Origin: a virus
Direction: 5' to 3' (one strand)
Virus record (IMG/VR): IMGVR_UViG_3300044470_000095
Location: 1 to 64,000 of that record
Length of the DNA stretch: 64,000 nucleotides
The notes under the pieces are model-generated. The model made no database searches. It was not told where the DNA came from and saw only the letters and a list, made by a program, of their open reading frames with translations. Within the stretch, counting starts at the first letter, position 1. The number at the start of each line of letters is the position of its first letter. Position numbers and translations under genes: made by a program. Shown one piece after another: positions 1 to 64,000 of this stretch.

Positions 1-101
1 TCTCATTTCGATTCTCCCGGTGGTTTGTGCTGCCGATGTGAGACAGTATTATTCATTACGGAGGCCGCGTCAACTTCTTTTTGCAAATATATTAAAAATA
101 C

Positions 102-130
102 TTGACATGCTTGCGACGCACATATAGGAT
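102..130 (+). promoter_or_regulatory. Sigma-70-like promoter for Cro-like gene at 153
   Basis: TTGACA at 102-107 and TAGGAT at 125-130 are separated by 17 bp, about 22 bp before the start codon. On the opposite strand an ATG at 6-4, preceded by GGGAG (complement of 15-19), looks like the start of a leftward gene outside the window. That would make 7-152 a divergent repressor/cro-type control region, but I see no clear operator repeat in it. Confidence 0.6.
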
Positions 131-152
131 GTAATGAAACGGAGGAAATACC

Positions 153-335
153 ATGACCATGCAAGAATTAATCGACTTTTACGGCAGTGAAATTAAAGTG
201 GCTGCTGCCATTGGCATGTCGCATCAAACGATAAAAAATTGGGCGCATAGCCAGGCGATACCCAGAACGGCACAGTTAGCGATTCAGACTATCTCGAAAG
301 GCAAGCTCAAAGCCGACGAGGAATGCTTTAAATGA
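153..335 (+). CDS. Cro/YdaS-like small helix-turn-helix regulator
   Basis: A 60-residue protein whose core (residues about 13-45) reads as a helix-turn-helix: an AAAIGMSHQTIKNW recognition region followed by an AIPRTAQLAIQTISKGK tail, typical of phage Cro or YdaS-type repressors. GGAGGAA lies just before the ATG. The gene is followed with an ATGA overlap by a small zinc-ribbon gene, the same order as the 8458/8691 pair. The two Cro-like proteins are only distantly similar, so this is probably a second immunity module rather than a recent duplicate. Family assignment is by motif only. Confidence 0.75.
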   Translation: MTMQELIDFYGSEIKVAAAIGMSHQTIKNWAHSQAIPRTAQLAIQTISKGKLKADEECFK

Positions 336-364
336 CCTGCATGCACTGTCAAAACCCGCAAGGG

Positions 365-372
365 AAAATTTA
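365..372. repeat. Left copy of 8-bp target-site duplication
   Basis: AAAATTTA directly abuts the left end of the IS (GGCATTTATCCC at 373) and is repeated identically at 2436-2443. Eight base pairs is the usual duplication length of the IS1595 family. Confidence 0.93.
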
Positions 373-415
373 GGCATTTATCCCCTCATGACAAGTAATG
401 ATGGAGGAGCAAGAA

Positions 416-1498
416 ATGTTAAATAATACGATTGAACTGCCGCGTATATCAAATAATCGCGGAACAAAATATACTTTCATCGGTTATCCGTACAACCTTT
501 TGAAAGCCTGCCAAATGCCGCGCATACACGATGTTTTCCTTGATTGTGTTGTTTATCTATATAGAACAAAAGATGATGCAGAGGATGGCGAGAGGGCCGG
601 TGGAAGTGGATTTGTGGTCGCAATTCCGTTCAAGTCTGATATAAAAAGTGGTATGGGGGTGCATTTTGTGGTCACCAATAGACACGTTATAAAAGAAGCT
701 CCCGTTGTTAGATTAAATACTAAAGACGGTAATGTGTCAGTTATAGACCTAAAAGAAGAACAGTGGATAGCGCATCCAGATGGTGATGATATAGCAGTTT
801 GTGCTATTAATTTAGATAGGGGTACACATAAATTTGCGGCGGTATCGCCATCAAATTTCATCACAAAAGAACTAATTGATAAGGAGGATATCGGGATTGG
901 AGACGATATATTTGTCGTTGGAAGATTTATCAATCACGAAGGAATTCAGAAAAATTCTCCTAGCGTAAGATTTGGAAGCATTGCGCAAATGCCTGGGGAT
1001 AAAATAAGGCAGAACACAGGATTTGAGCAAGAAAGTTTTCTTATCGAAGCGAAGTCAATTGGAGGATATAGCGGAGCGCCAGTTTTCCTTCATATTTTAC
1101 CTTTTTCCTCTCGACCAGAAAAATATGAGCCAAGCAAATTAAAAGTTTCCAGTTTTAGAGGGCCTTGGTTATTGGGCATTGATTGGGGTCACTTAACAAG
1201 CATAGATGAAGTTGTTGATTTTTCTGGGGATAGAATTGGCGCGCACGGAAATTTTGTTAAATCAAATACCGGAATGATGTGCGTAGTGCCAGCATGGAAA
1301 TTATCTGAGTTATTTGAATCAGTGGAAGTGACAGAATTCATGGATAACGTAGAGCAAAAATGGATAAAAGATAAAGCGTGGGCACCGGGACAAACTGATT
1401 CTAAAAATCATTCTATAGATCTATCGCCTTTGGAAAACCCGGATCATCGAGAAGACTTTAACAATCTTCTCGACGCGGCAGTCAAAGGGAAGCAATAA
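416..1498 (+). CDS. Trypsin-like serine peptidase (IS passenger)
   Basis: Residues fit a chymotrypsin-fold catalytic triad. Counting from an upstream ATG at 398, His96 lies in VTNRHV, Asp131 in HPDGDDIAV and Ser225 in GGYSGAPVF, with a GGSGFVV strand before the histidine. No signal peptide is visible, so the enzyme is probably cytoplasmic. I prefer ATG 416 because GGAGGAG lies 7 bp upstream. The ATG at 398 would add six residues. The gene is AT-rich compared with its phage neighbours, consistent with arrival on the IS. Related peptidases act in stress or defence systems, but no partner gene is present and the substrate is unknown. Confidence 0.85.
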   Translation: MLNNTIELPRISNNRGTKYTFIGYPYNLLKACQMPRIHDVFLDCVVYLYRTKDDAEDGERAGGSGFVVAIPFKSDIKSGMGVHFVVTNRHVIKEAPVVRLNTKDGNVSVIDLKEEQWIAHPDGDDIAVCAINLDRGTHKFAAVSPSNFITKELIDKEDIGIGDDIFVVGRFINHEGIQKNSPSVRFGSIAQMPGDKIRQNTGFEQESFLIEAKSIGGYSGAPVFLHILPFSSRPEKYEPSKLKVSSFRGPWLLGIDWGHLTSIDEVVDFSGDRIGAHGNFVKSNTGMMCVVPAWKLSELFESVEVTEFMDNVEQKWIKDKAWAPGQTDSKNHSIDLSPLENPDHREDFNNLLDAAVKGKQ

Positions 1499-2369
1499 GC
1501 TGCTTGAACATTCCGGCAGGATCATGGCGGTTGTTATAGCGAAAGCTGAATTCGTTGACGTACTTTTGAAGATGTTGTGGAGATACGTGAATGTGAGTGC
1601 TGGTGATGCCGCATTTCAAGTGCTTCCAGAAACCCTCTGTACCGTTGATGTGGTGGATGCCATTTACGTATTGTTCGATGCCGTGCTGAACGGTTCCGTG
1701 TTTGTAGCCAAGGCGCGGAAGCTGTTTATAGCTGACCATTTCATCGGTGCTGATCGTAGCCCCTTTGGTAACGGTGGCTTGAATGATTGGCTCTAGGGTT
1801 TTGCGTGTTGTGTCGGTAACGACTTGGCAATTGATGTTTCCGTTGCGTTCAAGCGCACCGAATACAATAGACTTGGTTTTTGCGGAGCCAGCACCTTGAG
1901 TGCCTTTTGTGCGTTTGTTGGCGTGCTTATTCTTCTCTTTGCCGCCGACATAAGTTTCATCAAGTTCAACATGGCCGGACATTGGGGGATTGGTATCGTT
2001 CTTTCCGCCCATGAGTTTGCGAAGTTCATGGCCGATACGCCATGCAGTTTTATAGGTTACGCCAAGTTGCCGTTCAAGTTCTTTTGCAGATACGCCATTG
2101 CGAGTTGCAGTCATGAGGTACATAGCATGAAACCACAGAGTCAAAGCAGTTGTGGACTTCTCAAATGGGGTTCCAGCGCACGGATAGGCATGATGTCCGC
2201 ACCATTGGCAAGCGTAGGCGCGACGGCCTGTAATGCGGTGGAATTTTGTATCGACTACACCACAGCCTGGGCAAGTCGGCTTATTGCCAAACTTACGCGC
2301 CATGATCGCGTCAAGGCAAGCATCGTCCGTTGGGTATTCGGTTTGGAACTGTTTGAACGTGTATTTCAT
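1482..2369 (-). CDS. IS1595 family (ISXO2-like) transposase
   Basis: A 295-residue DDE-type transposase. An N-terminal zinc ribbon (CPGC... CQWCG, residues about 33-58) is followed by a helix-turn-helix (VSAKELERQLGVTYKTAWR). The ISXO2 catalytic core has LDETYVGGKE, STDEMVSYK and a GTEGFWKHLK segment. The length and domain order are usual for the family and there is no frameshift, so the enzyme should be active. It faces the passenger protease tail to tail. Confidence 0.95.
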   Translation of the reverse strand: MKYTFKQFQTEYPTDDACLDAIMARKFGNKPTCPGCGVVDTKFHRITGRRAYACQWCGHHAYPCAGTPFEKSTTALTLWFHAMYLMTATRNGVSAKELERQLGVTYKTAWRIGHELRKLMGGKNDTNPPMSGHVELDETYVGGKEKNKHANKRTKGTQGAGSAKTKSIVFGALERNGNINCQVVTDTTRKTLEPIIQATVTKGATISTDEMVSYKQLPRLGYKHGTVQHGIEQYVNGIHHINGTEGFWKHLKCGITSTHIHVSPQHLQKYVNEFSFRYNNRHDPAGMFKQLIASL

Positions 2370-2435
2370 GATTTATCCCCTCTACTTGCTTTGAAGTATA
2401 GGGGATAGACTACTTGCTGTCAAGGGATAAATGCC

Positions 2436-2443
2436 AAAATTTA
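2436..2443. repeat. Right copy of 8-bp target-site duplication
   Basis: AAAATTTA, identical to 365-372, immediately follows the right inverted repeat of the IS. Confidence 0.93.
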
Positions 2444-2554
2444 TCGATATCGGCTGCCGATTGACCAGGCTGGAATTTGTGAATCTTGCGTGCAGAAAAA
2501 GGCGCGTGAACTCGATGAATATTTGAGTGAGCGCGGTGCTGACTGGGAGATGAA

Positions 2555-2743
2555 ATGAACGAATCCGATTATATTTTCAGTGCTGCTGACGGCGATTTTG
2601 CTGCGATGTTACATGCGCAGATAACCGAACAAAACCGCCTACGCGCCGCGTCTGTAGTTTCCGAGTTCAAGCTCCTGCCGCCAAAGTTGCAAACCGAAAC
2701 GCTGGCATATCTCAATCAATTCTGTCTGCGGGAGAAATCATGA
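2555..2743 (+). CDS. Small hypothetical phage protein
   Basis: 62 residues with no motif I recognise. The sequence is helix-rich and acidic at the start. The ATG overlaps the stop of the interrupted zinc-ribbon gene, and its own stop overlaps the next ATG at 2740. This shows a tightly coupled four-gene unit that the IS insertion now makes polar. Confidence 0.6.
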   Translation: MNESDYIFSAADGDFAAMLHAQITEQNRLRAASVVSEFKLLPPKLQTETLAYLNQFCLREKS

Positions 2744-3135
2744 TCTCAATCACTCAATCCGCAATAGACGACATCTGCCAAAACTATCAGCATGGCGTAC
2801 ACGGCCATACGCTCAAGCACTTTGCGCGCAAGTACAAAATGGCGACAGGAGCCGTCCGAAAAATATTGGCTGGGCATACAGTAGCGCATGAGCGCAATAT
2901 CAAGAAACATAAACCCCATGCGCCAGACACGACGCTGCAAATTATCGCCGACAATTCCGCCGTATTTGTCAAAACTCCAAGGCAATTTCGTATGCATTCA
3001 ATCCTCCTATTTTTCAGTTTTCGTGCTTCTCATCAATCTAGCCAATTGATACGCCGAATTTCGCGCCAAGATGCCGAGCCAGTTTTCTTGCAGGAAAATT
3101 ACGTGGTTTCATTTCTCTCTCCGTTAGTTAATTAA
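2740..3135 (+). CDS. Hypothetical helix-turn-helix-like protein
   Basis: The first 55 residues (HTLKHFARKYKMATGAVRKI) look like a short DNA-binding helix-turn-helix. After about residue 75 the composition becomes phenylalanine- and serine-rich and unlike a phage regulator. The original gene may have ended earlier or been fused to unrelated sequence at a mosaic joint. It converges with the minus-strand gene at 3128. Confidence 0.45.
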   Translation: MISITQSAIDDICQNYQHGVHGHTLKHFARKYKMATGAVRKILAGHTVAHERNIKKHKPHAPDTTLQIIADNSAVFVKTPRQFRMHSILLFFSFRASHQSSQLIRRISRQDAEPVFLQENYVVSFLSPLVN

Positions 3136-3316
3136 TCCCAACTCCAAACGCGCCTTCAACCACTGTTGAAAAGACATGCTCTTGTACGTCTTGCGCATCA
3201 CATATAGATGATATAGGTTTTTCGATTGCGGGTACATTTTTGTCTCCTTCTGGTTTCTTAAACCATTCTTGCCAATCGCCGTGGCATCGGCGCATTACTG
3301 TGTTTGCGGAAATCAT
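3128..3316 (-). CDS. Small protein with MISANT...HGDWQE motif
   Basis: 62 residues. The first 18 match the 26-residue protein at 63647-63727, sharing ISANT, MRR and HGDWQE. In both places the gene overlaps the stop codon of a hexapeptide-repeat protein. Function unknown. The conserved pairing suggests the two products work together. Confidence 0.6.
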   Translation of the reverse strand: MISANTVMRRCHGDWQEWFKKPEGDKNVPAIEKPISSICDAQDVQEHVFSTVVEGAFGVGIN

Positions 3317-4050
3317 GGTTCGATTTGATCCGGCATGTCAAACCAAAATGCAATCAGATTGCATATTCCGAGGTAATGTTTACCAATTTTTGATGATCCA
3401 TGTTTTTGATGAACGGCATCGCGGAATCTCAGAAGATCTCCTTGAAAACACCCGCGAGCTAATTCGATACCTGTTTTTGTTCGATACGCCGTCAATGTGC
3501 CGTTTTCACTTCCGACGCCTTGATAACATTGAATATCAAGCGATTTTTTGATTTCCGCAAAGCCGCACACAGTGGCATAGCCGCACACAGTGGCATAGCC
3601 GCACACAGTGGCAGAGTCGCGCACAATGGCAGAGTCGCGCACAATGGCAGAGCCGCACACAATGGCAGAGCCGCACACAGTGGCATAGTCGCACACAGTG
3701 GCAGAGTCGCACACAATGGCAGAGCCGCGCACAATGGCAGAGCCGCGCACAATGGCAGAGCCGCACACAATGGCATAGTCGCGCACAATGGCAGAGCCGC
3801 GCACAGTGGCAGAGTCGCGCACAATGGCAGAGCCGCGCACAATGGCAGAGCCGCGCACCCAGCATGTCCCAGTAGCCGAAAGATTTTTTTCGCTTTCAAT
3901 ATATCCACCAAGATCACCTGCTGCGACATATAAGCCAACCGCAACAAGAGCGCGAATGCGATACAGCTTTCTTCCAAGGAATTCCTTGGTGTCGTTTTCC
4001 AGTAATTCATATTTTGCGTTTGCCAATTTATTCTCCTTGTTTAATTTCAA
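3313..4050 (-). CDS. Hexapeptide-repeat (left-handed beta-helix-like) protein
   Basis: 245 residues. A conserved N-terminal part (residues 1-65) precedes about 17 six-residue repeats of the type G/D-S-A-I/T-V-R/C, encoded by an 18-bp minisatellite, and a C-terminal domain containing GIELARGCFQG. A six-residue period with a small aliphatic residue every sixth position suggests a parallel beta-helix. No acyltransferase catalytic histidine is evident. A related C-terminus (GVRIRAGCFFG) is encoded at 63724-64000. The repeat number is likely to vary between strains. Role unknown. Confidence 0.65.
   Translation of the reverse strand: MKLNKENKLANAKYELLENDTKEFLGRKLYRIRALVAVGLYVAAGDLGGYIESEKNLSATGTCWVRGSAIVRGSAIVRDSATVRGSAIVRDYAIVCGSAIVRGSAIVRGSAIVCDSATVCDYATVCGSAIVCGSAIVRDSAIVRDSATVCGYATVCGYATVCGFAEIKKSLDIQCYQGVGSENGTLTAYRTKTGIELARGCFQGDLLRFRDAVHQKHGSSKIGKHYLGICNLIAFWFDMPDQIEP
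3562..3849. repeat. 18-bp minisatellite, 16 full units
   Basis: Sixteen consecutive 18-bp units of the type GCCGCACACAGTGGCATA differ mainly at four positions: GCC/GTC, GCA/GCG, AGT/AAT and CATA/CAGA. They encode the hexapeptide repeats of the minus-strand gene. Several other frames stay open across the array only because the unit contains no stop codon. Confidence 0.95.
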
Positions 4051-4271
4051 CGATCCCGAAAATACTCAGCCTTCGCCCGCTTCTTCGCCTGATAGCAATC
4101 CTCATCCCACGAAATATGGTCAATATCGACGGGGCAATCTGGCCTTGAAACATATCCATAAACTAGCGCGGAACCTTGCGAGCGGTAATGCTCAAGCAAC
4201 GAATCCGCAGGGTTCGCGGTCGCGCTAGATACGCATTGCGAGCTGGCTACTATCTGCGGGGCGTTGTTCAT
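4047..4271 (-). CDS. Hypothetical protein upstream of hexapeptide gene
   Basis: 74 residues, with no recognised domain. The C-terminal half (DIDHISWDEDCYQAKKRAKA) looks like a short acidic then basic helix. I place the start at 4271, where the ATG overlaps the stop of the preceding small frame. ATG 4283 is also possible. The stop overlaps the ATG of the hexapeptide gene, so translation is coupled. Confidence 0.55.
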   Translation of the reverse strand: MNNAPQIVASSQCVSSATANPADSLLEHYRSQGSALVYGYVSRPDCPVDIDHISWDEDCYQAKKRAKAEYFRDR

Positions 4272-4351
4272 GCAAGTCCGCATCGCCGCCGATGGTGCAG
4301 CCGGTCGGCAGCGGGTGCGTTATCGATAATCATTTGTGCAATTGTTTTCAT
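4268..4351 (-). CDS. Very small coupled ORF (27 aa)
   Basis: Starts MKTIAQMIIDNAPAADR. The ATG overlaps the stop of the truncated recT and its TGA overlaps the next start, so it fills the gap in a chain of overlapping genes. The C-terminal end is arginine-rich. It may be a genuine small gene or debris left by the deletion that truncated recT. Confidence 0.35.
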   Translation of the reverse strand: MKTIAQMIIDNAPAADRLHHRRRCGLA

Positions 4352-4575
4352 TTTTCACTCTCCAAGATTGCGGCGATGACAACAGACGAGAAAATGCTGT
4401 GCATGTCGCACTTTTGAAGTGCTGCGCTTTGACTGAATGAAGTCATCGCCAGCCGAACCATGCGGTCGGCGCTGATGTGCTTTGGCAGGGCGAGTGCAAT
4501 CTGCCCCTTGTACTTGTCCATGAAATCGCTCAGCGTCTTTGCCGGGCTTACTGCAACAGATGTTCTGTCATTCAT
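4348..4575 (-). pseudogene. recT: Truncated RecT-family annealing protein (N-terminal fragment)
   Basis: 75 residues match the start of E. coli RecT-type proteins: IALALPKHISADRMVRLAMT corresponds to AAALPRHMTAERMIRIATT, followed by ALQKCDMHSIFSSVV. The frame stops just before the region that would read LGLEPG. The DNA-binding core is therefore missing and the product cannot be a working annealase. GGAG precedes the ATG. An intact Bet-type annealase lies at 60320, so this is probably the remnant of an older recombination module. Confidence 0.8.
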
Positions 4576-4587
4576 TTAAAGCTCCAC

Positions 4588-4722
4588 TTAGTTGAAACAA
4601 CCCGCCACACAGACAAGCAAAAACGTCAGCGCAACGGTAAGGTTTTGATGCCGGTCGAACCAGTCTTGATGCCCGGCGCGACGCTTGAGTAGGCGCGCCT
4701 GGGCGCGATAAAGAGAGGTCAT
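4588..4722 (-). CDS. Small single-span membrane protein (44 aa)
   Basis: Starts MTSLYRAQARLLKRRAGHQD, then a hydrophobic segment LTVALTFLLVCVAGC ends near the C-terminus. A basic N-terminus followed by one membrane span suggests an inner-membrane protein with its N-terminus inside. It lies between the lectin-like variable gene and the recT fragment on the same strand. Function unknown. Confidence 0.5.
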   Translation of the reverse strand: MTSLYRAQARLLKRRAGHQDWFDRHQNLTVALTFLLVCVAGCFN

Positions 4723-4748
4723 GTTTTTTCTTCCATTCTTTTGCGAGC

Positions 4749-4777
4749 GGTCACGGCTGACGCCGCGACCCGTGACC
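4749..4777 (-). other. Hairpin downstream of the variable repeat
   Basis: GGTCACGG at 4749-4756 and CCGTGACC at 4770-4777 form a perfect 8-bp stem about 14 bp after the stop codon of the lectin-like gene. Known diversity-generating retroelements carry a hairpin or cruciform at this place, next to the 3' end of the variable repeat. There is no T-run, so it is not a typical terminator. Confidence 0.65.
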
Positions 4778-4790
4778 TGGGATCAGAGGC

Positions 4791-5687
4791 CTATGGCTTG
4801 GTGCTGCGAAAGCCGACGTTGCGGCCGCCGCCGACGGGCCAACCGCCGTCGAGACTGAAGACGCCCGCGACGCCCCCCGAGTACCAGCAGCCGCCCCGGA
4901 TGAGCGCACGGCCCGACCAATCGCAAGGCAACGACGGCAACCAGCCGATGCCTTGTTCCCGAGTGAACTGCGCGGCAAAGGTCAGGTAAGGAGAGTCAGC
5001 AGGAATCTTTCCCGTCAGGCCATTGGCGTCGCCGTGAATGTCGTCGAACATCCAACTGAAAATGTGCCCGCTGTAATCGCGGATGCTGCTACCGTCTGGC
5101 AGCAGAAAATAGCGATTTTCGTCAGCGTGAGGCGAGACATAGGTGCCGGGCTGCGCACCTGATACGGTGCCGCGATGCAGACCGCGCCGAAGGATGCCTT
5201 CGCCGACCTTGCCGCCGCTCCAGTTCGCATCGACGGACATGATGTCCATCCCGATGGCAATGTGCTGACTACCGCGAATCAAGCCGCCGCCGGCCAGCTT
5301 GCAAGCTTCCACTGATTTGTAGTAATTGATGTTGACGCGCGGCTTCTCGGTTTCCGAAACGTAGGCTTTGCCATCGGCATCGACGCAGCCCATGAGCTGC
5401 GCGACGCTGAACGGCGCGACTTCGATGCTGTAATTGCCGATCTTGATCGTGCGGCCAGGAATGTGAACGTAGCCAGGTTCCACGGTAGGTGCGAGCAGTT
5501 CATCGATCAGCGATTCGGAGCCGTCGACGATCAGGCCAACTTTTGGCATCACGATCAGGAACAATCCGGTTTCTGGCTGCACAAGCTTGATCTGGCCATT
5601 CCACTCGCTCTCTTTTTCAAGGCCAGCAAGCGTGCGGCCGGAAATCTCGGCGGTGTACGTGGTGCGCTTTGTCAGTTCGATGTACAT
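4791..5687 (-). CDS. C-type-lectin-fold variable protein (DGR target-like)
   Basis: 298 residues. The second half has the pattern of FGE-sulfatase/C-type-lectin-fold proteins (GGLIRGSQHIAIG, HGDANGLTG, QGIGWLPSLPCDWSGRALIRGG). It ends in GGCWYSGG, AGVFSL and RNVGFRSTKP, the usual ending of retroelement-diversified receptors. The last 40 residues are glycine/tryptophan/serine/aspartate-rich and sit where the variable repeat should be, followed by a hairpin. No reverse transcriptase, Avd or template repeat is visible in this window. It lies downstream of a repressor-controlled promoter, not among tail genes, so a tail-fibre role is not assured. It probably binds a ligand through the variable face. 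Confidence 0.8.
   Translation of the reverse strand: MYIELTKRTTYTAEISGRTLAGLEKESEWNGQIKLVQPETGLFLIVMPKVGLIVDGSESLIDELLAPTVEPGYVHIPGRTIKIGNYSIEVAPFSVAQLMGCVDADGKAYVSETEKPRVNINYYKSVEACKLAGGGLIRGSQHIAIGMDIMSVDANWSGGKVGEGILRRGLHRGTVSGAQPGTYVSPHADENRYFLLPDGSSIRDYSGHIFSWMFDDIHGDANGLTGKIPADSPYLTFAAQFTREQGIGWLPSLPCDWSGRALIRGGCWYSGGVAGVFSLDGGWPVGGGRNVGFRSTKP
4797..4919 (-). other. Candidate variable repeat (VR) of a diversity-generating retroelement
   Basis: This stretch codes for residues about 257-297 of the lectin-like protein. In the roughly 80 coding-strand bases of its core only about five are adenine. Most codons end in C with mixed first and second bases (GGC, TGC, TAC, GTC, GAC, CGC), the pattern left when template AAC codons are mutagenised at adenines. 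The invariant end codes for VGFRS. Confidence 0.6.
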
Positions 5688-5699
5688 GCTCTCTTCTGT

Positions 5700-6136
5700 A
5701 TGACTTCGTTGAATTAGTGCCGGTTACGTTTTCTCCGGCGCTCCCACAAAGGAGCCGTGCGCCATGTTTATCGGTCATCGAATGCATTACGCTTTGCAGA
5801 CCTCTTTACTGCCGCAATTCAGTGCAACCTCTGGTTGCCGTCAAGCCGTTCTATGGTCTACTGACTCCAGGCTTTCTCATGCCGCCAATTACCGCATCAC
5901 CACTCCCGCCGGCATACTCGTGCAGCCTTGCGCCGGAAACGCCATACACTTGCGTGTGCTGCAACGTATAATTCTTGCCGGTTACGTCTCCGGCGCGGAC
6001 TTTCACCGCCGTCTTGTAGCCTTGTGCCCGATAGGGGCTTTTTTGGTCTTCGACCGGCTTTCCTTCGACCGTCTACCTATCGTGTCCAGCATTAGCGCGG
6101 GGATTAGCTGGCGAATCTCATATTTACGCGCGATTC
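5700..6136. other. Region without an intact gene
   Basis: No convincing complete frame on either strand. On the minus strand a 60-codon piece (YRAQGYKTAVKVRAGDVTGK ... GGMRKPG) has protein-like composition but is closed by a TAG just upstream and downstream. A second piece begins VREIRTKRESVGIARKYEIR. Two segments, around 5720-5745 and 5971-5995, share GCGCCGGAG and ACGTAACCGGCA. The region may be the decayed end of the gene at 6638. The 192-codon plus frame here looks like a shadow. Confidence 0.4.
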
Positions 6137-6638
6137 CTACGCTTTCGCGTTTCGTCCGAATTTCACGGACTCATCAGGAAATCTTGCCGTCACGACCTCG
6201 GCTACGTGCTCCCTCAGGACTTCCGCTTTCGCGGGTTGCAAGAGTCTTTCGAAAACTGCTTGCGGGTAAAACTCAGTCTCCAGTCCAAACCGGCCTAAAA
6301 TCGCGGCGCGGCTTTTGCAGATCGACCGTGATCGGGTCGTAATCGACAAACGGAACCCGCAGTCCGGCAGCGCGCAACGCCTCCGGCGAGTCGTGCCGAA
6401 CTTCTTCCACCTGGCTGTTCACATGCATTTCTTCCCAAGCCGTCTGCACGCCGTCGAGATAAACCGGAACGAGCTTGGTCTTGAAACCGAACTTGACGGC
6501 GTTGGCGTTGCGAATGATCGGAAAACCAGTGCCGCACAGTGCTTCGATCATGCGTAAAACAGAGTTCCCCGCGTTCGCGCCGATAGTCTTTTGATCGCCG
6601 TTACCGAGGGCTACTTGCGGGGTCGTCGTTGTTTGCAT
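6137..6638 (-). pseudogene. Frameshifted hypothetical gene at head of leftward operon
   Basis: The first frame (6638-6273) encodes 121 residues (MQTTTTPQVALGNGDQKT ... DPITVDLQKPRRDF) and ends abruptly. A second frame takes over near 6300 with equally protein-like sequence (FGLETEFYPQAVFERLLQPAK ... DESVKFGRNAKA), ending at 6137. One missing or extra base around 6290-6305 would join them. I do not recognise the family. It is the first gene after the repressor-controlled promoter at 6672-6699. Confidence 0.5.
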
Positions 6639-6671
6639 GATCTGACTGGCGGTTGGTGGGTCGATGAACGT

Positions 6672-6711
6672 ATAATAGCACTGCTATTTTGCATGTCAAT
6701 AGCAAAGCTAG
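6672..6711 (-). promoter_or_regulatory. Leftward promoter with two repressor operators
   Basis: On the minus strand TTGACA (complement of 6694-6699) and TATTAT (6672-6677) are 16 bp apart. ATAGCACTGCTAT at 6675-6687 overlaps the -10 and ATAGCAAAGCTAG at 6699-6711 abuts the -35, with centres 24 bp apart. The cro promoter at 8424-8451 has the same spacer length and operator placement, so both are probably bound by the same repressor. Confidence 0.75.
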
Positions 6712-6840
6712 TAAATAATTCGAAAAAGAGTAAAATATTCCCCAACCGCCGAAAAGCGGCGAAAAAATACCGGCGCAGGCCGGTGGATGTAGGTAGTTGA
6801 TGTATCAGGTAGGCGAGGCGGCGCGAACCGCCCCGCGTTC

Positions 6841-6936
6841 CTAGGAAGTCATCAAGCCGATGAGAACTTGCAGGAGTGCTGCAAGCGCCCAAAGGTTGAT
6901 TTCCACCTGTATTGCTTTGGTTTTCAGCTTAAACAT
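6841..6936 (-). CDS. Possible 31-aa membrane peptide
   Basis: MFKLKTKAIQVEINLWALAA followed by a hydrophobic LLQVLIGLM end: one amphipathic or membrane-spanning helix. No strong ribosome site. Between this frame and 7203 I see no gene, only a CTCCCCG/CGGGGAG hairpin at 7106-7128 without a T-run. Confidence 0.3.
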   Translation of the reverse strand: MFKLKTKAIQVEINLWALAALLQVLIGLMTS

Positions 6937-7202
6937 GAATGTCTCACGAGTAAGCAGTCGCACCAGGCCTGAGCGACCACTATGGAAATGGTGGCCGTTC
7001 TTTTCAGCGGTTACGAAGTGGTCTGGCCTCACGGTCAGTTTTCTTTACCGCCTTGTAGCAGCACTACGCTACCCCTCGATGTGCGCACAAAGAGGGCGGA
7101 TTACTCCCCGTCGCAGTGGCGGGGAGTTCCGAATTCAATTATTGAACGCTTGTTGGGCAGACTTCGTAGCTGTTGATGGCGACGATAACGCCATTGTTAG
7201 GG

Positions 7203-7466
7203 CTATTTTCGAGTTGCGTACCATCCTCTTGCGTTCATGCAACTTGCAAACATGCTATTACGATTGCCGGCATTCGCATCATATGTGACTTGGTATTTTC
7301 TACCTTGCGCTGTCGCTAGGTTCTCCTGATATGCGCTTGCCGAATCCTGCATGCAGGCGTACTTATCTTGCGCAAACTCCCCTTGCGTGCCGCCGTCCTT
7401 GTGATAGATGGTTTGGCACCCAGCTAATCCCGTTGAAAATAAAATCGGAAGCAATATTTTTTTCAT
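7203..7466 (-). CDS. Small outer-membrane-type lipoprotein
   Basis: 87 residues beginning MKKILLPILFSTGLAGCQ, a signal peptide with lipobox LAGC, so the mature protein should be lipidated. The body is polar with three further cysteines (KYACMQ, ASCMNARGW). It lies downstream of the repressor and the Rap1a-like gene on the same strand and could be made in the lysogen. A surface change or exclusion role is possible but unproven. Confidence 0.65.
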   Translation of the reverse strand: MKKILLPILFSTGLAGCQTIYHKDGGTQGEFAQDKYACMQDSASAYQENLATAQGRKYQVTYDANAGNRNSMFASCMNARGWYATRK

Positions 7467-7502
7467 ATTTCCCTTAGTTCGGCATTCGGCGTGCCGTTGC
7501 GC

Positions 7503-7865
7503 CTATTTCGATACCTTGCATGGAAAGGCTGCGTAAAGAGACCTTGCGACTAGTATTTCTGCTGAGAAGTTCCATTGATCTGGATGAGCTACAAGATAAT
7601 TTTTAGTAATTGCAATAAGTTGGCCTGGCGTGACATTTTGCGGCGCGCAAATAGAAACGCCGTCAAGCGTGTCATAAACCCCGGTTATATAGCCAAGCAA
7701 TTGAAATTCGAATTGATAGTCTTCCTGCGAAAGTGCGCGATTTTCCTTCACTCTATTGTCGGCCTCAATCCATTGATGAAGTTCGCTGCCAGTGTGAAAA
7801 GCGCCAGTTCCGGCCCCATGTGCGGAAAATGAAATAAAAGCAATGAGTGAAATTATTTTCTTCAT
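7503..7865 (-). CDS. Rap1a/Tai-like exported protein
   Basis: 120 residues with a cleavable signal peptide (MKKIISLIAFISFSAHG). Residues 25-118 resemble the Rap1a/Tai domain: TGSELHQW, LLGYITGVYDTLDGVSIC, TPGQLIAITKNYLVAHPDQW and a final LYAAFPCK. Known members are periplasmic immunity proteins of type VI amidase effectors, but many phage and chromosomal copies have no proven role. It sits between the repressor and a lipoprotein, a usual place for genes expressed during lysogeny. Confidence 0.65.
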   Translation of the reverse strand: MKKIISLIAFISFSAHGAGTGAFHTGSELHQWIEADNRVKENRALSQEDYQFEFQLLGYITGVYDTLDGVSICAPQNVTPGQLIAITKNYLVAHPDQWNFSAEILVARSLYAAFPCKVSK

Positions 7866-7876
7866 GGCGTGTGCGC

Positions 7877-8380
7877 TTATTTCTCGGTAATTTTCGATTT
7901 TCCCGGCTTCTTTCCGCCAAATGGATTAGAGACGGATACGTTGCCAGGTTTTGAATCTGTCAGCATGTTGTTGGCACTATGCTCAAGCTCGTGCTGCTGT
8001 TCCTGGGATAATTGGCGATACATCATAATCAGAGCTGCCTCTGGGCCGGTCAGATTTGTAAAGTTCATAACCAATTGACTTGGCGGCGTGGCGGCGGATG
8101 ACGCTGCGTACTCAACAGCCATTTCAGCTAAAGTCGGACTGAAATCTCCAATCCTCACATTAAGCCCATCGGCAAATGCCTTTGCGGCCTTCAAGTTCAG
8201 TGATCGCTTGGCATTCAAATACTGCCAAACCATTCCTTGTGTTCCTATTTCAAACTGCAAACCAAAAGCACCCTGCGATAAATCTTGTTTTTCAAATAAC
8301 GCTTTCAAGCGATTGGCATCCTCAACCTGCCAATCGTCCAATTTTGCTTTATTCGCTTTTGCTGGTTCTTTTTTCATCAT
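7877..8380 (-). CDS. CI-like phage repressor (HTH, no peptidase domain)
   Basis: 167 residues. A helix-turn-helix (DLSQGAFGLQFEIGTQGMVW, then LNAKRSLNLKAAKAFADGL) occupies residues about 25-75. The rest is a short helical region with no S24 Ser/Lys dyad, so self-cleavage is unlikely. The gene is divergent from the Cro-like gene at 8458, with operators in the 77-bp gap. It probably holds both the cro promoter and the 6.68-kb promoter shut. Confidence 0.8.
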   Translation of the reverse strand: MMKKEPAKANKAKLDDWQVEDANRLKALFEKQDLSQGAFGLQFEIGTQGMVWQYLNAKRSLNLKAAKAFADGLNVRIGDFSPTLAEMAVEYAASSAATPPSQLVMNFTNLTGPEAALIMMYRQLSQEQQHELEHSANNMLTDSKPGNVSVSNPFGGKKPGKSKITEK

Positions 8381-8386
8381 TCGAGC

Positions 8387-8451
8387 ATAGCAATGCTATT
8401 TTAAAGTGCAACGAGCAAAGCTGTTGACATGATAAATAGCTGTGCTATTAT
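8387..8451. promoter_or_regulatory. OR-like control region: three operators and cro promoter
   Basis: ATAGCAATGCTAT (8387-8399), a weaker CGAGCAAAGCTGT (8412-8424) and ATAGCTGTGCTAT (8436-8448) are spaced 24-25 bp centre to centre, like lambda OR3-OR2-OR1. The rightward promoter has TTGACA at 8424-8429 and TATTAT at 8446-8451, 16 bp apart, overlapped by the second and third sites. The predicted transcription start is at or within a base or two of the ATG at 8458, so the cro message may be leaderless. Confidence 0.8.
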
Positions 8452-8457
8452 GTTTGC

Positions 8458-8694
8458 ATGGATATACAAACATACCTCACCGAAAACGACATTAGCAAAG
8501 CCGAATTTGCTCGGAAAATTGGCGTTTCAAGCGACCTTGTGTATCAGTGGATAAAGGGGTTACGCCCAGTCGCAATCCCGCATTGCAAAACAATATTTGC
8601 GGAAACAAAAGGTATTGTGACTCTTCAAATATTGCGTCCGAATGACTGGCAAAAAATCTGGCCCGAACTCTCCCAAACAGAGGTAGCGAAATGA
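8458..8694 (+). CDS. Cro-like regulator (YdaS type)
   Basis: 78 residues. SKAEFARKIGVSSDLVYQWI is a clear helix-turn-helix, followed by the RPVAIPHCKTI segment usual in Cro/YdaS proteins and a C-terminus ending LRPNDWQKIWPEL. First gene of the rightward early operon and divergent from the repressor. No Shine-Dalgarno sequence precedes the start, in line with a leaderless transcript. Its stop overlaps the next start. Confidence 0.82.
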   Translation: MDIQTYLTENDISKAEFARKIGVSSDLVYQWIKGLRPVAIPHCKTIFAETKGIVTLQILRPNDWQKIWPELSQTEVAK

Positions 8695-8852
8695 CCTGCC
8701 GCCGCTGCCAATCACCGGTCCCAATCGCAATGAAAGCTCGCACAGATCCAGGCGAACAATCGTACTGCGCGCCGTGCGTCGAGACGATGGGCGAGGGATA
8801 CGAGCGGAACCTGGGCGACGTGCTGGATTTGACGCCGCTTGAGTTTGAGTGA
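8691..8852 (+). CDS. Small zinc-ribbon protein
   Basis: 53 residues with CxxC at positions 3-6 and CAPC around residue 26, a likely single zinc site, then an acidic tail. It overlaps the Cro stop (ATGA). The reconstructed gene at 332-2558 has the same layout after its own Cro gene. Function unknown. Confidence 0.7.
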   Translation: MTCRRCQSPVPIAMKARTDPGEQSYCAPCVETMGEGYERNLGDVLDLTPLEFE

Positions 8853-8926
8853 TTTGGTTTCGAGTTCATGAAAAAAATTTTCACATAAAACCGACCTTCA
8901 ACCATCGTCAATTCGATTGCATCCAA

Positions 8927-9154
8927 ATGAAGACACTTGACTTACGCATCCGGCGCCCCATCAAACCGATCAATTCCGAGGACTGGAAGACATGGGACTC
9001 GGAAGCGAAGGTCATTACCGACATGGTGAAAAGCAGCGGTCTCCAAGGCACAAAGCGGCGGCGCACGCCTCTCCGAGCGCGATATGGAGGCGTTGATGGA
9101 CGGTTGCGGCAGCGAGTCGTGGATTCACTATTGGCTGCTCAAGCGGGGCTATGA
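8927..9154 (+). CDS. Hypothetical protein, C-terminal end doubtful
   Basis: Begins MKTLDLRIRRPIKPINSEDW. The first 40 residues look genuine. The remainder overlaps the next frame, which has better protein composition, so a frameshift around 9045-9080 may have separated one gene into two. An earlier start at 8849 lacks support. Confidence 0.35.
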   Translation: MKTLDLRIRRPIKPINSEDWKTWDSEAKVITDMVKSSGLQGTKRRRTPLRARYGGVDGRLRQRVVDSLLAAQAGL

Positions 9155-9287
9155 CCCGCGATCACTGCGCCGGATCGAATCCGATATCGAAAAGGAAAAT
9201 CGCGAACTCCGCGAAAAGCTGGCAACCGTCGAGGCTGAACGCGCAGTTGAGTTACGACTATTCACAAAATTGAGGAGCGCTGCGTGA
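9084..9287 (+). CDS. Small coiled-coil protein
   Basis: 67 residues. The second half (IESDIEKENRELREKLATVE) is a heptad-type coiled coil. Its frame is open upstream to about 9028, so it could be the continuation of the 8927 gene after a frameshift. The stop overlaps the next ATG at 9284. Confidence 0.5.
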   Translation: MEALMDGCGSESWIHYWLLKRGYDPRSLRRIESDIEKENRELREKLATVEAERAVELRLFTKLRSAA

Positions 9288-9517
9288 AAACTGCACTGAC
9301 CGCCCAAGAAAAAAACGAAATAGTTCGCCATGCTTTGCTTGCCGAAGCCGGCGAATGGAATCCAATCAGCCCGACAGAACTTGCTCGAAAAATCAATCAA
9401 CCCTGGTGTGTTATCGACGGCTTCGCAAGTTCGGCTGCGGTTTGCCCAATCCTGAAAAGGATCGGCGCGCAGAAAGCCGGTCGCGGATCGCACGTCAAAT
9501 ACTGGATGCCAAAATGA
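9284..9517 (+). CDS. Hypothetical early protein
   Basis: 77 residues. SPTELARKINQPWCVIDGFA followed by SAAVCPILKRIGAQKAGRGS suggests a small winged-helix fold. It is coupled by ATGA overlaps to both neighbours. Function unknown. Confidence 0.6.
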   Translation: MKTALTAQEKNEIVRHALLAEAGEWNPISPTELARKINQPWCVIDGFASSAAVCPILKRIGAQKAGRGSHVKYWMPK

Positions 9518-9891
9518 CGATTCGCATACCTCCCGCAAGGTGCGTCAATCAGCATCGCGTTGGCCGCTTCATATTCGAGCGCGGCCCGAAGTCGAAAGCG
9601 TCGATCTTGCAATTCATGCGCCGACACTGCGCCGATTTTTCCGTGCATGAGGTCGTCAAGAAAATGATTGGTCTTGGCTTGATCGAAGAATTTGGCGGAT
9701 TGCTTTATATCTGCGAAGAACTCAAGACGCACTATACCGACATCGACGCCGCCCGCTCCGCGCAGCAAGCGGTAATCACGCCGCCGCGCACGTTTGTTCG
9801 ATCTGGAACGCTTGACTGCAAGGCTCTGTATGCCGGCGCGCTGGGGCGCATTGGCACGTTGCGGTCGCCATTGAATATGGGAAACCCATGA
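9514..9891 (+). CDS. Hypothetical early protein (winged-helix-like)
   Basis: 125 residues from the ATG that overlaps the previous stop (MTIRIPPARCVNQH). KASILQFMRRH...DFSVHEVVKKMIGLGLIEEFGG reads as a DNA-binding winged helix in residues about 25-70. A longer open frame from 9355 exists but would overlap the upstream gene fully. It lies next to the helicase/methylase gene. Confidence 0.6.
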   Translation: MTIRIPPARCVNQHRVGRFIFERGPKSKASILQFMRRHCADFSVHEVVKKMIGLGLIEEFGGLLYICEELKTHYTDIDAARSAQQAVITPPRTFVRSGTLDCKALYAGALGRIGTLRSPLNMGNP

Positions 9892-12491
9892 CTGACGCAT
9901 ACCACGAATTTTTGCGCGGCAAGATCAAACTGGCGCAGCGCAAGGGTTTTGACGTTCCTCTTGACGAAATAAATTCCGGTCTGAAGCCTCACACTCGGGA
10001 CATTGTCCGGTGGGCACTTGCCGGCGGCCAGCGCGCAATCTTCGCTTCGTTTGGCCTGCACAAGACGGCAACGCAACTCGAAATTATGAGGCTCATTGGC
10101 GCGCATTACGATGGTCTGCGCGGCATCGTTTTGCCGCTTGGGGTGCGCCAAGAGTTCATGCGCGAGGTTGTAAAACGCTTTACCGGAGAATATGCCGTCG
10201 ACCTTCGCTTTATTCGCTCCGATGCCGAGATCGGCGACGACCGCACTATCTACATGACGAATTACGAATCGGTGCGCGAAGGCAAGATCGATATTTCAAA
10301 ATTTCGCGCAACAACACTTGATGAGGCGAGCGTTTTACGCAGTTACGGTAGCAAGACCTATCAGGAGTTCTTGCCCGCGTTCGAGCCGGTCGAGTTCAAA
10401 TTCGTTGCTACCGCAACGCCAAGCCCCAACCGCTTTAAAGAACTGATCCATTACGCCGGCTACCTGGGTGTCATGGATACGGGGCAAGCGCTTACACGAT
10501 TCTTCCAGCGCGACAGCGAGAAGGCTGGAAATCTCACGCTCTACCCGCACAAAGAAGCTGAATTCTGGATGTGGGTTGCGAGCTGGGCGGTTTTCATTCA
10601 GCGACCAAGCGATCTTGGCTATTCCGACGAAGGCTACGAACTTCCGCCGCTCGACGTCCGCTATCACGAGGTGCCGAGCAATTACGCTGCCGCCGGCGCC
10701 GAAAAGAACGGTCAAGGCCTGTTGATACCGAATGTCGCAATGAGTTTGTCATCCGCCGCCGGCGAGAAACGCCACAGCATGGATGCGCGGGTCGCCAAGG
10801 TTGCGGAAATCATGGCCGAGTCGCCAGACGATCATTTCGTGATCTGGCACGATTTGGAAGACGAGCGCCACGCGATTCAACGGGAAATTTCCAGTGTGGT
10901 CAGTGTTTGGGGTACGCAGGAACTCGAAGAGAGAGAGCAGCGCATTGCGGATTTCAGCGACGGCAAGATCAAGGATTTATCGACCAAGCCCATCATCGCC
11001 GGGTCGGGGTGCAATTTCCAAGTGCATTGCCACCGCGAGATATTCGCTGGCATCGGCTTCAAATTCAACGACTTCATTCAGGCGATCCACCGTGTTCAGC
11101 GCTTCCAGCAAGCGCACCCGGTACGGATCGACATCGTTCACACCGAGGTCGAGCGCAAGGTGTTGGCTGACCTGCAGGCGAAATGGCGACAACACGATGA
11201 GATGCAGGTCAAGATGTCCGAAATCATCCGCACCTACGGCCTGGACCAGCTGCAGATGCAAGACACGCTGGCGCGCACCATCGGCGTCGAGCGCGCCGAG
11301 GTTCGCGGAAAATACTTCACGGTTGCCAACAACGATTGCGTGCTGGAAGCGCGGACGAAGGAAGCGAACTCGGTCGGCTTGATCGTGACATCAGTTCCTT
11401 TCGCGAACCATTATGAGTATACGCCGAGCTACAACGACTTCGGCCACACCCAGGATAACAATCATTTCTGGTCGCAGATGGATTTCCTGACTCCTGAGCT
11501 TTACCGGATACTGCAACCTGGTCGAATCTACGCCTGCCACGTCAAGGACCGGATCAATTTCGGCAACGTGACCGGATTCGGCTTGCCGACCAGCAGTCCG
11601 TTCCACTGCGAAGCGACCATGCACGGTATCAAGCACGGTTTCGACTATCTCGGCGTCATCACCGTTGTAACGGACGTGGTGCGCGAGAACAATCAAACCT
11701 ACCGCCTCGGATACTCGGAAGTCTGCAAGGACGGCACGAAGATGAGCGTCGGCTCGCCGGAATACATTATTCTTTTTCACAAGCCGCAGTCGGATCGATC
11801 GCGCGGCTATGCCGACGTGCCAGTCAGTAAGGAAAAGCCTCTATGTATGGACGATGACGGCGTTATAGGTCCATTTGATAGAAGAGCGGCGCCTGTTGCT
11901 GGGACCGGCTACAGCGTCGCGCGCTGGCAGATTGATGCGCATGCATTCTGGCGCTCAAGCGGCAACCGGCTGTTGACGGCTGAAGAGTTGGCGGCCTACG
12001 GAACGGCGAAACTGGCCAAGATGTTCACCGAGATGTCGCTGAACAACGTCTACGACTACGAATACCATGTGCGCGTCGGCGAAGCGCTGCTGGCCAAGAA
12101 GTCGCTGCCCGCCGATTACATGAGCCTGGCGCCCGGCAGCAACGATCCGGTGGTGTGGCACGACATCGTGCGCATGCGGACATTGAATGGCGAGCAGTCG
12201 GCGCGCGCGGTCGAGAAACACGTATGTCCGTTCCAGATCGATATCGTCGACCGCCTCATCACACGCTACAGCAACCCAGGTGATTTGGTCTACGATCCGT
12301 TCGCCGGATTGGGTACAGTGCCAGTACGTGCGCTGAAGCTGGGGCGTCGTGGTGCCGGCTCCGAATTGAGTTCCGCCTACTTTGCCGACCAGGTGCATTA
12401 CCTGCAGGCGATGGAGCGCGAAATCAGCATGCCGACACTTTTTGATTTCGAGCAAATGGAAGCGTTGGAAGCGATGGAGGCCGTAGCGTGA
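9888..12491 (+). CDS. SNF2-like helicase fused to beta-class DNA methyltransferase
   Basis: 867 residues. The N-terminal half is a superfamily-2 helicase-like domain with a divergent Walker A (FGLHKT, about residue 55-60), a LDEAS motif near 144, and a C-terminal helicase part ending in AIHRVQRFQQ. The second half is an amino-methyltransferase with catalytic motif IV as TSVPF (residue about 501) and AdoMet motif I as DPFAGLGT (about 803). The IV-before-I order is that of beta-class N4-cytosine/N6-adenine enzymes. The second proline of the usual S/DPPY is retained and the first replaced. It probably modifies phage DNA to evade restriction. Target sequence unknown. Confidence 0.85.
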   Translation: MTDAYHEFLRGKIKLAQRKGFDVPLDEINSGLKPHTRDIVRWALAGGQRAIFASFGLHKTATQLEIMRLIGAHYDGLRGIVLPLGVRQEFMREVVKRFTGEYAVDLRFIRSDAEIGDDRTIYMTNYESVREGKIDISKFRATTLDEASVLRSYGSKTYQEFLPAFEPVEFKFVATATPSPNRFKELIHYAGYLGVMDTGQALTRFFQRDSEKAGNLTLYPHKEAEFWMWVASWAVFIQRPSDLGYSDEGYELPPLDVRYHEVPSNYAAAGAEKNGQGLLIPNVAMSLSSAAGEKRHSMDARVAKVAEIMAESPDDHFVIWHDLEDERHAIQREISSVVSVWGTQELEEREQRIADFSDGKIKDLSTKPIIAGSGCNFQVHCHREIFAGIGFKFNDFIQAIHRVQRFQQAHPVRIDIVHTEVERKVLADLQAKWRQHDEMQVKMSEIIRTYGLDQLQMQDTLARTIGVERAEVRGKYFTVANNDCVLEARTKEANSVGLIVTSVPFANHYEYTPSYNDFGHTQDNNHFWSQMDFLTPELYRILQPGRIYACHVKDRINFGNVTGFGLPTSSPFHCEATMHGIKHGFDYLGVITVVTDVVRENNQTYRLGYSEVCKDGTKMSVGSPEYIILFHKPQSDRSRGYADVPVSKEKPLCMDDDGVIGPFDRRAAPVAGTGYSVARWQIDAHAFWRSSGNRLLTAEELAAYGTAKLAKMFTEMSLNNVYDYEYHVRVGEALLAKKSLPADYMSLAPGSNDPVVWHDIVRMRTLNGEQSARAVEKHVCPFQIDIVDRLITRYSNPGDLVYDPFAGLGTVPVRALKLGRRGAGSELSSAYFADQVHYLQAMEREISMPTLFDFEQMEALEAMEAVA

Positions 12492-13015
12492 GCGAATGCC
12501 TACTTATGCGAGATCGCAGCATCGCGGTCACACCAGCCGAGAGCGAAGCCGCCCACAAGGTATTGACAAAAGGTTTGCGCGGCATCGACGACAAGAATCA
12601 AAAGCGGTGGCTGCGATTCCTGAAAAACGTCTTCAACCTTGAAGATGGCGAAATCGCTGAAATCGGCACGCGCATTCCGCGCTGCGGCCCATTCCATCGT
12701 TACCACATGGCCGTCGAGCAGGCTGTTTTCAACGCGCAAGAGCGCTTCCAGCATTTCGAGCAGTTCCGCAACTGGCTGAAGATCGGATCCGGGTTCTGCG
12801 ACTGGTGTGCCGGCCCTAAAGGTGGAGTCATCCCAATCCCGCGCTCGATCAGTTACGCCGAGTTGGAAGAAGACCCGATGCGCGAGTTTCACGCCGACAT
12901 GCTGGTGTTCCTGCGCGGCCCGCACGCGGCATTCTATCTTTGGAAGCATCTGGGCGCGACCAAGGCCAACGAGATGATGGAAACCGTGTTGCGCGAGTTC
13001 GAGAGGCAAGGATGA
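12488..13015 (+). CDS. DUF1367-like phage protein
   Basis: 175 residues. HKVLTKGLRGIDDKNQKRWL and the end FRNWLKIGSGFCDWC... PRSISYAELEEDPMREFHAD resemble DUF1367 proteins (Rap/NinB-region neighbours of unknown function) found in early regions of many enterobacterial and burkholderial phages. Coupled by overlap to both neighbours. The biochemical role is not known. Confidence 0.6.
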   Translation: MSECLLMRDRSIAVTPAESEAAHKVLTKGLRGIDDKNQKRWLRFLKNVFNLEDGEIAEIGTRIPRCGPFHRYHMAVEQAVFNAQERFQHFEQFRNWLKIGSGFCDWCAGPKGGVIPIPRSISYAELEEDPMREFHADMLVFLRGPHAAFYLWKHLGATKANEMMETVLREFERQG

Positions 13016-13419
13016 CTATCACCACCTCCAGAGAGCAGCGCCGCCAACTTGCACGCGACAACGCCAAACTACCATCCGCTCTCGTCGAAATTCCACCGCA
13101 TGAATGGCCGGAAATAACGCCTACAGGATTAGTCAAGGTATTTAGATCAAGGAATTTTCTTGTTCAAGTATATGAGGCAGAACATCTTGATGGCTATCGC
13201 CGGCTTTCGATATGCCGCTCTGCGATAGACACGGAATCTGGACGATGGAAAGAAAATATTACCTGGGACGAACTGCAACAATTGAAGCGTGAAGCTGGGT
13301 ACGGTGATATTGATGCCGTTGAAGTTTTTCCGGCAGATCGAGATGTCGTGAATGTTGCAAACATGAGGCATCTGTTTTTGATGGAATCGCCGCTTTCGTT
13401 TGCATGGCGGAAGAAATGA
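13012..13419 (+). CDS. DUF7694-like phage protein
   Basis: 135 residues from the ATG overlapping the previous stop. SRNFLVQVYEAEHLDGYRRLS, ITWDELQQLKREAGYG and DAVEVFPADRDVVN are typical of a small protein found beside Ref/HNH nucleases in phages. Local AT content is higher than its neighbours between 13130 and 13400. Function unknown. Confidence 0.55.
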   Translation: MTITTSREQRRQLARDNAKLPSALVEIPPHEWPEITPTGLVKVFRSRNFLVQVYEAEHLDGYRRLSICRSAIDTESGRWKENITWDELQQLKREAGYGDIDAVEVFPADRDVVNVANMRHLFLMESPLSFAWRKK

Positions 13420-13841
13420 TGCGTCGCTCTACACTCAAACCGTCGACCACGCCCATGAAGCGCAGCGCCTTCAAACCACGCTTCGCCAAATCAAACGCGC
13501 TGACGGTGCCGGTGCGCAAGCCGATGAAGTCGCACGGCAAGAAGCGCCCGACAGCCGAGGAAAGTGCCTGGATGGCCTTTGTCGCTGGCTTCGGCTGCGT
13601 GGTCTGCTGGAACGATCACGGACAACGAACACCTTGCGATGTGCATCATATCGTTGAAGGTGGCCGGCGGTTAGGACATCTTTGGACAATCGGCCTTTGT
13701 CCTGGCCATCATCGCAATAATGAGCCGGGAAAGCTAGCTCGCCATGTGAATAAATCGAGATTTGAGGCGACGTATGGCGATGAGTACGAGCTGCACGCTT
13801 ACCTTTTGACGCAGTACGAATTGAAGAGGCTCGGACAGTGA
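13416..13841 (+). CDS. Ref-like HNH nuclease (recombination enhancement family)
   Basis: About 141 residues. A lysine/arginine/proline-rich disordered N-terminus is followed by a zinc-bound HNH core: GCVVC, DVHHIVEGGRRLGH, LCPGHH and a C-terminal helix. This matches phage P1 Ref, a RecA-dependent nuclease that cuts at displacement loops. I use the ATG at 13416 (GGAAGAA upstream, overlapping the prior stop). 13404 is also open. It sits with replication and recombination genes. Confidence 0.7.
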   Translation: MMRRSTLKPSTTPMKRSAFKPRFAKSNALTVPVRKPMKSHGKKRPTAEESAWMAFVAGFGCVVCWNDHGQRTPCDVHHIVEGGRRLGHLWTIGLCPGHHRNNEPGKLARHVNKSRFEATYGDEYELHAYLLTQYELKRLGQ

Positions 13842-14818
13842 CCGACTTACCTGACCCATTGACGCCGGCGGATTGCGATTTGTCCGACTTCCAGTACATG
13901 GAACTCGACGTCAGGCGCTTGCGTGATTCGAAATTCGCGTCAACACCGAGTGGCGATGCTTTTCGCGCTGGCGTGCTTCTCTGGTGCGCGTCGTGGCACC
14001 AGATACCCGCCGGCTCGCTGCCAGACGACGATATTGAACTCGCCAACCTCTCCGGTTTTGGCCGCATGCCTGTATCGGTCAAGGAATGGAAGAAGCTGCG
14101 CGCCGAGGCGCTGACCGGCTTCATCAAATGCAGCGATGGCCGCCTCTATCATCCAGTGATAGCTGAAAAAGCGCAGGCCGCATTCGCCGCAAAAGGAACA
14201 TACGCATACAAGAAATTTCTTGACCGCATGCGCAAAGAGAACATGGTGCGCGAGAAAACCGGCAAGCCGTTGTTTGGAATTCCTACTGTTGAGCAATGGA
14301 AATCCGGCGCATACCCCCATGGAGTTCCACCTGAAAGCAATCAATTTCCAACGGAATTACCTACAATTTCCAGTGGAATTCCAGAGGAAAACCTTCTTAA
14401 AGGGAACGGAGAGGGAACGGAACGGAGAGGGAACGGAGAGGGAGACTTATTAAAACCTGCCGATCCTGTCGGATCGGGCGGCGATGCCGCCAAGAGTCCG
14501 GCTGAGTTGACCAAGGACGAACTCTGGAAGGTTGGCAAGTCGCTGCTCAGTGGCGCTGGCATGCCGCCGGCGCAGTGCGGCAGCTTCGTCGGCAAGCTCT
14601 GCAAGGATTACGGCGACGCCATTGTGATTGACGCCGTGCGCGCCACGGTGGTTGCCCGACCTGCCGACCCCGCCGAATACCTCAAGGCGACCTGCATGCG
14701 CGCAAAGGGAGAACGTGCATCCGCGCCGGTCACGAATCTCAAAGCCGCCCAGGAAGCCTCTAACGCCGAAGCCAGGCGTCGCCTTGGAATTGATGATGAA
14801 AGGACCATTGATGCATAG
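13838..14818 (+). CDS. DUF1376-type replication protein (O-like)
   Basis: 326 residues. Residues 15-100 fit DUF1376, a winged-helix-like domain seen in phage replication proteins (YMELDVRRLRDSKF, AGVLLWCASWHQIPAGSLPDDD). A low-complexity linker (about 165-205, rich in Gly, Glu, Asn and Pro) leads to a C-terminal helical domain (ELWKVGKSLLSGAGMPPAQC). DNA encoding the linker carries short palindromic repeats and a purine tract, like lambda ori inside gene O. It probably binds the origin and recruits the replisome through the next gene product. Confidence 0.65.
   Translation: MTDLPDPLTPADCDLSDFQYMELDVRRLRDSKFASTPSGDAFRAGVLLWCASWHQIPAGSLPDDDIELANLSGFGRMPVSVKEWKKLRAEALTGFIKCSDGRLYHPVIAEKAQAAFAAKGTYAYKKFLDRMRKENMVREKTGKPLFGIPTVEQWKSGAYPHGVPPESNQFPTELPTISSGIPEENLLKGNGEGTERRGNGEGDLLKPADPVGSGGDAAKSPAELTKDELWKVGKSLLSGAGMPPAQCGSFVGKLCKDYGDAIVIDAVRATVVARPADPAEYLKATCMRAKGERASAPVTNLKAAQEASNAEARRRLGIDDERTIDA
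14343..14456. other. Candidate replication origin inside the replication gene
   Basis: Two near-identical sites, AATTTCCAACGGAATTACC (14343-14361) and AATTTCCAGTGGAATTCC (14365-14382), are imperfect palindromes spaced 22 bp. They are followed by a purine tract of GGGAACGGAGA-type units (14401-14444) and then an A/T stretch. Iterons followed by a purine-rich, easily melted tract in an O-like gene is the lambdoid origin plan. No functional evidence. Confidence 0.45.
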
Positions 14819-15560
14819 CCGGGATTTTGACGAGTTTTCGCTCCTACTGGACGACGCCTACGACCTGATCGGCTCGGGTGTGAACAAGGTGATTAGCGGG
14901 GGCGCAAAGGCGCTTTTTTTCAAAGCGATGGCCCCGTATTCGCTCGATGTTTTCCGCGCTGCGTTGTCGGCGCATTGCTTGGACAAGGTGCACGGGCGCT
15001 TCACGCCGAAGCCTGCCGACATCATCAAGCAAATCGAGGGGAGCGCGGCAAACGACGGCCGGCCATCCAGCGACGAGGCTTGGGCCATTGCATTGACCAG
15101 CCGCGACGAGTCCGACACGGTTATTTGGACGCAGGAAATCGCCGAGGCGTTTGCCATCTGTTCACCGGTTTTCCCGGATGAAGTTGGCGCGCGCATGGCG
15201 TTCAAAGACGCCTACACCCGCTTGGTGGGCGTGGCGCGCGCCACGCCCACGCCGGCGCAGTGGCGCGCATCGCTTGGATGGGATGCCGCGAAACGCGAGG
15301 CCGCTATCGTCAAAGCTGGGAATTGCGGGCTGTTATGCGCGCCGACAGTTGCGGCGCTTTTGCTGGCGCCGGCCGGAACGTCGGAACCATACGGCAAAGC
15401 GTGCGCGCAGATCGACGCCATCAAGAAAATGATGGCTGACATGAATGCGGAAAAGCAGCGTGAGGCCGCGCTCCATGCGCAGCGCGAGCATGACAAGAAT
15501 GCCGCCGCACATCAGCGCCAAGCTGAATTGGCCAAAAACTACACCAAGGATGCGGCATGA
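14811..15560 (+). CDS. Replication-module protein, helicase-loader-like position
   Basis: 249 residues. The first 80 match a common phage replication-region protein: LLLDDAYDLIG, YSLDVFRAALSAHCLDKVHG and FTPKPADIIKQIEG. The C-terminus is a charged coiled coil (EKQREAALHAQREHDKNAAA). No Walker motif, so it is not a DnaC-type ATPase. It may be an adaptor for the host helicase. Start ATG 14811 has AAAGGA 8 bp upstream and overlaps the previous stop. Confidence 0.55.
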   Translation: MHSRDFDEFSLLLDDAYDLIGSGVNKVISGGAKALFFKAMAPYSLDVFRAALSAHCLDKVHGRFTPKPADIIKQIEGSAANDGRPSSDEAWAIALTSRDESDTVIWTQEIAEAFAICSPVFPDEVGARMAFKDAYTRLVGVARATPTPAQWRASLGWDAAKREAAIVKAGNCGLLCAPTVAALLLAPAGTSEPYGKACAQIDAIKKMMADMNAEKQREAALHAQREHDKNAAAHQRQAELAKNYTKDAA

Positions 15561-15877
15561 ACGGTCAAAAACTCAAGGAATCCGGCCAACAGCTCGCATT
15601 GTTCAACGCTGGCCAGGTCTGGCTCGACCAGACCATCGAGAACATGAAAACCTTTTGCAAGGTTCGCAAAGAGATCGGTCGACCGGAATTCCGCTTCGAA
15701 GAATTCCGGAAAGTTGCGAACGAGCGCGGCTGGCCCCTGCCGTCAACGCACAAAGCATGGGGAAGCCTCCCGCGCGTCGCCGTGAAGCATGGGCTGATCC
15801 GCCCAACCGGCCGCTACGCAAAAGCGACGAGTGCAGCTACGCATGCGCATCCTGTTGCGATATGGAGTGTCCTATGA
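15557..15877 (+). CDS. Hypothetical protein of the replication module
   Basis: 106 residues. EFRFEEFRKVANERGWPLPS followed by HKAWGSLPRVAVKHGLI suggests a winged-helix fold. Proteins of this type often precede RusA in phage genomes. Overlaps both neighbours by 4 bp. Function unknown. Confidence 0.6.
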   Translation: MNGQKLKESGQQLALFNAGQVWLDQTIENMKTFCKVRKEIGRPEFRFEEFRKVANERGWPLPSTHKAWGSLPRVAVKHGLIRPTGRYAKATSAATHAHPVAIWSVL

Positions 15878-16035
15878 ATTCGCTGAACTACCAGCGCGCA
15901 TTCAATTTTTTGAGAATTGCCATGTTCCTCGGTGCCGAAATCCGCTCGGACTATGCCGGCAATTTGGCGCCGGCCACTTATTGGTGCGCGGCCTCCGTGC
16001 TGAATATCGCAACTTTACCAGGAGTTTCAAAATGA
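15874..16035 (+). CDS. Small membrane-associated protein
   Basis: 53 residues: MNSLNYQRAFNFLRIAMFLG, a loop, then TYWCAASVLNIATLPGVSK. Two weakly hydrophobic helices. A damaged paralogue lies at 16387-16542. Each copy flanks the RusA gene. Function unknown. Confidence 0.5.
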   Translation: MNSLNYQRAFNFLRIAMFLGAEIRSDYAGNLAPATYWCAASVLNIATLPGVSK

Positions 16036-16385
16036 TTTCGATAACCCTTCCCTGGCCCGACGCCGCATTAATGCCAAATCGCGCCAATGGTCAGCATTGG
16101 GCGAAGACTGCCAGTAAGCGCGCCAAGGCCAAGGAATTGGGCTGGGCGCTCGCGCACAACGCCGGCAAGGGAGCAATACTTCCCGATGGCGATATTTCGC
16201 TAGATATCGTTTTCGTGCGCCCAAACGATGAAAGTGCGCGTGACGCCGACGGATTGCTTTCGGCGTTGAAACCGTCACTTGACGGCATCGCGCTTGCGCT
16301 GAAAATTAACGACAGCCGGTTTTGGCCAATCACCATGAACCGGATTTACGGGCCTGCCGAGGTTCGGATAACCATAGGAGCATAA
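16032..16385 (+). CDS. rusA: RusA-type Holliday junction resolvase
   Basis: 117 residues, the usual RusA length. ALMPNRANGQHWAKTASKRA is the N-terminal strand region, and ARDADGLLSALKPSLDGIAL followed by INDSRF supplies the conserved aspartates that bind magnesium in RusA (cf. RDLDN... DDSQ). It resolves four-way junctions during phage recombination or replication. The start overlaps the previous stop. Upstream start codons in the same frame would overlap another gene. Confidence 0.85.
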   Translation: MISITLPWPDAALMPNRANGQHWAKTASKRAKAKELGWALAHNAGKGAILPDGDISLDIVFVRPNDESARDADGLLSALKPSLDGIALALKINDSRFWPITMNRIYGPAEVRITIGA

Positions 16386-16386
16386 A

Positions 16387-16542
16387 TTGAATTTTCTACA
16401 CGATCCACGAATTTTCAACTTTGCAATTATCGCCATGTTCGTCGGCGCGGCGATCCGGTGGGCTTTCGTTGGGAATTGGTCACAGGTCTGCTATTGATCG
16501 GCGGCTGCGGTCATCAACATTACAACTTTGCCGAAAAAATAA
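16387..16542 (+). pseudogene. Nonsense-mutated paralogue of the 15874 gene
   Basis: Starting at TTG 16387, the frame reads LNFLHDPRIFNFAIIAMFVG ... SQVCY, then TGA at 16495-16497, then SAAAVINITTLPKK and TAA. It aligns with the 15874 protein (TYWCAASVLNIATLP), where the TGA position is a tryptophan. A single TGG to TGA change therefore truncates the copy. Confidence 0.65.
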
Positions 16543-16550
16543 GGAATTCT

Positions 16551-17063
16551 ATGGACATCGAAAAAATTACCAACGCTTTGCAAATGGCTGGATTGGGGGA
16601 TGAACACGAATCGCTGATGTTTGGAGCGATTGGCGAGAAAGCATCCAATCCGAAAGATATCGTTGGAGTTCGCAAGGCTCCAATGTCAACAGTATCCGGT
16701 GCTGTGCTTGCCGAACTTGGCGTGGCAATGCTTGAGGGTGCCAGCAAATACGGTCGTCACAATTATCGCGCTGTCGGCGTTCGCGCATCGGTCTACTACG
16801 ATGCAACCATGCGCCACATGATCGGATGGTGGGAGGGGCAAGACATTGATCCTAACAGCGGCATGTCGCACGTTATCAAGGCTATTGCATCGCTTGTGGT
16901 GCTGCGTGACGCGATGATTCAAGGTAAGCTGACAGATGACCGTGCGCCGCGATCCAATGCCTTCTACGATGATTTAAACATCAAGGCCGCAGCGATCATC
17001 GACAAATATGCCGACAAAAATCCAAAGCACTACACCATCGAGGACGGACAAGATGCAATCTAA
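16551..17063 (+). CDS. dATP/dGTP diphosphohydrolase-like protein
   Basis: 170 residues from ATG 16551 (AAGGA upstream). NPKDIVGVRKAPMSTVSGAV, AMLEGASKYGRHNYR, YYDATMRHMIGWWEGQDIDP and GMSHVIKAIASLVVLRDAM match the dATP/dGTP diphosphohydrolase domain found in phages, with conserved His/Glu/Asp likely to bind metal. In related phages such enzymes deplete dATP or dGTP to favour modified nucleotides, but no modified-base pathway is visible here. A role in nucleotide balance is the safer reading. Confidence 0.8.
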   Translation: MDIEKITNALQMAGLGDEHESLMFGAIGEKASNPKDIVGVRKAPMSTVSGAVLAELGVAMLEGASKYGRHNYRAVGVRASVYYDATMRHMIGWWEGQDIDPNSGMSHVIKAIASLVVLRDAMIQGKLTDDRAPRSNAFYDDLNIKAAAIIDKYADKNPKHYTIEDGQDAI

Positions 17064-17468
17064 ACTTGGGTCATTGCAACATGCAGTTGCAATAACGCCG
17101 GTTCTCACAAGTAACGGCGATGCGCATTCAGGTTTCAGAGATGAACACGGCTTGATTGGTTGTTTCAAGGGAGGCAAGGATCAAAGGCTGGCGGAATTGG
17201 TTTCAGTGAATCGCTTGCGCCAACACTATCAGCCGCAGATAGTGGATCACAACTAGCGCCCACCCTTATGCAAGGAGCGCAAGTTCGCCGTTTGATGCCA
17301 ATTGAATGTGAGCGCCTACAAGGATTTGATGATGGTTATACCGATGTTCCATTCAACAGAAAACAAGCAGCAGATGGAAACCGTTATAAAGCATTAGGGA
17401 ATAGTATGGCAGTTCCAGTTATGCGCTGGATTGGATCGCGCATTCAAGAAGTTGAAGATATTTTTTAA
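17053..17468 (+). pseudogene. Remnant of a C5-cytosine DNA methyltransferase
   Basis: The last 100 codons (frame from 17160) read GSKAGGIGFSESLAPTLSAA, RRLMPIECERLQGF, YTDVPFNRK and RYKALGNSMAVPVMRWI. These are the C-terminal motifs VIII-X of Dcm-type enzymes. The catalytic PCQ and ENV motifs are absent. The N-terminal part (from MQSKLGSLQHAVAITP at 17053) runs in another frame and meets it near CFKGGK. This is therefore a truncated, frameshifted relic. Confidence 0.75.
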
Positions 17469-17481
17469 CCAAGGAGCAATC

Positions 17482-17811
17482 ATGCAAAAAGTAGACTTAA
17501 GCCAGATGAATATCGAACGGCTTGCAAAGAATTCAGCAAGATTTGAAGCGATAGCCAAATATGAATTAATGTCGAGCGAGGAAAAATTGGCGGTTGCCTC
17601 AAAAATAAAGTTATTTGGTTCGCCAACGTCATTTGACGATGTTGCCAAATACGCCGACGCCCTAATCGTCGCAATCCATGAAGTTCTAGCCGACCAAATC
17701 CACGCGCCAGCAGTCATGCTAGAACTCGATCCAACGCATCAAGACTGCTGCGGCCAATGTGCGGGAAATTGCCCACCAGAAGAAGGATGGGGACCGTCTA
17801 ACAATGGCTAA
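17482..17811 (+). CDS. Hypothetical protein with Cys-rich C-terminus
   Basis: 109 residues from an ATG with AAGGAG 8 bp upstream. The N-terminal half is helical (SQMNIERLAKNSARFEAIAK). The C-terminus has CCGQCAGNC, a possible metal site. The next gene overlaps its end by 8 bp. Function unknown. Confidence 0.6.
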   Translation: MQKVDLSQMNIERLAKNSARFEAIAKYELMSSEEKLAVASKIKLFGSPTSFDDVAKYADALIVAIHEVLADQIHAPAVMLELDPTHQDCCGQCAGNCPPEEGWGPSNNG

Positions 17812-18229
17812 GTCGAAAAAGCCGCACAAGCCCTATAAGCCGAAGCCATGCGTTTTGCCGCTCGGCATCCGCGATGCGGCGAAAATGGAAATACCGGGCT
17901 ATCAGGCAAGTCTTGCGCTCGGCCAGCCGCATTTCATCGATCAGCACGTCTACGATCTATTGAGCAATGCCGACATGGTGCGCAGGATCGCGCCAAACGG
18001 CCATTCAGTGCTGCCGTATGCTCAGGGCATGGTAGAGGCATGCGCAGCGATCCAAGAGCGCACACAGCGCACAGGAAAGTTGGGCATAACCGGCGACGAA
18101 TTGCACTTGTTGAGAATCGGTACGGGCAAGACGATGGCGTATCTGCAAACGGTATCGAATATCGAAATTGACCGGGCCGCACGCGCTGCGTTGCGTGAGT
18201 TTGACCGAACCGGAGTGCTGCGCGTATGA
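17804..18229 (+). CDS. Hypothetical early protein
   Basis: 141 residues with a basic, proline/lysine-rich start (MAKSKKPHKPYKPKPCVLP) and a helical C-terminal half (GDELHLLRIGTGKTMAYLQT, then IDRAARAALREF). GTGKT resembles a Walker A but lacks the surrounding strand and a Walker B, so I do not call an ATPase. Confidence 0.55.
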   Translation: MAKSKKPHKPYKPKPCVLPLGIRDAAKMEIPGYQASLALGQPHFIDQHVYDLLSNADMVRRIAPNGHSVLPYAQGMVEACAAIQERTQRTGKLGITGDELHLLRIGTGKTMAYLQTVSNIEIDRAARAALREFDRTGVLRV

Positions 18230-18235
18230 ACAACT

Positions 18236-18532
18236 ATGCATTGCGCACCGAATTGCCCATATCTCGAGAAAGACCCGATAAGAATGTGCAATGGCACCTG
18301 CAAACTCGACGGAAAACCATTGTGGTATTACGACTATTATTTGGCGCACTGCAAAGACCAAGTAGACGTAATTTTAGCTACGTTATTAGGTCTTTCAGTA
18401 ATTTGGTTTCCCACTATATTAATTTACGCATTCGGTCGCTGTATTGAGCCGAAACTCGGCGATGATGGCGAAGAGATTGATTCGACTCGCCCGCGAAGCC
18501 GCCGAGTGGAATGTAAAAAATCCACCGGATGA
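18236..18532 (+). CDS. Cys-rich small membrane protein
   Basis: 98 residues. An N-terminal HCAPNCPYLEKD ... CNGTCKLDGKPLWYYDYY likely holds a zinc ion. One transmembrane segment (VILATLLGLSVIWFPTILIY) and a charged tail follow. A competing frame from 18226 has poor composition. Confidence 0.5.
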   Translation: MHCAPNCPYLEKDPIRMCNGTCKLDGKPLWYYDYYLAHCKDQVDVILATLLGLSVIWFPTILIYAFGRCIEPKLGDDGEEIDSTRPRSRRVECKKSTG

Positions 18533-18538
18533 CAAATC

Positions 18539-18742
18539 ATGAAATCCGACGATCTGCGCGCATGGCAAGCGCACATGGCCTATACATACGATACGGCTGC
18601 TGTCGCCCTTGGAATCAGCCGTGCGACTTATGCGAGATACATCAGCGGCGCGGAGATTCCGTTGGTTGTTGGGCTGGCTTGCTCGGCGCTGGCTTTGGGG
18701 CTGTCATCGTGGGAAAATGCTGCAACTGCAAACACAGCGTAA
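18539..18742 (+). CDS. Small helix-turn-helix protein
   Basis: 67 residues. LRAWQAHMAYTYDTAAVALG ISRATYARYISGAE is an XRE/Cro-like helix-turn-helix, followed by a short hydrophobic helix. Possibly an accessory regulator of the early operon. Confidence 0.6.
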   Translation: MKSDDLRAWQAHMAYTYDTAAVALGISRATYARYISGAEIPLVVGLACSALALGLSSWENAATANTA

Positions 18743-18782
18743 TCCGGATACCCTGATTTTTCACACAACGAAGGAGATTCAG

Positions 18783-19157
18783 ATGTCTGACCAATTAATC
18801 GAGCAAGAGATTCAAGCAAAAGGATTGACCGCGCCACGAGTAACGCCGGATCGTATTGAGGCGGTTATCTCGGGAGAATATTATTTCACCGCCGAAGATG
18901 GCGTCGTCGTCGCAATGCCTTTGCAAGACATTCCAAATAACCACGCGCAGTCGATGGAACTTCTGACATTCTGTGTTTTGGTTCTTGTCAACGGATTCAC
19001 AGTGACCGGAGAATCGGCGTGCGCAAGTCCCGAAAACTTCGATGCCGAACTCGGCAAGAAGATTGCGCGCCAAAATGCAGTCAACAAAATATGGACCTTG
19101 GAGGGTTATTTGTTGAAGTCGAAATTGGCTGAAACTATCGACCCGCCTAACGCCTAA
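18783..19157 (+). CDS. Gp49-like phage family protein
   Basis: 124 residues, starting after AAGGAGATTCAG. IEAVISGEYYFTAEDG, CVLVLVNGFTVTGESACASP and ENFDAELGKKIARQNAVNKI match the N4 gp49/gp66 phage family, a conserved early protein of unknown biochemical function. An upstream in-frame extension to 18609 overlaps the preceding gene and is not used. Confidence 0.75.
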   Translation: MSDQLIEQEIQAKGLTAPRVTPDRIEAVISGEYYFTAEDGVVVAMPLQDIPNNHAQSMELLTFCVLVLVNGFTVTGESACASPENFDAELGKKIARQNAVNKIWTLEGYLLKSKLAETIDPPNA

Positions 19158-19159
19158 AA

Positions 19160-19393
19160 ATGCACGACGACAATATCGACGTAAAGGCGCTGTACCGGCT
19201 CCGAATCAACAAGGAACCGAGCACGGCATGCCCGACCTCGTACTATTCCGACCCAGCGCAAGGCGTGAAGCTAGTAGGCGAGTCGGCATGTGGGAAATGC
19301 CTGTATTCGGGTAGCGGCACAAAAGGGTCGTATTGCGGGCGGTTGCAGCAATGGGGCGTGCGGTGCGAGTGGTTCAGAATTTCAAAAAAATAA
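19160..19393 (+). CDS. Cys-rich hypothetical protein
   Basis: 77 residues with CPTSYY, ACGKCLYSG, YCGRLQQWGVRCEWF, a likely treble-clef-type metal site. Starts two bases after the Gp49-like gene. Function unknown. Confidence 0.6.
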   Translation: MHDDNIDVKALYRLRINKEPSTACPTSYYSDPAQGVKLVGESACGKCLYSGSGTKGSYCGRLQQWGVRCEWFRISKK

Positions 19394-19415
19394 CATCAAT
19401 CCATAGGGTGAAAAA

Positions 19416-20000
19416 ATGACCAAACAAATACATTACGACTCACCGGAAGCGGCCAGCATTCAAACCGTTACCGGCTGGATGTCGAGTACCGGGCAGTTTT
19501 GGGGCAAGGACGAGCACATGGCGCGGTACTGCGGCTGTACGCACATGCCTTGCAAGACCTGCGGCAGTACCATTGAAGTGCACTCATATTGCCGCGCGTG
19601 CGCCGACAAGCGCGAACTGGAAAAGTTTTCCGCAATGGAAAAGCAAGACTGGGACGGCAGCGGCATGCTGTTCCATCACGAAACATATTTCAATGAATTG
19701 CAGGAGGTTCTTGATTACTGCATGGACAATGAAATAGCGCCGGAAGAATTGCAACTGGTGATTTGCGAGCCGGTATTCGCTGGACAGATCGATCCAAGAG
19801 ACCACTACGGCGACGATCTTCCGGAGGATGGCGACATGCCAAAGGCTATTGCCGATGCGTTCGATGCGCTGAACAAAGTAATTCATGCTTGCGGAGAGCC
19901 GCTTTCGTGGAGTCCGGGTAAGACGCGCGTCAGCGATAAGACGATAGAAGAATTGACCGCGCAATATCTCGCCGATACCGAAAAAGAGGCAACCGAATGA
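19416..20000 (+). CDS. Hypothetical zinc-containing early protein
   Basis: 194 residues. HMARYCGCTHMPCKTCGSTI and VHSYCRACADKRELEKF suggest two CxxC zinc sites in residues 33-65. An acidic helical region with QLVICEPVFAGQIDPRDHYG follows. Similar proteins occur in phage early operons without assigned function. ATG is preceded by AGGGTG. Confidence 0.6.
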   Translation: MTKQIHYDSPEAASIQTVTGWMSSTGQFWGKDEHMARYCGCTHMPCKTCGSTIEVHSYCRACADKRELEKFSAMEKQDWDGSGMLFHHETYFNELQEVLDYCMDNEIAPEELQLVICEPVFAGQIDPRDHYGDDLPEDGDMPKAIADAFDALNKVIHACGEPLSWSPGKTRVSDKTIEELTAQYLADTEKEATE

Positions 20001-20512
20001 TCGACCTTCAAGAACTCAAGCGGATGGCAAAATTAGCCACTCCCGGCCCGTGGGGAATCTCCAAAGACGGACAGACGGTCACAAGCAATCAATATCATCC
20101 GGTTGTAAGACTTGCCGAACCATTCCACCGGCAATGTAAGCATGGAACGGGGCAGGATGCTGAATTTATTGCCGCCGCCAATCCGCAAGCCATCCTTGAA
20201 CTCATCGAACGGCTGGAGCGGGCGGAAGCGCCGCCGGAGCTAAACTGGATTGATGTTAAAACCTCATTGCCAGATGAATTTGAAACGGTTCTTGTGACAG
20301 GCAGGGCGCTCTGCGGTTCCTGGTTTGGGATTAACAGAGCATTGCTGCGTGATAATGAATGGCACTTCGAGGATGCTGAATTTCAGGGGGGCTGTGACCC
20401 AGATATCACAGATTGCATCACGCATTGGATTAGGTCTGAAGACATACCAATCCCACATCAATTGCAGGCATTGCGAGCAAAAACTTATGAAACCATCAAT
20501 CAGCAGAAATAA
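19997..20512 (+). CDS. Ead/Ea22-like plus DUF551-like protein
   Basis: 171 residues. The N-terminal TPGPWGISKDG and GQDAEFIAAANPQAILELIE are typical of Ead/Ea22-like phage proteins. From residue about 83, NWIDVKTSLPDEFETVLVTG and ITHWIRSEDIPIP match DUF551. The two-part arrangement is common in lambdoid and related phages, where these genes are dispensable for growth. Function unknown. Confidence 0.75.
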   Translation: MIDLQELKRMAKLATPGPWGISKDGQTVTSNQYHPVVRLAEPFHRQCKHGTGQDAEFIAAANPQAILELIERLERAEAPPELNWIDVKTSLPDEFETVLVTGRALCGSWFGINRALLRDNEWHFEDAEFQGGCDPDITDCITHWIRSEDIPIPHQLQALRAKTYETINQQK

Positions 20513-20549
20513 GCGGGTATTGTCTGCGATTGTTGTTGCCGTTTTAAAG

Positions 20550-20578
20550 TTGCAACACTTGACAGTATATGCTATTAT
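20550..20578 (+). promoter_or_regulatory. Promoter before the Q-like gene
   Basis: TTGCAA at 20550-20555 and TATTAT at 20573-20578 are 17 bp apart, 30 bp before the TTG start at 20609. A GCTAT half-site overlaps the -10 exactly as in the two repressor-controlled promoters, but the other half (CAGTA) does not match, so repressor control is doubtful. Confidence 0.5.
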
Positions 20579-20608
20579 CGCCGCGAATAAGCCAGCCGGG
20601 AGACTAAA

Positions 20609-21166
20609 TTGAATTTTGCAAAGTCATATTCAAGAGCGGTAAATTCAAGCAATCTTCGAGATAGCGAACGGCATCATACCTGCGAGGCCCTGGCAGCTTC
20701 AGGCTGGGCGAGCCGCGACGTATCATCACTTGGCGCTTTGCTTTTGAGGATCACATTGGCGGACGGTAGTGCAAAGAAAGTCTTTGAATCTGGCTGTCGA
20801 AACTTTGCCGAAGCCCTGCGCGTATGGATTCCAATGGTAAGAAGCAAGGGAGAGCATCGTCGCTGGTGTAAAGGTGGTAGCGCTCCAAAACGTGACGCAG
20901 CGACGGCAGAGGCGCTTTATGTGCGCGTGGGCGAATCGTCCCTAGCCTATTTCCTTGACTCCAGGTGCTTGCCATGCGAGGGCGCTGGCGTCGATCATGA
21001 CCGTCGAACGTGTATTCACTGCAAAGGAACCGGGATAGCCGAACTCGTCATGAAGCAATTCGAGAAAGAGATAGCTTTAGACCTAGTTTCCGATTTGCAA
21101 GGAATTATTCAATCACACACCTCGCGGGCGGCATATTTGATGCGTGAAGCGGAGTTTGGCGATTGA
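20609..21166 (+). CDS. Zinc-binding, candidate Q-like late antiterminator
   Basis: 185 residues, TTG start with GGGAG 7 bp upstream. After a helical part (AAKRDAATAEALYVRVGESS in substance), residues about 125-150 form CLPCEGAG ... CIHCKGTGI, the CxxCxGxG pair seen in DnaJ-like zinc fingers and in phage Q/antitermination proteins. As the last gene of the early operon, shortly before a strong promoter with a short terminated leader, it occupies the Q position. The role is inferred from position and the zinc motif. A DnaJ-like protein is the alternative. Confidence 0.6.
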   Translation: MNFAKSYSRAVNSSNLRDSERHHTCEALAASGWASRDVSSLGALLLRITLADGSAKKVFESGCRNFAEALRVWIPMVRSKGEHRRWCKGGSAPKRDAATAEALYVRVGESSLAYFLDSRCLPCEGAGVDHDRRTCIHCKGTGIAELVMKQFEKEIALDLVSDLQGIIQSHTSRAAYLMREAEFGD

Positions 21167-21283
21167 AAATCTAGGCTTGAAAATATTATTTAAAGGATGG
21201 CGGTATGCGTCAAGCAAATCTCAAATCAAGACAATATCGTAATACGATCAAGGGGGTATTCGGAACTTTCTGTTGATTTCTGA

Positions 21284-21712
21284 CTAAAGCTCTTCGCCAG
21301 CTTGTTTCAGTGCTTTTCGGATGCCTTCCGACACATTCCCATTGCCCAGCGTGGTAGCAATAGCAATGCTTTCGGCGTCGAGGTAGGTATTGACCTTCCG
21401 GCCTGAAATCTCAACTGGACGGCCAACGGCACGCTTTTCTGGAACGACTTCATCAAAGTCTGGCGGTGCGTAATGGGTCGGGTTTTCGCAAATCATCTTG
21501 GCTTTTTCGAGCGTCAGGTCTTGCAGCTCAAACCGGTCAATCACAACGTCGCCGATTTGAAGGTTCGTCAGATACCCGCCAACGCCTCGCTGCCCGCTTC
21601 CCTGTTCCTTTACGGCAGCCATTAGATTGCGAGGACCGATATTAGCATCGAAGTCGGTCACCCATGGGCCGCCACGCCCATGCTGAGTATTCACGGTGAT
21701 TTTGTTTTTCAT
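21284..21712 (-). CDS. Ribbon-helix-helix-like protein of leftward unit
   Basis: 142 residues. The N-terminal two thirds are unknown (NTQHGRGGPWVTDFDANIGP). The end, VGRPVEISGRKVNTYLDAES and GNGNVSEGIRKALKQAG, resembles a ribbon-helix-helix DNA-binding domain. It is second in a two-gene leftward unit after 21716 and might autoregulate through the palindrome at 22127-22140. It could be a toxin-antitoxin or moron gene. Confidence 0.5.
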   Translation of the reverse strand: MKNKITVNTQHGRGGPWVTDFDANIGPRNLMAAVKEQGSGQRGVGGYLTNLQIGDVVIDRFELQDLTLEKAKMICENPTHYAPPDFDEVVPEKRAVGRPVEISGRKVNTYLDAESIAIATTLGNGNVSEGIRKALKQAGEEL

Positions 21713-21715
21713 GGC

Positions 21716-22045
21716 TTATTCCCCGAAAGCGTTGCCAGTGTGCTGCTCGTAGGCATTGGCGTAGGCACTGCCGTAAGACTTGTCGATAGCCTTTTCCGTG
21801 GCAGCCGGGCATGCAGCCAGATAAACATCAAATTTCACATACAGGCCGAAGTGCTTACGAATTTCAGACTTGATGTTGTCGATTTGCTTTTGGCTAGTGA
21901 ATTCGCCGCCAGTGACCGTAACGACTGCGTCGCCATCTTTGTCGGCAGCAGCGAAAGCCTTCACCGCATTCATGTCGCCCTTGAAGCCGTTCAGATAAAC
22001 GCGAACTTCGCCGGTCGTCGGGTGAATCCACTTTGCTGCTTTCAT
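21716..22045 (-). CDS. Hypothetical protein, first gene of leftward unit
   Basis: 109 residues beginning MKAAKWIHPTTGEVRVYLNG, mixed alpha/beta with no recognised motif. Preceded by a good promoter and GGAG. Opposite in direction to both early and late operons, so it may be expressed in the lysogen. Confidence 0.55.
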   Translation of the reverse strand: MKAAKWIHPTTGEVRVYLNGFKGDMNAVKAFAAADKDGDAVVTVTGGEFTSQKQIDNIKSEIRKHFGLYVKFDVYLAACPAATEKAIDKSYGSAYANAYEQHTGNAFGE

Positions 22046-22094
22046 GATGTTCTCCAGTCGGTTGGTGGTTTGCGTTGCTGCATCCCATGACTGA

Positions 22095-22140
22095 ATTATA
22101 TACGCAAAAAATTAGATTGCAACAATTTTATACGTATAAA
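22095..22140 (-). promoter_or_regulatory. Leftward promoter with upstream palindrome
   Basis: On the minus strand TTGCAA (22117-22122) and TATAAT (22095-22100) are 16 bp apart. A perfect 14-bp palindrome TTTATACGTATAAA (22127-22140) lies directly upstream. A related TATACGCAA overlaps the promoter. It is a plausible operator for the ribbon-helix-helix product. Confidence 0.65.
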
Positions 22141-22245
22141 GCTAAATATTTTTCATCCACCAAGGAATCCGAAGAAAGTGATTGTTGGGTCAGCCTACCA
22201 AGCGACCGGAATCAACCACTAAATCCGGATACCCAAAAATAATGC

Positions 22246-22275
22246 TTGACAAAAGAAAACAACGCATTTTATAAT
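22246..22275 (+). promoter_or_regulatory. Strong late promoter, pR'-like
   Basis: TTGACA at 22246-22251 and TATAAT at 22270-22275, with an 18-bp spacer. It faces the late genes and is followed within 170 bp by a terminator. No protein frame of note starts between them. Confidence 0.75.
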
Positions 22276-22281
22276 CACGCG

Positions 22282-22446
22282 AAATACATTATTCCTCGCT
22301 ATGCCTAAGTCTGGAAACAGCAGTCGGCGAGGAACGGCGCAATAAAAACTTCGGCAACGTACCCGCGCCTCTAGAATTTCGCAACAATACCACCCGCCCG
22401 TAGTCGCAAAGCAGAGGATGCCCGCCAGCAGCGGGCTTTATCGTTT
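22282..22446 (+). ncRNA. Short terminated leader RNA, 6S-like
   Basis: Predicted transcript of about 160 nt from the promoter above to the terminator at 22420-22446. Near its 5' end TTCCTCGC (22292-22299) pairs perfectly with GCGAGGAA (22327-22334). In lambda the equivalent pR' transcript ends at tR' unless Q acts. Start and end are predicted from promoter and terminator only. Confidence 0.55.
22420..22446 (+). terminator. Intrinsic terminator, tR'-like
   Basis: GCCCGC (22420-22425), a 5-nt loop and GCGGGC (22431-22436), followed by TTTATCGTTTT. It stands between the late promoter and all late genes, so expression of the virion genes should need readthrough. Confidence 0.75.
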
Positions 22447-22458
22447 TCAGAGGCCAGA

Positions 22459-22626
22459 ATGCCGACAAAACAGGACGCCAGGCGCTACATCGACGGCAGG
22501 GTGAGGGAACACAAGCCGCCGCCCAGCCCCGCCGAGATTCGCCGGCAGATGGGCTGGGAACTTATCGAAAGCGCCCGCAAGCCTGATTTTCCGCTGCCGA
22601 GCGAGCAAGTGCCGAAGACGGATTAA
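22459..22626 (+). CDS. Small phage protein (55 aa)
   Basis: MPTKQDARRYIDGRVREHKP ... PSPAEIRRQMGWELIESARK. AGAGG precedes the ATG. It is the first gene after the late terminator. Short basic proteins of this kind often sit just before terminase or tRNA genes. Function unknown. Confidence 0.6.
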   Translation: MPTKQDARRYIDGRVREHKPPPSPAEIRRQMGWELIESARKPDFPLPSEQVPKTD

Positions 22627-22635
22627 TTTCAAAAT

Positions 22636-22668
22636 TGTCAGTTGTTAAGGATTGCTTAACAACTGACA
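22636..22668. repeat. Perfect 14-bp inverted repeat
   Basis: TGTCAGTTGTTAAG (22636-22649) and CTTAACAACTGACA (22655-22668) around a 5-nt loop. No T-run on either side, so it is not a clear terminator. It may be an RNA processing signal before the tRNAs or a protein-binding site. From 22669 to 22864 I see no convincing gene. Confidence 0.85.
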
Positions 22669-22864
22669 GCTAGCTTGATAATGAATGCGCCAGTAATGCG
22701 CATGGGGAGCGAATACACCGCCCTTTGGGATATTCGGGGTGCAATGACGCTGAAATTAATGCGTAGCACATCGGGAGGCCGGGCCATTATCAATTTGTTG
22801 CTTTACGAAAAGCAACCGAGACACGCAAGGCGATATCGTGAAAATCGCCGACCGATTCACATAT

Positions 22865-22945
22865 ACCCTTTTACCTCAGTGGCAGAGGAATCCGATGCGC
22901 GCTACAACCGGACAGTCGGTGGTTCGATTCCACCAAGGGGCACCA
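22865..22945 (+). tRNA. tRNA-like element with abnormal anticodon arm (pseudo-tRNA?)
   Basis: The T arm (GGTGG TTCGATT CCACC, 22918-22934), a D arm (CCTC/GAGG, 22874-22888) and the encoded CCA end (22943-22945) are clear. The acceptor stem ACCCTTT/AAGGGGC pairs at six of seven positions, the first pair being A-C. Between TCCG (22891-22894) and CGGA (22909-22912) there are 14 nt instead of a 7-nt loop, so no anticodon can be assigned. Confidence 0.5.
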
Positions 22946-22992
22946 CTACCGCGCTGTGAAGCGCCACATCCCCTAGCGGGAAACTGAATTTT

Positions 22993-23079
22993 GGATATTT
23001 GGCTGAGTGGACTAAGGCAGCGGCTTGCTAAGCCGTAGGGTGTAATGCCCCGCACGTTCGAATCGTGCAATATCCGCCA
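22993..23079 (+). tRNA. tRNA-Ser (GCU)
   Basis: Acceptor GGATATT pairs with AATATCC. The anticodon arm GCGGC TTGCTAA GCCGT shows anticodon GCU. A long variable arm typical of serine tRNA (GGGTG ... CCCC) is followed by T arm GCACG TTCGAAT CGTGC and encoded CCA. It would help translate AGC/AGU codons. Confidence 0.93.
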
Positions 23080-23114
23080 GAGTTTCCATCCGTGCCGATC
23101 AGTCACGGACTTTC

Positions 23115-23145
23115 GCCGCGCCGTAAATGGCTGCGGCTTTTTTTA
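23115..23145 (+). terminator. Intrinsic terminator after tRNA-Ser
   Basis: GCCGC ... GCGGC stem with an inner CC/GG, followed by seven or more T residues (23138-23144). It ends the tRNA transcript, or weakens readthrough into the late operon. Confidence 0.8.
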
Positions 23146-23159
23146 TTCAAGGACATCAA

Positions 23160-23465
23160 ATGTCGGTACTATCAGGCCCAGCAACGCCGGTATTTGAATC
23201 TGGCTTGCTATACAACAATATTACGACCGCAACGACTGCGCTCGTCAAATCTGGCGCGGGCACGCTTGGCCGCCTAATCATCAACACTGCCGGCGCAGGG
23301 TCAAGCGCAGCTATTTACGACGGGTTATCAGCAAGTGGTACATTGATCGCTACGGTATCGACCGCAACCCAGAATAGCCTATCATTCGGCATCGCCTTCG
23401 CAGCCGGATTGTGTGTCGTGACTTCGGGTGGGTCGGCGGCAAATATCACTGTTGCTTATGCGTAA
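23160..23465 (+). CDS. Small beta-rich virion-like protein
   Basis: 101 residues from ATG 23160 (AAGGA 8 bp upstream). Alternating strands rich in Ser, Thr, Ala and Gly (GAGTLGRLIINTAGAGSSAA, then SFGIAFAAGLCVVTSG) suggest a compact beta-sandwich. The 35936 protein has similar length and pattern (TPGRLVRVNVLTAGAAGTAS). Probably a capsid decoration or accessory virion protein. No closer family recognised. Confidence 0.55.
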   Translation: MSVLSGPATPVFESGLLYNNITTATTALVKSGAGTLGRLIINTAGAGSSAAIYDGLSASGTLIATVSTATQNSLSFGIAFAAGLCVVTSGGSAANITVAYA

Positions 23466-23491
23466 GCATCATTAAAGGCAAAACGTGAATA

Positions 23492-24052
23492 ATGCAAAGC
23501 GAACAGGAGAAATTATATAAAGCATTGACGCCTTTGCAGCGGCAAGTTGCCGACAATGTTATAAAAAAAGGGATGAGTGGCGTAGATGCTTATAAAGCAT
23601 CAAAAGGAAAGGCAAAGACCGAGAACGCTATTAAATCCGGGGCTAGCGAAATCCTTGCAAATCCTTACGTAATAGCATACATGGATTCCATGCGCTCTAG
23701 CGCCCTTAAAGACACCATCATGACGCGAGAAGAGGCGCTAGAGCGACTTACGCGAACTGCCCGCACCTCGCTATCAGACCTGGTCGAATTCGGCTCCTAC
23801 GAGGTCGAAACGACGGATGGCAAAAAGGTGAAACAATCTCTGTGGCGCATTAAGGATTCAGCAGCGCAAGATCCGGAAAAGATTGCCGCCATATCAGAGT
23901 TATCCGCTGGTAAGGATGGGTTGAAGATCAAGACGCATTCTTCGTTACAAGCCATTAAACAAATTAGCGACATGCAAGGATGGAACTTGCAAGGCGATGA
24001 CGGTAAAGAAAAAGATTCCGATGTGCGTATTCATGGTGGATTGCCAGATTAA
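23492..24052 (+). CDS. terS: Terminase small subunit
   Basis: 186 residues. LTPLQRQVADNVIKKGMSGV DAYKASKGKAKTENAIKSGA is the N-terminal DNA-binding helix-turn-helix of the Terminase_2 family, followed by MTREEALERLTRTARTSLSD. It recognises phage DNA and loads the large subunit encoded directly downstream. Confidence 0.85.
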   Translation: MQSEQEKLYKALTPLQRQVADNVIKKGMSGVDAYKASKGKAKTENAIKSGASEILANPYVIAYMDSMRSSALKDTIMTREEALERLTRTARTSLSDLVEFGSYEVETTDGKKVKQSLWRIKDSAAQDPEKIAAISELSAGKDGLKIKTHSSLQAIKQISDMQGWNLQGDDGKEKDSDVRIHGGLPD

Positions 24053-24125
24053 TTGTGCAGCACAACACACTATGGAAAGTCTCAAAAACGTCGGGTTAAT
24101 ACAATGACGGATTGTGCGGTGCGCA

Positions 24126-25403
24126 ATGCCTGATATTTATCTTCCAGTTCTGCATGCTGGGCAAGTCAATATCTGGCAAAAACGTACACGGCTGGATGTT
24201 ATTCGATGCGGTCGGCGGTGGGGTAAGACGAAAGACCTTGTAACCATTGCCGGCGATGGCGCAGCTAAAGGGAAAAAGGTCGGCATTTTCACGCCAGAGC
24301 ATAAGCAGCTTGCCGAGCCGTTTGATGAGTTGCGCGAGATATTGGCACCGATCACGAAATCGGTAAATTCGTCAAGCGGGATTATCCGCACCACGACGGA
24401 TGGGAAACTAGATTTTTGGACGTTGAACGACAATGATCTAGCGGGGCGCGGCAGGGAATACGACATCGTTCTAATTGACGAGGCCGCATTCACAAAGAAA
24501 ACCCAGATGTTGAATATCTGGAAAAAGTCGATCAAGCCGACAATGTTGACGACCAAGGGATTCGCCAGGGTCTATAGCACGCCTTATGGCGATGACCCTG
24601 AAAATTTCTTTTGGCAATGCTGCAATAACCCGGAACTAGGATTTACGGAATTTCACGCTCCAACAAGCAGCAACCCATATGTACCGGAAGATGAATTAGA
24701 AAAAGAACGGCTAAATAATCATCCACTTGTATTTCGGCAAGAATATTTGGCAGAGTTCGTTGATTGGTCTGGCGTAGCATTTTTTAGCGTAGACAGCCTC
24801 ACGGTTGATGGACAAGGCGTACCAATGCCAAACGGATGCGATTACGTATTCGCCGTCATTGATTCAGCCATGAAAGACGGCAGTGGAAATGATGGCACGG
24901 CGGTTATTTATTGCGCGATCTCGAAGTATTATGGCCATAGAATGGTCATTCTAGATTGGGATATTGTGCAGATTAACTCTGATTTGCTGATTAATTGGTT
25001 GCCCAATGTTTTTGCGCAATTGGAATATTTCGCCAAATTAACAAAAGCACGTCTTGGCTCTGCTGGCGCATGGATCGAAGACAAGCAGTCCGGCATAACC
25101 CTAAACCAACATTCTGTGCGTATGGGGTGGCCGGCACGAGCGATTGAGGGCGATATTACAGCGGTCGGTAAGGATGGCCGCGCGATTGGTGCATCTGGCC
25201 CGGTATATCGTGGTGAAGTCAAAATTAGCCAACCAGCATTTGAAAAAACCAAAGAATTTAAGGGGCAGAATCGTAATCACTGCCTTTCGCAAATTACGTC
25301 ATATAGGATAGGCGACAAGGACGCGGCAAAGCGCAGCGATGACTTGGCAGACTGTTTTACATATGCCGTCATCATTGGATTAAACGGCCCAGATGGGTTT
25401 TAG
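24126..25403 (+). CDS. terL: Terminase large subunit
   Basis: 425 residues. Walker A is CGRRWGKTKD near residue 26. Walker B is YDIVLIDEAAF, with a coupling segment ARVYSTPYGDDPENFF. The nuclease domain has FAVIDSAMKDGSGNDGTA, WIEDKQSG and a final SDDLADCFTYAVIIG supplying acidic residues. It packages DNA using ATP and cuts concatemers. A GTG at 24114 would add four residues. Neither start has a clear ribosome site. Confidence 0.93.
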   Translation: MPDIYLPVLHAGQVNIWQKRTRLDVIRCGRRWGKTKDLVTIAGDGAAKGKKVGIFTPEHKQLAEPFDELREILAPITKSVNSSSGIIRTTTDGKLDFWTLNDNDLAGRGREYDIVLIDEAAFTKKTQMLNIWKKSIKPTMLTTKGFARVYSTPYGDDPENFFWQCCNNPELGFTEFHAPTSSNPYVPEDELEKERLNNHPLVFRQEYLAEFVDWSGVAFFSVDSLTVDGQGVPMPNGCDYVFAVIDSAMKDGSGNDGTAVIYCAISKYYGHRMVILDWDIVQINSDLLINWLPNVFAQLEYFAKLTKARLGSAGAWIEDKQSGITLNQHSVRMGWPARAIEGDITAVGKDGRAIGASGPVYRGEVKISQPAFEKTKEFKGQNRNHCLSQITSYRIGDKDAAKRSDDLADCFTYAVIIGLNGPDGF

Positions 25404-25411
25404 GATAATTA

Positions 25412-26842
25412 ATGTCTGAAATCTCATTGAATGGAAGCTGCGTCGGAAACGCTCTATCCGATCTGTTGATGTATGACGAGCTGCAACCAGGCGACGAAGT
25501 AAGCTATCAGGCTTGCAAAAATATATTCATGTATCACCCGCTTGGCCGGAAAATGGCCGAGCTTCCCGTTTCAATGGCAATGAGCCAGCGCCGGGAGATT
25601 ACGGTTCCTGGTGCGCCTGAAAAGATGATTGTCGACGCATTCCTGCGAGAATGGGATGCGCTGCAAGCCGATAGGCATATTGCGAACGTCAAGGTATTGA
25701 GCCGCGTGTATGGCGTGGCATCGATCATCTATGGCGCTGAGGGCGTGCCGACTGATAGGCCAATCGATCCGAACTCGCTATTCGATCTGGAAATTTATTT
25801 TAACGATCTTGACCCGCTCAATACCGCCGGCAGTCTGGTATTGAATCAAGACCCGAATGCGCCTGATTTTCAGAAACATGCCGCAATCACAGTAGCGGGA
25901 CAGGTATATCATCGCAGCCGTTCATGTACGATCATGAACGAAAACCCGATTTATATCGGATACACCAATTCCGGCTTCGGCTATGTCGGGCGGTCAGTCT
26001 ATCAGCGCGCATTTTTCCCGCTGAAGTCGTTTGTCCAGTCGATGATTACCGATGACTTGGTGACGAAAAAAGCCGGTGTATTGGTCGCCAAGATGAAGCA
26101 AGCTGGGTCTGTGGTTGACCGGGCGATGCTGGCGTTTCAGGGAATCAAGCGTAATCTTTTGAAAGAAGCCAAGACGACAAATGTCATTGGCATCGGCACT
26201 GATGAGTCTATCGAGACTCTCAATATGCAAAACGCAGATACGGCCATGACCGTTGCGCGCAAGAATATTCTGGAAAACATTGCCGCAGCTTCGGCGATGC
26301 CAGCAAAATTGCTTAATTCGGAATCGTTCGCGGAAGGGTTCGGAGAGGGCACGGAAGACGCGAAGGATATTGTTCGATTCCTGAACGGCATGCGTATTGA
26401 AATGCAGCCGCTCTACGATTTTTTCGATCCGATTGTCATGCGCCGCGCATGGAATCCCGAGTTCTATAAAACTGTGCAAGCAGAAATCCCAGAATATCGG
26501 AAAATCGGCTACACGCAAGCGTTTTACGAATGGAAGAATGCGTTCAAGGCGGTTTGGCCGAATTTGATCGAGGAAGCGCCAGGCGAGGCCAGCAAGGAAG
26601 ATAAAGTAAAAATGGATGCGGCGGTCGCCATTCTCGAAACGCTGATGCCGCAGATGGACCCAGACAACAAGATCGCGTTAATGGATTGGTTCTCCTCCAA
26701 CATCGGAGAGTGCAAGAATATTTTCCCGCACCCGCTTGTGTTGGATATGGATGCTTTGCGTAATTACGAACCGCCAGCACCGCCGTCAATGGGCGAGGAT
26801 GGATCAGATGGCAAGTCGGAATCTACGGAAACCAAGGCTTGA
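25412..26842 (+). CDS. Portal protein (DUF1073-like)
   Basis: 476 residues. LGRKMAELPVSMAMSQRREI, VLSRVYGVASIIYGAEG, GRSVYQRAFFPLKSFVQSMI and ENIAAASAMPAKLLNSESFA, EGFGEGTEDAKDIVRF fit DUF1073/portal-like proteins. The gene lies between terminase and head-morphogenesis genes, as portals do. The product forms the ring through which DNA enters. The last 79 bp overlap a minus-strand gene. Confidence 0.82.
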   Translation: MSEISLNGSCVGNALSDLLMYDELQPGDEVSYQACKNIFMYHPLGRKMAELPVSMAMSQRREITVPGAPEKMIVDAFLREWDALQADRHIANVKVLSRVYGVASIIYGAEGVPTDRPIDPNSLFDLEIYFNDLDPLNTAGSLVLNQDPNAPDFQKHAAITVAGQVYHRSRSCTIMNENPIYIGYTNSGFGYVGRSVYQRAFFPLKSFVQSMITDDLVTKKAGVLVAKMKQAGSVVDRAMLAFQGIKRNLLKEAKTTNVIGIGTDESIETLNMQNADTAMTVARKNILENIAAASAMPAKLLNSESFAEGFGEGTEDAKDIVRFLNGMRIEMQPLYDFFDPIVMRRAWNPEFYKTVQAEIPEYRKIGYTQAFYEWKNAFKAVWPNLIEEAPGEASKEDKVKMDAAVAILETLMPQMDPDNKIALMDWFSSNIGECKNIFPHPLVLDMDALRNYEPPAPPSMGEDGSDGKSESTETKA

Positions 26843-27114
26843 GACGTTGGTTTCTTGGTCTTTGGCTTGATTCCTTGTTGTGATTCTGGCTTTGCTGGCG
26901 GGGCATCAATTCCCAATGCAATCTGGATATCATATTGCGGTGATTGATCCGGTCGAATGATTTCAATTTCCGTTGTTGGTGGCAAATCGAAATGCTTGAT
27001 TGCGCGGCGCACGATGATTTCAAATGATCGTTGCGATAGCGGCCCGGACAGATGCACAGACGCATCGATCTGCGAGCGGACAAAGCCTTTGATGTCTTCG
27101 ATGTTGTGTGTCAT
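26764..27114 (-). CDS. Hypothetical protein, paralogue of 27111 gene
   Basis: 116 residues. The first 60 (IEDIKGFVRSQIDASVHLSG, RSFEIIVRRAIKHFDLPPTT) align with the next upstream protein. The tail is low-complexity (Pro, Ser, Asp, Gly) and antisense to the portal C-terminus, so the gene end may have been captured from readthrough. It is the last gene of a leftward block. Function unknown. Confidence 0.5.
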   Translation of the reverse strand: MTHNIEDIKGFVRSQIDASVHLSGPLSQRSFEIIVRRAIKHFDLPPTTEIEIIRPDQSPQYDIQIALGIDAPPAKPESQQGIKPKTKKPTSQALVSVDSDLPSDPSSPIDGGAGGS

Positions 27115-27410
27115 TTTTCGTTTCCTTGTATTTGAAAATAGTCATCGGCATCACGGTATCCGGGGATGTCGATTTCAATGTCAGTTAGATAATCCCTAGT
27201 ATATTGGGAAGTATCGCTTCTAAAAGTGACGATGATACTGCGGCTGAATGAAACGACGATATCTGCCGTTTCTGGAAGTTCAAACTTTCGGATGGCACGG
27301 TCGCGGATTATTGAATACGAACGCTCGGTTAATGGCGCTTTAGTAAGCTTCATGGTTGATTCTACTTGTTCACGAATAAACTTTTTAACCTCTTCCTTGC
27401 TGTCGGTCAT
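27111..27410 (-). CDS. Hypothetical protein of leftward block
   Basis: 99 residues: EEVKKFIREQVESTMKLTKA, RSYSIIRDRAIRKFELPETA, then a beta-rich end. Tandem paralogue of the 26764 gene. Both overlap neighbours by 4 bp. Function unknown. Confidence 0.6.
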   Translation of the reverse strand: MTDSKEEVKKFIREQVESTMKLTKAPLTERSYSIIRDRAIRKFELPETADIVVSFSRSIIVTFRSDTSQYTRDYLTDIEIDIPGYRDADDYFQIQGNEK

Positions 27411-27736
27411 AGGATTCCTATTCGGTTCGAATTGTGAATGTGTATGCAGTATGTAATTGGCGGAAGCTCGCGAACTCCGAGAAAATATTCAAGCGCATCG
27501 GGAGAGCAGGTTTTTGTATCGATTTCGACGGTTGCCATGAATCCATCGCTGCGCCGACTCACGCCAGCAAGCTTGACGCCATTCGGCATTAAATGCGCGC
27601 ACAGTGCCATAAACGACGCCTCTTGTGATATTGGAGAGTCTGGCGCTTTGGTTAGCAGCAAATCAAGCATCGCGTCATTGAGATAGCCATGCAACCACGA
27701 TAGTAGTTGTTCTTGCGTGGCGTTATCGGGCGGCAT
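27407..27736 (-). CDS. Hypothetical protein of leftward block
   Basis: 109 residues from the ATG preceded by AAAGGGG (MPPDNATQEQLLSWLHGYLN). The C-terminal half is beta-rich (KLAGVSRRSDGFMATVEIDT). A longer frame to 27796 overlaps another small gene and lacks a ribosome site. Unknown function. Confidence 0.55.
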   Translation of the reverse strand: MPPDNATQEQLLSWLHGYLNDAMLDLLLTKAPDSPISQEASFMALCAHLMPNGVKLAGVSRRSDGFMATVEIDTKTCSPDALEYFLGVRELPPITYCIHIHNSNRIGIL

Positions 27737-27738
27737 GT

Positions 27739-27843
27739 TCAAACCCCTTTTTGGTTGCGTAGTTGGTGCATTAAACACATTTGCGTTTTCTCCCAATCAA
27801 TCAATACCCGGGGCGTAATCGGGAGTTTTTTGGGGATAACCAT
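27739..27843 (-). CDS. Very small ORF of leftward block (34 aa)
   Basis: MVIPKKLPITPRVLIDWEKT and a basic end. A GTG at 27846 overlaps the preceding stop. Supported only by its fit into the overlapping gene chain. Confidence 0.35.
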   Translation of the reverse strand: MVIPKKLPITPRVLIDWEKTQMCLMHQLRNQKGV

Positions 27844-27962
27844 CACAATGGTGCGCCGTAATACGAATTTTCGTGCCGATCCTTGAGCTTAACCAGTTTT
27901 TTAGCGGCGCGAATAAAAATTGCGAGTAATTCCGCGCCTTGCATGTGAGTTCGTTCTTTCAT
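27843..27962 (-). CDS. Very small ORF of leftward block (39 aa)
   Basis: MKERTHMQGAELLAIFIRAA then KKLVKLKDRHENSYYGAPL, an amphipathic basic helix. The ATG overlaps the stop of the upstream 35-aa frame, so translation is probably coupled. Confidence 0.4.
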   Translation of the reverse strand: MKERTHMQGAELLAIFIRAAKKLVKLKDRHENSYYGAPL

Positions 27963-28066
27963 ATGTCGTCCGCGCACTCTTGCGTTTTTTCTTTGCCGCA
28001 AGTGCATTTGAAATCATAATCGTCGTTTATATCGACTTGATCGCGGTCGTTTAGTTCGATGTTCAT
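27959..28066 (-). CDS. Very small acidic ORF with CxC (35 aa)
   Basis: MNIELNDRDQVDINDDYDFK followed by CTCGKEKTQEC, a possible metal-binding knuckle. Its start overlaps the stop of the exported protein at 28063. Confidence 0.4.
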   Translation of the reverse strand: MNIELNDRDQVDINDDYDFKCTCGKEKTQECADDI

Positions 28067-28368
28067 CGCGTCACGATCCTTATGTATTTTGGAGTAACAA
28101 GCGTGATGGTGTAAGTATTGCCCATTCCGCAGATGTATTGATACGATGCTTGCTCTTGTTGTACAACATACAATAGCTTATTGCACGGATAGCCAAAATT
28201 GATTATCTCGCCAGACATCGCAATAGCGCGCTTTTCGCTCAGTTGCCACCACTTTGATTGATCTTGATTCTGGAGCAAGTAAATATGGAAATGTTCAGAC
28301 AGCGGAATTGATTGAGATCGGGAGAGGCTTGCGACAGCTATTAAGATGCAAAAAATAAAGGTTTTCAT
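28063..28368 (-). CDS. Small exported protein
   Basis: 101 residues with signal peptide MKTFIFCILIAVASLSRSQS. The mature part has two cysteines (YPCNKLL, YICGMG) that could form a disulphide bond. Second gene of the leftward block. Perhaps a periplasmic lysogenic-conversion product. No family recognised. Confidence 0.55.
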   Translation of the reverse strand: MKTFIFCILIAVASLSRSQSIPLSEHFHIYLLQNQDQSKWWQLSEKRAIAMSGEIINFGYPCNKLLYVVQQEQASYQYICGMGNTYTITLVTPKYIRIVTR

Positions 28369-28526
28369 TTCGATTCCCTTTCGGCAATAAGTTCTTTGTA
28401 AGCCTTGGATTTATAAAGCCCGGACACGACCATGCTGACCTTCATCGCGGCTTGTGTGCCGGATAAGGCGGGATTGGCTCGCATCAAGCGAATTGCTTTT
28501 TCGGTTTTGGTCAATGTAATCTCCAT
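28365..28526 (-). CDS. Small helix-turn-helix-like protein (53 aa)
   Basis: MEITLTKTEKAIRLMRANPA, then GTQAAMKVSMVVSGLYKSKA: a short DNA-binding helix-turn-helix of the type used by terminase-like or regulatory proteins. It is the first gene of the leftward block behind a promoter and overlaps the next start by 4 bp. Possibly the block's own regulator. Confidence 0.55.
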   Translation of the reverse strand: MEITLTKTEKAIRLMRANPALSGTQAAMKVSMVVSGLYKSKAYKELIAERESK

Positions 28527-28543
28527 AAAAATAACTACACCAC

Positions 28544-28573
28544 AGTATATACACGAATAGGCGATTGTGGCAA
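28544..28573 (-). promoter_or_regulatory. Promoter of leftward block
   Basis: On the minus strand TTGCCA (28568-28573) and TATACT (28544-28549) are 18 bp apart, ending about 18 bp before ATG 28526. It overlaps the start of the plus-strand head-morphogenesis gene. Confidence 0.6.
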
Positions 28574-29376
28574 ATTTTTACGATACGATCACCGAAGCGA
28601 TCCGGGATATCGAGGCGCATGGCTTCGACAGCGAGCAGCGGATCACACGATGGATCGGATTAATTGAGCAAGCCGCAAAAGATTCGATGACGCCGGAGCA
28701 TGTGGTAAATCAGGCCCTATCCGGCATGATGCAAGGCATCTACAAAAAGATGATCGAGCGCGGCGGCATCATGAAAATGCACAAGGGTATTTCGCGCTTT
28801 ACGATTGACCGGCTGTCGCCGAAACTGCGCAATGAGTTGGATCGCCGGATCATGGCAAGCGCCCAGCTTATCAAATTAAACCGCCAGCAAGCCATTGCGC
28901 AGACCATCCAGCGGTTTAGCGGGTGGGCATCATCAATACCTGGGGGCGGCAGCAAAGCGGTTGATGTGATGGACGTTAAGGCCAATCTCAAGAAGTCGTT
29001 TTCAGCGCAGACTTATGAATATCGCCGAGTTGCTATTGACCAGGGGCATAAACTAGTTGCCTCGCTGAATGAAATCATTGCGGTAGATGGTGGAGCGATT
29101 GCAGGGGAATGGAATAGCCATTGGCGGCAAAAAAATTACTCTTTTCGGCCAGACCATAAAGCGCGGGATGGCAAGGTCTATGCAATTCGCGGTAATTGGG
29201 CCTTAGAAAAAGGCTTGATGACAAAAGGCGCAGGTTACTACGACGATATGACGGCTGCGGGTGAAGAGGTATTTTGCAGATGCAGTGTTACGTGGCTTTA
29301 CAATCTCCGAGACCTTCCACCCGAGATGCTCACGGCGGCGGGTGAAAAAGCTCTCGAATCAGCAAGAATGCAATAA
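28567..29376 (+). CDS. Phage head morphogenesis protein (Mu gpF/SPP1 gp7-like)
   Basis: 269 residues, GTG start. A helical N-terminal part is followed by the family signature near the C-terminus: WNSHWRQKNYSFRPDHKARD GK, YAIRGNWA and GEEVFCRCSVTWL, with the paired cysteines of gpF-like minor capsid proteins. It follows portal in gene order despite the intervening leftward block. Assists capsid assembly or DNA injection. Confidence 0.82.
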   Translation: MANFYDTITEAIRDIEAHGFDSEQRITRWIGLIEQAAKDSMTPEHVVNQALSGMMQGIYKKMIERGGIMKMHKGISRFTIDRLSPKLRNELDRRIMASAQLIKLNRQQAIAQTIQRFSGWASSIPGGGSKAVDVMDVKANLKKSFSAQTYEYRRVAIDQGHKLVASLNEIIAVDGGAIAGEWNSHWRQKNYSFRPDHKARDGKVYAIRGNWALEKGLMTKGAGYYDDMTAAGEEVFCRCSVTWLYNLRDLPPEMLTAAGEKALESARMQ

Positions 29377-29398
29377 ACCAAACAACAAACAAACACAA

Positions 29399-29420
29399 GC
29401 CGCCTTCGGGCGGTTTTTTA
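29399..29420 (+). terminator. Intrinsic terminator
   Basis: CCGCC TTCG GGCGG with a UUCG tetraloop followed by six T residues, between the head-morphogenesis and prohead genes. It may limit upstream transcription or act on a fraction of late transcripts. Confidence 0.85.
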
Positions 29421-29432
29421 TTGGGAAAACAA

Positions 29433-31190
29433 ATGACAGATGCGCTTATTCCAAAAGACGCCGCTGGAATCGCGTTAATGTCGAACGGCAAGGTGCTGTT
29501 GCTGAAGCGTGGCGACGGCGGCGATTACCCCGGTCATTGGTGCTTCCCAGGTGGCCATTCTGAAATAGGCGAGAGCGCAGAGCAAACGGCCCTACGCGAG
29601 ACTTTGGAAGAGTCGGGCTATGCTGTTATAGGCAGCTTGAAACAAATCGCTTACACGGCAAATGGCGATATCAATTTCACGACATTCGGCAAGAACGTGC
29701 AGGAATTTGAGCCGACGCTTTCGGATGAACATGCCGAGGCCGGATGGTTTGAATCCGGCAAATACCCGGAACCATTGCACCCCGGATGCAAGCTGATTCT
29801 CGACGGCCCGGCGCTTGACGCAATCGATATCCGCAAGATGAACGAGCTGGACATCGCTCGCGCAATGTCTGCGGGGTACGTTTCATCGCCGCAACGCTAT
29901 ATGAATGTGTGGCTGTTCGCAATCCGCATTACCGGAACCGGCGTAGCGTATCGCAAGAGCCTGGAAGAGTTCGTTTTTCGCAATCCAGAGATGTATCTCA
30001 ACGATGATTTTCTGGCGCGATGCAACGGCCTGCAAGTGATTGCCGAGCATCCAGAAAAAGCCACGCTCAACAACGCGGAATTTCAAGATAGAACAATCGG
30101 CTCGATCTTCTTGCCCTATATCCAAGGCAATGAGGTTTGGGGCATAGCAAAAATTTATGACGCCAAAGCGGCGGATGTCATGGCGAAATTCCAGCTATCG
30201 ACATCGCCCACTGTCGTATTCAGCAATCCAGTAGCAAACAGCACTATCACGCTGGATGATGGTGCAGCCCTTTTAATCGAGGGCAAACCAAGTCTTCTCG
30301 ACCACGTAGCAATTTGTATTCGCGGTGTTTGGGATAAAGGCGGTCCGCCATCCGGCGTGTCAACTAATCAACTCGAAGGAAATGAAATGACAGAAGCAGA
30401 ACTGAAAGCCAAAGCGGACGCCGAGGCGCAGGAAAAGGAAGCCGAAGCGAAAGCCAAGGCCAAGGCAGACAGCGAAGCCGCTGCCAAGGCCGATGCAGAA
30501 ACTGCGCGTTGGGGTAAATTCATGGATACCCTTGACAAGATCAATAAGCGCATGGATTCGCTTGAATCGAATCTGCCAGCGCCCACGATGACTGCTGCCG
30601 ACAAGGCCAAGAAGGACGCAGAGGAAGAAGCCAAGAAAAAGGCTGACGCCGACATCGAAGAAAAAAAGAAAGTCGCCGCTGACAAAGCGAAAAAGGACGC
30701 GGAAGAAGACGCCAAGGCAAAAGCCGACGCGGAAGAAACCCGCAAGCGCATCGCCGATCTGGAAGCAAATTTGCCGAAGCGCGTTTCGGATGACGACTAT
30801 GCGCAGATGGCCGATTGCCAAATGAAAGCCGATAGCGTCTATTCGGCGTTCGGAGATTCAGCACCATCTCCGATTCGGAGTGAAAACTTGATGTCGTACA
30901 AAAAGCGCTTGCTGCACGGCTTGAAATCGAATAGCCCAGCATGGAAAGCGGTCGACATTTACAAGCTCGATGATTCCGTTGTTGGCATCGCCGAAGCGCA
31001 AATTTACGCCGACTCGATCCAAGTCGCAAATCATCCTATCGATATCGCCGCAGGCACTTTGCGCAAGATCGAAAAGAAAGACGAAAACGGTCAATTGATC
31101 CGCACTTTCGTCGGTGACCCGGAAGCGTGGATGGACGCATTCAAATCTCCCAACATGAAGCAAGTCGGCATCTCGAAAGGTAATCAATAA
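29433..31190 (+). CDS. NUDIX domain fused to DUF2213-like prohead/scaffold protein
   Basis: About 585 residues from ATG 29433. Residues 1-125 are a NUDIX hydrolase with box GHSEIGESAEQTALRETLEE SG matching GX5EX7REUXEEXGU. Residues about 135-330 (RYMNVWLFAIRITGTGVAYR, ARCNGLQVIAEHPEK, STSPTVVFSN, DHVAICIRGVWDKGG) resemble DUF2213 prohead proteins. An Ala/Lys/Glu coiled coil (about 330-450) looks like a scaffold, and a folded tail follows. It precedes the capsid genes, where protease-scaffold proteins lie. The NUDIX box looks catalytic. Substrate unknown. Confidence 0.8.
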   Translation: MTDALIPKDAAGIALMSNGKVLLLKRGDGGDYPGHWCFPGGHSEIGESAEQTALRETLEESGYAVIGSLKQIAYTANGDINFTTFGKNVQEFEPTLSDEHAEAGWFESGKYPEPLHPGCKLILDGPALDAIDIRKMNELDIARAMSAGYVSSPQRYMNVWLFAIRITGTGVAYRKSLEEFVFRNPEMYLNDDFLARCNGLQVIAEHPEKATLNNAEFQDRTIGSIFLPYIQGNEVWGIAKIYDAKAADVMAKFQLSTSPTVVFSNPVANSTITLDDGAALLIEGKPSLLDHVAICIRGVWDKGGPPSGVSTNQLEGNEMTEAELKAKADAEAQEKEAEAKAKAKADSEAAAKADAETARWGKFMDTLDKINKRMDSLESNLPAPTMTAADKAKKDAEEEAKKKADADIEEKKKVAADKAKKDAEEDAKAKADAEETRKRIADLEANLPKRVSDDDYAQMADCQMKADSVYSAFGDSAPSPIRSENLMSYKKRLLHGLKSNSPAWKAVDIYKLDDSVVGIAEAQIYADSIQVANHPIDIAAGTLRKIEKKDENGQLIRTFVGDPEAWMDAFKSPNMKQVGISKGNQ

Positions 31191-32074
31191 TGGCCTCGCA
31201 AATCTCTTTTAACCCGATGCTGACTACTACCGTCGGCAATGGCTTCAGCATCCAGTCTGAAGGCTACGTTCAAGGCCAAGCCCTTGACGACCCGGCAATC
31301 CGCTATCAATTGGCAAACGGCGTTTTGGCGTCTACGGAAACATTCCCGATGTGGGGCGGCGTGGCAATTTACGAAAATATTCCGAATCCGGGGCTGAACA
31401 ACGTCATGGGCGGGAATGTCGGCCGCGCCACAAGCAACGCCAATATCACCGGCTTCAGCGTGTTCAACCAGGGTCGCGCGATGGTCAACTGGCCGCAAAA
31501 CCAAGTCCCTATCGCACTGCCGTTGATGTCCGTTCCTCTTTTCCGGCTCGGTTCTGGTGCGCGCATTCCGGTCGCTTGCGATTCATCGCTGGCATCGTTG
31601 CAAGGCGGTCTGATTAACCAGCAGGTCACATGGGACATCAACAACCAAGTGCTGCAACCGTATGACGCATCGACCGCAACGTATTCGTTGACCTCGATCA
31701 CTTCCAGCTACTCAGCGACTACCGGGCTTTACACGTTCGCCGTGGTCGCTGCCGTCGCTACTCTGGTTGGTGGCGTCGGTGATAGCATCAATATCGGCGG
31801 CGTTACCGGCACTGGCGCTGCGCTGGTCAACGGCGATCAGGTCGTGACCGCATGGACTGACAGCCAGCATTTCAGCTTCCAGGTGGCGGCGGCATCGGGC
31901 GCAATCGCAACCGGCGCGCTGTCCGGCACGTTGGTATTGAATTCGGGCACTGGCGCATTGAATGTCAAGGTTCTTGAGGTCAATGTCGGCAATAGCAAAA
32001 CTGTCGTGTGGAGTCCTACTTTGCTTACCGCAAACTGGAATTACAGCGGTACGGTTGCTCTCATTCAAATCTAA
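31190..32074 (+). CDS. Capsid decoration-like protein with E1-FCCH-like domain
   Basis: 294 residues directly before the major capsid gene. The N-terminal region (TTVGNGFSIQSEGYVQGQAL DDP) and C-terminal strands (VVWSPTLLTANWNYSGTVAL) flank an inserted beta domain at about residues 158-245 (LTSITSSYSATTGLYTF ... DSINIGGVTGTGAALVNGDQ ... DSQHFSFQV). The same kind of insert recurs in three other virion proteins here. The position suggests a head decoration or stabilisation protein. Confidence 0.65.
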   Translation: MASQISFNPMLTTTVGNGFSIQSEGYVQGQALDDPAIRYQLANGVLASTETFPMWGGVAIYENIPNPGLNNVMGGNVGRATSNANITGFSVFNQGRAMVNWPQNQVPIALPLMSVPLFRLGSGARIPVACDSSLASLQGGLINQQVTWDINNQVLQPYDASTATYSLTSITSSYSATTGLYTFAVVAAVATLVGGVGDSINIGGVTGTGAALVNGDQVVTAWTDSQHFSFQVAAASGAIATGALSGTLVLNSGTGALNVKVLEVNVGNSKTVVWSPTLLTANWNYSGTVALIQI

Positions 32075-32086
32075 GGAGCCAAGGAA

Positions 32087-33103
32087 ATGGCAAATCAAGC
32101 ATCAAGCTACACAATCCAGAATCCCGCGTATATCGTACCGGAAATTCTGACCACCTACCAGCAAGCGTCGGGCGCATTCAACCTGCTTGCTGGCGGCAAT
32201 CCAATGGTGCGCCTGAGTGATGGCGACTTGCAGGTCTACATCAAACATTTGGACGTTCGCACCAAAGTCGGTGCCGGCCAATCCGCCGCAAATCTGTTGC
32301 CTGGCGTGGACATCACGACCGACATGATTTCGACGCCGACGTACATGTTTCGCATGCGCTCGGAATACGATCACCATGACACGGCGTCGATGGGTCGCTG
32401 GGGCATCTCGATTGTGGAAGCGCAACGTCTTGGCGCTCGCCAAGGTATTTTCCAGCAATTGCGCAACGTCCTTTTGTTCGGGTTCAACCCGGCAAACGGC
32501 GAAGGTTTGATGAATGCGCAATTCGCCACTACGATGAATCTGCCTGCCGATACCAATGGCAATACCTCGATCAGCACTTACGACAGCGGCCAGTTGGGGC
32601 AATTCATCGCCATTCAAATCGGCGCGGCGAAAGTTCGTTGCAATCAAATCGGCATGCCTGCCCGCGTGACCATTTTGACGACTCAACATGTCATGGAAAT
32701 GCTGTCGTATCAGGTCGTGCAGTTGACTCAATACCAGCGTCCAGGCGCTGGCGTTACGTCGCCTGCTGGCGTGGCAACCGATGTCGCCGGATGGATGGGC
32801 GACGAGGTAACATGGTCTTGCGATGATACATTGATCGGCAAGGGTGCTGGCGGTAACGACGTTATCATCATCTCGATTCCCGAGGTCAAAAAGCCGGTTG
32901 TGGACAAGATCAACACAAATTACTTTGCACAGATCACTCCCGGCCTCGCCGCGTGCAATTTGCAATACATGGACATGGCCGCGCCGCGTGAACTGCCCTG
33001 CCCGATTCCGGGCGGCGCAATCGATATCACGTCGGAACTGTGCGCAACATCCGGATGGGCTGTTCGCGGCCAAGCAACAACCATCATTTCCTGCGCATTT
33101 TAG
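32087..33103 (+). CDS. Major capsid protein (DUF2184-like)
   Basis: 338 residues. AYIVPEILTTYQQASGAFNL, MFRMRSEYDHHDTASMGRWG ISIVEAQRLGARQGI, IGMPARVTILTTQHVMEML and a C-terminal SGWAVRGQATTIISC fit the DUF2184 family of HK97-fold major capsid proteins. Preceded by AAGGA. No cleavable delta domain is obvious. Followed by an intrinsic terminator, as befits the most expressed late gene. Confidence 0.85.
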   Translation: MANQASSYTIQNPAYIVPEILTTYQQASGAFNLLAGGNPMVRLSDGDLQVYIKHLDVRTKVGAGQSAANLLPGVDITTDMISTPTYMFRMRSEYDHHDTASMGRWGISIVEAQRLGARQGIFQQLRNVLLFGFNPANGEGLMNAQFATTMNLPADTNGNTSISTYDSGQLGQFIAIQIGAAKVRCNQIGMPARVTILTTQHVMEMLSYQVVQLTQYQRPGAGVTSPAGVATDVAGWMGDEVTWSCDDTLIGKGAGGNDVIIISIPEVKKPVVDKINTNYFAQITPGLAACNLQYMDMAAPRELPCPIPGGAIDITSELCATSGWAVRGQATTIISCAF

Positions 33104-33123
33104 TCCAGGTGGGATGCTGCATT

Positions 33124-33147
33124 AAGGACGCTTCGGCGTCCTTTTCC
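33124..33147 (+). terminator. Intrinsic terminator after capsid gene
   Basis: GGACGC TTCG GCGTCC stem-loop followed by TTTT. It separates the capsid gene from connector genes. The 139 bp from 33104 to 33242 contains nothing else of note. Confidence 0.85.
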
Positions 33148-33242
33148 ATTTGCGGAGAGGATAGGCTAGATCGGTCGACAAGCGAGTTCCCTGCTCGTTT
33201 CCTCTCCCATCATTTTCAGGGTGTTTAATTAGGGATTAAATC

Positions 33243-33764
33243 ATGGCAAAGCTATACGTCGCAAATTGCACGAAACAAAAACACGAATTTTTGTACAACC
33301 CACCAGAGCAAAAAGGCCACATAAAGGAACCGATTGACAGCGGGCGGCAGGAAGTCATCTGGAAGAAAGACGGCTCGGCAACGCTTGACGAGTTGATGCT
33401 CATCGTGGAGCAGCACAGCATTTATGGGATGGTCAACGTGAGAGACATTGACCGCACCAAACGCTTTACGCATTTTTGCTACAGCATCGACAAGCCTATT
33501 AATATCGAAAAAATCATGTACACCGTTGAGGCAAACGACGCTTTTCTTGAAGCTCAATCGCTCGATTTGCGCAAGGAAACGGCGTCGATGATTAGCCACT
33601 CTCTTTCTACCGTCGCGGCGCAACAAGACAATGCGCTTACGCACATGGAAATCGAGGTCAAGGAACTTGCGCCAGCCGGGAAAGAGGCTCGTGTCGATGA
33701 AACAATTGTGATTGAACAGGGGCGAAATTCTCAGCGCGGTCGCGGTCACCCACGCAATAATTAA
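33243..33764 (+). CDS. Hypothetical structural-region protein
   Basis: 173 residues. An N-terminal beta-rich part (LYVANCTKQKHEFLYNPPEQ) precedes a helical half (NDAFLEAQSLDLRKETASMI) and a basic, disordered tail ending QRGRGHPRNN. Found between capsid and connector genes. Possibly a head-completion factor, but I do not recognise the family. Confidence 0.55.
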   Translation: MAKLYVANCTKQKHEFLYNPPEQKGHIKEPIDSGRQEVIWKKDGSATLDELMLIVEQHSIYGMVNVRDIDRTKRFTHFCYSIDKPINIEKIMYTVEANDAFLEAQSLDLRKETASMISHSLSTVAAQQDNALTHMEIEVKELAPAGKEARVDETIVIEQGRNSQRGRGHPRNN

Positions 33765-33766
33765 TC

Positions 33767-34465
33767 ATGGTTACACTCACCGGGTTTCAACAATTCATTT
33801 ACCAGTACATGCAGATACCGGCGTCTGCATTGCCGAGTAATTCGCAATCGATTGTCACTGCACTGGCAATTGCGCAGAGCATCGTTAATCCGACGATCTG
33901 CGCAGTTCAATCGCCGTTGCAGGGCTATGCTGGGCCAAGTTTGTATGATCTAGCCGTGTATAACTTGGCCGGCGACAACCTGATTAATTATGCCATCGAT
34001 CAATCGGTGGAAATATCCGGCATCGCATGGCTGGCTGGCGTGGCGACAGTCACGACTGCCGCGCCATTCAGTTTTGCAACCGGCGACATGATTTCGATCT
34101 ACGGCGCGGCTCCGAGCGGGTATAACTCGCCATCGACATCGAATAATCAATCTGGAGCAGTTCCAATAACGGTAACGGGTGCGGATACATTCACTTACCC
34201 ATTGGCGACGAATCCGGGGACGTATGCAGGCGGCGGTGTGGCGTCGGAAATATTCTTTTCTTCAGCCCGCAAGCAGTTCGGCATCAATTCATTCGTCGGT
34301 GGCACGATAGCATCGAGCGCGGATGTATCGACAAGCGAATCGTTGAATGTACCGGAACAATTGAAAGAATTGACGCTTGCCAATTTGCAACAGTTAAAAA
34401 CGCCTTTTGGCAGACGTTATTTGGAGATTGCTGGACAATACGGGCAAATTTGGGGCTTGTCGTGA
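33767..34465 (+). CDS. Head-tail connector-like protein with E1-FCCH-like domain
   Basis: 232 residues. The N-terminal FQQFIYQYMQIPASALPSNS and DLAVYNLAGDNLINYAIDQS resemble adaptor proteins of contractile-tail phages. Residues about 83-160 are the inserted domain (ATVTTAAPFSFATGDMISIY ... GADTFTYPL). The C-terminal half ends LLEIAGQYGQIWG-like (RYLEIAGQYGQIWGLS). Probably a connector or adaptor. Confidence 0.6.
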   Translation: MVTLTGFQQFIYQYMQIPASALPSNSQSIVTALAIAQSIVNPTICAVQSPLQGYAGPSLYDLAVYNLAGDNLINYAIDQSVEISGIAWLAGVATVTTAAPFSFATGDMISIYGAAPSGYNSPSTSNNQSGAVPITVTGADTFTYPLATNPGTYAGGGVASEIFFSSARKQFGINSFVGGTIASSADVSTSESLNVPEQLKELTLANLQQLKTPFGRRYLEIAGQYGQIWGLS

Positions 34466-34947
34466 AAATCCATTTAGGTGTCGTGGATATTCCGTATTCC
34501 AAGCAATCCAGCGATAAAGTACCACAAGCCAAAAAAGGCAAGCTCAATAAGCCGGTGAAGGTAAAAACTGGCGAACAGACGACGGGAGATGTCGCCCAAT
34601 GGATTGAAAATAAATATGGACTCATGCAAGGATTTGTCGATTTGCACAAGCCTGAAATTGTGCAGATGATGACAGATTCCATTCAAGGATCAATCGAAAA
34701 TATTCTTGCTGGCGGAAAGCCGAAATCCAATCCGTTTGGTTCGGCGACATCAAAGATCGAAAAGCTGTTCAAATTTACATATTTGGATAAAGAAGAAGCC
34801 GCGCAAGCAGGAATCAAAGGTGTTCCAACGCAAGCGGCTTTGGATGGCGTTAATCATCGACTGAAAAGTGGAAAAGGCGTGCGGCGTCCGTCCTTCATTG
34901 ATACGGGGCTGATGCAGTCGAGTTTCCAATGTTGGACGGATGACTAA
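34462..34947 (+). CDS. Tail-completion/virion morphogenesis-like protein
   Basis: 161 residues from GTG 34462 overlapping the previous stop. KKGKLNKPVKVKTGEQTTGD, VAQWIENKYGLMQGFVDLHK and RRPSFIDTGLMQSSFQCW fit small HK97 gp10/virion-morphogenesis-like proteins that complete the tail end or neck. Identification rests mostly on size, order and the final DTG-L-SSF pattern. Confidence 0.55.
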   Translation: MKIHLGVVDIPYSKQSSDKVPQAKKGKLNKPVKVKTGEQTTGDVAQWIENKYGLMQGFVDLHKPEIVQMMTDSIQGSIENILAGGKPKSNPFGSATSKIEKLFKFTYLDKEEAAQAGIKGVPTQAALDGVNHRLKSGKGVRRPSFIDTGLMQSSFQCWTDD

Positions 34948-35891
34948 TGCCAAGCGTATTTGAAACAGAACAAGCGCCAGGGCAATTGCAGGCCGGACTT
35001 GATGCGGGAGTTGATACCCTATCGCAGCGGCAGACAATCACATTCCAGCAATACGTGCGCAAGGTATTGCCCGTAGACGGCTGGATATTCTGGCTTGCGA
35101 CAGGGCAATCGATTGATGCCATCGGATCGCTGCACCACTCCGTTCGATTGGAGCAGCGAGAAGATGAAACGATTGGTGTCAACCGCGTGACATTCACAGC
35201 GGAACAGGCAATACAAGATTTCAATCTGGTTGAGCCGAACATGGTCTACATCGCCACGGTCGGCGAATTTCAGTTCGCATTTTCCAATCAGGATAATTTT
35301 TACGAACAGGCTGGTCTTTTCCATTATTCCGGCGACGCCGTCTATCCGACGCTTGCGGAACAGGTGGTTAATTCCGTCGCCGATTTGGATTTAGCCGATC
35401 AGATCGTAACGAACAGTCTGCCGGTTTGGTTGACGCTTTCGACTGCAACGGTATTCGGCGCGGCTAATCCGACATTCCCGATTTACCCGTCATTCCTTGT
35501 ACCACAAGACGCTGCGCCTCCATACGCCTCAGTACACATCGGCGAGAACGACACGGAAGCAATTGGCGGCGCGCCGTATATCGATCAAACGAGTTCGCAT
35601 TGGCAACTGTGCAAAGACAAGGTGCGGATCACGCTATACGGTGTTCGCAATGCCGACGCACTCGGATTTCAGGATTTCATCAATGCCTACACGATGGGCC
35701 TAACTCCCGGATTCGGCGTGATGAATATGCCGGTTATCCGTGATGCGAAGCGCGCACAAACAGAGCTTGGCGTCATCGCGCAAAAGAAGGTAATCGACTA
35801 CGAAATAAGCTATTACCAGAACACAGTCAGGGATTTGGCTCGGCAATTTATTTTATCGTGCCCAATTAGATACATTCCCCGCACTCTGTAA
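34947..35891 (+). CDS. Phage neck/tail structural protein
   Basis: 314 residues. TITFQQYVRKVLPVDGWIFW, GSLHHSVRLEQREDETIGVN and YIATVGEFQFAFSNQD are followed by a C-terminal domain with WQLCKDKVRITLYGVRNADA. Proteins of this pattern precede sheath-like genes in contractile phages with DUF3383 sheaths. Exact place in the virion unknown. A terminator follows at 35901. Confidence 0.6.
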   Translation: MPSVFETEQAPGQLQAGLDAGVDTLSQRQTITFQQYVRKVLPVDGWIFWLATGQSIDAIGSLHHSVRLEQREDETIGVNRVTFTAEQAIQDFNLVEPNMVYIATVGEFQFAFSNQDNFYEQAGLFHYSGDAVYPTLAEQVVNSVADLDLADQIVTNSLPVWLTLSTATVFGAANPTFPIYPSFLVPQDAAPPYASVHIGENDTEAIGGAPYIDQTSSHWQLCKDKVRITLYGVRNADALGFQDFINAYTMGLTPGFGVMNMPVIRDAKRAQTELGVIAQKKVIDYEISYYQNTVRDLARQFILSCPIRYIPRTL

Positions 35892-35900
35892 TTTTCAACC

Positions 35901-35924
35901 ATCCGCATTTGCGGATTTTTATTT
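35901..35924 (+). terminator. Intrinsic terminator
   Basis: ATCCGC ATTT GCGGAT stem-loop followed by TTTT, just before the small beta-rich gene at 35936. Confidence 0.8.
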
Positions 35925-35935
35925 AGGAAACTAAA

Positions 35936-36295
35936 ATGCCGCAATCTCCAATCGCAACAGAATCTTTTGCCAAACTCCCGTCCGGGAAAACGGCACCGTT
36001 GAATATGGATGCCACTGGCAATCAATTGATGGCCAGTGGTTTGAACTCATCCCTGAATATCACGGCGGCAACCGTCGTAAAAGCAACGCCAGGCCGACTT
36101 GTGCGCGTCAACGTCCTGACCGCTGGTGCTGCCGGGACTGCAAGCGATTGCGCAACTATAGGCGCGGTAGCAGCCGCCAATCTCATCTACAACATCCCGG
36201 CGACTGTCGGCATTTATTACCTTGATTGGCCGTGCACAGTCGGCATCGTCATCACGCCAGGTGCATCGCAGGTACTTTCCGTTTCATTCATTTAA
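35936..36295 (+). CDS. Small beta-rich virion protein
   Basis: 119 residues. ATVVKATPGRLVRVNVLTAG, AAGTASDCATIGAVAAANLI and YYLDWPCTVGIVITPGASQV recall the 23160 protein in pattern. Likely a decoration or minor virion protein. TTAGGA lies before the ATG. Confidence 0.55.
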   Translation: MPQSPIATESFAKLPSGKTAPLNMDATGNQLMASGLNSSLNITAATVVKATPGRLVRVNVLTAGAAGTASDCATIGAVAAANLIYNIPATVGIYYLDWPCTVGIVITPGASQVLSVSFI

Positions 36296-36304
36296 GGCCC
36301 AATC

Positions 36305-37687
36305 ATGGCAATCGTAAAGGTCAATGTTCGGATTCAGGTAGGCGCTACTCCGATCACATTCCAAGAGCAGGGCGCGCTTGTTTCGACCGGCGGCACTACG
36401 CTTGCGCCAAACGCTTCATCGCTGTTGACTCAGATGTCCGATTTGACTCCGTTGCTTGCTGGCGGGATTGCAATCACATCGGCAACCGAGGCAACCACTA
36501 CCGTAACGATCACGACCGCGACCGCGCACGGATTCACGACAGGCGATTCGATCACCGTCGCCGGGTTCACCACTCCCGGGTATAACGGGACGTGGATAAT
36601 CACCGTCACAGCCCCGACCACGTTCACCTATACCACGGCAAGCGGGCTGACTACGCCGGCAGTCGGTACGGGTGTCGCAACGGACGCCGACGTAGCGGAA
36701 CTGGTGGCAATGGCCACCACATACTTCGCGCAAGGAAACGGCACAGCGGTTTATGTGCTGGAAATGGGGCACGGGACGGTAGTTGCGGATATCGCGGCGT
36801 TTTCTGCGTACCTGATTGCGAATCCCGCCGCATCGTTTTATACGGCGGCAGCGGGAACCGTTTTCTACCGATACCTTATCCCGCGTGAATGGACATCGCA
36901 AGCCACCTTTATTTCGCTGGTCGCAAGCTACACGTCCAACACGGCGCTGCAATATTTTCACGTCACAGCCACACTCGCCACCTATTCCAGCTATACGGCA
37001 ATCAATGGCAAGGGCGTGTTGATGAACATCGAAGCGCCGACGATTCCATCAACCGAATTCACTTCGGCGGTAGCGTTCGCGGTGCAATTGGGGTACGCGC
37101 CGAGTTCGACGAATCAAGTGACTCAACTGTGCTACAACTACGCATTCGGCGTGACACCGTATCCGATCACATCGGTTCAAGTGGCATTGTTCAAAGCCGC
37201 AAACGTGAATTACATCACGACCGGGGCCGAAGGCGGTATCGGTAATCTCATGCTGGTCAACGGCACAAACGCCGACGGCAATCCGGGGAATTATTGGTAC
37301 GCGATCGACTATGTGCAATTGCAGGAAAACCAGTCAATTTCCAATGCCATTATTAATGGCAGCAATGGCCCTCCGTTGGATTACGATCAGTCTGGCATTA
37401 ACTATTTGCAGTCCGTCGCAGCCGATACCGCAGCGACCGCCGTAGCCGTTAATCTGGCGCTTGGCCCTGTATTCACGTACAAGATGACCGACGCGGACTT
37501 CACGTCGTTCTTGAATGGTGGTACGGCTCCTATCGGCGTGCTTATCAATGCGGTTCCCTTCGCATCGTGGATTGCGTTGAACCCATCGACTTATGTAATC
37601 GGCCAATACGGCGGTATCAGCATGAGCTTTACGCCTCAGCGCGGATTCAACAATATCGTCTTTAACGTCGATGTGGTTCAACCCTAA
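36305..37687 (+). CDS. Tail sheath-like protein (DUF3383) with E1-FCCH-like insert
   Basis: 460 residues. EQGALVSTGGTTLAPNASSL, YRYLIPREWTSQATFISLVA and MNIEAPTIPSTEFTSAVAFA match DUF3383 proteins that form the contractile sheath in a group of myoviruses. The late part (NYWYAIDYVQLQENQSISNA) is typical as well. Residues about 55-127 are an inserted domain (ATAHGFTTGDSITVAGFTTP GYNGTWIITV). Supports a contractile tail. Confidence 0.82.
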   Translation: MAIVKVNVRIQVGATPITFQEQGALVSTGGTTLAPNASSLLTQMSDLTPLLAGGIAITSATEATTTVTITTATAHGFTTGDSITVAGFTTPGYNGTWIITVTAPTTFTYTTASGLTTPAVGTGVATDADVAELVAMATTYFAQGNGTAVYVLEMGHGTVVADIAAFSAYLIANPAASFYTAAAGTVFYRYLIPREWTSQATFISLVASYTSNTALQYFHVTATLATYSSYTAINGKGVLMNIEAPTIPSTEFTSAVAFAVQLGYAPSSTNQVTQLCYNYAFGVTPYPITSVQVALFKAANVNYITTGAEGGIGNLMLVNGTNADGNPGNYWYAIDYVQLQENQSISNAIINGSNGPPLDYDQSGINYLQSVAADTAATAVAVNLALGPVFTYKMTDADFTSFLNGGTAPIGVLINAVPFASWIALNPSTYVIGQYGGISMSFTPQRGFNNIVFNVDVVQP

Positions 37688-37700
37688 TTGAAAGAAGAGC

Positions 37701-38141
37701 ATGGCAACTAATCCATTGATCGCTCAAGGCCAACTTAATCGAGTCGCAGCGAGTCTCAGTTTCGCCAAAAATCCAACGCTGAATATCACGGCACCCTATT
37801 TGGGGAAAGAGGGTATTTCTACCTCGTTTGAAGGTGAGCAAACGCTAGTCATTCCAACGAATACTGGGACTGTCATGTCGCCGGAACCATACCAGATGAT
37901 TACGGTAACGGCTCATATCTTGCGCAGCCAGCCGCTTTCGGCGACGTACATGGCGTTTATCCAGCAATCGACTTTGTGCGGGCCATTCACCATTACATCG
38001 GATAGCGGAGCATTCCCGCAGATACAGGTCTACAACGGCGCGATCAAAACGACTGCTGCGATGTTGATGAATGGCACTCAAGCAGATTTCACGCTCGAGC
38101 TGACCGGCTACTGGCTCATCAACAATTCGCTCTGGCAGTAA
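37701..38141 (+). CDS. Tail tube-like protein
   Basis: 146 residues. QGQLNRVAASLSFAKNPTLN, PEPYQMITVTAHILRSQPLS and a C-terminal DFTLELTGYWLINNSLW fit small tail-tube proteins. It lies directly after the sheath-like gene and before the tail chaperone, the standard order. Confidence 0.75.
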   Translation: MATNPLIAQGQLNRVAASLSFAKNPTLNITAPYLGKEGISTSFEGEQTLVIPTNTGTVMSPEPYQMITVTAHILRSQPLSATYMAFIQQSTLCGPFTITSDSGAFPQIQVYNGAIKTTAAMLMNGTQADFTLELTGYWLINNSLWQ

Positions 38142-38168
38142 TTTCAACTTCGCATAACAGGGAAAAAT

Positions 38169-38777
38169 ATGCGCATCAACCGTGATTTAAACCTCGTCAT
38201 CCCCCTAAAGCTGGAAGAGGGGGAATTCTTTATTCATTCGACGCCGATTAGTTCAGAAACTTTCCGGCAATATTTTCTTGTGCTTTCCAAAGTGCTGAAC
38301 CAGATTCACTCCGAAGGATTGCACGTTGTCGGGCCGCGCATCGCGTCCATGCTTTTGCAAAGGATCGCGGAAGAGGGGGACCCGGAAAACATTCCATCTG
38401 GATGGCTTGGAAATGCCGACTCGTGGTCTGGCAGGTTTGGCGTGAAAAATGGCCTATTCAATGAAATACGTCGGCTATCGAATGTCATCATGCCAACCGA
38501 AAACGGCTGGCAATCCGTTCCGCTCTACGATGTCATCAAGCAAGAACTTATCCCGCAACAAAAGATCGAGGAGGTTGAAAGCCTAATCGTTTTTTTTACA
38601 TGCGTCTGGCACATTCACAGCCGCGAGGAAATGGAGAAATTCCTAGTGCTATCGGAGAAAGCGTGGAATACGCGCACATCCTCATTGACCTGTACGGAAT
38701 ATCTCGACTCTTTACCGACATCGACCGCGACAGAGACTTTTGTTCCAACCGTGAAACAGTCGTCAATTCCGGGTTAA
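38169..38777 (+). CDS. Tail assembly chaperone, frame-0 product
   Basis: 202 residues: MRINRDLNLVIPLKLEEGEF, STPISSETFRQYFLVLSKVL and SGWLGNADSWSGRFGVKNGL. In gene order (after tube, before tape measure) this is the G-type chaperone. Codon 141 onward contains a run of eight T residues at 38590-38597 where the ribosome may shift by -1 into the 38600 frame. The 60 residues after that point (TCVWHIHSREEMEKFLVLSE) exist only in the unshifted product. Confidence 0.75.
   Translation: MRINRDLNLVIPLKLEEGEFFIHSTPISSETFRQYFLVLSKVLNQIHSEGLHVVGPRIASMLLQRIAEEGDPENIPSGWLGNADSWSGRFGVKNGLFNEIRRLSNVIMPTENGWQSVPLYDVIKQELIPQQKIEEVESLIVFFTCVWHIHSREEMEKFLVLSEKAWNTRTSSLTCTEYLDSLPTSTATETFVPTVKQSSIPG
38591..38597 (+). 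promoter_or_regulatory. Programmed -1 frameshift site T TTT TTT
   Basis: With frame-0 codons beginning at 38589 (GTT TTT TTT ACA), the heptamer T TTT TTT is exactly in the X XXY YYZ phase needed for a -1 slip. The -1 frame then runs without a stop to 38887, where its TAA overlaps the start of the tape measure gene. Confidence 0.7.
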
Positions 38778-38887
38778 GCTGGATTGCAAATGAAGGGTTT
38801 GGGGAATTTTTCGATAGTATTGATCGAGATTTTCCCTACTCCAATGCGCATGAATTTCGGCAGCGATATTTGAAAGGAGGTATCTAA
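38600..38887 (+). CDS. Tail chaperone extension (GT part), -1 frame
   Basis: 96 codons from TAC at 38597 (YMRLAHSQPRGNGEIPSAIG ... FTDIDRDRDF ... HEFRQRYLKGGI) to TAA at 38885-38887. Most likely translated as the C-terminal part of a G-GT fusion of about 239 residues after slippage at 38591-38597. Direct initiation at ATG 38600 is possible but has no Shine-Dalgarno sequence. The stop overlaps the tape-measure ATG. Confidence 0.7.
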   Translation: MRLAHSQPRGNGEIPSAIGESVEYAHILIDLYGISRLFTDIDRDRDFCSNRETVVNSGLSWIANEGFGEFFDSIDRDFPYSNAHEFRQRYLKGGI

Positions 38888-40929
38888 TGTCTGACAATAA
38901 AACAATTCTAACTATCGATACCGTTTTCGATTCGTTCAAGGAATTTGAAACGCTCTTTTCCAAGTACAAAAACGATCTAAAGGAATTGCCCGGCGGGTGG
39001 GAGAAGGTCGATAAGGAAATTGGAAAAATCCACAATCCGTTTGAGGGAATCCAAAAGACGGCCAAGGCGATGCAAGCGTCGTTCAATGCGCTAAAATCCA
39101 TCGCAAAAGAAACTGGCGCACAGATCAAGGCATCGGCGACCAATCAGGATAAATTCCGTGTTGCGACCATCGGCGCGGCTAAGTCGTTCGGCGTCATCGC
39201 AAAGAGCGCCGTCAATACGGGCAAATCAATCGCAGGCATCACGAAAAGCATTGCCGGGTGGGTTGGTATAGCCGCAGGCATTGGCGGCGCGCTGGTGGGC
39301 GGTACGCTGTTTGGATTCGACAAACTTGCGCAGTCGCAGGGCGGGCAGAGAAAATCCGCGCAGGGTCTCGGCATGTCTACCGGGGAATTGTCGGCGACGA
39401 AAATTACGTATGACAAGGTTTTAGACGATTCGGAAAGTGTTTTAGCAAAAATCAACGAGGCTAAAAACGATTTTTCAAAGAGAGGCCAGTTTTACGCCAA
39501 CGGGATATCAAGCAAGGATTTTGAAGGAAGTAACGCGGAAATCCTGAATAAATTGGTTTTAAAGGCCAAAGATACGACTGATAAAGGCGGGAAAAATTAT
39601 CAGCAATATGCGCAAGCAAAAGGGCTGACCGATCTGCTAGGCACGTCGAACGTCACGCGCATTCACGAACAGCAGCGCGAAGAATTAAATTTGCTTGGTG
39701 CTACCAATGCAAAGCGCATCAAGCAATTGTCGCAAGACGAGCAATCACTGCGCAAGTTCCAAGATTTCACGGCATCAATTCAAACCGCCGGGCAGCATAT
39801 CGAAAATGTATTGGGAGACCATCTCGTTAGATTGGCTGGCCCACTCGGGAATCTATCCGATGCATTCTCAAATGCTGTGGCGAAATTGCTAGACACAGGT
39901 AAAATCGACGAATGGATTAATGCGCTATCGGATGACATCAAGCAATTTGTCGATTGGATAAGTTCCGATGAGGGTAAAAAAGGCATACAAGGATTCTTTG
40001 ATGGGGCCGCCGAAGCCGCAGAAGCCGCCGCAACATTTGTGAAATCTTTATCGTGGGTTGCTGGTGTTTTTAAGTGGGTAGGAACAGCGATTGGCGAGTC
40101 TATTGGGTTTGTTGTTGTTACATTTGAAAAAGTATGCGATTTCTTTGCAAAGTTCATTCCCGGAATTAACTCGAGCAAACCCAGCGCACCCGCTCCAACT
40201 CAACCTACTGCAAATGGATCGCCGTATCCAAAAATGAGTAGTAAAAGCGCATTAGCTGCGGAAGCTGCAAAACAAGCAGTCGAGGCAAATAGGAATGCTG
40301 ACTATACAAATCAAGGAAAAAGCATTCCCGTTAAACAAAACGAAATTGCAAAATTAGCCGCTGCAACGCAGGCTAAATATGGCATCCCTGCGGAAGTAAC
40401 GCAAGCCCAATATAATATTGAAAGCGGTGGCGGGAAGCATATGCCATCTGGCAGTAACAATCCTTTTGGGATTAAAGCCACAAAAGACGACATCAAGTCA
40501 GGTAAATTTGTCGAGGCAATGACAACCGAGCATTTGAATGGGATAGATGTTCGTATTCTGCAAAAGTTCAAGAAGTTCGATTCTCTGGCGGATGCATTCG
40601 ATGCGCATGCGAAGCTGCTGGCAACAAGGCCGCAATACGCGAACGCTAGAAAACATGCGGACGACCCGAAGGCTTTCGCTGACGCCTTGACCGGCGTATA
40701 TGCAACCGATCCTCATTATGGAGAAAAGTTGAAAGCTGAAATTAGCAAGCAAGCCCCAAGAGTGAGTCAAAATACGGCAAATGCTTCACAATCATCGCAA
40801 CAACAAGCCCAATCAAAATCACCGCAGGCAGGGCGCACATATCAGCAGCCGGTTAATGTCACGATCAACAAATCAGCCGGCGCAGATGTCAATACAACTG
40901 TCAATGCAATGTCTCCGTCGAGCGTATGA
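38887..40929 (+). CDS. Tape measure protein with C-terminal glucosaminidase-like domain
   Basis: 680 residues. A helical N-terminal region and a hydrophobic patch (KSIAGWVGIAAGIGGALVGG, about 115-140) are usual for tape measures. A low-complexity linker at about 430-475 precedes a peptidoglycan-hydrolase domain (AKYGIPAEVTQAQYNIESGG, SNNPFGIKA, FDSLADAFDAHAKLL, YATDPHYGEKLKAEI) with the ES glutamate of flagellar FlgJ-type enzymes. It would set tail length and open the cell wall at DNA entry. Rather short for a tape measure. GGAGG precedes the start. Confidence 0.85.
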   Translation: MSDNKTILTIDTVFDSFKEFETLFSKYKNDLKELPGGWEKVDKEIGKIHNPFEGIQKTAKAMQASFNALKSIAKETGAQIKASATNQDKFRVATIGAAKSFGVIAKSAVNTGKSIAGITKSIAGWVGIAAGIGGALVGGTLFGFDKLAQSQGGQRKSAQGLGMSTGELSATKITYDKVLDDSESVLAKINEAKNDFSKRGQFYANGISSKDFEGSNAEILNKLVLKAKDTTDKGGKNYQQYAQAKGLTDLLGTSNVTRIHEQQREELNLLGATNAKRIKQLSQDEQSLRKFQDFTASIQTAGQHIENVLGDHLVRLAGPLGNLSDAFSNAVAKLLDTGKIDEWINALSDDIKQFVDWISSDEGKKGIQGFFDGAAEAAEAAATFVKSLSWVAGVFKWVGTAIGESIGFVVVTFEKVCDFFAKFIPGINSSKPSAPAPTQPTANGSPYPKMSSKSALAAEAAKQAVEANRNADYTNQGKSIPVKQNEIAKLAAATQAKYGIPAEVTQAQYNIESGGGKHMPSGSNNPFGIKATKDDIKSGKFVEAMTTEHLNGIDVRILQKFKKFDSLADAFDAHAKLLATRPQYANARKHADDPKAFADALTGVYATDPHYGEKLKAEISKQAPRVSQNTANASQSSQQQAQSKSPQAGRTYQQPVNVTINKSAGADVNTTVNAMSPSSV

Positions 40930-41684
40930 GCGATAACCGAACGCAGTTTCAAAACTCGTATGAGATATCCCCGATCCTGCTTATTCAGGGCGTGGCATCG
41001 ACCATGCCTGGTGGGATGCTGCCGATTATCGCGGTCTTGCAATCACAGGATTTCAGCGACGGGATATTGACTGGGCCGACTGGCGACATCGCGTATGGGA
41101 ACACCTTTGCATCGTTTAGAGTATTGCCTGGCGGGACGCTGATTCAAAACCAGATCGGAAAGTACCCGTTTGCAAATCAGACGGTAGCGGCAAATGCAAT
41201 CATCACGCAGCCACTGAATATCTCTCTGGAAATGCATTGCCCGCCACGGTCCCCAGGGTACGGACATTTGCAACGGCAGGCAATTTTAAGCAACCTGCAA
41301 GATACGCTAACGAATCACACCGCACAAGGTGGATGGTTCGCAGTCGCAACGCCAGCATATCTCTACAACAACTTGATATTGACAAGCCTGCGAGACATTA
41401 CGGGCGGCGAAACAAAGAATTGGCAAACGACTTTTCAATGGGATTTTGAAGCCCCATTAATCACGGAAGACACGTCTGGAAATTCGACAAATTCCTTGAT
41501 GAATGTGATTCAGAATTTTCTCAAGCCAAATACTCCGCAGGGCGTAACTCCCCCGTGGTCTGGCTTGCAGATAGTAATTGGAAGTCCAAATTCAGGCGCG
41601 ACAACAACTTTCATACCGACATCCAGCAATTTAACTGGGGCGGCAGCAGTTCAATCAATACCTTCAACGGGAAATTTAGCATGA
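40926..41684 (+). CDS. Baseplate/tail protein
   Basis: 252 residues. SYEISPILLIQGVASTMPGG MLPIIAVLQS and TQPLNISLEMHCPPRSPGYG are typical of a protein following tape measures in DUF3383-type contractile phages. The Ser/Thr/Gln-rich tail after residue 180 looks disordered. Role in the baseplate inferred from order. Confidence 0.6.
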   Translation: MSDNRTQFQNSYEISPILLIQGVASTMPGGMLPIIAVLQSQDFSDGILTGPTGDIAYGNTFASFRVLPGGTLIQNQIGKYPFANQTVAANAIITQPLNISLEMHCPPRSPGYGHLQRQAILSNLQDTLTNHTAQGGWFAVATPAYLYNNLILTSLRDITGGETKNWQTTFQWDFEAPLITEDTSGNSTNSLMNVIQNFLKPNTPQGVTPPWSGLQIVIGSPNSGATTTFIPTSSNLTGAAAVQSIPSTGNLA

Positions 41685-43105
41685 AATATCTATCGTTTTT
41701 GATGCTATTCGTTTGCTCGCTCGCATATGCCGGCCCATCAACGATCAATGCGACAATTCCAGCGGCAAATTCCGCCTTGCAATCAGCGCCAATACGAGCC
41801 AATTTCCTCGCCGCGCAGACGGATATCAACAATCTCATCGAGCAAAATTATGGGGTGAGTGCGCCAGTTAATCCGATTGAAGGGCAGATGTGGATCAATA
41901 CCGCATCAACGCCATTTGCTTGGAATGTTTTTGATGGCACGCATTGGGATACAGTCGGTACGATTAATGCGTCAACTGGCCTAGCACAGGCTTATTCGAT
42001 CAACTGGACGGGCATAACCAATACGCCAAATACATTGGCTGGATATGGCATCACGAATGCGGTATCGAGCGTTTCGTTGACGATGCCAAGCATTTTTACA
42101 GTAACGGGAAGCCCGATAACGGGAACGGGAACTTTTGTTGCATCGTTCAATAATCAGCCACAGGGAAATGTTTTTGCTGCGCCAGCGTCGTCTACTGGTG
42201 CGCCTACTTTCCGCGCACTTGTAACAAGCGACCTGCCGGCAGGTACGCTGTTAAGCACCACCGCGCCAGCAAATAACCCGGCGACCGGAACGCCATCAAG
42301 CACAACATATTTGCGCGGCGACGGAACGTGGGCAACGCCACCAGGTAGTGCAGCAATCACAGGGCCAGGGTCGTCTACTAACGGATACCTGCCACAATGG
42401 AATGGCGCGACCGGGCTTGTACTCGAAGAAGGTCTGCCGGTCGGCACAACGGGAAACAATACCGTTGTCGAAACTAATGGCAGCGGTATCATTGCCGCAT
42501 CGATCTTGCCCGCACCGACCGCATCGACGCTGGGCGGCATCGAGAGCATTACAAGTCTGTCGAATAACTGGCTATCGTATATCGACACTTCCGGCGTGCC
42601 ACATCAAGCACAACCAGGATTTTCCAATCTTTCCGGCTCGGCCGCATGTTCACAATTACCCGCGTTGACCGGATCGGTAACGACTTCGGCGGGCAGTTGT
42701 GCAACATCGATTGCCAGTTCCGGGGTGTCCGCTGGAGCCTATACCAGCGCGAATATTACCGTTGGCGCGGATGGCCGACTAACGGCAGCGGCGAGCGGAA
42801 CGGGCGGGGGCGGGGGCGGATCCAACTACATCGCAAAAACCACGACCTATACGGCGGTCAATGGAGACAGCATCTTAGTCGATACCAGCGGTGGCGCATT
42901 TACGATCACATTGCCAGCTTCTCCAGGCGAATTCAATCAAGTCTGTGTATCCGATGCCGCCGGCACCTTCGGCACGAACACGCTGACGATTGCCGGCAAC
43001 AGCTCGAACATCATGGGATCGTCGGCCAACATGACCGTGACGACGAACTATGCCTCATTTTGCCTGATGTATTACACCACTACACCCGGATGGAGAATTA
43101 AATAA
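41681..43105 (+). CDS. Tail-fibre-like protein with N-terminal signal-like segment
   Basis: 474 residues from ATG 41681 overlapping the previous stop. It begins MKYLSFLMLFVCSLAYAGPS, a textbook Sec signal with an AYA cleavage site. The rest is fibre-like: IEGQMWINTASTPFAWNVFD, repeated Thr/Ser/Gly strands (GSPITGTGTFVASFNNQPQG, TTYLRGDGTWATPP) and a C-terminal beta domain. Secretion of a virion fibre would be unusual. The segment could instead be a hydrophobic anchor in the virion. Confidence 0.65.
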   Translation: MKYLSFLMLFVCSLAYAGPSTINATIPAANSALQSAPIRANFLAAQTDINNLIEQNYGVSAPVNPIEGQMWINTASTPFAWNVFDGTHWDTVGTINASTGLAQAYSINWTGITNTPNTLAGYGITNAVSSVSLTMPSIFTVTGSPITGTGTFVASFNNQPQGNVFAAPASSTGAPTFRALVTSDLPAGTLLSTTAPANNPATGTPSSTTYLRGDGTWATPPGSAAITGPGSSTNGYLPQWNGATGLVLEEGLPVGTTGNNTVVETNGSGIIAASILPAPTASTLGGIESITSLSNNWLSYIDTSGVPHQAQPGFSNLSGSAACSQLPALTGSVTTSAGSCATSIASSGVSAGAYTSANITVGADGRLTAAASGTGGGGGGSNYIAKTTTYTAVNGDSILVDTSGGAFTITLPASPGEFNQVCVSDAAGTFGTNTLTIAGNSSNIMGSSANMTVTTNYASFCLMYYTTTPGWRIK

Positions 43106-44349
43106 TGCGTGACTACCTGAAGCGGCTCATTCTGGCCGCAGTATTACTTTGCTTTTATGCGACGAGCTTTGCTAGTGATTTTTCGCAATTTGTCGGAGGG
43201 TTCAATTTACAGCCGGCGATTTTCTTTGCTACGTCAACTACCTACACTATTCCTGTCGCTGGAACGTACCGCGTTTCTGCACTAGGCGGCGGTGGGTCAG
43301 GGGCTGCCGCAATTCTAGGCAGCGGCGGCACCCTAGACGATAACGCAAGCGGTGGTGGTGGTGGTGGATTTACCGAGATCGACGTTTATCTACCAGCTGG
43401 TACGACGCTCACAATAACGATAGGTGCCGGTGGCGCGGGGGCGACCGCGACAGGAGGCAGCAACGCCAATGTTGGCGTTGCTGGCAATGCTGGCGGTACA
43501 ACCACCGTCACTGCTGCTGGGCTGTCGTTGTCGGCAACAGGCGGCGGCGGCGGTGGTTACAGCTTTACATCAACTGCCGCAGTGGTAGGTGCTGGCGGTG
43601 TCGGTTCGGGCGGTGGCAACAATCAGAGCGGCGGCGCGGGTGGTCAAGCGCACTGTTATGGGGGGGTGAGTGGTACACCTGACGAGTGCGCAGGCGGCGG
43701 CGGGGCGGCAGGAACAGGTATCGGAGCCGGCGGAGCGGGCGGAGCGGCAGCTTCTACCTACGCGGGGTATGTCGCTTGTACAGGTGGCGGAGGTGGCGTC
43801 GGCGGGAACGCTGGAGGGGCTTGCACAAATACGACTGCAAGTCCTGCTGCTGGAGGTGGTGGTGGCACAGGCGGCGCGGGCGGCGCGGCAACAAACAATG
43901 CCGCCTCCGGCGGAGTAAATAGCGTTGGTAATGTTTCTCTTACAAGCGCCGATGGAATTCAACGCACAACTCCCGCAGCAACAACTACCAGTAATTCAGT
44001 AAATGTTGGATTCGATAGCATTTTCGATCCGTGGCGGTCCGCTACAGGGGGCGGGTCAGCGGGGATAGTGGCGTCAACGGGGACGAATTCGTCTTATGCG
44101 GGCACTGGCGGTGGATTGGGTGGATTTTCTCTTTCTTCTAGTGGGACGGTAGGAACCGGGGTCACTCTAGTAGGGGGCACAGGTGGTTGTGCCATGATGA
44201 CCGTTAGTGTCAGTATTTCTTGTGCGAATGAGACTTCGTTGTTTGGCGGCGGTAGCGGCGGCGTGGTGGCGCAAGGCGGTACATCGTCCTATACCGCCGT
44301 ATCAGCCAAAGGCGGAAATGGTCTAGCAACAATCGAAAGGATCAAATAG
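43105..44349 (+). CDS. Glycine-rich adhesin-like protein with signal-like segment
   Basis: 414 residues. N-terminal MRDYLKRLILAAVLLCFYAT SFAS is signal-peptide-like. It continues as a glycine-rich protein with long Gly/Ala/Ser/Thr motifs (GGGGGGYSF-type blocks, GAGGAGATATGG), reminiscent of the polyglycine adhesins at tips of T-even tail fibres. It ends KGGNGLATIERIK. The strong skew gives long shadow frames. Likely determines receptor binding. Confidence 0.65.
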   Translation: MRDYLKRLILAAVLLCFYATSFASDFSQFVGGFNLQPAIFFATSTTYTIPVAGTYRVSALGGGGSGAAAILGSGGTLDDNASGGGGGGFTEIDVYLPAGTTLTITIGAGGAGATATGGSNANVGVAGNAGGTTTVTAAGLSLSATGGGGGGYSFTSTAAVVGAGGVGSGGGNNQSGGAGGQAHCYGGVSGTPDECAGGGGAAGTGIGAGGAGGAAASTYAGYVACTGGGGGVGGNAGGACTNTTASPAAGGGGGTGGAGGAATNNAASGGVNSVGNVSLTSADGIQRTTPAATTTSNSVNVGFDSIFDPWRSATGGGSAGIVASTGTNSSYAGTGGGLGGFSLSSSGTVGTGVTLVGGTGGCAMMTVSVSISCANETSLFGGGSGGVVAQGGTSSYTAVSAKGGNGLATIERIK

Positions 44350-44729
44350 TGGCCATCTACAACATCACAGCAACCGGCCAGAATATCGAAGCCGAAGCCG
44401 CTTTCATGGCGGCGCAATATCCGAGTGGCGGCTACACGCTGGTCACGCCGGACGGCGCATTTGCTCCGTCGCTGGGCACCGTCATCACGCCGCGCGCATT
44501 CTTTGACCGCATCGGCGCTGCGAACGAGGCGTGGCTTTACGCACAGGCGCAGACCAACTCGACGCTGGAAATGTACAAGGATACGATCTGGAGCGGGCCG
44601 GTTGATCTTGCTAATCCCCAGACTGCGACAGACTTGACTTATTTGCTGACGCTGACAGGAACGCCGTTCACATCAGCTAGCCTTGTCGCGATAGTGAGTG
44701 CGCCGGTTCAAGCGAACGAAGTCGGCTGA
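44349..44729 (+). CDS. Tail-fibre accessory/chaperone-like protein
   Basis: 126 residues, GTG start overlapping the stop of the adhesin gene. FMAAQYPSGGYTLVTPDGAF, EMYKDTIWSGPVDLANPQTA and LTGTPFTSASLV form a compact fold. Position after the adhesin suggests assembly help or a fibre tip, but family not recognised. Confidence 0.5.
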   Translation: MAIYNITATGQNIEAEAAFMAAQYPSGGYTLVTPDGAFAPSLGTVITPRAFFDRIGAANEAWLYAQAQTNSTLEMYKDTIWSGPVDLANPQTATDLTYLLTLTGTPFTSASLVAIVSAPVQANEVG

Positions 44730-44743
44730 AAGCCGTACTAACC

Positions 44744-44887
44744 ATGCAGCCATCTTCCGCAATCGGTGAATTCGCAATCGGGGAAAGCCAGATTGGTGAT
44801 CCGCCATTCCAATGGGAAAATACCATATTCTCACAGTATGCTAATTCTCCGATCATCATGCAACTGCTTGACTATTTCAAATTGTAA
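44744..44887 (+). CDS. Small baseplate-region protein (47 aa)
   Basis: MQPSSAIGEFAIGESQIGDP followed by PFQWENTIFSQYANSPIIMQ and LLDYFKL. The regular IGE/IG spacing and fit between two virion genes argue that it is real. Function unknown. Confidence 0.55.
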   Translation: MQPSSAIGEFAIGESQIGDPPFQWENTIFSQYANSPIIMQLLDYFKL

Positions 44888-44905
44888 CAAACGAAAATAG
44901 ATAAA

Positions 44906-45286
44906 ATGGCAACCACACCGCAATGGGACGATAGCGTAACAACCTGGGACGAAGCGGATACGTTCTGGGACGTTTCACGACCCGTTGTACAGGATTTGCC
45001 GGTAAATCCGAACACGATTTATATCGCGTTCAATCCATCGAGTTCATCGAATTTCGTTTTTCAATGCACGCTTGACGGCGCAAATTATGTGGTTGTCGTG
45101 ACATGGAATTTATTCGGTGAGCGGTACTACATCAATCTGTACAACACGCAACAAAAATTGATTCTCTGCACTGCGGTTGTTCCTTCGCCAAACACGTTCA
45201 ATATCTCCCTGACAGGATCGATGTTCAGCGACTTATTGGTGTATCGCGAAGCATCTGGAAATTTTGAAATCATTCCGCCGACATAA
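44906..45286 (+). CDS. Baseplate/tail protein
   Basis: 126 residues. Trp-rich start (PQWDDSVTTWDEADTFWDVS), then a beta fold (NFVFQCTLDGANYVVVVTWN, GERYYINLYNTQQKLILCTA) and a small C-terminal domain. The pattern is shared with a phage structural family located before the baseplate hub. Its stop overlaps the next ATG. Confidence 0.6.
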   Translation: MATTPQWDDSVTTWDEADTFWDVSRPVVQDLPVNPNTIYIAFNPSSSSNFVFQCTLDGANYVVVVTWNLFGERYYINLYNTQQKLILCTAVVPSPNTFNISLTGSMFSDLLVYREASGNFEIIPPT

Positions 45287-46275
45287 TGCGATATTACGAT
45301 ATTAAGATTACCGATCCAGATACGGGAGATTTGGTAAGAGAATTTTCGTCGCTATACCCGGACGGGACAACGAATTTAGGCGCGTTGAATATCGAACTGG
45401 ATATGGCCGTTTCCTCTGCGGCCATGCCAATGGATCACGGCCAGTTGAAAATATGGGGTATCTCGATAGAGGATATCAGCAACGCAAATAATTTCGCACC
45501 ACATCTTGCGGATGACAAAACACTGACTCCCGGAAAGAAGATTCAAGTATTCGGCGGTATGTCAGATGGATTGCCATTCGCGCAGTCATGGCAGCATGGA
45601 TTATTATTTTCTGGCGCGATTAATCAATGCTTTGGCAACTGGCAGGACATTAATCAAACGCTTGATTTTGTCATTATCCCAACTTATGTTCCCGGCAATA
45701 GGCCGGTCAACATTGCATTCGATTGGCCGGCAGGACAGCCGATGAGCGTGATGCTTCAAAACACTTTGGCGGTTGCATACCCCGGCTTTCAAATCGAAGT
45801 CAATGTAAATCCAAATTTGGTCCGCAATGCAGCGGAGCCGGGATTTTACGGTAACCTGCAACAGTTCTCGCAGTATTGTAAAGAAAATAGCTTGAGCCTA
45901 CTTGGCTCGACAAACGGCTATAAAGGTGTCGATATTGTCGTTCAAAATAACAAGATTACCGCATCCGATTCGTTTAATCCGAGCGTTGATGTAACAGGGA
46001 TCGAATTGATTGATCTTATCGGGCAACCGACATGGGTCAACATCAATACGATCACGTTTAAAACCGTCATGCGCGCAGATTTAACGTGGGGCAGCTTAAT
46101 CTCTCTGCCGACACAGCCAAAAACAGGGATGTCGGTGCAAGGCTATTCTGGCGTGCGAGACAGTTCAATTTTCCAGGGCGTTTATCAAATTACCAGTGTT
46201 CGGCATATCGGCAACTTTCGCCAGCCGGACGGGAATTCATGGGTGACGGTTTATGAGGCACTAATTCCCGGATAG
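45286..46275 (+). CDS. Baseplate hub protein (gpD/gp27-like)
   Basis: 329 residues. MRYYDIKITDPDTGDLVREF, ALNIELDMAVSSAAMPMDHG QLKIWG, PGKKIQVFGGMSDGLPFA and QGVYQITSVRHIGNFRQPDG fit hub proteins with two barrel domains at start and end and a middle domain (FYGNLQQFSQYCKENSLSLL). It would form the ring under the tube on which the spike sits. Confidence 0.7.
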   Translation: MRYYDIKITDPDTGDLVREFSSLYPDGTTNLGALNIELDMAVSSAAMPMDHGQLKIWGISIEDISNANNFAPHLADDKTLTPGKKIQVFGGMSDGLPFAQSWQHGLLFSGAINQCFGNWQDINQTLDFVIIPTYVPGNRPVNIAFDWPAGQPMSVMLQNTLAVAYPGFQIEVNVNPNLVRNAAEPGFYGNLQQFSQYCKENSLSLLGSTNGYKGVDIVVQNNKITASDSFNPSVDVTGIELIDLIGQPTWVNINTITFKTVMRADLTWGSLISLPTQPKTGMSVQGYSGVRDSSIFQGVYQITSVRHIGNFRQPDGNSWVTVYEALIPG

Positions 46276-46325
46276 AAACTATTCTGGATCGCCAGCTTAT
46301 TTACGAAAGTGCCGAGGTTTAGTAA

Positions 46326-46970
46326 ATGTCAACCGCACAAAAACTGCCGCTTAGTCGGTCACTCAATCGGCTTGCGCAAGGCGTAGTCAATGATGCGTTT
46401 CAAAAGTCCGGCCAGGCGCTTCCTTGCCGTGTGGTGAGGGTAGTTTCATCGAATGTGGTCACGGTTGCATTCCAGGTGAATAGCAAATTCACGTTGCCGC
46501 AAGTGACGATCCCGATGGCTGGGGCGGAATGGATTCGCTACCCAATTCAGCCAGGCAATGGCGGCGTTGTATTCCCCGCCGATGCGCGGCTCGCAGGGAT
46601 ATCGAATATCGGCGGTGGCACTGCTGATTTGTCGCAACCGGCAAATTTAACGGCATTGGTTTTCTTGCCGTTTGCCGACGCGAAATGGTCAGCAGTTGAT
46701 TTGCAAGCGGTGACGATTTATGGGCCGAACGGCGTAGTTTTACGGGATACCGGAAATGCATCGAACATCACTTTGACACCATCCGGGATAGCGATAACAA
46801 CACCAGAAATTACAGCGAACGTGCCGACGACAACGATCAACGGAAATGTCACTGTCAACGGGACAATTACTGCAAGCGGTGAGGTAACAGGGAATGGAAT
46901 CACACTTTCTTCGCACATGCATGGTGGCGTTCAATCTGGCGGATCGAATACTAGCGGGCCATCTGGTTAA
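46326..46970 (+). CDS. Baseplate spike protein (gpV/Gp138-like)
   Basis: 214 residues. An OB-fold N-terminal domain (CRVVRVVSSNVVTVAFQVNS, QVTIPMAGAEWIRYPIQPG) leads into a short beta-helix spike (ITTPEITANVPTTTINGNVT VNGTITASGE). The tip reads SSHMHGGVQSGGSNTSGPSG, with the HxH motif that binds iron at the apex of P2 gpV and phi92 gp138. It pierces the outer membrane on contraction. Confidence 0.82.
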   Translation: MSTAQKLPLSRSLNRLAQGVVNDAFQKSGQALPCRVVRVVSSNVVTVAFQVNSKFTLPQVTIPMAGAEWIRYPIQPGNGGVVFPADARLAGISNIGGGTADLSQPANLTALVFLPFADAKWSAVDLQAVTIYGPNGVVLRDTGNASNITLTPSGIAITTPEITANVPTTTINGNVTVNGTITASGEVTGNGITLSSHMHGGVQSGGSNTSGPSG

Positions 46971-46979
46971 GGATAAGAA

Positions 46980-47333
46980 ATGGCGTTAAGAACATGGGGC
47001 AGAGTATCCGATGAGTACGGGAATTTAACATGGCAGGAAGTGACAACAGATGCCAATGGATACAATGACGCAGTGTGGATTACTGCGCTTATCCAAGCGT
47101 TGAAACTTAATATCAACGAATCGCCATTCAATTCAAATTACGGAATCAATGCGCGCCAATCAGTGGTAACGCAGATTTTCCCTGATTTTTACGTCGCACA
47201 GACTCAGCGACAATTCTCGCAATACTTCGCAAGCCTGTTGATTTCAAAAGTACAGGGAACAATTGACCCTACTTATAACGTCAGCATCATCACGCATTCC
47301 GGCGCAAAAATAATGACACAGATTGCAACCTGA
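46980..47333 (+). CDS. Baseplate wedge protein (gp25/gpW-like)
   Basis: 117 residues. ALIQALKLNINESPFNSNYG INARQSVVTQIFPDFY and QYFASLLISKV form a compact fold. The size and position between spike and gpJ correspond to gpW/gp25. No EPR core motif is visible, so the assignment rests on order. Confidence 0.6.
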   Translation: MALRTWGRVSDEYGNLTWQEVTTDANGYNDAVWITALIQALKLNINESPFNSNYGINARQSVVTQIFPDFYVAQTQRQFSQYFASLLISKVQGTIDPTYNVSIITHSGAKIMTQIAT

Positions 47334-47334
47334 C

Positions 47335-48756
47335 ATGAGCATTTCAAATCTAGTTACCGTCACAAGTGCGGGCGCACAGCCACAAACTGCATCCGCGCTA
47401 AACGCTCAATTAATCGCGCTTGTTGCCGCTTCCAATCCTGGCTATACGGTTTTGCCTACCGGATTGATTGAGGATATCTCAAGCACGATTACGGGAGCGG
47501 TTTCGTTATGCGATCAAGCCGCTGTCGAGTTGCTTAACTCGCTTTCTGCGCAAGGGTCGAATCAGTTTTTGCTCAATCAATTGGGAGAGCAAGCTGGCAT
47601 AGCGCAGGGACAACCGACGAACACAAGTGTTTATGTCGTATTCAGCGGGCCGGCTGGCTTTGTGATACCAATCGGTTTTACTGTTTCCGATGGGACTTAC
47701 CAATATGTCGTTCAAGATGGCGGCGTAATTGGCGCATCGAATGAGACACCGCCCTTATATACAATTTCGACCACATCGGGATCATTTGCGGTCCCATCTG
47801 GCACAGTCGTTGATTTGGTTACTTCAGTGCCGAGCACAATAAGCCTAACCGTAACAAATCCATCAAACGGCACGCCAGGCGTTGCGACGGGCGAGACGCT
47901 AGGCAGCTATCAATCTCGGGTAATTCAGGCCAACCAAGCCCCGGCGCAAGGCATGCCAAGCCAATTGCGCACCACGCTCGGTGCTGTTGCTGGGGTACAG
48001 GCAAGATTGATTTCGATATTGCAAGAACCGTCTGGCGGCTGGGAAATTATTGTTGGCGGCGGCGATCCGTACCAAGTCGCCAATGCGATCATGACAGGAA
48101 TTTTCGACATTAGCACATTGGCCGGATCACAGCTTGCCGTATCTAATATCACGCAAGCGGCAAATGGCGTAGTGACAACCAATCTCGCGCATGGACTTGC
48201 AACCGGCGCAGTTTTGGAATTGATTGGCGTGATTGGTATGACCGCTATTAACGGCGTGTCGATGACAATTACTGTTTTAACGCCGACCACATTTGAAACG
48301 AACATCAACACAGGTGGATTTGGCGCGTATGTAAGTGGCGGTGCATTGACGCCGAATCCACGCAATATCATCACATCGCTGAATTATTTCCCCGATACCT
48401 ATTCGATTGTTTTCGTCAATCCCCCGCAGCAGACGGTGACGATGACGATCAACTGGCTATCCATTGCGCCGAATTTCGTTCCTGCCGCTACCGTTGCGGC
48501 GGCAGTTCAACCGTCAATAGTTGCATATGTAAATTCCGTTTATGTCGGACAGCCGATGAGTCTGTTGCAATTGAAAGACGCATTTATCAGCGCCCTCCCC
48601 ACATCGATACCCGAATCCAGTATTTCAAAGCTGATTTTCTCTGTTTATATAAATGGCGTGTTGACCGCGCCAAGCGGAGGAAATGAATTGATATATGGTG
48701 ACTTGGAAAGTTATTTTTTCGCCGTTAATTCTGGCATCACCGTTTTGAACGCATAG
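47335..48756 (+). CDS. Baseplate J-like protein with E1-FCCH-like insert
   Basis: 473 residues from ATG 47335. LIEDISSTITGAVSLCDQAA, GFVIPIGFTVSDGTYQYVVQ, TNPSNGTPGVATGETLGSYQ SRV and GVQARLISILQEPSGGWEII are hallmarks of gpJ/gp6-type wedge proteins. Residues about 268-340 contain the inserted domain (TTNLAHGLATGAVLELIGVI, INGVSMTITVLTPTTFETNI). The C-terminal part ends as in other gpJ proteins. Confidence 0.82.
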   Translation: MSISNLVTVTSAGAQPQTASALNAQLIALVAASNPGYTVLPTGLIEDISSTITGAVSLCDQAAVELLNSLSAQGSNQFLLNQLGEQAGIAQGQPTNTSVYVVFSGPAGFVIPIGFTVSDGTYQYVVQDGGVIGASNETPPLYTISTTSGSFAVPSGTVVDLVTSVPSTISLTVTNPSNGTPGVATGETLGSYQSRVIQANQAPAQGMPSQLRTTLGAVAGVQARLISILQEPSGGWEIIVGGGDPYQVANAIMTGIFDISTLAGSQLAVSNITQAANGVVTTNLAHGLATGAVLELIGVIGMTAINGVSMTITVLTPTTFETNINTGGFGAYVSGGALTPNPRNIITSLNYFPDTYSIVFVNPPQQTVTMTINWLSIAPNFVPAATVAAAVQPSIVAYVNSVYVGQPMSLLQLKDAFISALPTSIPESSISKLIFSVYINGVLTAPSGGNELIYGDLESYFFAVNSGITVLNA

Positions 48757-48758
48757 CC

Positions 48759-49370
48759 ATGTTAAGCCAGACTATACCGTGCTACGTCTATTACGAATTT
48801 TCAGACGACGAAAATATTCAGGCATTCTTTTCTGCTGCCAATGCGATGACGCAGCAATATGTGTCATGGTTCAATCAAATTTCACTTCCGATTTATACGG
48901 GTCTTTCGGGGACTTTGCTTGATTGGATTGCGAATAATTTATATGGATACTACCGCCCAACTTTAGGCGGTGCATTAGTATCCGATGATATTATGCAGCG
49001 TTGCATGACATGGCAACTCTACAAAGGCGATGGGAAGACTTTTAATATTGAATGGCTAAAGCGGCGCGTCATGCGTTTTTTAACCGGGGCAAACGGAACC
49101 GATCCGGGGATCAATCAAACGTATCAGATTAGCGTTACATTCGGAGCGCCGAATATCGTCTATATCAATATTCTTCCTGGTGTTGCGGTATTAAATGGAG
49201 GCGCAATTTTTAATGCGTTCCAATTCAATCAAAAGCAATTCAACGAAATAGATCAAACTGTCTATAACTATTTGAGTGGCGAACTCCCTATTGTCTTACA
49301 AGAGGCGCTTAATTCTCGCGTTATAGAATTTCCTTTCCAATATCAAGCCGTAGTGAGTGTGAACACATGA
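48759..49370 (+). CDS. Tail protein gpI-like (DUF2612-type)
   Basis: 203 residues. AANAMTQQYVSWFNQISLPI YTGLSGTLLDWIANNLYGYY, MTWQLYKGDGKTFNIEWLKR RVMRFL and LQEALNSRVIEFPFQYQAVV match the wedge/tail protein I role after gpJ. It links baseplate to fibres. Overlaps the next start by 4 bp. Confidence 0.7.
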   Translation: MLSQTIPCYVYYEFSDDENIQAFFSAANAMTQQYVSWFNQISLPIYTGLSGTLLDWIANNLYGYYRPTLGGALVSDDIMQRCMTWQLYKGDGKTFNIEWLKRRVMRFLTGANGTDPGINQTYQISVTFGAPNIVYINILPGVAVLNGGAIFNAFQFNQKQFNEIDQTVYNYLSGELPIVLQEALNSRVIEFPFQYQAVVSVNT

Positions 49371-50161
49371 GTATTTTTCTGGCTTCAAATAATGCCGTGT
49401 CGGAATTGGCTGCGCCAATCACAAACACGGCAACATCGATTTCGTTGACTGCTGGGACTGGGGCTTTATTTCCAACTCTTGGAGCAGGGCAACAATTCGC
49501 ACTCACAGTTACCAGCGCATCGAATCCAGCTAATATTGAGATCATGTATTGCACGGCGCGATCTGGTGATACTCTAACGGTTTTGCGCGCTCAAGAGCCG
49601 GTGGCCGGTGTGCAAACTGCATACGCTTTTGCTCTCTACGATTCCGCGATCAATCTTTTTACGGCTGGCACATTCGGCGCATGTCAGCAAACGTCTGAAT
49701 TTTTAGGGCAATACGAAGTCCCATTTTTTCAAGGATATGGCGCAACAGCAAGCGCGCAAATCGTCGGCGACACGCCAGTTACTCAATTTTCAAAAAACAT
49801 GATTCAGTCGGTATTCTGGTCTTTCCAGATTTCCACTGCGACGAATTTGGCGAATTCGATAAAAATGCAAATTGCATATACTGGCGATGCAATTGGGAAT
49901 AATTATTGCATTCAGTTCAAATTCCAAAATATGACAGGAGCCAATTTGCTTTCTCCGTCATATACAATAACAACCGATATCATTCCGGGGCCAATAGCGG
50001 CGGGGACTGAATCATATTATCAAACAGTGACGGCAATTATCCCATCATCTGCATTGACTTCCGAAGGATGGGTGAATTGCATTCTCAGTCGGTTGCCGGC
50101 AAACGTCAATGACACGAATACCGGAAATCTCCAAATAATCAACGTAACGATGGGGCAGTAA
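49367..50161 (+). CDS. Tail fibre N-terminal/attachment protein
   Basis: 264 residues. FLASNNAVSELAAPITNTAT SISLTAGTGALFPTLGAGQQ and NIEIMYCTARSGDTLTVLRA QE are the baseplate-binding head of many phage fibres. The later part forms a jelly-roll-like domain (FWSFQISTATNLANSIKMQI). It lacks long repeats, so it may be a short fibre or adaptor. Confidence 0.65.
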   Translation: MSIFLASNNAVSELAAPITNTATSISLTAGTGALFPTLGAGQQFALTVTSASNPANIEIMYCTARSGDTLTVLRAQEPVAGVQTAYAFALYDSAINLFTAGTFGACQQTSEFLGQYEVPFFQGYGATASAQIVGDTPVTQFSKNMIQSVFWSFQISTATNLANSIKMQIAYTGDAIGNNYCIQFKFQNMTGANLLSPSYTITTDIIPGPIAAGTESYYQTVTAIIPSSALTSEGWVNCILSRLPANVNDTNTGNLQIINVTMGQ

Positions 50162-50162
50162 A

Positions 50163-51017
50163 ATGACAGTATTGTTAGGTTCTGGCGGCTCAAATATCGC
50201 CACGCCATTTCCACAAAGTGTGGCATCGGTATATTGCAATTATCCCCTGGCAAGCGCAGAATGGTCGGCACCGCTGCCGGCGAATGACGGCAGTAGTCTT
50301 GTTGTCCCAACCGGGTCTCCGTCTGTAGCGGTCTATAGCAAAGCAAATGTGCTGCTATATACGTGTTTGCCGACATCAATTAACGCAGCCGCAAATGCCA
50401 TCGGCGGTATTTTTCTGGATACCATTAACGGTGTTGTATGGGTGGTGGCATTAACCGGAACTGCGGGCGTTGGATATCTCGGCACATTTAATTACACGAC
50501 CGGCGTAGTCACGGCAATAGGGTCTGGATTCACAGGGCCTACGAATACAATTCCAACGGAATCAAGTGCCGTCAATCTTGTCAACGTCCGAATGGAGCGA
50601 TCTTCTATCGGTTCTGGTAATTTGACTATGTGGAATGGGACGTGGAATTTCAGCATATCGACAACTACAGGAGCGATTGTCGTCGCTGAAAACCAATTGA
50701 AGCTAAACAGCATCGGATTGGCCGCAGGAGGAAGCTGGAATTACTCGACGCTAGACAAAACACTGTTTGCAAAAATTGCAGGGGAAGCCTCAACTAATAT
50801 TTGCTCAATGACTATTTTTAGAAACGGAAGACAGGTCAGTTTATCGTTTGATGCGAGCGGTGTCGGTGGGTTTGAAAACAATACAGTTTCATCTCCCATA
50901 ATGCAATGGGGGGCGAATCAAGTTTGGTTGACCGGGCAACAGGGCATCGCAATGTATGTTAGCGCTTCGTTCGACCAGTGGCTACAAAATATTGCGACAG
51001 CACTAGGTATGCCATAA
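50163..51017 (+). CDS. Tail/receptor-binding region protein
   Basis: 284 residues, beta-rich (SLVVPTGSPSVAVYSKANVL, GVVWVVALTGTAGVGYLGTF, TMWNGTWNFSISTTTGAIVV). Follows the fibre-like gene by one base. A propeller or sandwich fold is likely. Probably a surface protein of the tail, unassigned. Confidence 0.5.
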   Translation: MTVLLGSGGSNIATPFPQSVASVYCNYPLASAEWSAPLPANDGSSLVVPTGSPSVAVYSKANVLLYTCLPTSINAAANAIGGIFLDTINGVVWVVALTGTAGVGYLGTFNYTTGVVTAIGSGFTGPTNTIPTESSAVNLVNVRMERSSIGSGNLTMWNGTWNFSISTTTGAIVVAENQLKLNSIGLAAGGSWNYSTLDKTLFAKIAGEASTNICSMTIFRNGRQVSLSFDASGVGGFENNTVSSPIMQWGANQVWLTGQQGIAMYVSASFDQWLQNIATALGMP

Positions 51018-51026
51018 GGAATCATC

Positions 51027-52058
51027 ATGCTAAACTATTACGGCCTGCTGGCCGTTTTTTTATACGCGATCACTTTGTGCTTGAGCGCATGTGGCGGCGG
51101 CGGTTCGACTTCGGAAGTAGTTTCGACTCCTGCGCAATTCGTTGAGATGCTATGGAATCCAGGACCAATATATCGCGCATCAACGCCGCAGGATGGGGAT
51201 AAATACGGGATTTGCGACGTGTCGCAGCTTGTAGATATGTCCGAATCCGGCAATGTAGGAAATCCAATTTCCAATGTGCTGGAAAAATGCACAGACGGCA
51301 CATTGGAAACTCCGAATTGGCATTCCCCCTCGTTCTATAACAATACTGCGGGATGGGATGCTGCGCATTTTCAGCAATCGCCCGGTTGGAATGTTGAGGT
51401 CTTGAGCGGCGGTTCCGGCGCGCAGATGACACTCAGAATAACAGACGACGCGCAAGCCAACGGCGCGGATTGCGTATTGCGCGAGGTCTCGGTTTCATAT
51501 GTTGACCCTAATCGGAACCTTGCCCAATGGCCTGGTTGGAGTAATCCAATCACGGTTCCGAATACCGTATTCAAATCCGAATACGACATCGAAAAATTTG
51601 CTAGCATTACAGGATCGTTTTCGGCAAAACTGGATTCGATATCTACTACGTCAGGATGCGCGGCATATCCAACGAACCTCATCGACAACGATGTGGCGAT
51701 TCAATATTTTGATGCCGCTGGCAATATTCTGCGCACCGACGTTCTAGGAGTTGCGATCTACGACCAGGGCGATAGCCACATATCGAACTCCGATTTGTTC
51801 TATTCAAACGGTTGCATTCAATCTTCCCCGATTTGCCAAGCCATCGTTGACGGACATCAGATTGGCATCCCGAGTCTTACTTCAGAATGGCAGTACTACA
51901 GCATCGAATACAAGCAACTCTTTGCGAGATATTTTCCCGCGCCTCCGGCTAGTTCCGCTTCGTCAAAGTGGATTCTATTTGAAGCATATTCAAGTAATCG
52001 AGATGGCAGTTCTATTTTTGAAATCACCGATATGGATTTGAAAGGGGTTCCGCTGTGA
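51027..52058 (+). CDS. Lipoprotein at end of tail module
   Basis: 343 residues beginning MLNYYGLLAVFLYAITLCLSACG, with lipobox LSAC followed by GGGG, so it should be exported and lipidated. The mature domain (DGDKYGICDVSQLVDMSESG, SGGSGAQMTLRITDD, WILFEAYSSNRDGSSIFEIT) looks like a carbohydrate-binding or hydrolase-like beta sandwich, without a motif I can name. An intrinsic-terminator sequence lies inside its signal peptide coding region. Confidence 0.65.
   Translation: MLNYYGLLAVFLYAITLCLSACGGGGSTSEVVSTPAQFVEMLWNPGPIYRASTPQDGDKYGICDVSQLVDMSESGNVGNPISNVLEKCTDGTLETPNWHSPSFYNNTAGWDAAHFQQSPGWNVEVLSGGSGAQMTLRITDDAQANGADCVLREVSVSYVDPNRNLAQWPGWSNPITVPNTVFKSEYDIEKFASITGSFSAKLDSISTTSGCAAYPTNLIDNDVAIQYFDAAGNILRTDVLGVAIYDQGDSHISNSDLFYSNGCIQSSPICQAIVDGHQIGIPSLTSEWQYYSIEYKQLFARYFPAPPASSASSKWILFEAYSSNRDGSSIFEITDMDLKGVPL
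51041..51061 (+). terminator. Intrinsic terminator inside the lipoprotein signal sequence
   Basis: CGGCC TGCT GGCCG followed by seven T residues, beginning 14 bp after the ATG. It codes for GLLAVFL. It probably ends most tail-module transcripts. Confidence 0.75.
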
Positions 52059-52510
52059 ATGCACCGACAAACGAACATTTACTCAAACGCACGCTCACGA
52101 TTCAGGTCTTCGCGCCAGATCACCCAGATCGCAGCAATACGCCTGTTTTCGAGCATACACGCAAGCTGCTTATCAAAGACAATCCAGTGGCGAAATGCTC
52201 GGTCGATAACGGACATTGCGATCATAATCACCCGCTTGAACTACATCATGCGCATGTCGAATGGTGCGACAGCTTGGGCGTGGATTGGGCAAAAGTTGCG
52301 CTCGCCGTGCCAGATTTCGATTGGGCTTCATTCGATCCGGCGCATCCTGAAACATTCATTGACAGCAAATGGAACGCCAACGTAGTGCTGTGCAAGAAGC
52401 ACCACACCGGCGCGGATCACGGAATTCATTGTCTGGATGGGCCAACATTCCAGATGCAGAAATTTCAAAAAACAGATTTCGTATTTTCGCCTGACGAAGA
52501 GTCCACATGA
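52055..52510 (+). CDS. HNH-like/zinc nuclease-like protein
   Basis: 151 residues. KCSVDNGHCDHNHPLELHHA HVEWC and NANVVLCKKHHTGADHGIHC give the spaced Cys/His pairs of an HNH or treble-clef nuclease, with ELHHAHV as the putative catalytic histidines. The gene sits just before the lysis genes. Role in packaging or homing unproven. Confidence 0.6.
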   Translation: MNAPTNEHLLKRTLTIQVFAPDHPDRSNTPVFEHTRKLLIKDNPVAKCSVDNGHCDHNHPLELHHAHVEWCDSLGVDWAKVALAVPDFDWASFDPAHPETFIDSKWNANVVLCKKHHTGADHGIHCLDGPTFQMQKFQKTDFVFSPDEEST

Positions 52511-52974
52511 ACGCATTCTCTCACGATCCGGAACGCCGGAAAAATCCGCGATCAACCATGACGCACGATCAATTTCAGGAATTCACGATGGAAAGCCTCG
52601 AAGAAGGTAAAAAGCAATTCACTGAAATCAAGAGCGATGTCGCAACACTGACCGGGCACGTCACGAAATTGACCGGGCACATCGAGACATTGACATCGGC
52701 GCTTTCCGAGAATACCGAGCTGACAAAGCAAACCGCAGTGCTTGCGCAGAAAACAGCCGACGATACTGCTGACCTTGTAAAGATTTCAAAATTCGGCAAA
52801 AAAGTATCGATTTGGGGTAGACTTACAGCGGCATTTGTTGCCGGGCGAGTCCGATGGGCAAGTAGTTTATCGAAGTTGCTTGCGCCGATTTTAATCGTGA
52901 TCGCCATCGCTACAGCCATGTACCACGGTGACAAAATTTCGTGGAAACAAATTCTTGAGGTAATTTCAAAATGA
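52507..52974 (+). CDS. Coiled-coil membrane protein of the lysis region
   Basis: 155 residues. Residues 25-95 form a coiled coil (EFTMESLEEGKKQFTEIKSD VATLTGHVTKL), and a single membrane span (LLAPILIVIAIATAMY) lies near the C-terminus. Overlaps the endolysin start. Such proteins may be holin partners or regulators, but this is inferred only from location and topology. Confidence 0.6.
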   Translation: MNAFSHDPERRKNPRSTMTHDQFQEFTMESLEEGKKQFTEIKSDVATLTGHVTKLTGHIETLTSALSENTELTKQTAVLAQKTADDTADLVKISKFGKKVSIWGRLTAAFVAGRVRWASSLSKLLAPILIVIAIATAMYHGDKISWKQILEVISK

Positions 52975-53444
52975 CACCGCAACAGCAAAACGATTTCATC
53001 GCCAGCTTAGTCCCTGGCGCACAGGCTGCGCAGAAAAAATGGGGCGTGTTTGCGAGCGTATCCATCGCACAGGCCATTTTCGAGTCGGCGTGGGGCACGA
53101 AAGCACCTGGCAATAATCTGTACGGTATTCAGGCATTCAACTGGCCTGGCGCGACAGTAATGGAATCGACGCACGAATACGTGCATGGCGTCGATACGCC
53201 GGAACAGGAAAAGTTTCGCGCCTATCCAAGCTCAGCGGAAAGCATCGCCGATCATGCCGCCTTTCTTGCAAACAACGGCAAGCCTACGCGTTATTTCGCC
53301 GCGCTGAATGCTGCCGATGGACCTAGTCAGGCAATCGCCATTGGTGCGGCTGGCTACAGTACCACACCGGGATACGGTCAGATGATCGCCAACGAAATCA
53401 AGGCGCGCAATTTACAGCAGTACGACGTACATCAACCCACTTAA
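52971..53444 (+). CDS. Endolysin: glucosaminidase
   Basis: 157 residues. KKWGVFASVSIAQAIFESAW GTKAPGNNLYGIQ is the glucosaminidase/FlgJ core with the catalytic Glu in ES. A C-terminal FRAYPSSAESIADHAAFL and GYSTTPGYGQMIANEI complete the domain. Cleaves the glycan backbone at lysis. No signal peptide, so it needs a holin. The tape measure carries a distant version. Confidence 0.88.
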   Translation: MTPQQQNDFIASLVPGAQAAQKKWGVFASVSIAQAIFESAWGTKAPGNNLYGIQAFNWPGATVMESTHEYVHGVDTPEQEKFRAYPSSAESIADHAAFLANNGKPTRYFAALNAADGPSQAIAIGAAGYSTTPGYGQMIANEIKARNLQQYDVHQPT

Positions 53445-53456
53445 AAGGATTTCAGC

Positions 53457-53768
53457 ATGTCTACAGTAACCGTAACAATCGCCGTCGCAGCTTCACAATT
53501 TCCGGCATCAACAACCACGTCCGGCACAGTAGTAACGCTTGTCGCTCCCGCAGGCGCTACCGTCATTCCCCCGCAAACTCTTGCGGTTGGCGTGGATACC
53601 GCAACATTTGCCAACGTACAGGACGGCACAGGCTACACCGTCACGGCGCAAGCATTGGACGGCGCGGGCGCATCTCTCGGTGCGCAGATCGTATCGGCAC
53701 CATTCGATGTTCTCGCGCCCAAAGTGGAAATCGCAATCCCGCAAACTATCACCGTAACGGTATCGTAA
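53457..53768 (+). CDS. Ig-like/Fn3-like small protein
   Basis: 103 residues of alternating beta strands (VVTLVAPAGATVIPPQTLAV, FANVQDGTGYTVTAQALDGA GAS, QTITVTVS). It resembles a single immunoglobulin-like domain. Its place between endolysin and holin-like gene is unusual. Perhaps a virion decoration protein. Confidence 0.55.
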   Translation: MSTVTVTIAVAASQFPASTTTSGTVVTLVAPAGATVIPPQTLAVGVDTATFANVQDGTGYTVTAQALDGAGASLGAQIVSAPFDVLAPKVEIAIPQTITVTVS

Positions 53769-53873
53769 TGCGCCGGGTAGCGCATTGGTGGCGCGCATGG
53801 CGCTGTCGTCGAAAGACGGTCGCCATTGCTCTGCCTACTGCTTTCCACATCCACATTTCAAAGTGAGGAAACC

Positions 53874-54110
53874 ATGTTCTGGAATTACATCGCCTACGGT
53901 TTTTTGATTCTCGTCTACGCGGCATTCGCCTGGGTCGGGAAGGCTCCGGTCGGGGGGTTGATCGCCGTCATTACCGGCGCACTGGCTGCGCTCGGAGCCA
54001 ATCATGCAATCACGTCTGCGGCGAATCGCGCAACCGACGCGGCCAATATCGCAAATCCTGTGCCGCCGCAGAATGTCGCGGCAGCACCAACAACCGTCAC
54101 AAAGGGATAG
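53874..54110 (+). CDS. Holin-like protein
   Basis: 78 residues from ATG 53874 (GTGAGGAAACC upstream). Two hydrophobic segments (YIAYGFLILVYAAFAWVG and VGGLIAVITGALAALGANHA) and a polar tail. Size, topology and the neighbouring endolysin fit a holin that opens the inner membrane. No family motif. Confidence 0.65.
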   Translation: MFWNYIAYGFLILVYAAFAWVGKAPVGGLIAVITGALAALGANHAITSAANRATDAANIANPVPPQNVAAAPTTVTKG

Positions 54111-54112
54111 CC

Positions 54113-54391
54113 ATGAAATATCACCACACAGTCTATCTGCCAGCACTGGCAATCATTCTTGCTCTTGCCTGGCTGCTGTCTGGCTGCGCAAGCATGTGCG
54201 ATCCGAACGACGTTCAATGCAAGCAGGACGCCGTGAGTGACGCTGCTGACGTTGGCGCGGGCATCGGTGCGGCTCTTGATGTCATGTCGATTCTTGATGC
54301 GCCTAACGAGCCGACGCGCACCGAAACGCGCACATGCACTACTGATTTTTGGGGCAATCAAAATTGCACCGTAACCGTCGAAAGACACTAA
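54113..54391 (+). CDS. Small lipoprotein of the lysis module
   Basis: 92 residues. Signal peptide with LLSGC lipobox (ILALAWLLSGCASM). The mature part has several cysteines (MCDPNDVQCKQD, CTTDFWGNQNC). An outer-membrane lysis accessory (o-spanin-like) is possible, but no inner-membrane spanin partner is seen. Confidence 0.55.
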   Translation: MKYHHTVYLPALAIILALAWLLSGCASMCDPNDVQCKQDAVSDAADVGAGIGAALDVMSILDAPNEPTRTETRTCTTDFWGNQNCTVTVERH

Positions 54392-54400
54392 GGGGATACC

Positions 54401-54781
54401 ATGAACAAACGTAACTTGATTATCAGCGCCGCCATTGCCGGACTGCTTGCCGTATCGCTCACCGGCTGCGGAACCGTCAACGCGTGGAACGCAACTGCAC
54501 TCACCACCGGCATGTCGGACTATGCCGGGGCAAAAAAGAACACGCAAGAGCTTGACGATATCAAGCTTCGCGGTTGGCTGGACGGTTCGTGCGCGATTAA
54601 CATAGGGGCGTTGCAACGGATTTCCAGCACGTCGGGAAGCCCGAATGCAGTTAATGCTGTATTCATGGCCTGCCCGGTCCCCAATGTCGGGGTGACGACG
54701 ATCCTGCCGAGTGGAAACATGTCGGTGCAGACTACCGCGATTCAGCCAGCCGCCGCCATTCCTGCCGTACCCGCAAAATGA
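54401..54781 (+). CDS. Lipoprotein of the lysis module
   Basis: 126 residues. Signal AAIAGLLAVSLTGCGTVNAW with LTGC lipobox. It ends in a Pro/Ala-rich stretch. AGGGGA precedes the ATG. Overlaps the lipase-like gene start. Function unknown. Confidence 0.55.
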   Translation: MNKRNLIISAAIAGLLAVSLTGCGTVNAWNATALTTGMSDYAGAKKNTQELDDIKLRGWLDGSCAINIGALQRISSTSGSPNAVNAVFMACPVPNVGVTTILPSGNMSVQTTAIQPAAAIPAVPAK

Positions 54782-55431
54782 TTTCACGTCAATACGCCGC
54801 GTGGCTGGCATTAATCAAGATTTACGATGATGGTAGCCGCGCCAATTATTTCGATCATATTTTGAATATCGGTGACGATATCGTCGGCATCAAGACCATC
54901 GCAGATACCTTCACAATCACACCGGAAGGGACATACGACTGGCAAGGCTGGGAAGATGATGCCAATTTCATTCCTATCAACCATTCAGTATGGGGTGGCG
55001 TCCACGGCGAGTTTCTGGAAGCAGCGCAAGCTATCTATGCGGTCGTCAAGCCGCTTGCGCTTGCTTCAGGTAAGGACATAGCCATTCAAGGTCACTCGCG
55101 TGCTGGGAGCCTCGCTGACGCGCTGGCATCGCTGTTTGCGCTCGACGGCCACAAGACCACGCTGTCCATGTTTGAAGCGGCTCGATTCGGCTGGCAGAAA
55201 TACTCGGATTGGGCGCAGCGGCAGGTCAAGAACCGTGTCATCAACATCGTCACTTCAACGCGCAACGGGCCGGATTTTATCGTCGATTTGCCGCCGTTTC
55301 CGTGGGTAGCGACGTATCCGCAACTGGATTTGAAATATGCGCCGGGCGGTTTGAAAGACGCTATCCCGACCGAATGGCACATGTCGGACGCGGTATATCC
55401 TGGCTATCTCAAGTTGTTCCCGCAGACATGA
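54778..55431 (+). CDS. Lipase-like alpha/beta hydrolase
   Basis: 217 residues. The nucleophile elbow is IAIQGHSRAGSLADALASLF with Ser in GHSRAG, as in class 3 lipases (GHSLGG). A preceding NHSVWGGVHGEFLEAAQAIY and a following STRNGPDFIVDLPP (Asp) and EWHMSDAVY (His) could complete the triad. No signal peptide is visible. It may attack membrane lipid or lipopolysaccharide at lysis. Activity is inferred. Confidence 0.65.
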   Translation: MISRQYAAWLALIKIYDDGSRANYFDHILNIGDDIVGIKTIADTFTITPEGTYDWQGWEDDANFIPINHSVWGGVHGEFLEAAQAIYAVVKPLALASGKDIAIQGHSRAGSLADALASLFALDGHKTTLSMFEAARFGWQKYSDWAQRQVKNRVINIVTSTRNGPDFIVDLPPFPWVATYPQLDLKYAPGGLKDAIPTEWHMSDAVYPGYLKLFPQT

Positions 55432-55541
55432 TTTTATTCGCCTTGCTCTGGTATTTCCCTATGTTCGCCTTCGCCTACTTCCAGCCGAATAAACACTCCG
55501 ACAAAAAGACAGAACAGCGGCAAAGCGATGCACCAGATTAG
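55428..55541 (+). CDS. Small membrane protein (37 aa)
   Basis: MILFALLWYFPMFAFAYFQP followed by a charged tail: one membrane span. The ATG overlaps the lipase stop. It converges with the minus-strand gene by 4 bp. No terminator is evident between the two operons. Confidence 0.45.
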   Translation: MILFALLWYFPMFAFAYFQPNKHSDKKTEQRQSDAPD

Positions 55542-55933
55542 TAGGAATGTCGTGGCGCTGATTCATCCGGCGCGGTTTCTTCGCCAAATAAATCAGCGGT
55601 AAATTCGTCTTTTCCAGGCGGTATCGGTTGACCTGCAGGAATAAAAGCCGTGCAGCATGGTTGTCCATCTTTCCCATATTGCCATTCAATCGGATATTCC
55701 GGTTCGTCTACTCGGTATGCAAACGTGTTTCCGATAATCTTGCAAACCTCGTTATCATCGCACTCATCGAACTCAACTCCTTCGCGTATAGATTTATCTC
55801 TTGCGCATTCGCCGCACCAACTATTGATGAAAATCTCGCCTTCAGTGCCATTGGAAGGCTGATATTTTTTGCCGACGCATGACCCTTCTACAATCAATGT
55901 AGCAAAGTCTGGTGGATATATTTTATGCGGCAT
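55538..55933 (-). CDS. Hypothetical Cys-containing early protein
   Basis: 131 residues from MPHKIYPPDFATLIVEGSCV. SWCGECARDK, ECDDNEVC and CCTAFIPAG suggest metal or disulphide sites. Longer starts (55945, 56047) overlap the upstream gene. Last gene of the leftward early block. Function unknown. Confidence 0.55.
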   Translation of the reverse strand: MPHKIYPPDFATLIVEGSCVGKKYQPSNGTEGEIFINSWCGECARDKSIREGVEFDECDDNEVCKIIGNTFAYRVDEPEYPIEWQYGKDGQPCCTAFIPAGQPIPPGKDEFTADLFGEETAPDESAPRHSY

Positions 55934-56339
55934 GGCCTTCCCCATTCGGAGCGGTTGCTGCGAGCGCAGACTCACATGATTGTAGTGTTGTTGCGCATTC
56001 AATAAAATGGCCTCTCCGAGATTCCAAATATACGGCTGTGCTACCATCTTTCGTTTGCGCTACCAATGTAATAACTTTCATTGATCCGGCTAAAGCTTCG
56101 CGCAGCACTCGCACCTGTTCCTGCAACTTCGCAACTTGTGGATCGGGTGCGCGGTCATTCCATTGCTTGATAGCGTCCACGGTATTCACAGAGTGCCCGG
56201 CAGGCTTCGCGCTATCAGCCTTCGCAACCTCGAATTTAACCCCGCAGTTGCAGGCAATATTCATCCAGCGATGTGTGTCACCTTCGGAAAAGTAAATTTC
56301 CTTGCCCTTGCACATCGGGCATTCACGCAGTTTGCTCAT
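55923..56339 (-). CDS. Lar-like restriction alleviation family protein
   Basis: 138 residues from ATG 56339, which has AAGGAGGG upstream. LRECPMCKGKEIYFSEGD, NIACNCGVKFEVA and DAIKQWNDRAP match the CPxC...C.CG...AI..WN.R pattern of Lar-type zinc-ribbon proteins. A helical extension (KLQEQVRVLREALAGS) follows. Only the founding Rac Lar has shown restriction alleviation, so activity here is assumed from family. Confidence 0.7.
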   Translation of the reverse strand: MSKLRECPMCKGKEIYFSEGDTHRWMNIACNCGVKFEVAKADSAKPAGHSVNTVDAIKQWNDRAPDPQVAKLQEQVRVLREALAGSMKVITLVAQTKDGSTAVYLESRRGHFIECATTLQSCESALAATAPNGEGHAA

Positions 56340-56392
56340 TATTTCCCTCCTTCGCATGCGCTTGCAACAGGGTGCGCAGATTCAAACATGTA

Positions 56393-56788
56393 TCATGCGA
56401 TAGCTCCACCATTAAGAAGCCACCGCATTCTTTCAAGGCTTGGAATTTCTTCTGAGTTTGGGAATGGAATAATTTTTGACGCTTTCACGCTTACAGGCAT
56501 CCCATCCTTTCTAAATTTTACAACCCCAATTACTTCAACTCTTTTGTTGAAATTTCTATGTGCAATATCCAAATATTCAATTGGTATTTCACATGATACC
56601 GATCTATTATCAATCACATCATAAACAACAAATTTTGATCCATTATGGGTGGTTAAAATCTCAAGCCTACCCTCAACAGAACTTTCTGCCTCATGCGACG
56701 GGGATAATATATACCCAGTTGCCTCGATCTGTAGGATGTCACGCAGCATGCGAGCATCCTCCACATCCAGTACGAAATTAATGTCACT
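56393..56788 (-). CDS. Hypothetical early protein
   Basis: 131 residues from ATG 56788 (AAAGG upstream). MSDINFVLDVEDARMLRDIL, a beta-rich middle (SKFVVYDVIDNRSVSCEIPI, KRVEVIGVVKFRKDGMPVSV) and a C-terminal ERMRWLLNGG. Lower GC than its neighbours. No known family. Confidence 0.55.
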   Translation of the reverse strand, partial: SDINFVLDVEDARMLRDILQIEATGYILSPSHEAESSVEGRLEILTTHNGSKFVVYDVIDNRSVSCEIPIEYLDIAHRNFNKRVEVIGVVKFRKDGMPVSVKASKIIPFPNSEEIPSLERMRWLLNGGAIA

Positions 56789-57179
56789 CATGATTGCCTT
56801 TCTGCTGCGCCACGAGAGCGCGGATTTTTCCCAATACTTCAGCATAAATATGCCGCCGCCCTTCTAAGGGGATTGCCGATAACCCTTCATCCATTTCGAC
56901 AAACAGAGCGTTAATCGCAGCATCCCGTTCCGCATTCAACTTATCCGCCTCATGCTCGGCTGGTTGCTCGATAGGCGCGCGGTCGGGTGGTAATTTATCC
57001 AACAAACTCGCAATCGTCTTTTGCGAAGTCTCAATCATTGCGCACAGAGTATCAACCGCTGTTCTGAGTCCGGTAACGACATAATCATCGTCAATGCAGT
57101 CGGCACAATCTTTCATCATCTCGGCTTGGGTCTTCGGATTTTTTGTGCTTGCTCCACAGTTCATTGTGCAGTGTTTCAT
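56784..57179 (-). CDS. Hypothetical early protein
   Basis: 131 residues. N-terminal cysteines (MKHCTMNCG, CADCIDDDY) and a long helical part (RTAVDTLCAMIETSQKTIAS ... ERDAAINALFVEMDE). Good ribosome site AAGGAG. Similar helical early proteins occur in many phages. Function unknown. Confidence 0.55.
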   Translation of the reverse strand: MKHCTMNCGASTKNPKTQAEMMKDCADCIDDDYVVTGLRTAVDTLCAMIETSQKTIASLLDKLPPDRAPIEQPAEHEADKLNAERDAAINALFVEMDEGLSAIPLEGRRHIYAEVLGKIRALVAQQKGNHE

Positions 57180-57700
57180 TTTCTCTCCTTTAGGTTTGTA
57201 TAAACAATCGCATGAACAACCAAATAGAAATCCTGCAAGACGATCAACTCGGTTTCTGCGTCAGGTGTATAGCTACTTTCTGCCTCAATCAGCAAGTCGC
57301 GTAGAGCATCAAATGCCTTGCGCAACTCAAATACCTTATTGTCATTCGCAAAGCAATACGGGCATGGTTCCGCTATAGCTGCGTTGTAACATAGCAGACC
57401 GTAGGCATCCATATCATTGTAATCAAAGTAGGCTGGCCCAGCCACTGGAGAACGATCGGCCTCGTTAGGAACTGGCGGGAGTTTCATTCTGCACGCTCTG
57501 GCAGAATAATATTTGGCATCATACGCTTTGCTGGTTTTCAAGTCATTGTCCACGGTATCATCTACGAACATCCTAAACAGTTCAGCCGTTTTATCCGACT
57601 TTTTATTTTCACTGTACGACTCACTGTCAGCTTGCTGCCAGTATGTTTGGCCTAGCTGAAATGCGTATTTCAGTGCTGCGCGTAATTGATTCTCAGTCAT
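57176..57700 (-). CDS. Hypothetical early protein
   Basis: 174 residues from ATG 57700, preceded by GGAGG (MTENQLRAALKYAFQLGQTY). EPCPYCFANDNKVFELRKAF contains a CxxC. The rest is helical. A longer in-frame start overlaps the upstream gene. Function unknown. Confidence 0.55.
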   Translation of the reverse strand: MTENQLRAALKYAFQLGQTYWQQADSESYSENKKSDKTAELFRMFVDDTVDNDLKTSKAYDAKYYSARACRMKLPPVPNEADRSPVAGPAYFDYNDMDAYGLLCYNAAIAEPCPYCFANDNKVFELRKAFDALRDLLIEAESSYTPDAETELIVLQDFYLVVHAIVYTNLKERK

Positions 57701-58125
57701 GGATTCCTCCCTGCACAGGTGCACCAAAACTCTTTCGCAACACGCCCAGCTTCCACGATTGAAAACCACGACAACCCTTCTTCGTAAGCATCTTCCATAG
57801 CTGAAAGCATATGCCGCTCCCGTTCCTGCGCTTCATCTAGCGGCTGCGGGGATACCTTCGGGAGAGCGTCGTAGATCGCATCAAATATTGCCCTCATTGA
57901 GTGAATGGACATCTTTGCCAGCATCGAATCATCGAGTGTCTTTGCGTGATAAATTGCCCATGCAGTATCATGAAACTCTGCCCTGGAAAGCGACGTGCAA
58001 CATGCGACAATGGCTGGTGGCTGCGCTACCGTTGTCGGGCAGGATAATGTAGGCGCTCCAGATAACCCGCGCACTTCCGTCGCATCCTTCAGTGATTCCG
58101 GTAATTCAATCAGTTTGTTATCCAT
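57697..58125 (-). CDS. Hypothetical early protein
   Basis: 142 residues. HDTAWAIYHAKTLDDSMLAK and HMLSAMEDAYEEGLSWFSIV, then CTCAGRNP. GAGG precedes the ATG and the stop overlaps the next start. No recognised domain. Confidence 0.55.
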   Translation of the reverse strand: MDNKLIELPESLKDATEVRGLSGAPTLSCPTTVAQPPAIVACCTSLSRAEFHDTAWAIYHAKTLDDSMLAKMSIHSMRAIFDAIYDALPKVSPQPLDEAQERERHMLSAMEDAYEEGLSWFSIVEAGRVAKEFWCTCAGRNP

Positions 58126-58181
58126 TTTTAGCCTCGTTCCAGATTTTTAATTCGTATTCGGCAAGTAGAGAGGAAATCTCC

Positions 58182-58286
58182 TTATCCCTCTTCGATTGCT
58201 TCCTCTTGCAGTCGTTTGGATTCGTTGATATGGGCGTCGATTTCGGCTTCGCTGATTACCGGGTAACGGTTGGATGGGTTAGACAT
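58182..58286 (-). CDS. Very small acidic ORF (34 aa)
   Basis: MSNPSNRYPVISEAEIDAHI followed by NESKRLQEEAIEEG, a probable helix. No clear ribosome site. Fits the gap between two genes and has good protein composition. Confidence 0.4.
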   Translation of the reverse strand: MSNPSNRYPVISEAEIDAHINESKRLQEEAIEEG

Positions 58287-58290
58287 TTTA

Positions 58291-58560
58291 CTAACCTATT
58301 TTCACATAAGGGAAAAGATCAGGGAATTTTTTTATGCGATTGATAAAAAACGATCCAACAGATTCGGCATTCTTGAATTGCCCGAATTCGTCTTCCGTAA
58401 AATTGGCGTAATGATAAAGCGATCCCGGAGATCCGTCTTTCTTGTCCGGGAATTGCACGGCCAGCGTGTTGGTTGCCAAGTCGTGGCCGATACTCTTTAC
58501 TTGACTGCTAACGACTTCGATCATGTCAAATGTCGGGCGTTGCTTGATTTCGTTATCCAT
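58291..58560 (-). CDS. KTSC-domain protein
   Basis: 89 residues from ATG 58560 (GGAG 8 bp upstream). VVSSQVKSIGHDLATNTLAV, SLYHYANFTEDEFGQFKNAE SVGSFF match the KTSC domain, a small fold linked to lysyl-tRNA synthetase-like proteins and widespread in phages. Here the usual KTSC residues are largely replaced by AESVGSFF. Lies between small genes and the exonuclease. Confidence 0.7.
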   Translation of the reverse strand: MDNEIKQRPTFDMIEVVSSQVKSIGHDLATNTLAVQFPDKKDGSPGSLYHYANFTEDEFGQFKNAESVGSFFINRIKKFPDLFPYVKIG

Positions 58561-58580
58561 GATGTGAATCTCCAATGTTG

Positions 58581-60311
58581 TTAAGCTGCGGATTTGATGG
58601 TCTTCGCCGCGACAGTTTGAATATGCCGAATGATCGCTGCGTAGATGCTTGACAGGTCTGTTTCGTAGTATAGCTTCGCATTCTTTTGTTGAACTGCGGA
58701 AAAGCCAAGCCGGTTAAGAAAATCAGCAGTCACCATGAAGCCAAGTTCGGTATTGATGTTGCCGAGATTGACCAATGCCGATGACTTCGACGCATTGACA
58801 GTGCGCGGGGCCGAAGTCCCGTAAAACGATTGACGAATTTGCGCCGGCGCAACTGCATCGATTGCCTGGGCAAACGTAACGGGAGCGATTGCCACTTCGA
58901 TAGATTGATTGGCAATCACTTGCGCAGCAACCTCAGCGTCGGCCCTTTCCTTGGCTTCCGCTGCTGCCTTTGCCGTTGCTTTATCTTCCACTTCCTTTTG
59001 AATCTTGACGCGCAATGACTCCAATTCGTCGGCCTTGGTTTTCTTATGCGCATCGATGCGAGTAGTCACAATCAATTGAAAGTCATCCATCGGCTTCACA
59101 ATGATTTGCGACAAGTCGGCGAACAGGAGCCCAAATCCCGCTGATGTTTCCTTGTACCATGCGAGCTTTGCACGAATATCCTTTGCTGATAAATCAGCGG
59201 CAATCTTGCCATTTGCCATTGCCGTATCGACGGCATCCTGCCAGCCCTTAATGGACTTCTTGCCCTTCATTGCTACCGCGAAGTCTGGCGCTAGGACAGT
59301 GATTCGTATTGGGATCGTTTCAAGTTCAAGCGCTGCAATATGTTCGGCGTATTCCGTTTTGGCTTTATTGAAAATTGCCAGCCGACGGACTTCGGTTTCA
59401 CGTTCGACGACTTTTTCGCGATCCAATGCGGCCAAGCGAAATTCTTCTTTCCACAAATCAATCTGTGCAGCAGCTTCGCCGATAGTTACAGTTTGCGAAA
59501 GCATCGCTTGTTTGACCATCTCCAATTTTTCGACGGCCTCGCGACAGGTCTTCCCGGCCTCTTTTGCATTTGCGAAATCCTGGTCAGTTACCGGCGTGGT
59601 TTTGATGGATGCAAGGAACGCGGTTTTAGCGGCTCCGAACGCCTCAATGTTATTCGTCGTCACTTCTCCTCGCGCTTGAATGAAAAGAGCGGGGAGGGCC
59701 ATTGTCGGCTCTGCTTGCGGCTTTTCAGCAATGACGGTCGGAACGTACACGGCCAAATCTTTTTCAAATTGCGCCCAGCCAGCACGAAGCCGATCAAACC
59801 AGGCTTCATCCGGCAAAACGTCCATATAGACCATCTTTCCAGGAGTGCCATCGGACACAGTGAAAACTACCCTCTTCGCACCAGTTATCATAAGGATCTG
59901 CTGGCACTGAGGCATAAACTCTTCGGGGAGTTCGCCGGCCGATACGGATGCCACAAGTTTTTCGTTCCATTGCTTATGCTCGAATGCGTCTTCTTCAGAC
60001 ATAGTTAGGCCATCACACGATGCCGATAATTTTCCATCGGAGCAAGTTACCGGATACAGGTCGTCGCCGATTACGGTTGCCTCTATGATCGGGCGCGCCA
60101 TCGCTTCAACTTCATGTCCGTAATCGAGAATATTGCTTTGGATCCAATCGCTGAACTCTTTAGCTATGCCGCAATGCTTCATGCGCAGAAGTTCGGATCG
60201 TTTCACTTTCGATGAAATGCCTAACATCGCGGCTGCTTCGCTAGCGCCGAAATGATTCAAGCGGAATTGATGCCATTCCGGCGACCCTTGCATAAGGTTG
60301 TGAATTTTCAT
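58581..60311 (-). CDS. YqaJ-type phage exonuclease, extended
   Basis: 576 residues, long for the family. Residues 1-190 are a YqaJ/lambda-Exo nuclease: GSPEWHQFRLNHFGASEAAA MLG, DYGHEVEAMARPIIE, SASCDGLT and EHKQWN, with the Asp and Glu/Lys of the active site. The rest is coiled-coil and an unassigned C-terminal domain. It follows bet, so exonuclease and annealase form a Red-like pair that recombines phage DNA. Confidence 0.85.
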   Translation of the reverse strand: MKIHNLMQGSPEWHQFRLNHFGASEAAAMLGISSKVKRSELLRMKHCGIAKEFSDWIQSNILDYGHEVEAMARPIIEATVIGDDLYPVTCSDGKLSASCDGLTMSEEDAFEHKQWNEKLVASVSAGELPEEFMPQCQQILMITGAKRVVFTVSDGTPGKMVYMDVLPDEAWFDRLRAGWAQFEKDLAVYVPTVIAEKPQAEPTMALPALFIQARGEVTTNNIEAFGAAKTAFLASIKTTPVTDQDFANAKEAGKTCREAVEKLEMVKQAMLSQTVTIGEAAAQIDLWKEEFRLAALDREKVVERETEVRRLAIFNKAKTEYAEHIAALELETIPIRITVLAPDFAVAMKGKKSIKGWQDAVDTAMANGKIAADLSAKDIRAKLAWYKETSAGFGLLFADLSQIIVKPMDDFQLIVTTRIDAHKKTKADELESLRVKIQKEVEDKATAKAAAEAKERADAEVAAQVIANQSIEVAIAPVTFAQAIDAVAPAQIRQSFYGTSAPRTVNASKSSALVNLGNINTELGFMVTADFLNRLGFSAVQQKNAKLYYETDLSSIYAAIIRHIQTVAAKTIKSAA

Positions 60312-60319
60312 AATATTTC

Positions 60320-61171
60320 CTATTCCGGCACGTAAGTATCATCGAAGTCAGCATCGACAACATCATCGATAACCGGCGATTCCCACGACTTGATTTCCGA
60401 CTTTTGCGATTCAGTCAAAGGCGCTTTGGAGTCCAAGAACACGATCAGCGTATCGATCGTCTTTTTCTTCGTTTCGATCAACTTGCGCCACGTTTCCTTG
60501 TTCGCGTCGAACTTTTCTGACGCTAGGAATTCCGGCTTTTTGACCTCTGCGTTCACTTCCTGCTTTGGTGTAATATCAACTTCGCCGATGTCGAATGTCT
60601 TACCTTCCATTTCGTCAGCGGTCGGCGCGCTGCCGGTCATTTCTGGGAATGCAATACGCAACGCTTGGGCTTGGGCGCATTTCGCAATCTGGCCGCGCGG
60701 GCGCTTTTGCCACATCGTATTTGGTGCAATCGACTTTTCTTTGCCGCCTTTTACAGCATAGTTCTCGATCCAGTATTCGACAGCCGCGAACTCGGCAATT
60801 GCGCCATTCGCCATTTGGCGCTTAACAACTACTCTGCACCATTCCGGGACGTTGATTTTTGTGCGATCAAGATCAAATTCAACCATCGGGCCAAATTCCG
60901 GCTCACTGATTCCGGCGAGTTGCCCGCTGCGCGCTGCTTGTGTTCGGTATAGTCCGACTCCCGGCATGATGACATCGCGCATAGAATTTGAAGCACGATC
61001 CCACATTGGCACAATATGTACGGGCTTTTGCAGCGGGTCGAGTTTGGCGGCTCGGCAATAATCAAGAACCAATTCCACGCTACCCTTGGATGCACCTGGG
61101 TATAGGCTGTTTTGCATTACAGCGACTAAGCTGCCGGCGTCCTGTTGGGTTGTTGCAACTTCGTTTGTCAT
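60320..61171 (-). CDS. bet: Bet-type single-strand annealing protein
   Basis: 283 residues from ATG 61171 with GGAG upstream. LYPGASKGSVELVLDYCRAA KLDPLQKPVHIVPM, DVIMPGVGLYRTQAARSGQL and GQIAKCAQAQALRIAFPEM are the core of the RecT/Redbeta superfamily, Bet branch. Anneals strands exposed by the exonuclease. The C-terminal tail is charged and may contact host single-strand binding protein. Confidence 0.92.
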   Translation of the reverse strand: MTNEVATTQQDAGSLVAVMQNSLYPGASKGSVELVLDYCRAAKLDPLQKPVHIVPMWDRASNSMRDVIMPGVGLYRTQAARSGQLAGISEPEFGPMVEFDLDRTKINVPEWCRVVVKRQMANGAIAEFAAVEYWIENYAVKGGKEKSIAPNTMWQKRPRGQIAKCAQAQALRIAFPEMTGSAPTADEMEGKTFDIGEVDITPKQEVNAEVKKPEFLASEKFDANKETWRKLIETKKKTIDTLIVFLDSKAPLTESQKSEIKSWESPVIDDVVDADFDDTYVPE

Positions 61172-61213
61172 TTTATTCTCCAATTAATTATAGGTATCCG
61201 GATTTGAGTGTGT

Positions 61214-61417
61214 TTACCAACATGGGACTGACTCCACAAGACGAGCAATCGAAATCAATATTTCTCGGAAACAAACAGGCGTTGAGTTACGAATACGAGT
61301 TTTATGCTTACCTCCGACCATTGCAAGCATTCCAATGCGCCGCGCTTTTTCGTAGCCATGTTTTGCCAAAGCAGTCGGATGAATACGTTGCTCAGTTCGG
61401 TGACGTTTTTGGGTCAT
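61214..61417 (-). CDS. Doubtful small ORF
   Basis: 67 residues, basic (MTQKRHRTEQRIHPTALAKH GYEKARRIGM). No Shine-Dalgarno sequence. The sequence after residue 45 is not clearly protein-like. The region 61172-61459 otherwise shows no convincing gene, though the next upstream gene may extend into it in another frame. Confidence 0.3.
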   Translation of the reverse strand: MTQKRHRTEQRIHPTALAKHGYEKARRIGMLAMVGGKHKTRIRNSTPVCFREILISIARLVESVPCW

Positions 61418-61459
61418 CAGATTCAGCTATCGCAATATCCAAGACGACCCGCGCATTAG

Positions 61460-61744
61460 CTAGGGCAGCGCGTGCGCTTGCTTCGCCGCATCGATCTGCT
61501 TTTGATAGAGGCGCAATTCCTTTATCGCTTCTATATCGGAGCAACCGTTTTCCATCCATGTTATTACCGTGGACAAATCCGGCAAGTTCAACGACCCCGT
61601 TGGTTGCGTTGTAGTGGGATGCGATTGCGCGAGCGCTTGCTTGACCGCCTCAGTTGCGTAGGCGCGCATTTGGTCGGCGTCGTATAAATCGCAAGCTAAG
61701 TAGATGGTCTTTGGCAATTCCGGCAGCGTCTTAGTGTCGTTCAT
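61460..61744 (-). CDS. Hypothetical early protein
   Basis: 94 residues from ATG 61744. KTIYLACDLYDADQMRAYAT EAVKQALAQS and DLSTVITWMENGCSDIEAIK resemble small phage proteins with a helical hairpin. An overlapping +1 frame continues with ARAALANARVVLDIAIAESD past the stop, so a frameshift near the end is possible. Confidence 0.5.
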   Translation of the reverse strand: MNDTKTLPELPKTIYLACDLYDADQMRAYATEAVKQALAQSHPTTTQPTGSLNLPDLSTVITWMENGCSDIEAIKELRLYQKQIDAAKQAHALP

Positions 61745-61758
61745 TTGATTTTCCATTC

Positions 61759-62043
61759 TTAATGATTATGTACAAACCATATAGCTTCCGCACCGGCAGT
61801 GTTGAACTTAACTAGCAGATAGTCGGTGCCAATCATTCCATGCGGGACACATTCGGACAACAATCCTTTTATTTGCAAATTGCGGGCAATCAAACATTGA
61901 CCATATGATGCTGGTCCATCATAATTTTGCGCAGAAACAAATTTAATGAAATTGGATTTCTCTTCATTTGGAACTTCTGCAGGCAATTCACACAAATATA
62001 ATCTCAAAAATTTGCGTTGCGCAGAGGTCAGTTTGATTGTCAT
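61759..62043 (-). CDS. Hypothetical early protein
   Basis: 94 residues. KLTSAQRKFLRLYLCELPAE, SYGQCLIARNLQIKGLLSEC, MIGTDYLLVKFNTAGAEAI: a possible winged-helix fold. Its ATG overlaps the stop that once ended the erf gene, showing the original coupling. Confidence 0.55.
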   Translation of the reverse strand: MTIKLTSAQRKFLRLYLCELPAEVPNEEKSNFIKFVSAQNYDGPASYGQCLIARNLQIKGLLSECVPHGMIGTDYLLVKFNTAGAEAIWFVHNH

Positions 62044-62650
62044 TTGATTTCCACCTTTCCCCGAGTAACTCGTTGACTGCTCCCTGCGTCCAATTCCTGC
62101 GCCTGGTCAGCAAGCGCTTGCAGATTCGCTTCCGTGATCATTTTCGCAACGAGATCGGCGCGGATGTATTCGATATCCGAATCCCTGAAGGGGGAATCCA
62201 CCCAATCGGCTTGATCTTCATTCTCATATTCTCAGGAACCACGTCACTGCTGAAATTCAGCCAAATCCGTTCCGGCCAGGTATTAATCGCAGAAACCTCG
62301 CCGCGACCATCTTCCACCACGTTGCCAAGAGTCGCATGATCGTATTCGGTCATTCCCTTTTGAGTATCGAAACTCACATGCTTGTCTTTGAATATTTCGG
62401 GCGGTTTTTTCTTGAACTCGACCATCGCCGCGACATAGGCTTTGCGGGCTTCGTTCGCCTCCCATGCGAGTTGCATTTGCATGAGTTTTTCAAGGCGGTC
62501 AAGATCGGCCCCGCTTTCCATCGCGTAACGCAATAGATCGCCAGGTGTTGCGGTCGTCGTGACAGCGCGCTGCTGTTGAACTGTCGGGGCCTTGTGTTGC
62601 AGTTGTTCAGTCATTTCTACTTCTTGCATTTCGATTGTTTCTTGTTCCAT
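62040..62650 (-). pseudogene. erf: Broken ERF-family annealing protein
   Basis: From ATG 62650 (GGAG upstream) the frame reads YAMESGADLDRLEKLMQMQL AWEANEARKAYVAAMVEFKK, KDKHVSFDTQKGMTEYDHAT LGNVVE, the N-terminus of ERF proteins. It then continues in sequence not typical of the family and stops at 62138. The last 60 codons before 62040 (DSDIEYIRADLVAKMITEAN LQALADQ ... VTRGKVEIK) lie in another frame behind a stop. The ERF core (GSTxTYxxRYxL-type) is missing, so the gene has suffered an internal deletion and frameshift. Confidence 0.75.
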
Positions 62651-62660
62651 TTGATTCTCC

Positions 62661-62780
62661 AAAAGAAAAACCCGCTTAGAACTACGCACTACTCTCTTGG
62701 AAGGGAGTGGAAAAGCCTTTCGGATTTTCTGAATAGCACGTAGATCGAAGCGGGTTCATAGACATCCCTTCCAAGGATTA
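62661..62780 (-). promoter_or_regulatory. Structured leader/attenuator before the recombination genes
   Basis: Read on the minus strand: CTTGGAAGGGA (complement of 62765-62775), AACCCGCTT (62748-62756), CTACGTGCTA (62734-62743), TCCCTTCCAAG (62696-62706), TAGTGCGTAG (62682-62691), AAGCGGGTTTTT (62666-62677). The second and sixth form a 9-bp terminator stem ending in T5, the third and fifth a nested stem. The first and fourth pair over 11 bp and cross those stems, so they compete or form a pseudoknot. The terminator ends just before the erf ribosome site. A TTGACA (62810-62815) lies upstream but its -10 is weak. Confidence 0.65.
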
Positions 62781-62823
62781 ATGCATATTTTTGCAAACCA
62801 GCTTTCGGATGTCAAGCATTATT

Positions 62824-63396
62824 TCAATTATCGAACCAAAAAACAATGCGGTGATTTTCACCATCGATACCATCAAATCCGATGATGATTTCCTTGATGC
62901 TTCCACCGATAACAAATTCAGCCGGGACATCTACGGAGAATTCGACGGCATCCTTTGAATTCGTCCATCCGCAGTCTGGATAAAGCAAATTCCAATCGGT
63001 GTCGCCATCGCTAGCAATGGATGCATGCAATGCTGCCAATCCCTCTTTGTCTTTCATGCCAGATACCGGGATAACCGCCGTAGGCAAAAATGTCTGCAAG
63101 TCGCGTAATTCATGCAAATACAGATAGCTGTGGTTATGCCCATCGACATCCCACGAATCAGATTCGGATTTGATCGCATCGCATACATTGAATGGCAGGC
63201 CGCGAGGCAAAAAAGAAAAAGAAAACTTGCCTCTCACGCCTTTTGCCAGCAATGCAAACAGATCGTAATTTCGACCAGTAAATCGGTCTTGAAATGCGAC
63301 CGTCAAACCTTCTTGATATGGATCGCTCCAAATGTCAGCAGTTACCCATTTGCCGTCGATTTGTTTTTCTTTGTACAGGTGAATATCGCATCCCAT
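62824..63396 (-). CDS. MGCDIH-family phage protein
   Basis: 190 residues from ATG 63396 (GGAG 8 bp upstream), beginning MGCDIHLYKEKQIDGKWVTA D. WSDPYQEGLTVAFQDRFTGR NYDLFALLAKGVRG and HNHSYLYLHELRDLQTFL are typical of the MGCDIH family found in phages and their hosts. Function not established. Upstream of the attenuator leader. Confidence 0.65.
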   Translation of the reverse strand: MGCDIHLYKEKQIDGKWVTADIWSDPYQEGLTVAFQDRFTGRNYDLFALLAKGVRGKFSFSFLPRGLPFNVCDAIKSESDSWDVDGHNHSYLYLHELRDLQTFLPTAVIPVSGMKDKEGLAALHASIASDGDTDWNLLYPDCGWTNSKDAVEFSVDVPAEFVIGGSIKEIIIGFDGIDGENHRIVFWFDN

Positions 63397-63400
63397 TTTA

Positions 63401-63643
63401 TTACTCCTTCGTTGGTTGTGGTTCATGCGCCTGACCTATCGGCCATAGCATGCGATTTGCGTCATCCAGTAATCCATCATGCCGGAGCCTGACTGCCTTC
63501 TCGTGCGCTTCCTGCCGCGCCGCCGCGACAGTCTCGGACTTGTGCGCAGCGATAACCTGCGCGTCGTCTTGATCCATCTTGCCGGCGATGCAGAGCAAGG
63601 CGAAGACGATTAGAGCGGACATTGCGTAGTCGAGAGGGTTCAT
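63401..63643 (-). CDS. Small inner-membrane protein
   Basis: 80 residues: N-terminal membrane span (YAMSALIVFALLCIAGKMD) then a charged helix (SETVAAARQEAHEKAVRLRH). AAGGAG precedes the ATG. Function unknown. Confidence 0.55.
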   Translation of the reverse strand: MNPLDYAMSALIVFALLCIAGKMDQDDAQVIAAHKSETVAAARQEAHEKAVRLRHDGLLDDANRMLWPIGQAHEPQPTKE

Positions 63644-63646
63644 GAT

Positions 63647-63727
63647 TCACTCCTTGTAAATGCGGTAGTGGGTATATTCTTGCCAGTCTCCGTGGCTTCG
63701 GCGCATTGCTGTATTCGCGGAAATCAC
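63647..63727 (-). CDS. Short MISANT-like protein (26 aa)
   Basis: GTG start overlapping the stop of the hexapeptide-family gene: VISANTAMRRSHGDWQEYTH then YRIYKE. It is the counterpart of the 62-residue protein at 3128-3316 and ends where that one continues. The TGA and ribosome site for the next gene follow directly. Confidence 0.5.
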   Translation of the reverse strand: MISANTAMRRSHGDWQEYTHYRIYKE

Positions 63728-64000
63728 GCCGCCACCTTTTCTTCCTTCGGCGACCACAATTCAACATGAGCATCGATAAATGAAAGTGCAGCGAGATATT
63801 CGATTCCGTGTTCGTTCATGCGGTGTGATTCAGCGAGCTTCAACTCGAATTGGTCGCGGGTTCCGAAAAAGCAACCGGCGCGAATGCGAACGCCCTTATC
63901 GGTAATGAATGCGAGTAAATAATCGTTGCGCGAACCGATTGGGCCAAGTTGAATAAAAGGACGGTCGCCAACGAGTTTTAAATCGTGCAGGTCCGCGCCG
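63724..64000 (-). CDS. C-terminus of a second hexapeptide-family protein (partial)
   Basis: The frame enters from the right edge and ends at TGA 63724-63726. Its 91 visible residues include GPIGSRNDYLLAFITDKGVR IRAGCFFGTRDQFELKLAES and end HVELWSPKEEKVAA. They align with the C-terminal domain of the 3313-4050 protein (GTLTAYRTKTGIELARGCFQ G). The repeat region, if present, lies outside the window. Confidence 0.7.
   Translation of the reverse strand, partial: GADLHDLKLVGDRPFIQLGPIGSRNDYLLAFITDKGVRIRAGCFFGTRDQFELKLAESHRMNEHGIEYLAALSFIDAHVELWSPKEEKVAA

Follow-up and report, generated by a model that had tools for sequence, protein, structure and literature searches.

The minus-strand gene at 4791-5687 is a true target of a diversity-generating retroelement (DGR), a system that deliberately mutates one short stretch of a protein, and it lies in a temperate phage in whose record no reverse transcriptase (RT), Avd or template repeat (TR) was found. 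The window analysed here comprises positions 1-64,000 of a virus record of 69,623 bp and has the gene content of a temperate phage: a terminase, a portal, head genes, the baseplate genes of a contractile tail and a tail fibre, together with lysis genes, RecE, RecT and a repressor. A preliminary description had read the gene as an orphan DGR target, and this reading is supported both by the pattern of its variable repeat (VR) against the TRs of its relatives and by the machinery missing from the phage record. The features used below are the following.

4348-4575, minus strand: 75-aa open reading frame (ORF), next downstream of the target, with a homologue behind a variable-protein (VP) gene in contig L040
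4749-4777, minus strand: target hairpin past the VR, 9-bp stem (one G-T pair) with 4-nt loop GTCA at 4749-4770
4791-5687, minus strand: DGR variable-protein (target) gene, 298 aa, FGE-type C-type-lectin fold (from the ORF, family alignments A1/A2 and the predicted fold)
4800-4916, minus strand: VR of about 117 nt, corresponding to the part that TRs match in relatives
4800-4820, minus strand: 3' end of the VR, GTC GGC TTT CGC AGC ACC, past the last variable codon
6672-6712, minus strand: leftward promoter TTGACA-16-TATTAT (6699-6672), overlapped by two operator-like palindromes (6674, 6698)
7877-8380, minus strand: phage repressor, CI-like (phrog_4 transcriptional repressor, E 2e-7)
53769-58575, minus strand: slot past RecE and a small gene, where the sister phage G024 has VP1-Avd-TR-RT

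Variable repeat, hairpin and predicted fold

The start of the VR was set by where homology to the sister phage's TR begins; at the place of the window VR's 3' end, that TR ends in CGC AGA CCC, an IMH versus IMH*-like difference. Compared with the nearest foreign TR (from locus L100), the window VR is changed at 21 of 27 adenines versus 4 of 75 other sites (Fisher p ~9e-13, a descriptive value, the TR having been chosen as the best of 42), and the five next-best foreign TRs give p values from 4e-12 to 7e-10. A-to-G accounts for 17 of the 21 adenine-site changes (binomial p 0.04), a share reached by 6% of VRs from intact DGRs. The adenine-poor stretch of the preliminary description is real (8.1% A in 4797-4919 versus 20.0% over the whole gene), although it is among the poorest 123-nt windows rather than the poorest, 35 of 775 being lower. 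The NNC-type codons are likewise present: among 14 codon positions variable in relatives, 13 end in C or T, a count that is weak when taken by itself (p ~0.016 given the gene's own 63.5% NNY).

Four non-adenine mismatches separate the window VR from the foreign TR. Scored in the same way against foreign TRs, VRs of intact DGRs give a median of 3 (quartiles 2-5), and 49% of them score at least 4; judged by this comparison of sequences, the window VR appears free of excess decay, and the word 'fossil' offered in the preliminary description was too strong. The homologues on Massilia/Telluria chromosomes (n = 6, mutually similar, without an adjoining TR) have 21-26 such mismatches; they show what a long-domesticated state looks like, and the window VR is unlike them.

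The perfect 8-bp hairpin described earlier exists as an inverted repeat (4749-4756 / 4770-4777) that begins 14 nt past the stop codon. It overlaps a second structure favoured by folding, a 9-bp stem (4749-4757 / 4762-4770) with one G-T pair and a GTCA loop, and this is the better DGR-type reading. When a hairpin is defined by 7 or more Watson-Crick pairs in the stem and a loop of 3-5 nt, one follows 102 of 126 relatives' VRs but is present in only 155 of 3000 random windows; among 4-nt loops GTNA predominates. Of 2.9 million viral contigs, 7 contain the 29-nt element GGTCACGGGTCGCGGCGTMAGCCGTGACC, in every case directly past such a VR. Efficient homing in the Bordetella phage BPP-1 needs a stem of 8 bp with a loop of 4 nt past the VR (PMC3240598).

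These observations bear on the idea that the C-type-lectin gene was never a DGR target, or has not been one for very long, and owes its appearance to domestication or chance resemblance. Conserved copies on Massilia/Telluria chromosomes and copies on Janthinobacterium plasmids do exist, as such an account would have it, but the Massilia/Telluria copies have lost the pattern, whereas the window gene has few mismatches, the adenine-site bias and the hairpin; we consider this account extremely improbable.

The 298-aa product has the C-type-lectin variable-protein ending that had been claimed for it (...RGGCWYSGGVAGVFSLDGGWPVGGGRNVGFRSTKP). A Pfam search of the protein gave no family, although relatives do reach FGE-sulfatase; tblastn against 50,697 phage records (E 1e-5) gave no match, and matches to YebT in a PDB sequence search were rejected as chance. 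An AlphaFold2 model built from a 40-sequence alignment of the window and locus proteins reached a pLDDT of 83 and a pTM of 0.75, with the VR region least certain. VIA-align of this predicted model placed TaqVP first (Z 16.5), followed by TvpA (14.5), formylglycine-generating enzyme (14.5) and Mtd (12.9), with sequence identities of 19% to TaqVP and 14% to TvpA. The target is thus predicted to have a C-type-lectin fold, a ligand-binding fold that tolerates variation. The fold alone would not distinguish DGR proteins from FGE enzymes; the VR does.

Early-operon setting, intact relatives and a sister phage

The target is the second ORF behind the leftward promoter, or the first if 6273-6638, an ORF with no relatives among viral contigs, is not a gene. 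The palindrome AATAGCAnnGCTATT or a near form occurs within the window only at 6674 and 6698, where it coincides with the target's leftward promoter, and at 8387 and 8435 in the repressor region. Because these sites are common to the two places, the repressor likely controls the target's promoter, in agreement with the preliminary description, and with the gene so close behind such a promoter its product is probably made early after induction or infection. The ORF at 4348-4575 has a homologue (84% over 73 aa) behind a VP gene of L040, a contig with an intact DGR, in which the order is target, this homologue, RecE, target and TR; the window therefore retains the first two genes of that arrangement. 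The earlier remark that the gene stands outside the tail module is correct, and the early operon can be added to it, but the placement is a frequent one among relatives: RecE/RecT homologues of the window's type occur in 20 of 57 relatives' loci of at least 12 kb, on the same strand as the target in all 20 and within 8 kb in 18.

Homologues of the target make up a family of beta-proteobacterial phages and prophages, represented by 21 genome loci, 78 viral loci and two Janthinobacterium plasmids; a single-sequence scan of genome contigs returned nothing, and an alignment query gave matches. A limited open-access literature search found no publication on this early-operon target family. TRs, sought as second copies of the VR bearing adenine at the differing sites, were present in most loci with enough flank, and 42 distinct TRs were recovered. 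Across 113 cognate VR-TR pairs, 62% of template adenines are changed with a mean of 0.24 non-adenine mismatches, and 1604 of 1651 changes fall at adenine sites in codon positions 1 and 2. The preliminary description had named a lack of adenine-site bias among relatives as part of what would refute it; the bias is overwhelming, and it is found in relatives that carry an RT and a TR. Most relatives' targets lie about 1 kb upstream of a TR and a DGR RT, and in 56 of 56 loci the TR is 925-2608 nt past the nearest VP gene. Searches for an RT in viral records that have the target gene were positive for 26 of 39 and 25 of 39, many of the others being short fragments; among genomes, 15 of 21 gave an RT.

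Several relatives merit description in their own right. The 8.4-kb viral contig L001 has four tandem target genes at 2587-7516, each with a different VR; their differences toward the 3' end are mainly in codon positions 1 and 2. One VR of L040 (9374-9481) equals its TR (10444-10551) except at the IMH end and is apparently an unmutated, naive copy. The Massilia/Telluria chromosomal homologues (L015, L021-L025) are conserved across species, with no TR found and the DGR pattern lost, and are candidates for domesticated DGR proteins. Herminiimonas contaminans (L011, 10001-10882) has a DGR-like VR with 8 non-adenine mismatches and no RT found in its draft genome; it is likely a second orphan target.

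The sister phage G024 (IMGVR_UViG_3300050120_000126, 66.4 kb; loci L028, L188 and L140) matches the window phage in capsid (75%), portal (68%) and further head genes common to both. It has an RT, a TR, an Avd-like protein (E 2e-4 against bAvd and 2e-6 against PHROG Avd) and three targets. Two of these lie in the leftward operon; the third is on the other strand, well away from the cassette (L271, 2580-3293). All three VRs follow the pattern of G024's own TR, and the third is a remote target inside one phage. In a tree computed without the VR, the window protein adjoins the first-position target of G024 (L028_9797) with support 93, but as one of two long branches, so the placement is only suggestive.

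Missing machinery and its explanation

No RT, Avd or TR, none of which the preliminary description had seen in 64 kb, was found in the whole record either. Over its 69,623 bp, PF00078 found no RT, tblastn with relatives' RTs gave no real match, and the sole TR-like site was the VR itself; the search of the rest of the genome for an adenine-bearing template with an RT, suggested in the preliminary description, thus came back empty for this record. PF22296 gave no Avd match at E up to 10, with a model of moderate sensitivity that scores the sister's Avd at E 2e-4, below cut-off. Since the TR stands 925-2608 nt past the VP gene in the relatives, that of the window would be expected inside the 4.8 kb present past the target gene. 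No RT or TR was found in those 4.8 kb or in the stretch past RecE, both inside the contig, and the slot at 53769-58575 holds only unrelated small genes.

Could the cassette be present in the phage and have been dropped by assembly, the record being a chimera or a fragment near its ends? Virus records may be fragments, and the two ends of this one share an exact 4379-bp repeat (window 1-4379 = record 64519-68897, L003), which suggests a circle of about 64.5 kb. The right-end copy is then followed by 507 bp of new sequence with a GDSL-like hydrolase and by a third copy of 1-131. The last 726 bp of the record therefore diverge into a different gene, a sign of a tangled assembly or a strain mixture, so closure and completeness are probable but not proven. 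The orphan argument is independent of closure, however, because the positions taken by TR and RT in relatives (at most 2.6 kb past the VP, or past RecE) are contiguous inside the contig, and we hold an assembly artefact to be improbable.

We probably see a DGR target whose cassette was lost or replaced by mosaic exchange and whose VR and hairpin were kept intact, a reading that brings together the VR pattern, the relatives' TRs, RTs and Avd proteins (the sister's included), the hairpin, the fold and a record in which no RT, TR or Avd was found. The VR at the gene's 3' end would have been written by mutagenic retrohoming from a TR of the type seen in relatives; Avd, TR and RT would then have been lost or replaced through mosaic exchange in a temperate, contractile-tailed phage, with the target gene, its VR and the 3' recognition hairpin retained. 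The loss would probably have been recent, a timing that draws on foreign TRs, as the cognate TR was never seen. The VR would now be frozen in cis, yet it would still be usable as a target given a matching DGR in the same cell. Within the same reading, the phage may instead have taken up a gene that was already diversified: among 48 records with a related capsid, the target gene occurs in one, G024, and besides G024 an RT occurs in only one, a lower-scoring match, so the target is patchy in this phage group, and to have acquired it by recombination in diversified form is no less possible than to have lost the cassette.

A minor possibility is that the target is still diversified in trans by the DGR of another prophage of the host, or of a co-infecting phage, with a matching TR. 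The intact and undecayed VR and hairpin would suit this, distant targets occur within the family (the third G024 VP lies on the other strand with the same VR pattern), and Thiohalocapsa PB-PSB1 provides documented cases of remote or trans targets (PMC10907252). However, of 195 Oxalobacteraceae genomes sampled, 2 had RTs of this clade, both of them known carriers, which makes a helper in the same host improbable a priori should the host belong to that family. Nor did any TR among 2.9 million viral contigs fit one strict VR-derived pattern, which accepts only adenine or the window's own base at selected sites and keeps all others constant, and so misses TRs with other constant sites. Likewise unlikely is a phage that keeps the target without a DGR of its own and has its early-operon lectin diversified in trans by the RTs of other co-resident phages.

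Other parts of the record were noted in passing. An IS1595-family transposase (1482-2369) lies within the leftward operon region and is a conceivable agent of cassette loss. Two short-repeat proteins are encoded on the minus strand near the record ends, a pentapeptide-repeat protein at 63724-64488 and, at 3313-4050, a gene with an array of 18-bp DNA repeats. Positions 9888-12491 encode an 867-aa protein that has an N6/N4 DNA methylase domain and, over one stretch, a weak resemblance to helicases. It has a counterpart of 84% identity (613 aa) in record G032; that record, too, carries a target gene, and no RT was found in it. An Rfam match to int-alpA RNA at 33154-33221, directly past the capsid gene, is in an unexpected location.

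Known DGR systems and meaning

The closest known arrangement is that of G024-type DGRs, which share with the window a homologous target in the leftward early operon, the VR register, the GFRST ending and head/packaging genes; they differ in having RT, Avd, TR and three targets, where the window phage has one target and no machinery. The BPP-1 system (mtd/Mtd) likewise has a C-type-lectin target, a 3' VR, a hairpin past the VR and A-to-N changes. Mtd is a tail-fibre receptor-binding protein, and RT, Avd and TR adjoin its gene. The window target, in contrast, is an early-operon gene without machinery, and its hairpin loop is GTCA, not the GRNA consensus. TaqVP of Thermus and TvpA of Treponema resemble the predicted model in their FGE-subtype C-type-lectin fold but have low sequence identity to it and belong to bacterial DGRs. 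The remote targets of Thiohalocapsa PB-PSB1 (PMC10907252) have a DGR-type VR that RT and TR do not adjoin, as here, but their helper TR lies elsewhere in the same bacterial genome, whereas the window target is carried by a phage and no helper was found for it. A large metagenome survey states that remote targets would escape it (PMC8144416).

DGRs, multi-target DGRs and trans targets are already known; what is new is an orphan target in a phage with an undecayed VR and hairpin and with intact sisters. It provides a well-supported phage DGR target apart from its machinery, and the intact relatives reveal the likeness of the missing template. Such a case lends itself to asking whether cross-phage (trans) mutagenesis lets DGR targets persist or whether they simply freeze once the cassette is lost. 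In this family a phage can have several targets, and these often lie next to RecE/RecT in the early operon and not in the tail module, which makes the ligands of such variable proteins a matter of interest.

Follow-up and report, generated by a model that had tools for sequence, protein, structure and literature searches.

How a phage gene lying between probable tail tube and tape measure genes could encode two different C-terminal sequences is the question raised by this locus. The window, the whole stretch of DNA analyzed, covers positions 1 to 64,000 of a virus record of 69,623 bases (IMGVR_UViG_3300044470_000095). The features that bear on the question are as follows.

36305 to 37687, plus strand: probable tail sheath protein, from gene order; no PDB sequence match
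37701 to 38141, plus strand: probable tail tube protein, from gene order; phrog_6566, of unknown function in PHROGs
38169 to 38777, plus strand: frame-0 ORF of 202 aa with an ATG start, predicted to give the unshifted, gpG-like product; phrog_11810 match (E 1.3e-38, residues 1-200) and AlphaFold2 mean pLDDT 86.7
38568 to 38574, plus strand: GAGGAGG, SD-like candidate stimulator, with 16 nt between it and the heptamer; codon-level selection in the family
38591 to 38597, plus strand: putative slippery heptamer T TTT TTT in -1 phase, inside the T8 run 38590-38597, from sequence and family conservation
38597 to 38887, plus strand: -1 frame after the predicted shift, 96 codons and TAA; T-like domain, phrog_14324
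38598 to 38777, plus strand: stretch read in two frames, 59 codons and the frame-0 stop
38600 to 38602, plus strand: ATG in the -1 frame, candidate independent start, not supported (no SD-like site; ATG here in 9/99 clusters)
38876 to 38880, plus strand: ribosome-binding site (GGAGG) of the downstream gene, 6 nt upstream of ATG 38887 (duplex energy -12.2)
38887 to 40929, plus strand: probable tape measure protein of 680 aa with a glucosaminidase-type domain; one relative is annotated 'tape measure protein'

As read from the sequence, the gene situated between the probable tube and tape measure genes very probably encodes a tail assembly chaperone and has a programmed -1 ribosomal frameshift. 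Codons 141-144 of frame 0 read GTT TTT TTT ACA, in which T TTT TTT forms an in-phase X XXY YYZ heptamer. The frame-0 stop (38775-38777) lies 59 codons beyond the heptamer. The -1 frame has a TAG at 38576-38578 and is then open up to the TAA at 38885-38887, which shares one base with the next ATG (38887-38889). The original prediction had placed the heptamer in exact -1 phase, followed by a -1 frame that stays open up to a TAA overlapping the tape measure start, and had frame 0 running about 60 residues further. These coordinates hold, the last figure being 59 codons and a stop. Runs of seven T occur 15 times in the 69.6 kb record when both strands are counted, with two overlapping matches within the T8 run, and a T run alone therefore means little; its conservation at a homologous codon pair does count.

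Fourteen phage records matched the 202-aa protein by tblastn, each with at least 91% of the query covered and all below 60% identity. In the eight phage loci that were opened, T TTT TTT was in phase at the homologous Phe-Phe pair (8/8) and the -1 frame was open for 98 to 115 codons past the site. None of these eight records annotated a frameshift or a complete -1 part, and the -1 part was likewise unannotated in two E. coli chromosome records. Some relatives are included in the Felixviridae, as described in PMC12451628. By DNA match to one relative, 90 out of 5426 complete E. coli genomes contained related prophages.

A single-protein search of viral contigs with the N-terminal 139 aa from the window found no relative. 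A first wider search, with an alignment motif that included the Phe-Phe pair, returned 80 viral and 11 genome contigs. Because this motif favors the site, the search was redone with seeds ending eight codons before it. These upstream-only seeds gave 160 loci and seeds from the -1 domain only gave 80, with some contigs recurring between searches. Loci with a placed site were clustered at 70% into 99 clusters, and a set of 65 upstream-seeded clusters was used for the openness test. Left out were two loci cut before the gene (L318 and L319) and one at a contig end with no match to the -1 domain (L316). Both parts of the gene were held by 337 of 340 loci, the second domain stood in -1 relation to the first in 336 of these 337, and in none of the 337 were the two parts fused in one ORF. 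The exception, L107, was left out of the site counts. On this Kluyvera genomosp. 3 chromosome, an indel close to the site seems to have disrupted the frame relation, and the locus is probably part of a decaying prophage.

T TTT TTT was found in 301 of the 337 loci with a placeable site and in 168 of 197 with distinct sequence around it. The other heptamers at these 197 distinct sequences were G TTT TTT (13), A TAT TTT (7), T TTT TTC (4), T TAT TTT (3), C TTT TTT (1), and G TCT TTT (1). Among loci found with upstream-only seeds, 148 of 160 carried T TTT TTT and one had T TTT TTC followed by a long -1 frame, while the other 11 had C TTT TTT or a Tyr-Phe or Ser-Phe pair at the site, with the -1 frame still open. 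By cluster, T TTT TTT was present in 88 of 99 overall and in 59 of the 65 upstream-seeded. The remaining 11 of the 99 comprised two with T TTT TTC, three with G or C TTT TTT, and six with Tyr-Phe or Ser-Phe. In these six, only T TTT A is left at the slip point and the -1 domain is kept; tandem slippage on T TTT A alone would be poor, and these clusters need explaining. Our guess is that one-tRNA slippage on T TTT may occur in such members. The Tyr-Phe or Ser-Phe members that lack an X XXY YYZ heptamer are L111, L118, L119, L120, L240, L255, L258, L261, L263, L264, and L340. Loci with GTG before TTT TTT, giving G TTT TTT, and an intact -1 frame are L067-L069, L075-L080, L100, and L101, the last two being Serratia genomes.

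Codon choice at the site is strongly biased. The Phe-Phe pair was written TTT TTT in 91 of 93 clusters, where 16.3 were expected from the codon usage of each locus. Fifty clusters use TTT for less than 30% of Phe codons; 47 of them have Phe-Phe at the site, and it was TTT TTT in 46 of the 47 (2.1 expected). As a control, the remaining Phe-Phe pairs in the long ORFs of these loci were TTT TTT in 30 of 248.

The overlap between the two frames has a median length of 58 codons across the 99 clusters (range 41 to 86). Shuffle tests that measure frame 0 up to its own stop are circular, and we therefore relied only on a fixed 50-codon test in upstream-seeded loci. Of 65 upstream-seeded clusters, 63 had frame 0 open for 50 codons or more beyond the site, compared to 23.6 expected when synonymous codons were recoded at random with the -1 protein fixed. 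The -1 frame was open over that stretch in 65 of 65, with 12.4 expected when the frame-0 protein was fixed; the 65 clusters have common ancestry and hence are not 65 independent trials. In control stretches after the frame-0 stop, the frame-0 phase was open in 55 of 96 (59.6 expected). Over 30 upstream codons the -1 phase was open in 31, with 18.3 expected, which indicates some composition effect.

Substitutions were compared in 43 disjoint pairs of close relatives, and an earlier run with 20 pairs agrees. Differences fell at frame-0 codon position 3 in 67% of cases upstream of the site and in 59% over the first 30 codons after it. In the rest of the overlap 46% were at position 2, the wobble position of the -1 frame, and 37% at position 3, and past the frame-0 stop 59% were at position 2. 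This shift in wobble from frame 0 through a mixed pattern to the -1 frame indicates that frame 0 is in control over the first 30 codons, with control divided between the two frames for about 28 codons after that. Relative to the upstream rate, the position-3 rate in the overlap's first half was 0.67 (bootstrap 0.58-0.76); in the second half, the position-2 rate was 0.61 of that in the -1-only part (bootstrap 0.52-0.72). Both frames are under selection across the overlap. As originally proposed, about 180 bp would encode two proteins.

Pairing with the 3′ end of 16S rRNA, calculated in 8-mer windows, peaks 12-16 nt upstream of the heptamer. The best duplex near the site was -6 or lower in 82% of clusters, compared to 12%, 12%, and 18% in three control zones. 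A Glu-Val-Glu protein motif could produce such SD-like pairing, and therefore codon choice was tested. Glu-135 was encoded by GAG in 73 of 93 clusters (44.9 expected, z 6.2), and a control, Glu-137, had no such bias (GAG in 28 of 67, 33.9 expected). The SD-like GAGG is selected at the codon level in this family, and it may possibly have a role in stimulating the shift. No downstream RNA structure signal was detected, either within the window (z 0.36 to -1.38) or across the 99 clusters; with 60-nt folding windows, mean z was -0.39 at the site and -0.20 upstream.

The same fusion protein would be made if RNA polymerase were to slip on the T8 run, yielding nine-U mRNAs on which translation would run directly into the -1 frame, and T8 is present in 62 of the 99 clusters. 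However, the run is only T7 in 26 of the 99, T6 in three, and T4 in six, with the -1 domain still conserved. What is kept before TTT TTT is a codon ending in T (GTT, ACT, TGT, GCT, ATT, or AGT), that is, the heptamer and not the longest run, and a codon-selected SD-like element upstream fits ribosomes. We consider slippage by RNA polymerase unlikely, less so for T8 members than for those with T7, T6, or T4, which it fits poorly, and the ribosome would be what slips here.

A still less likely explanation would treat the -1 ORF as an overlapping gene in its own right, translated from an independent start (ATG 38600 in the window). PHROGs has a 97-aa family of its own for this part, whose register fits a start at that ATG, but an ATG is found at that codon in only 9 of 99 clusters, and only 58 of 99 have any ATG, GTG, or TTG in the usable stretch. 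In 5 of 99 clusters such a start comes with an SD-like site, in the window none does, and a separate gene would leave the TTT TTT codon bias unexplained. Independent translation from ATG 38600, which the original prediction had named as its refutation, is not supported on these counts (9/99 with ATG, 5/99 with an SD-like site). In 93 of 99 clusters, the start of a downstream ORF lies between -30 and +60 nt relative to the -1 stop. Indel errors do occur at homopolymers such as T8, but the idea that the true gene has nine T and a single ORF is ruled out by the relatives, with 336 of 337 loci, drawn from many assemblies, interrupted in this way, no fused ORFs, and selection on both frames.

The conserved site, its phase, and the maintenance of both frames strongly support the original reading of a programmed -1 ribosomal frameshift. 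In this mechanism, most ribosomes would make the 202-aa frame-0 protein and a minority would pause on T TTT TTT and slip back one base, possibly helped by pairing of 16S rRNA with the GAGG 16 nt upstream. The product of the slip would be a fusion of residues 1-143 with the -1 domain of 96 residues. If the two products work as gpG and gpGT do in lambda, the tape measure protein would be coated by the short form, present in excess, tube subunits would be brought in by the T domain of the fusion, and the ratio of fusion to short form would be low and fixed.

The order tube, this gene, tape measure is found in the window and in eight annotated relatives, the tube and tape measure identities themselves being probable assignments. 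Proteins with a gpV apex motif and Baseplate_J are encoded downstream, which together with gene order suggests a contractile-tailed phage. With Foldseek against BFVD, the best match was an uncharacterized phage protein (E 3e-5), and a weak match was found to A0A8S5N4C5, annotated as a tail assembly chaperone (probability 0.90, E 0.026). Chaperone function is likely given the gene order and this weak fold match. No tail assembly chaperone model in Pfam or NCBIfam matched the window frame-0 protein or its 36 aligned members, indicating that the gene is not filed in those sequence families. A PDB sequence search returned nothing for the chaperone or the sheath protein. A PDB fold search returned no match with E below 0.001 for either the frame-0 or the -1 model; the sole chain above Z 5, 5ir0_B (PICI-like ORF19; Z 5.2 over 94 residues, rmsd 3.8), was too weak to be accepted as a fold relative. 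Matches of the probable tail tube protein to cytochrome c′ in the PDB sequence search (E 0.04 and above) were taken as chance. The phrog_11810 profile matched the window frame-0 protein (E 1.3e-38) and 36 of 36 members, and the phrog_14324 profile matched the window -1 domain (E 2.2e-5) and 33 of 35 members. PHROGs v4 keeps these as separate families, each of unknown function.

Domains were also noted in other proteins of the window. The probable tape measure protein (38887-40929) contains its glucosaminidase-type domain near the C-terminus, and several relatives are annotated as lytic transglycosylases, so that different wall-cutting domains occupy the same gene position. A NUDIX domain is found at the head of a long ORF (29421-31190) upstream of the probable capsid gene. 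An E1_FCCH-like segment is present in two structural proteins (36305-37687, sub-threshold, and 47323-48756, above the cutoff), which suggests a shared inserted domain.

AlphaFold2 models were built from 36 frame-0 sequences and 35 -1-domain sequences, including the window and those fetched. In the frame-0 model (mean pLDDT 86.7), a helix at residues 130-149 spans the shift site and is followed with high confidence by a helix (152-166), a strand (169-171), and a helix (175-181), then by a low-confidence tail of about 20 residues. In the -1 domain model (mean 81.8), the first 16-17 residues have low confidence and the chain is helical from residue 18. As frame 0 is predicted to be folded for about 40 residues beyond the site, the shift would replace the end of the frame-0 protein, not extend it. 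We tentatively propose from these models, at somewhat less than an even chance, that the shift exchanges one C-terminal module for another instead of appending a domain to a finished chaperone. In that case, about 20 codons would specify folded structure in each of the two frames (frame 0 to about residue 182 and the -1 domain from about 18), and the product ratio would be between two alternative chaperones from the same DNA.

The mechanism would be of the known lambda and P2 kind, a lambda G/GT-type frameshift. In lambda, the slippery sequence is G GGA AAG and lies near the end of gene G. In this gene, unlike lambda, the heptamer is T TTT TTT and frame 0 runs 59 codons further through a stretch selected in both frames. 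In lambda, gpG and gpGT are the short and fusion products of a -1 shift in the gene that immediately precedes the tape measure gene (PMC5009743), and a -1 shift just before the tape measure gene with a short product and a fusion would be common to both systems. No sequence relation to the lambda or P2 chaperones was found via Pfam. P2 E and E+E′ also use a T-rich slippery run, with E′ reaching 37 nt back into E (PMC3931495). As described there, P2 would share with this phage a myophage tail, such a run, and a -1 frame overlapping the tape measure start, but its overlap is 37 nt compared to 59 codons and a stop here. A precedent for a long overlap is the Mu-like Pseudomonas phage PaMx73, in which T TTT TTC is predicted in ORFs 35/36, 43 codons before the frame-0 stop (PMC4378225). 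This is a prediction, described there with no test of two-frame selection, and its likeness to this gene lies in the site and the overlap. The original prediction had called the long overlap unusual for G/GT pairs. This stands in relation to P2 and to annotated actinophage frameshifts in the PRFect training data, where the overlap averages 26 nt and sites lie near the frame-0 stop (PMC10885494). The 43-codon case is a precedent for it, and within its own family the long overlap is the rule.

E. coli dnaX and this gene have in common a poly-base heptamer with an upstream SD-like stimulator, a candidate one in this case. The SD-like spacing in dnaX is about 10 nt; the GAGG here is farther upstream of its heptamer. 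A downstream stimulator structure is also present in dnaX, and its shift truncates the product. In this gene, unlike dnaX, no downstream structure was found in the window or the clusters, and the shift would give a new domain. The internal SD of dnaX is mentioned in PMC5600365.

What appears to be new is that phrog_11810 and phrog_14324 would be two readings of one recoded gene, along with two-frame selection over a family-wide long overlap and a codon-selected SD-like element. A frameshift in the phrog_11810/phrog_14324 gene was not mentioned in the literature searched or, by term search, in PMC12629751. The finding gives a probable tail chaperone identity to a gene whose -1 part, in the phage records inspected, is either unannotated or overlaid in part by neighboring calls. 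It also provides about 100 sequence clusters in which to study overlapping-frame selection and an SD-like stimulator, and the prophage relatives in E. coli (90 of 5426 genomes) would make bench tests easy.
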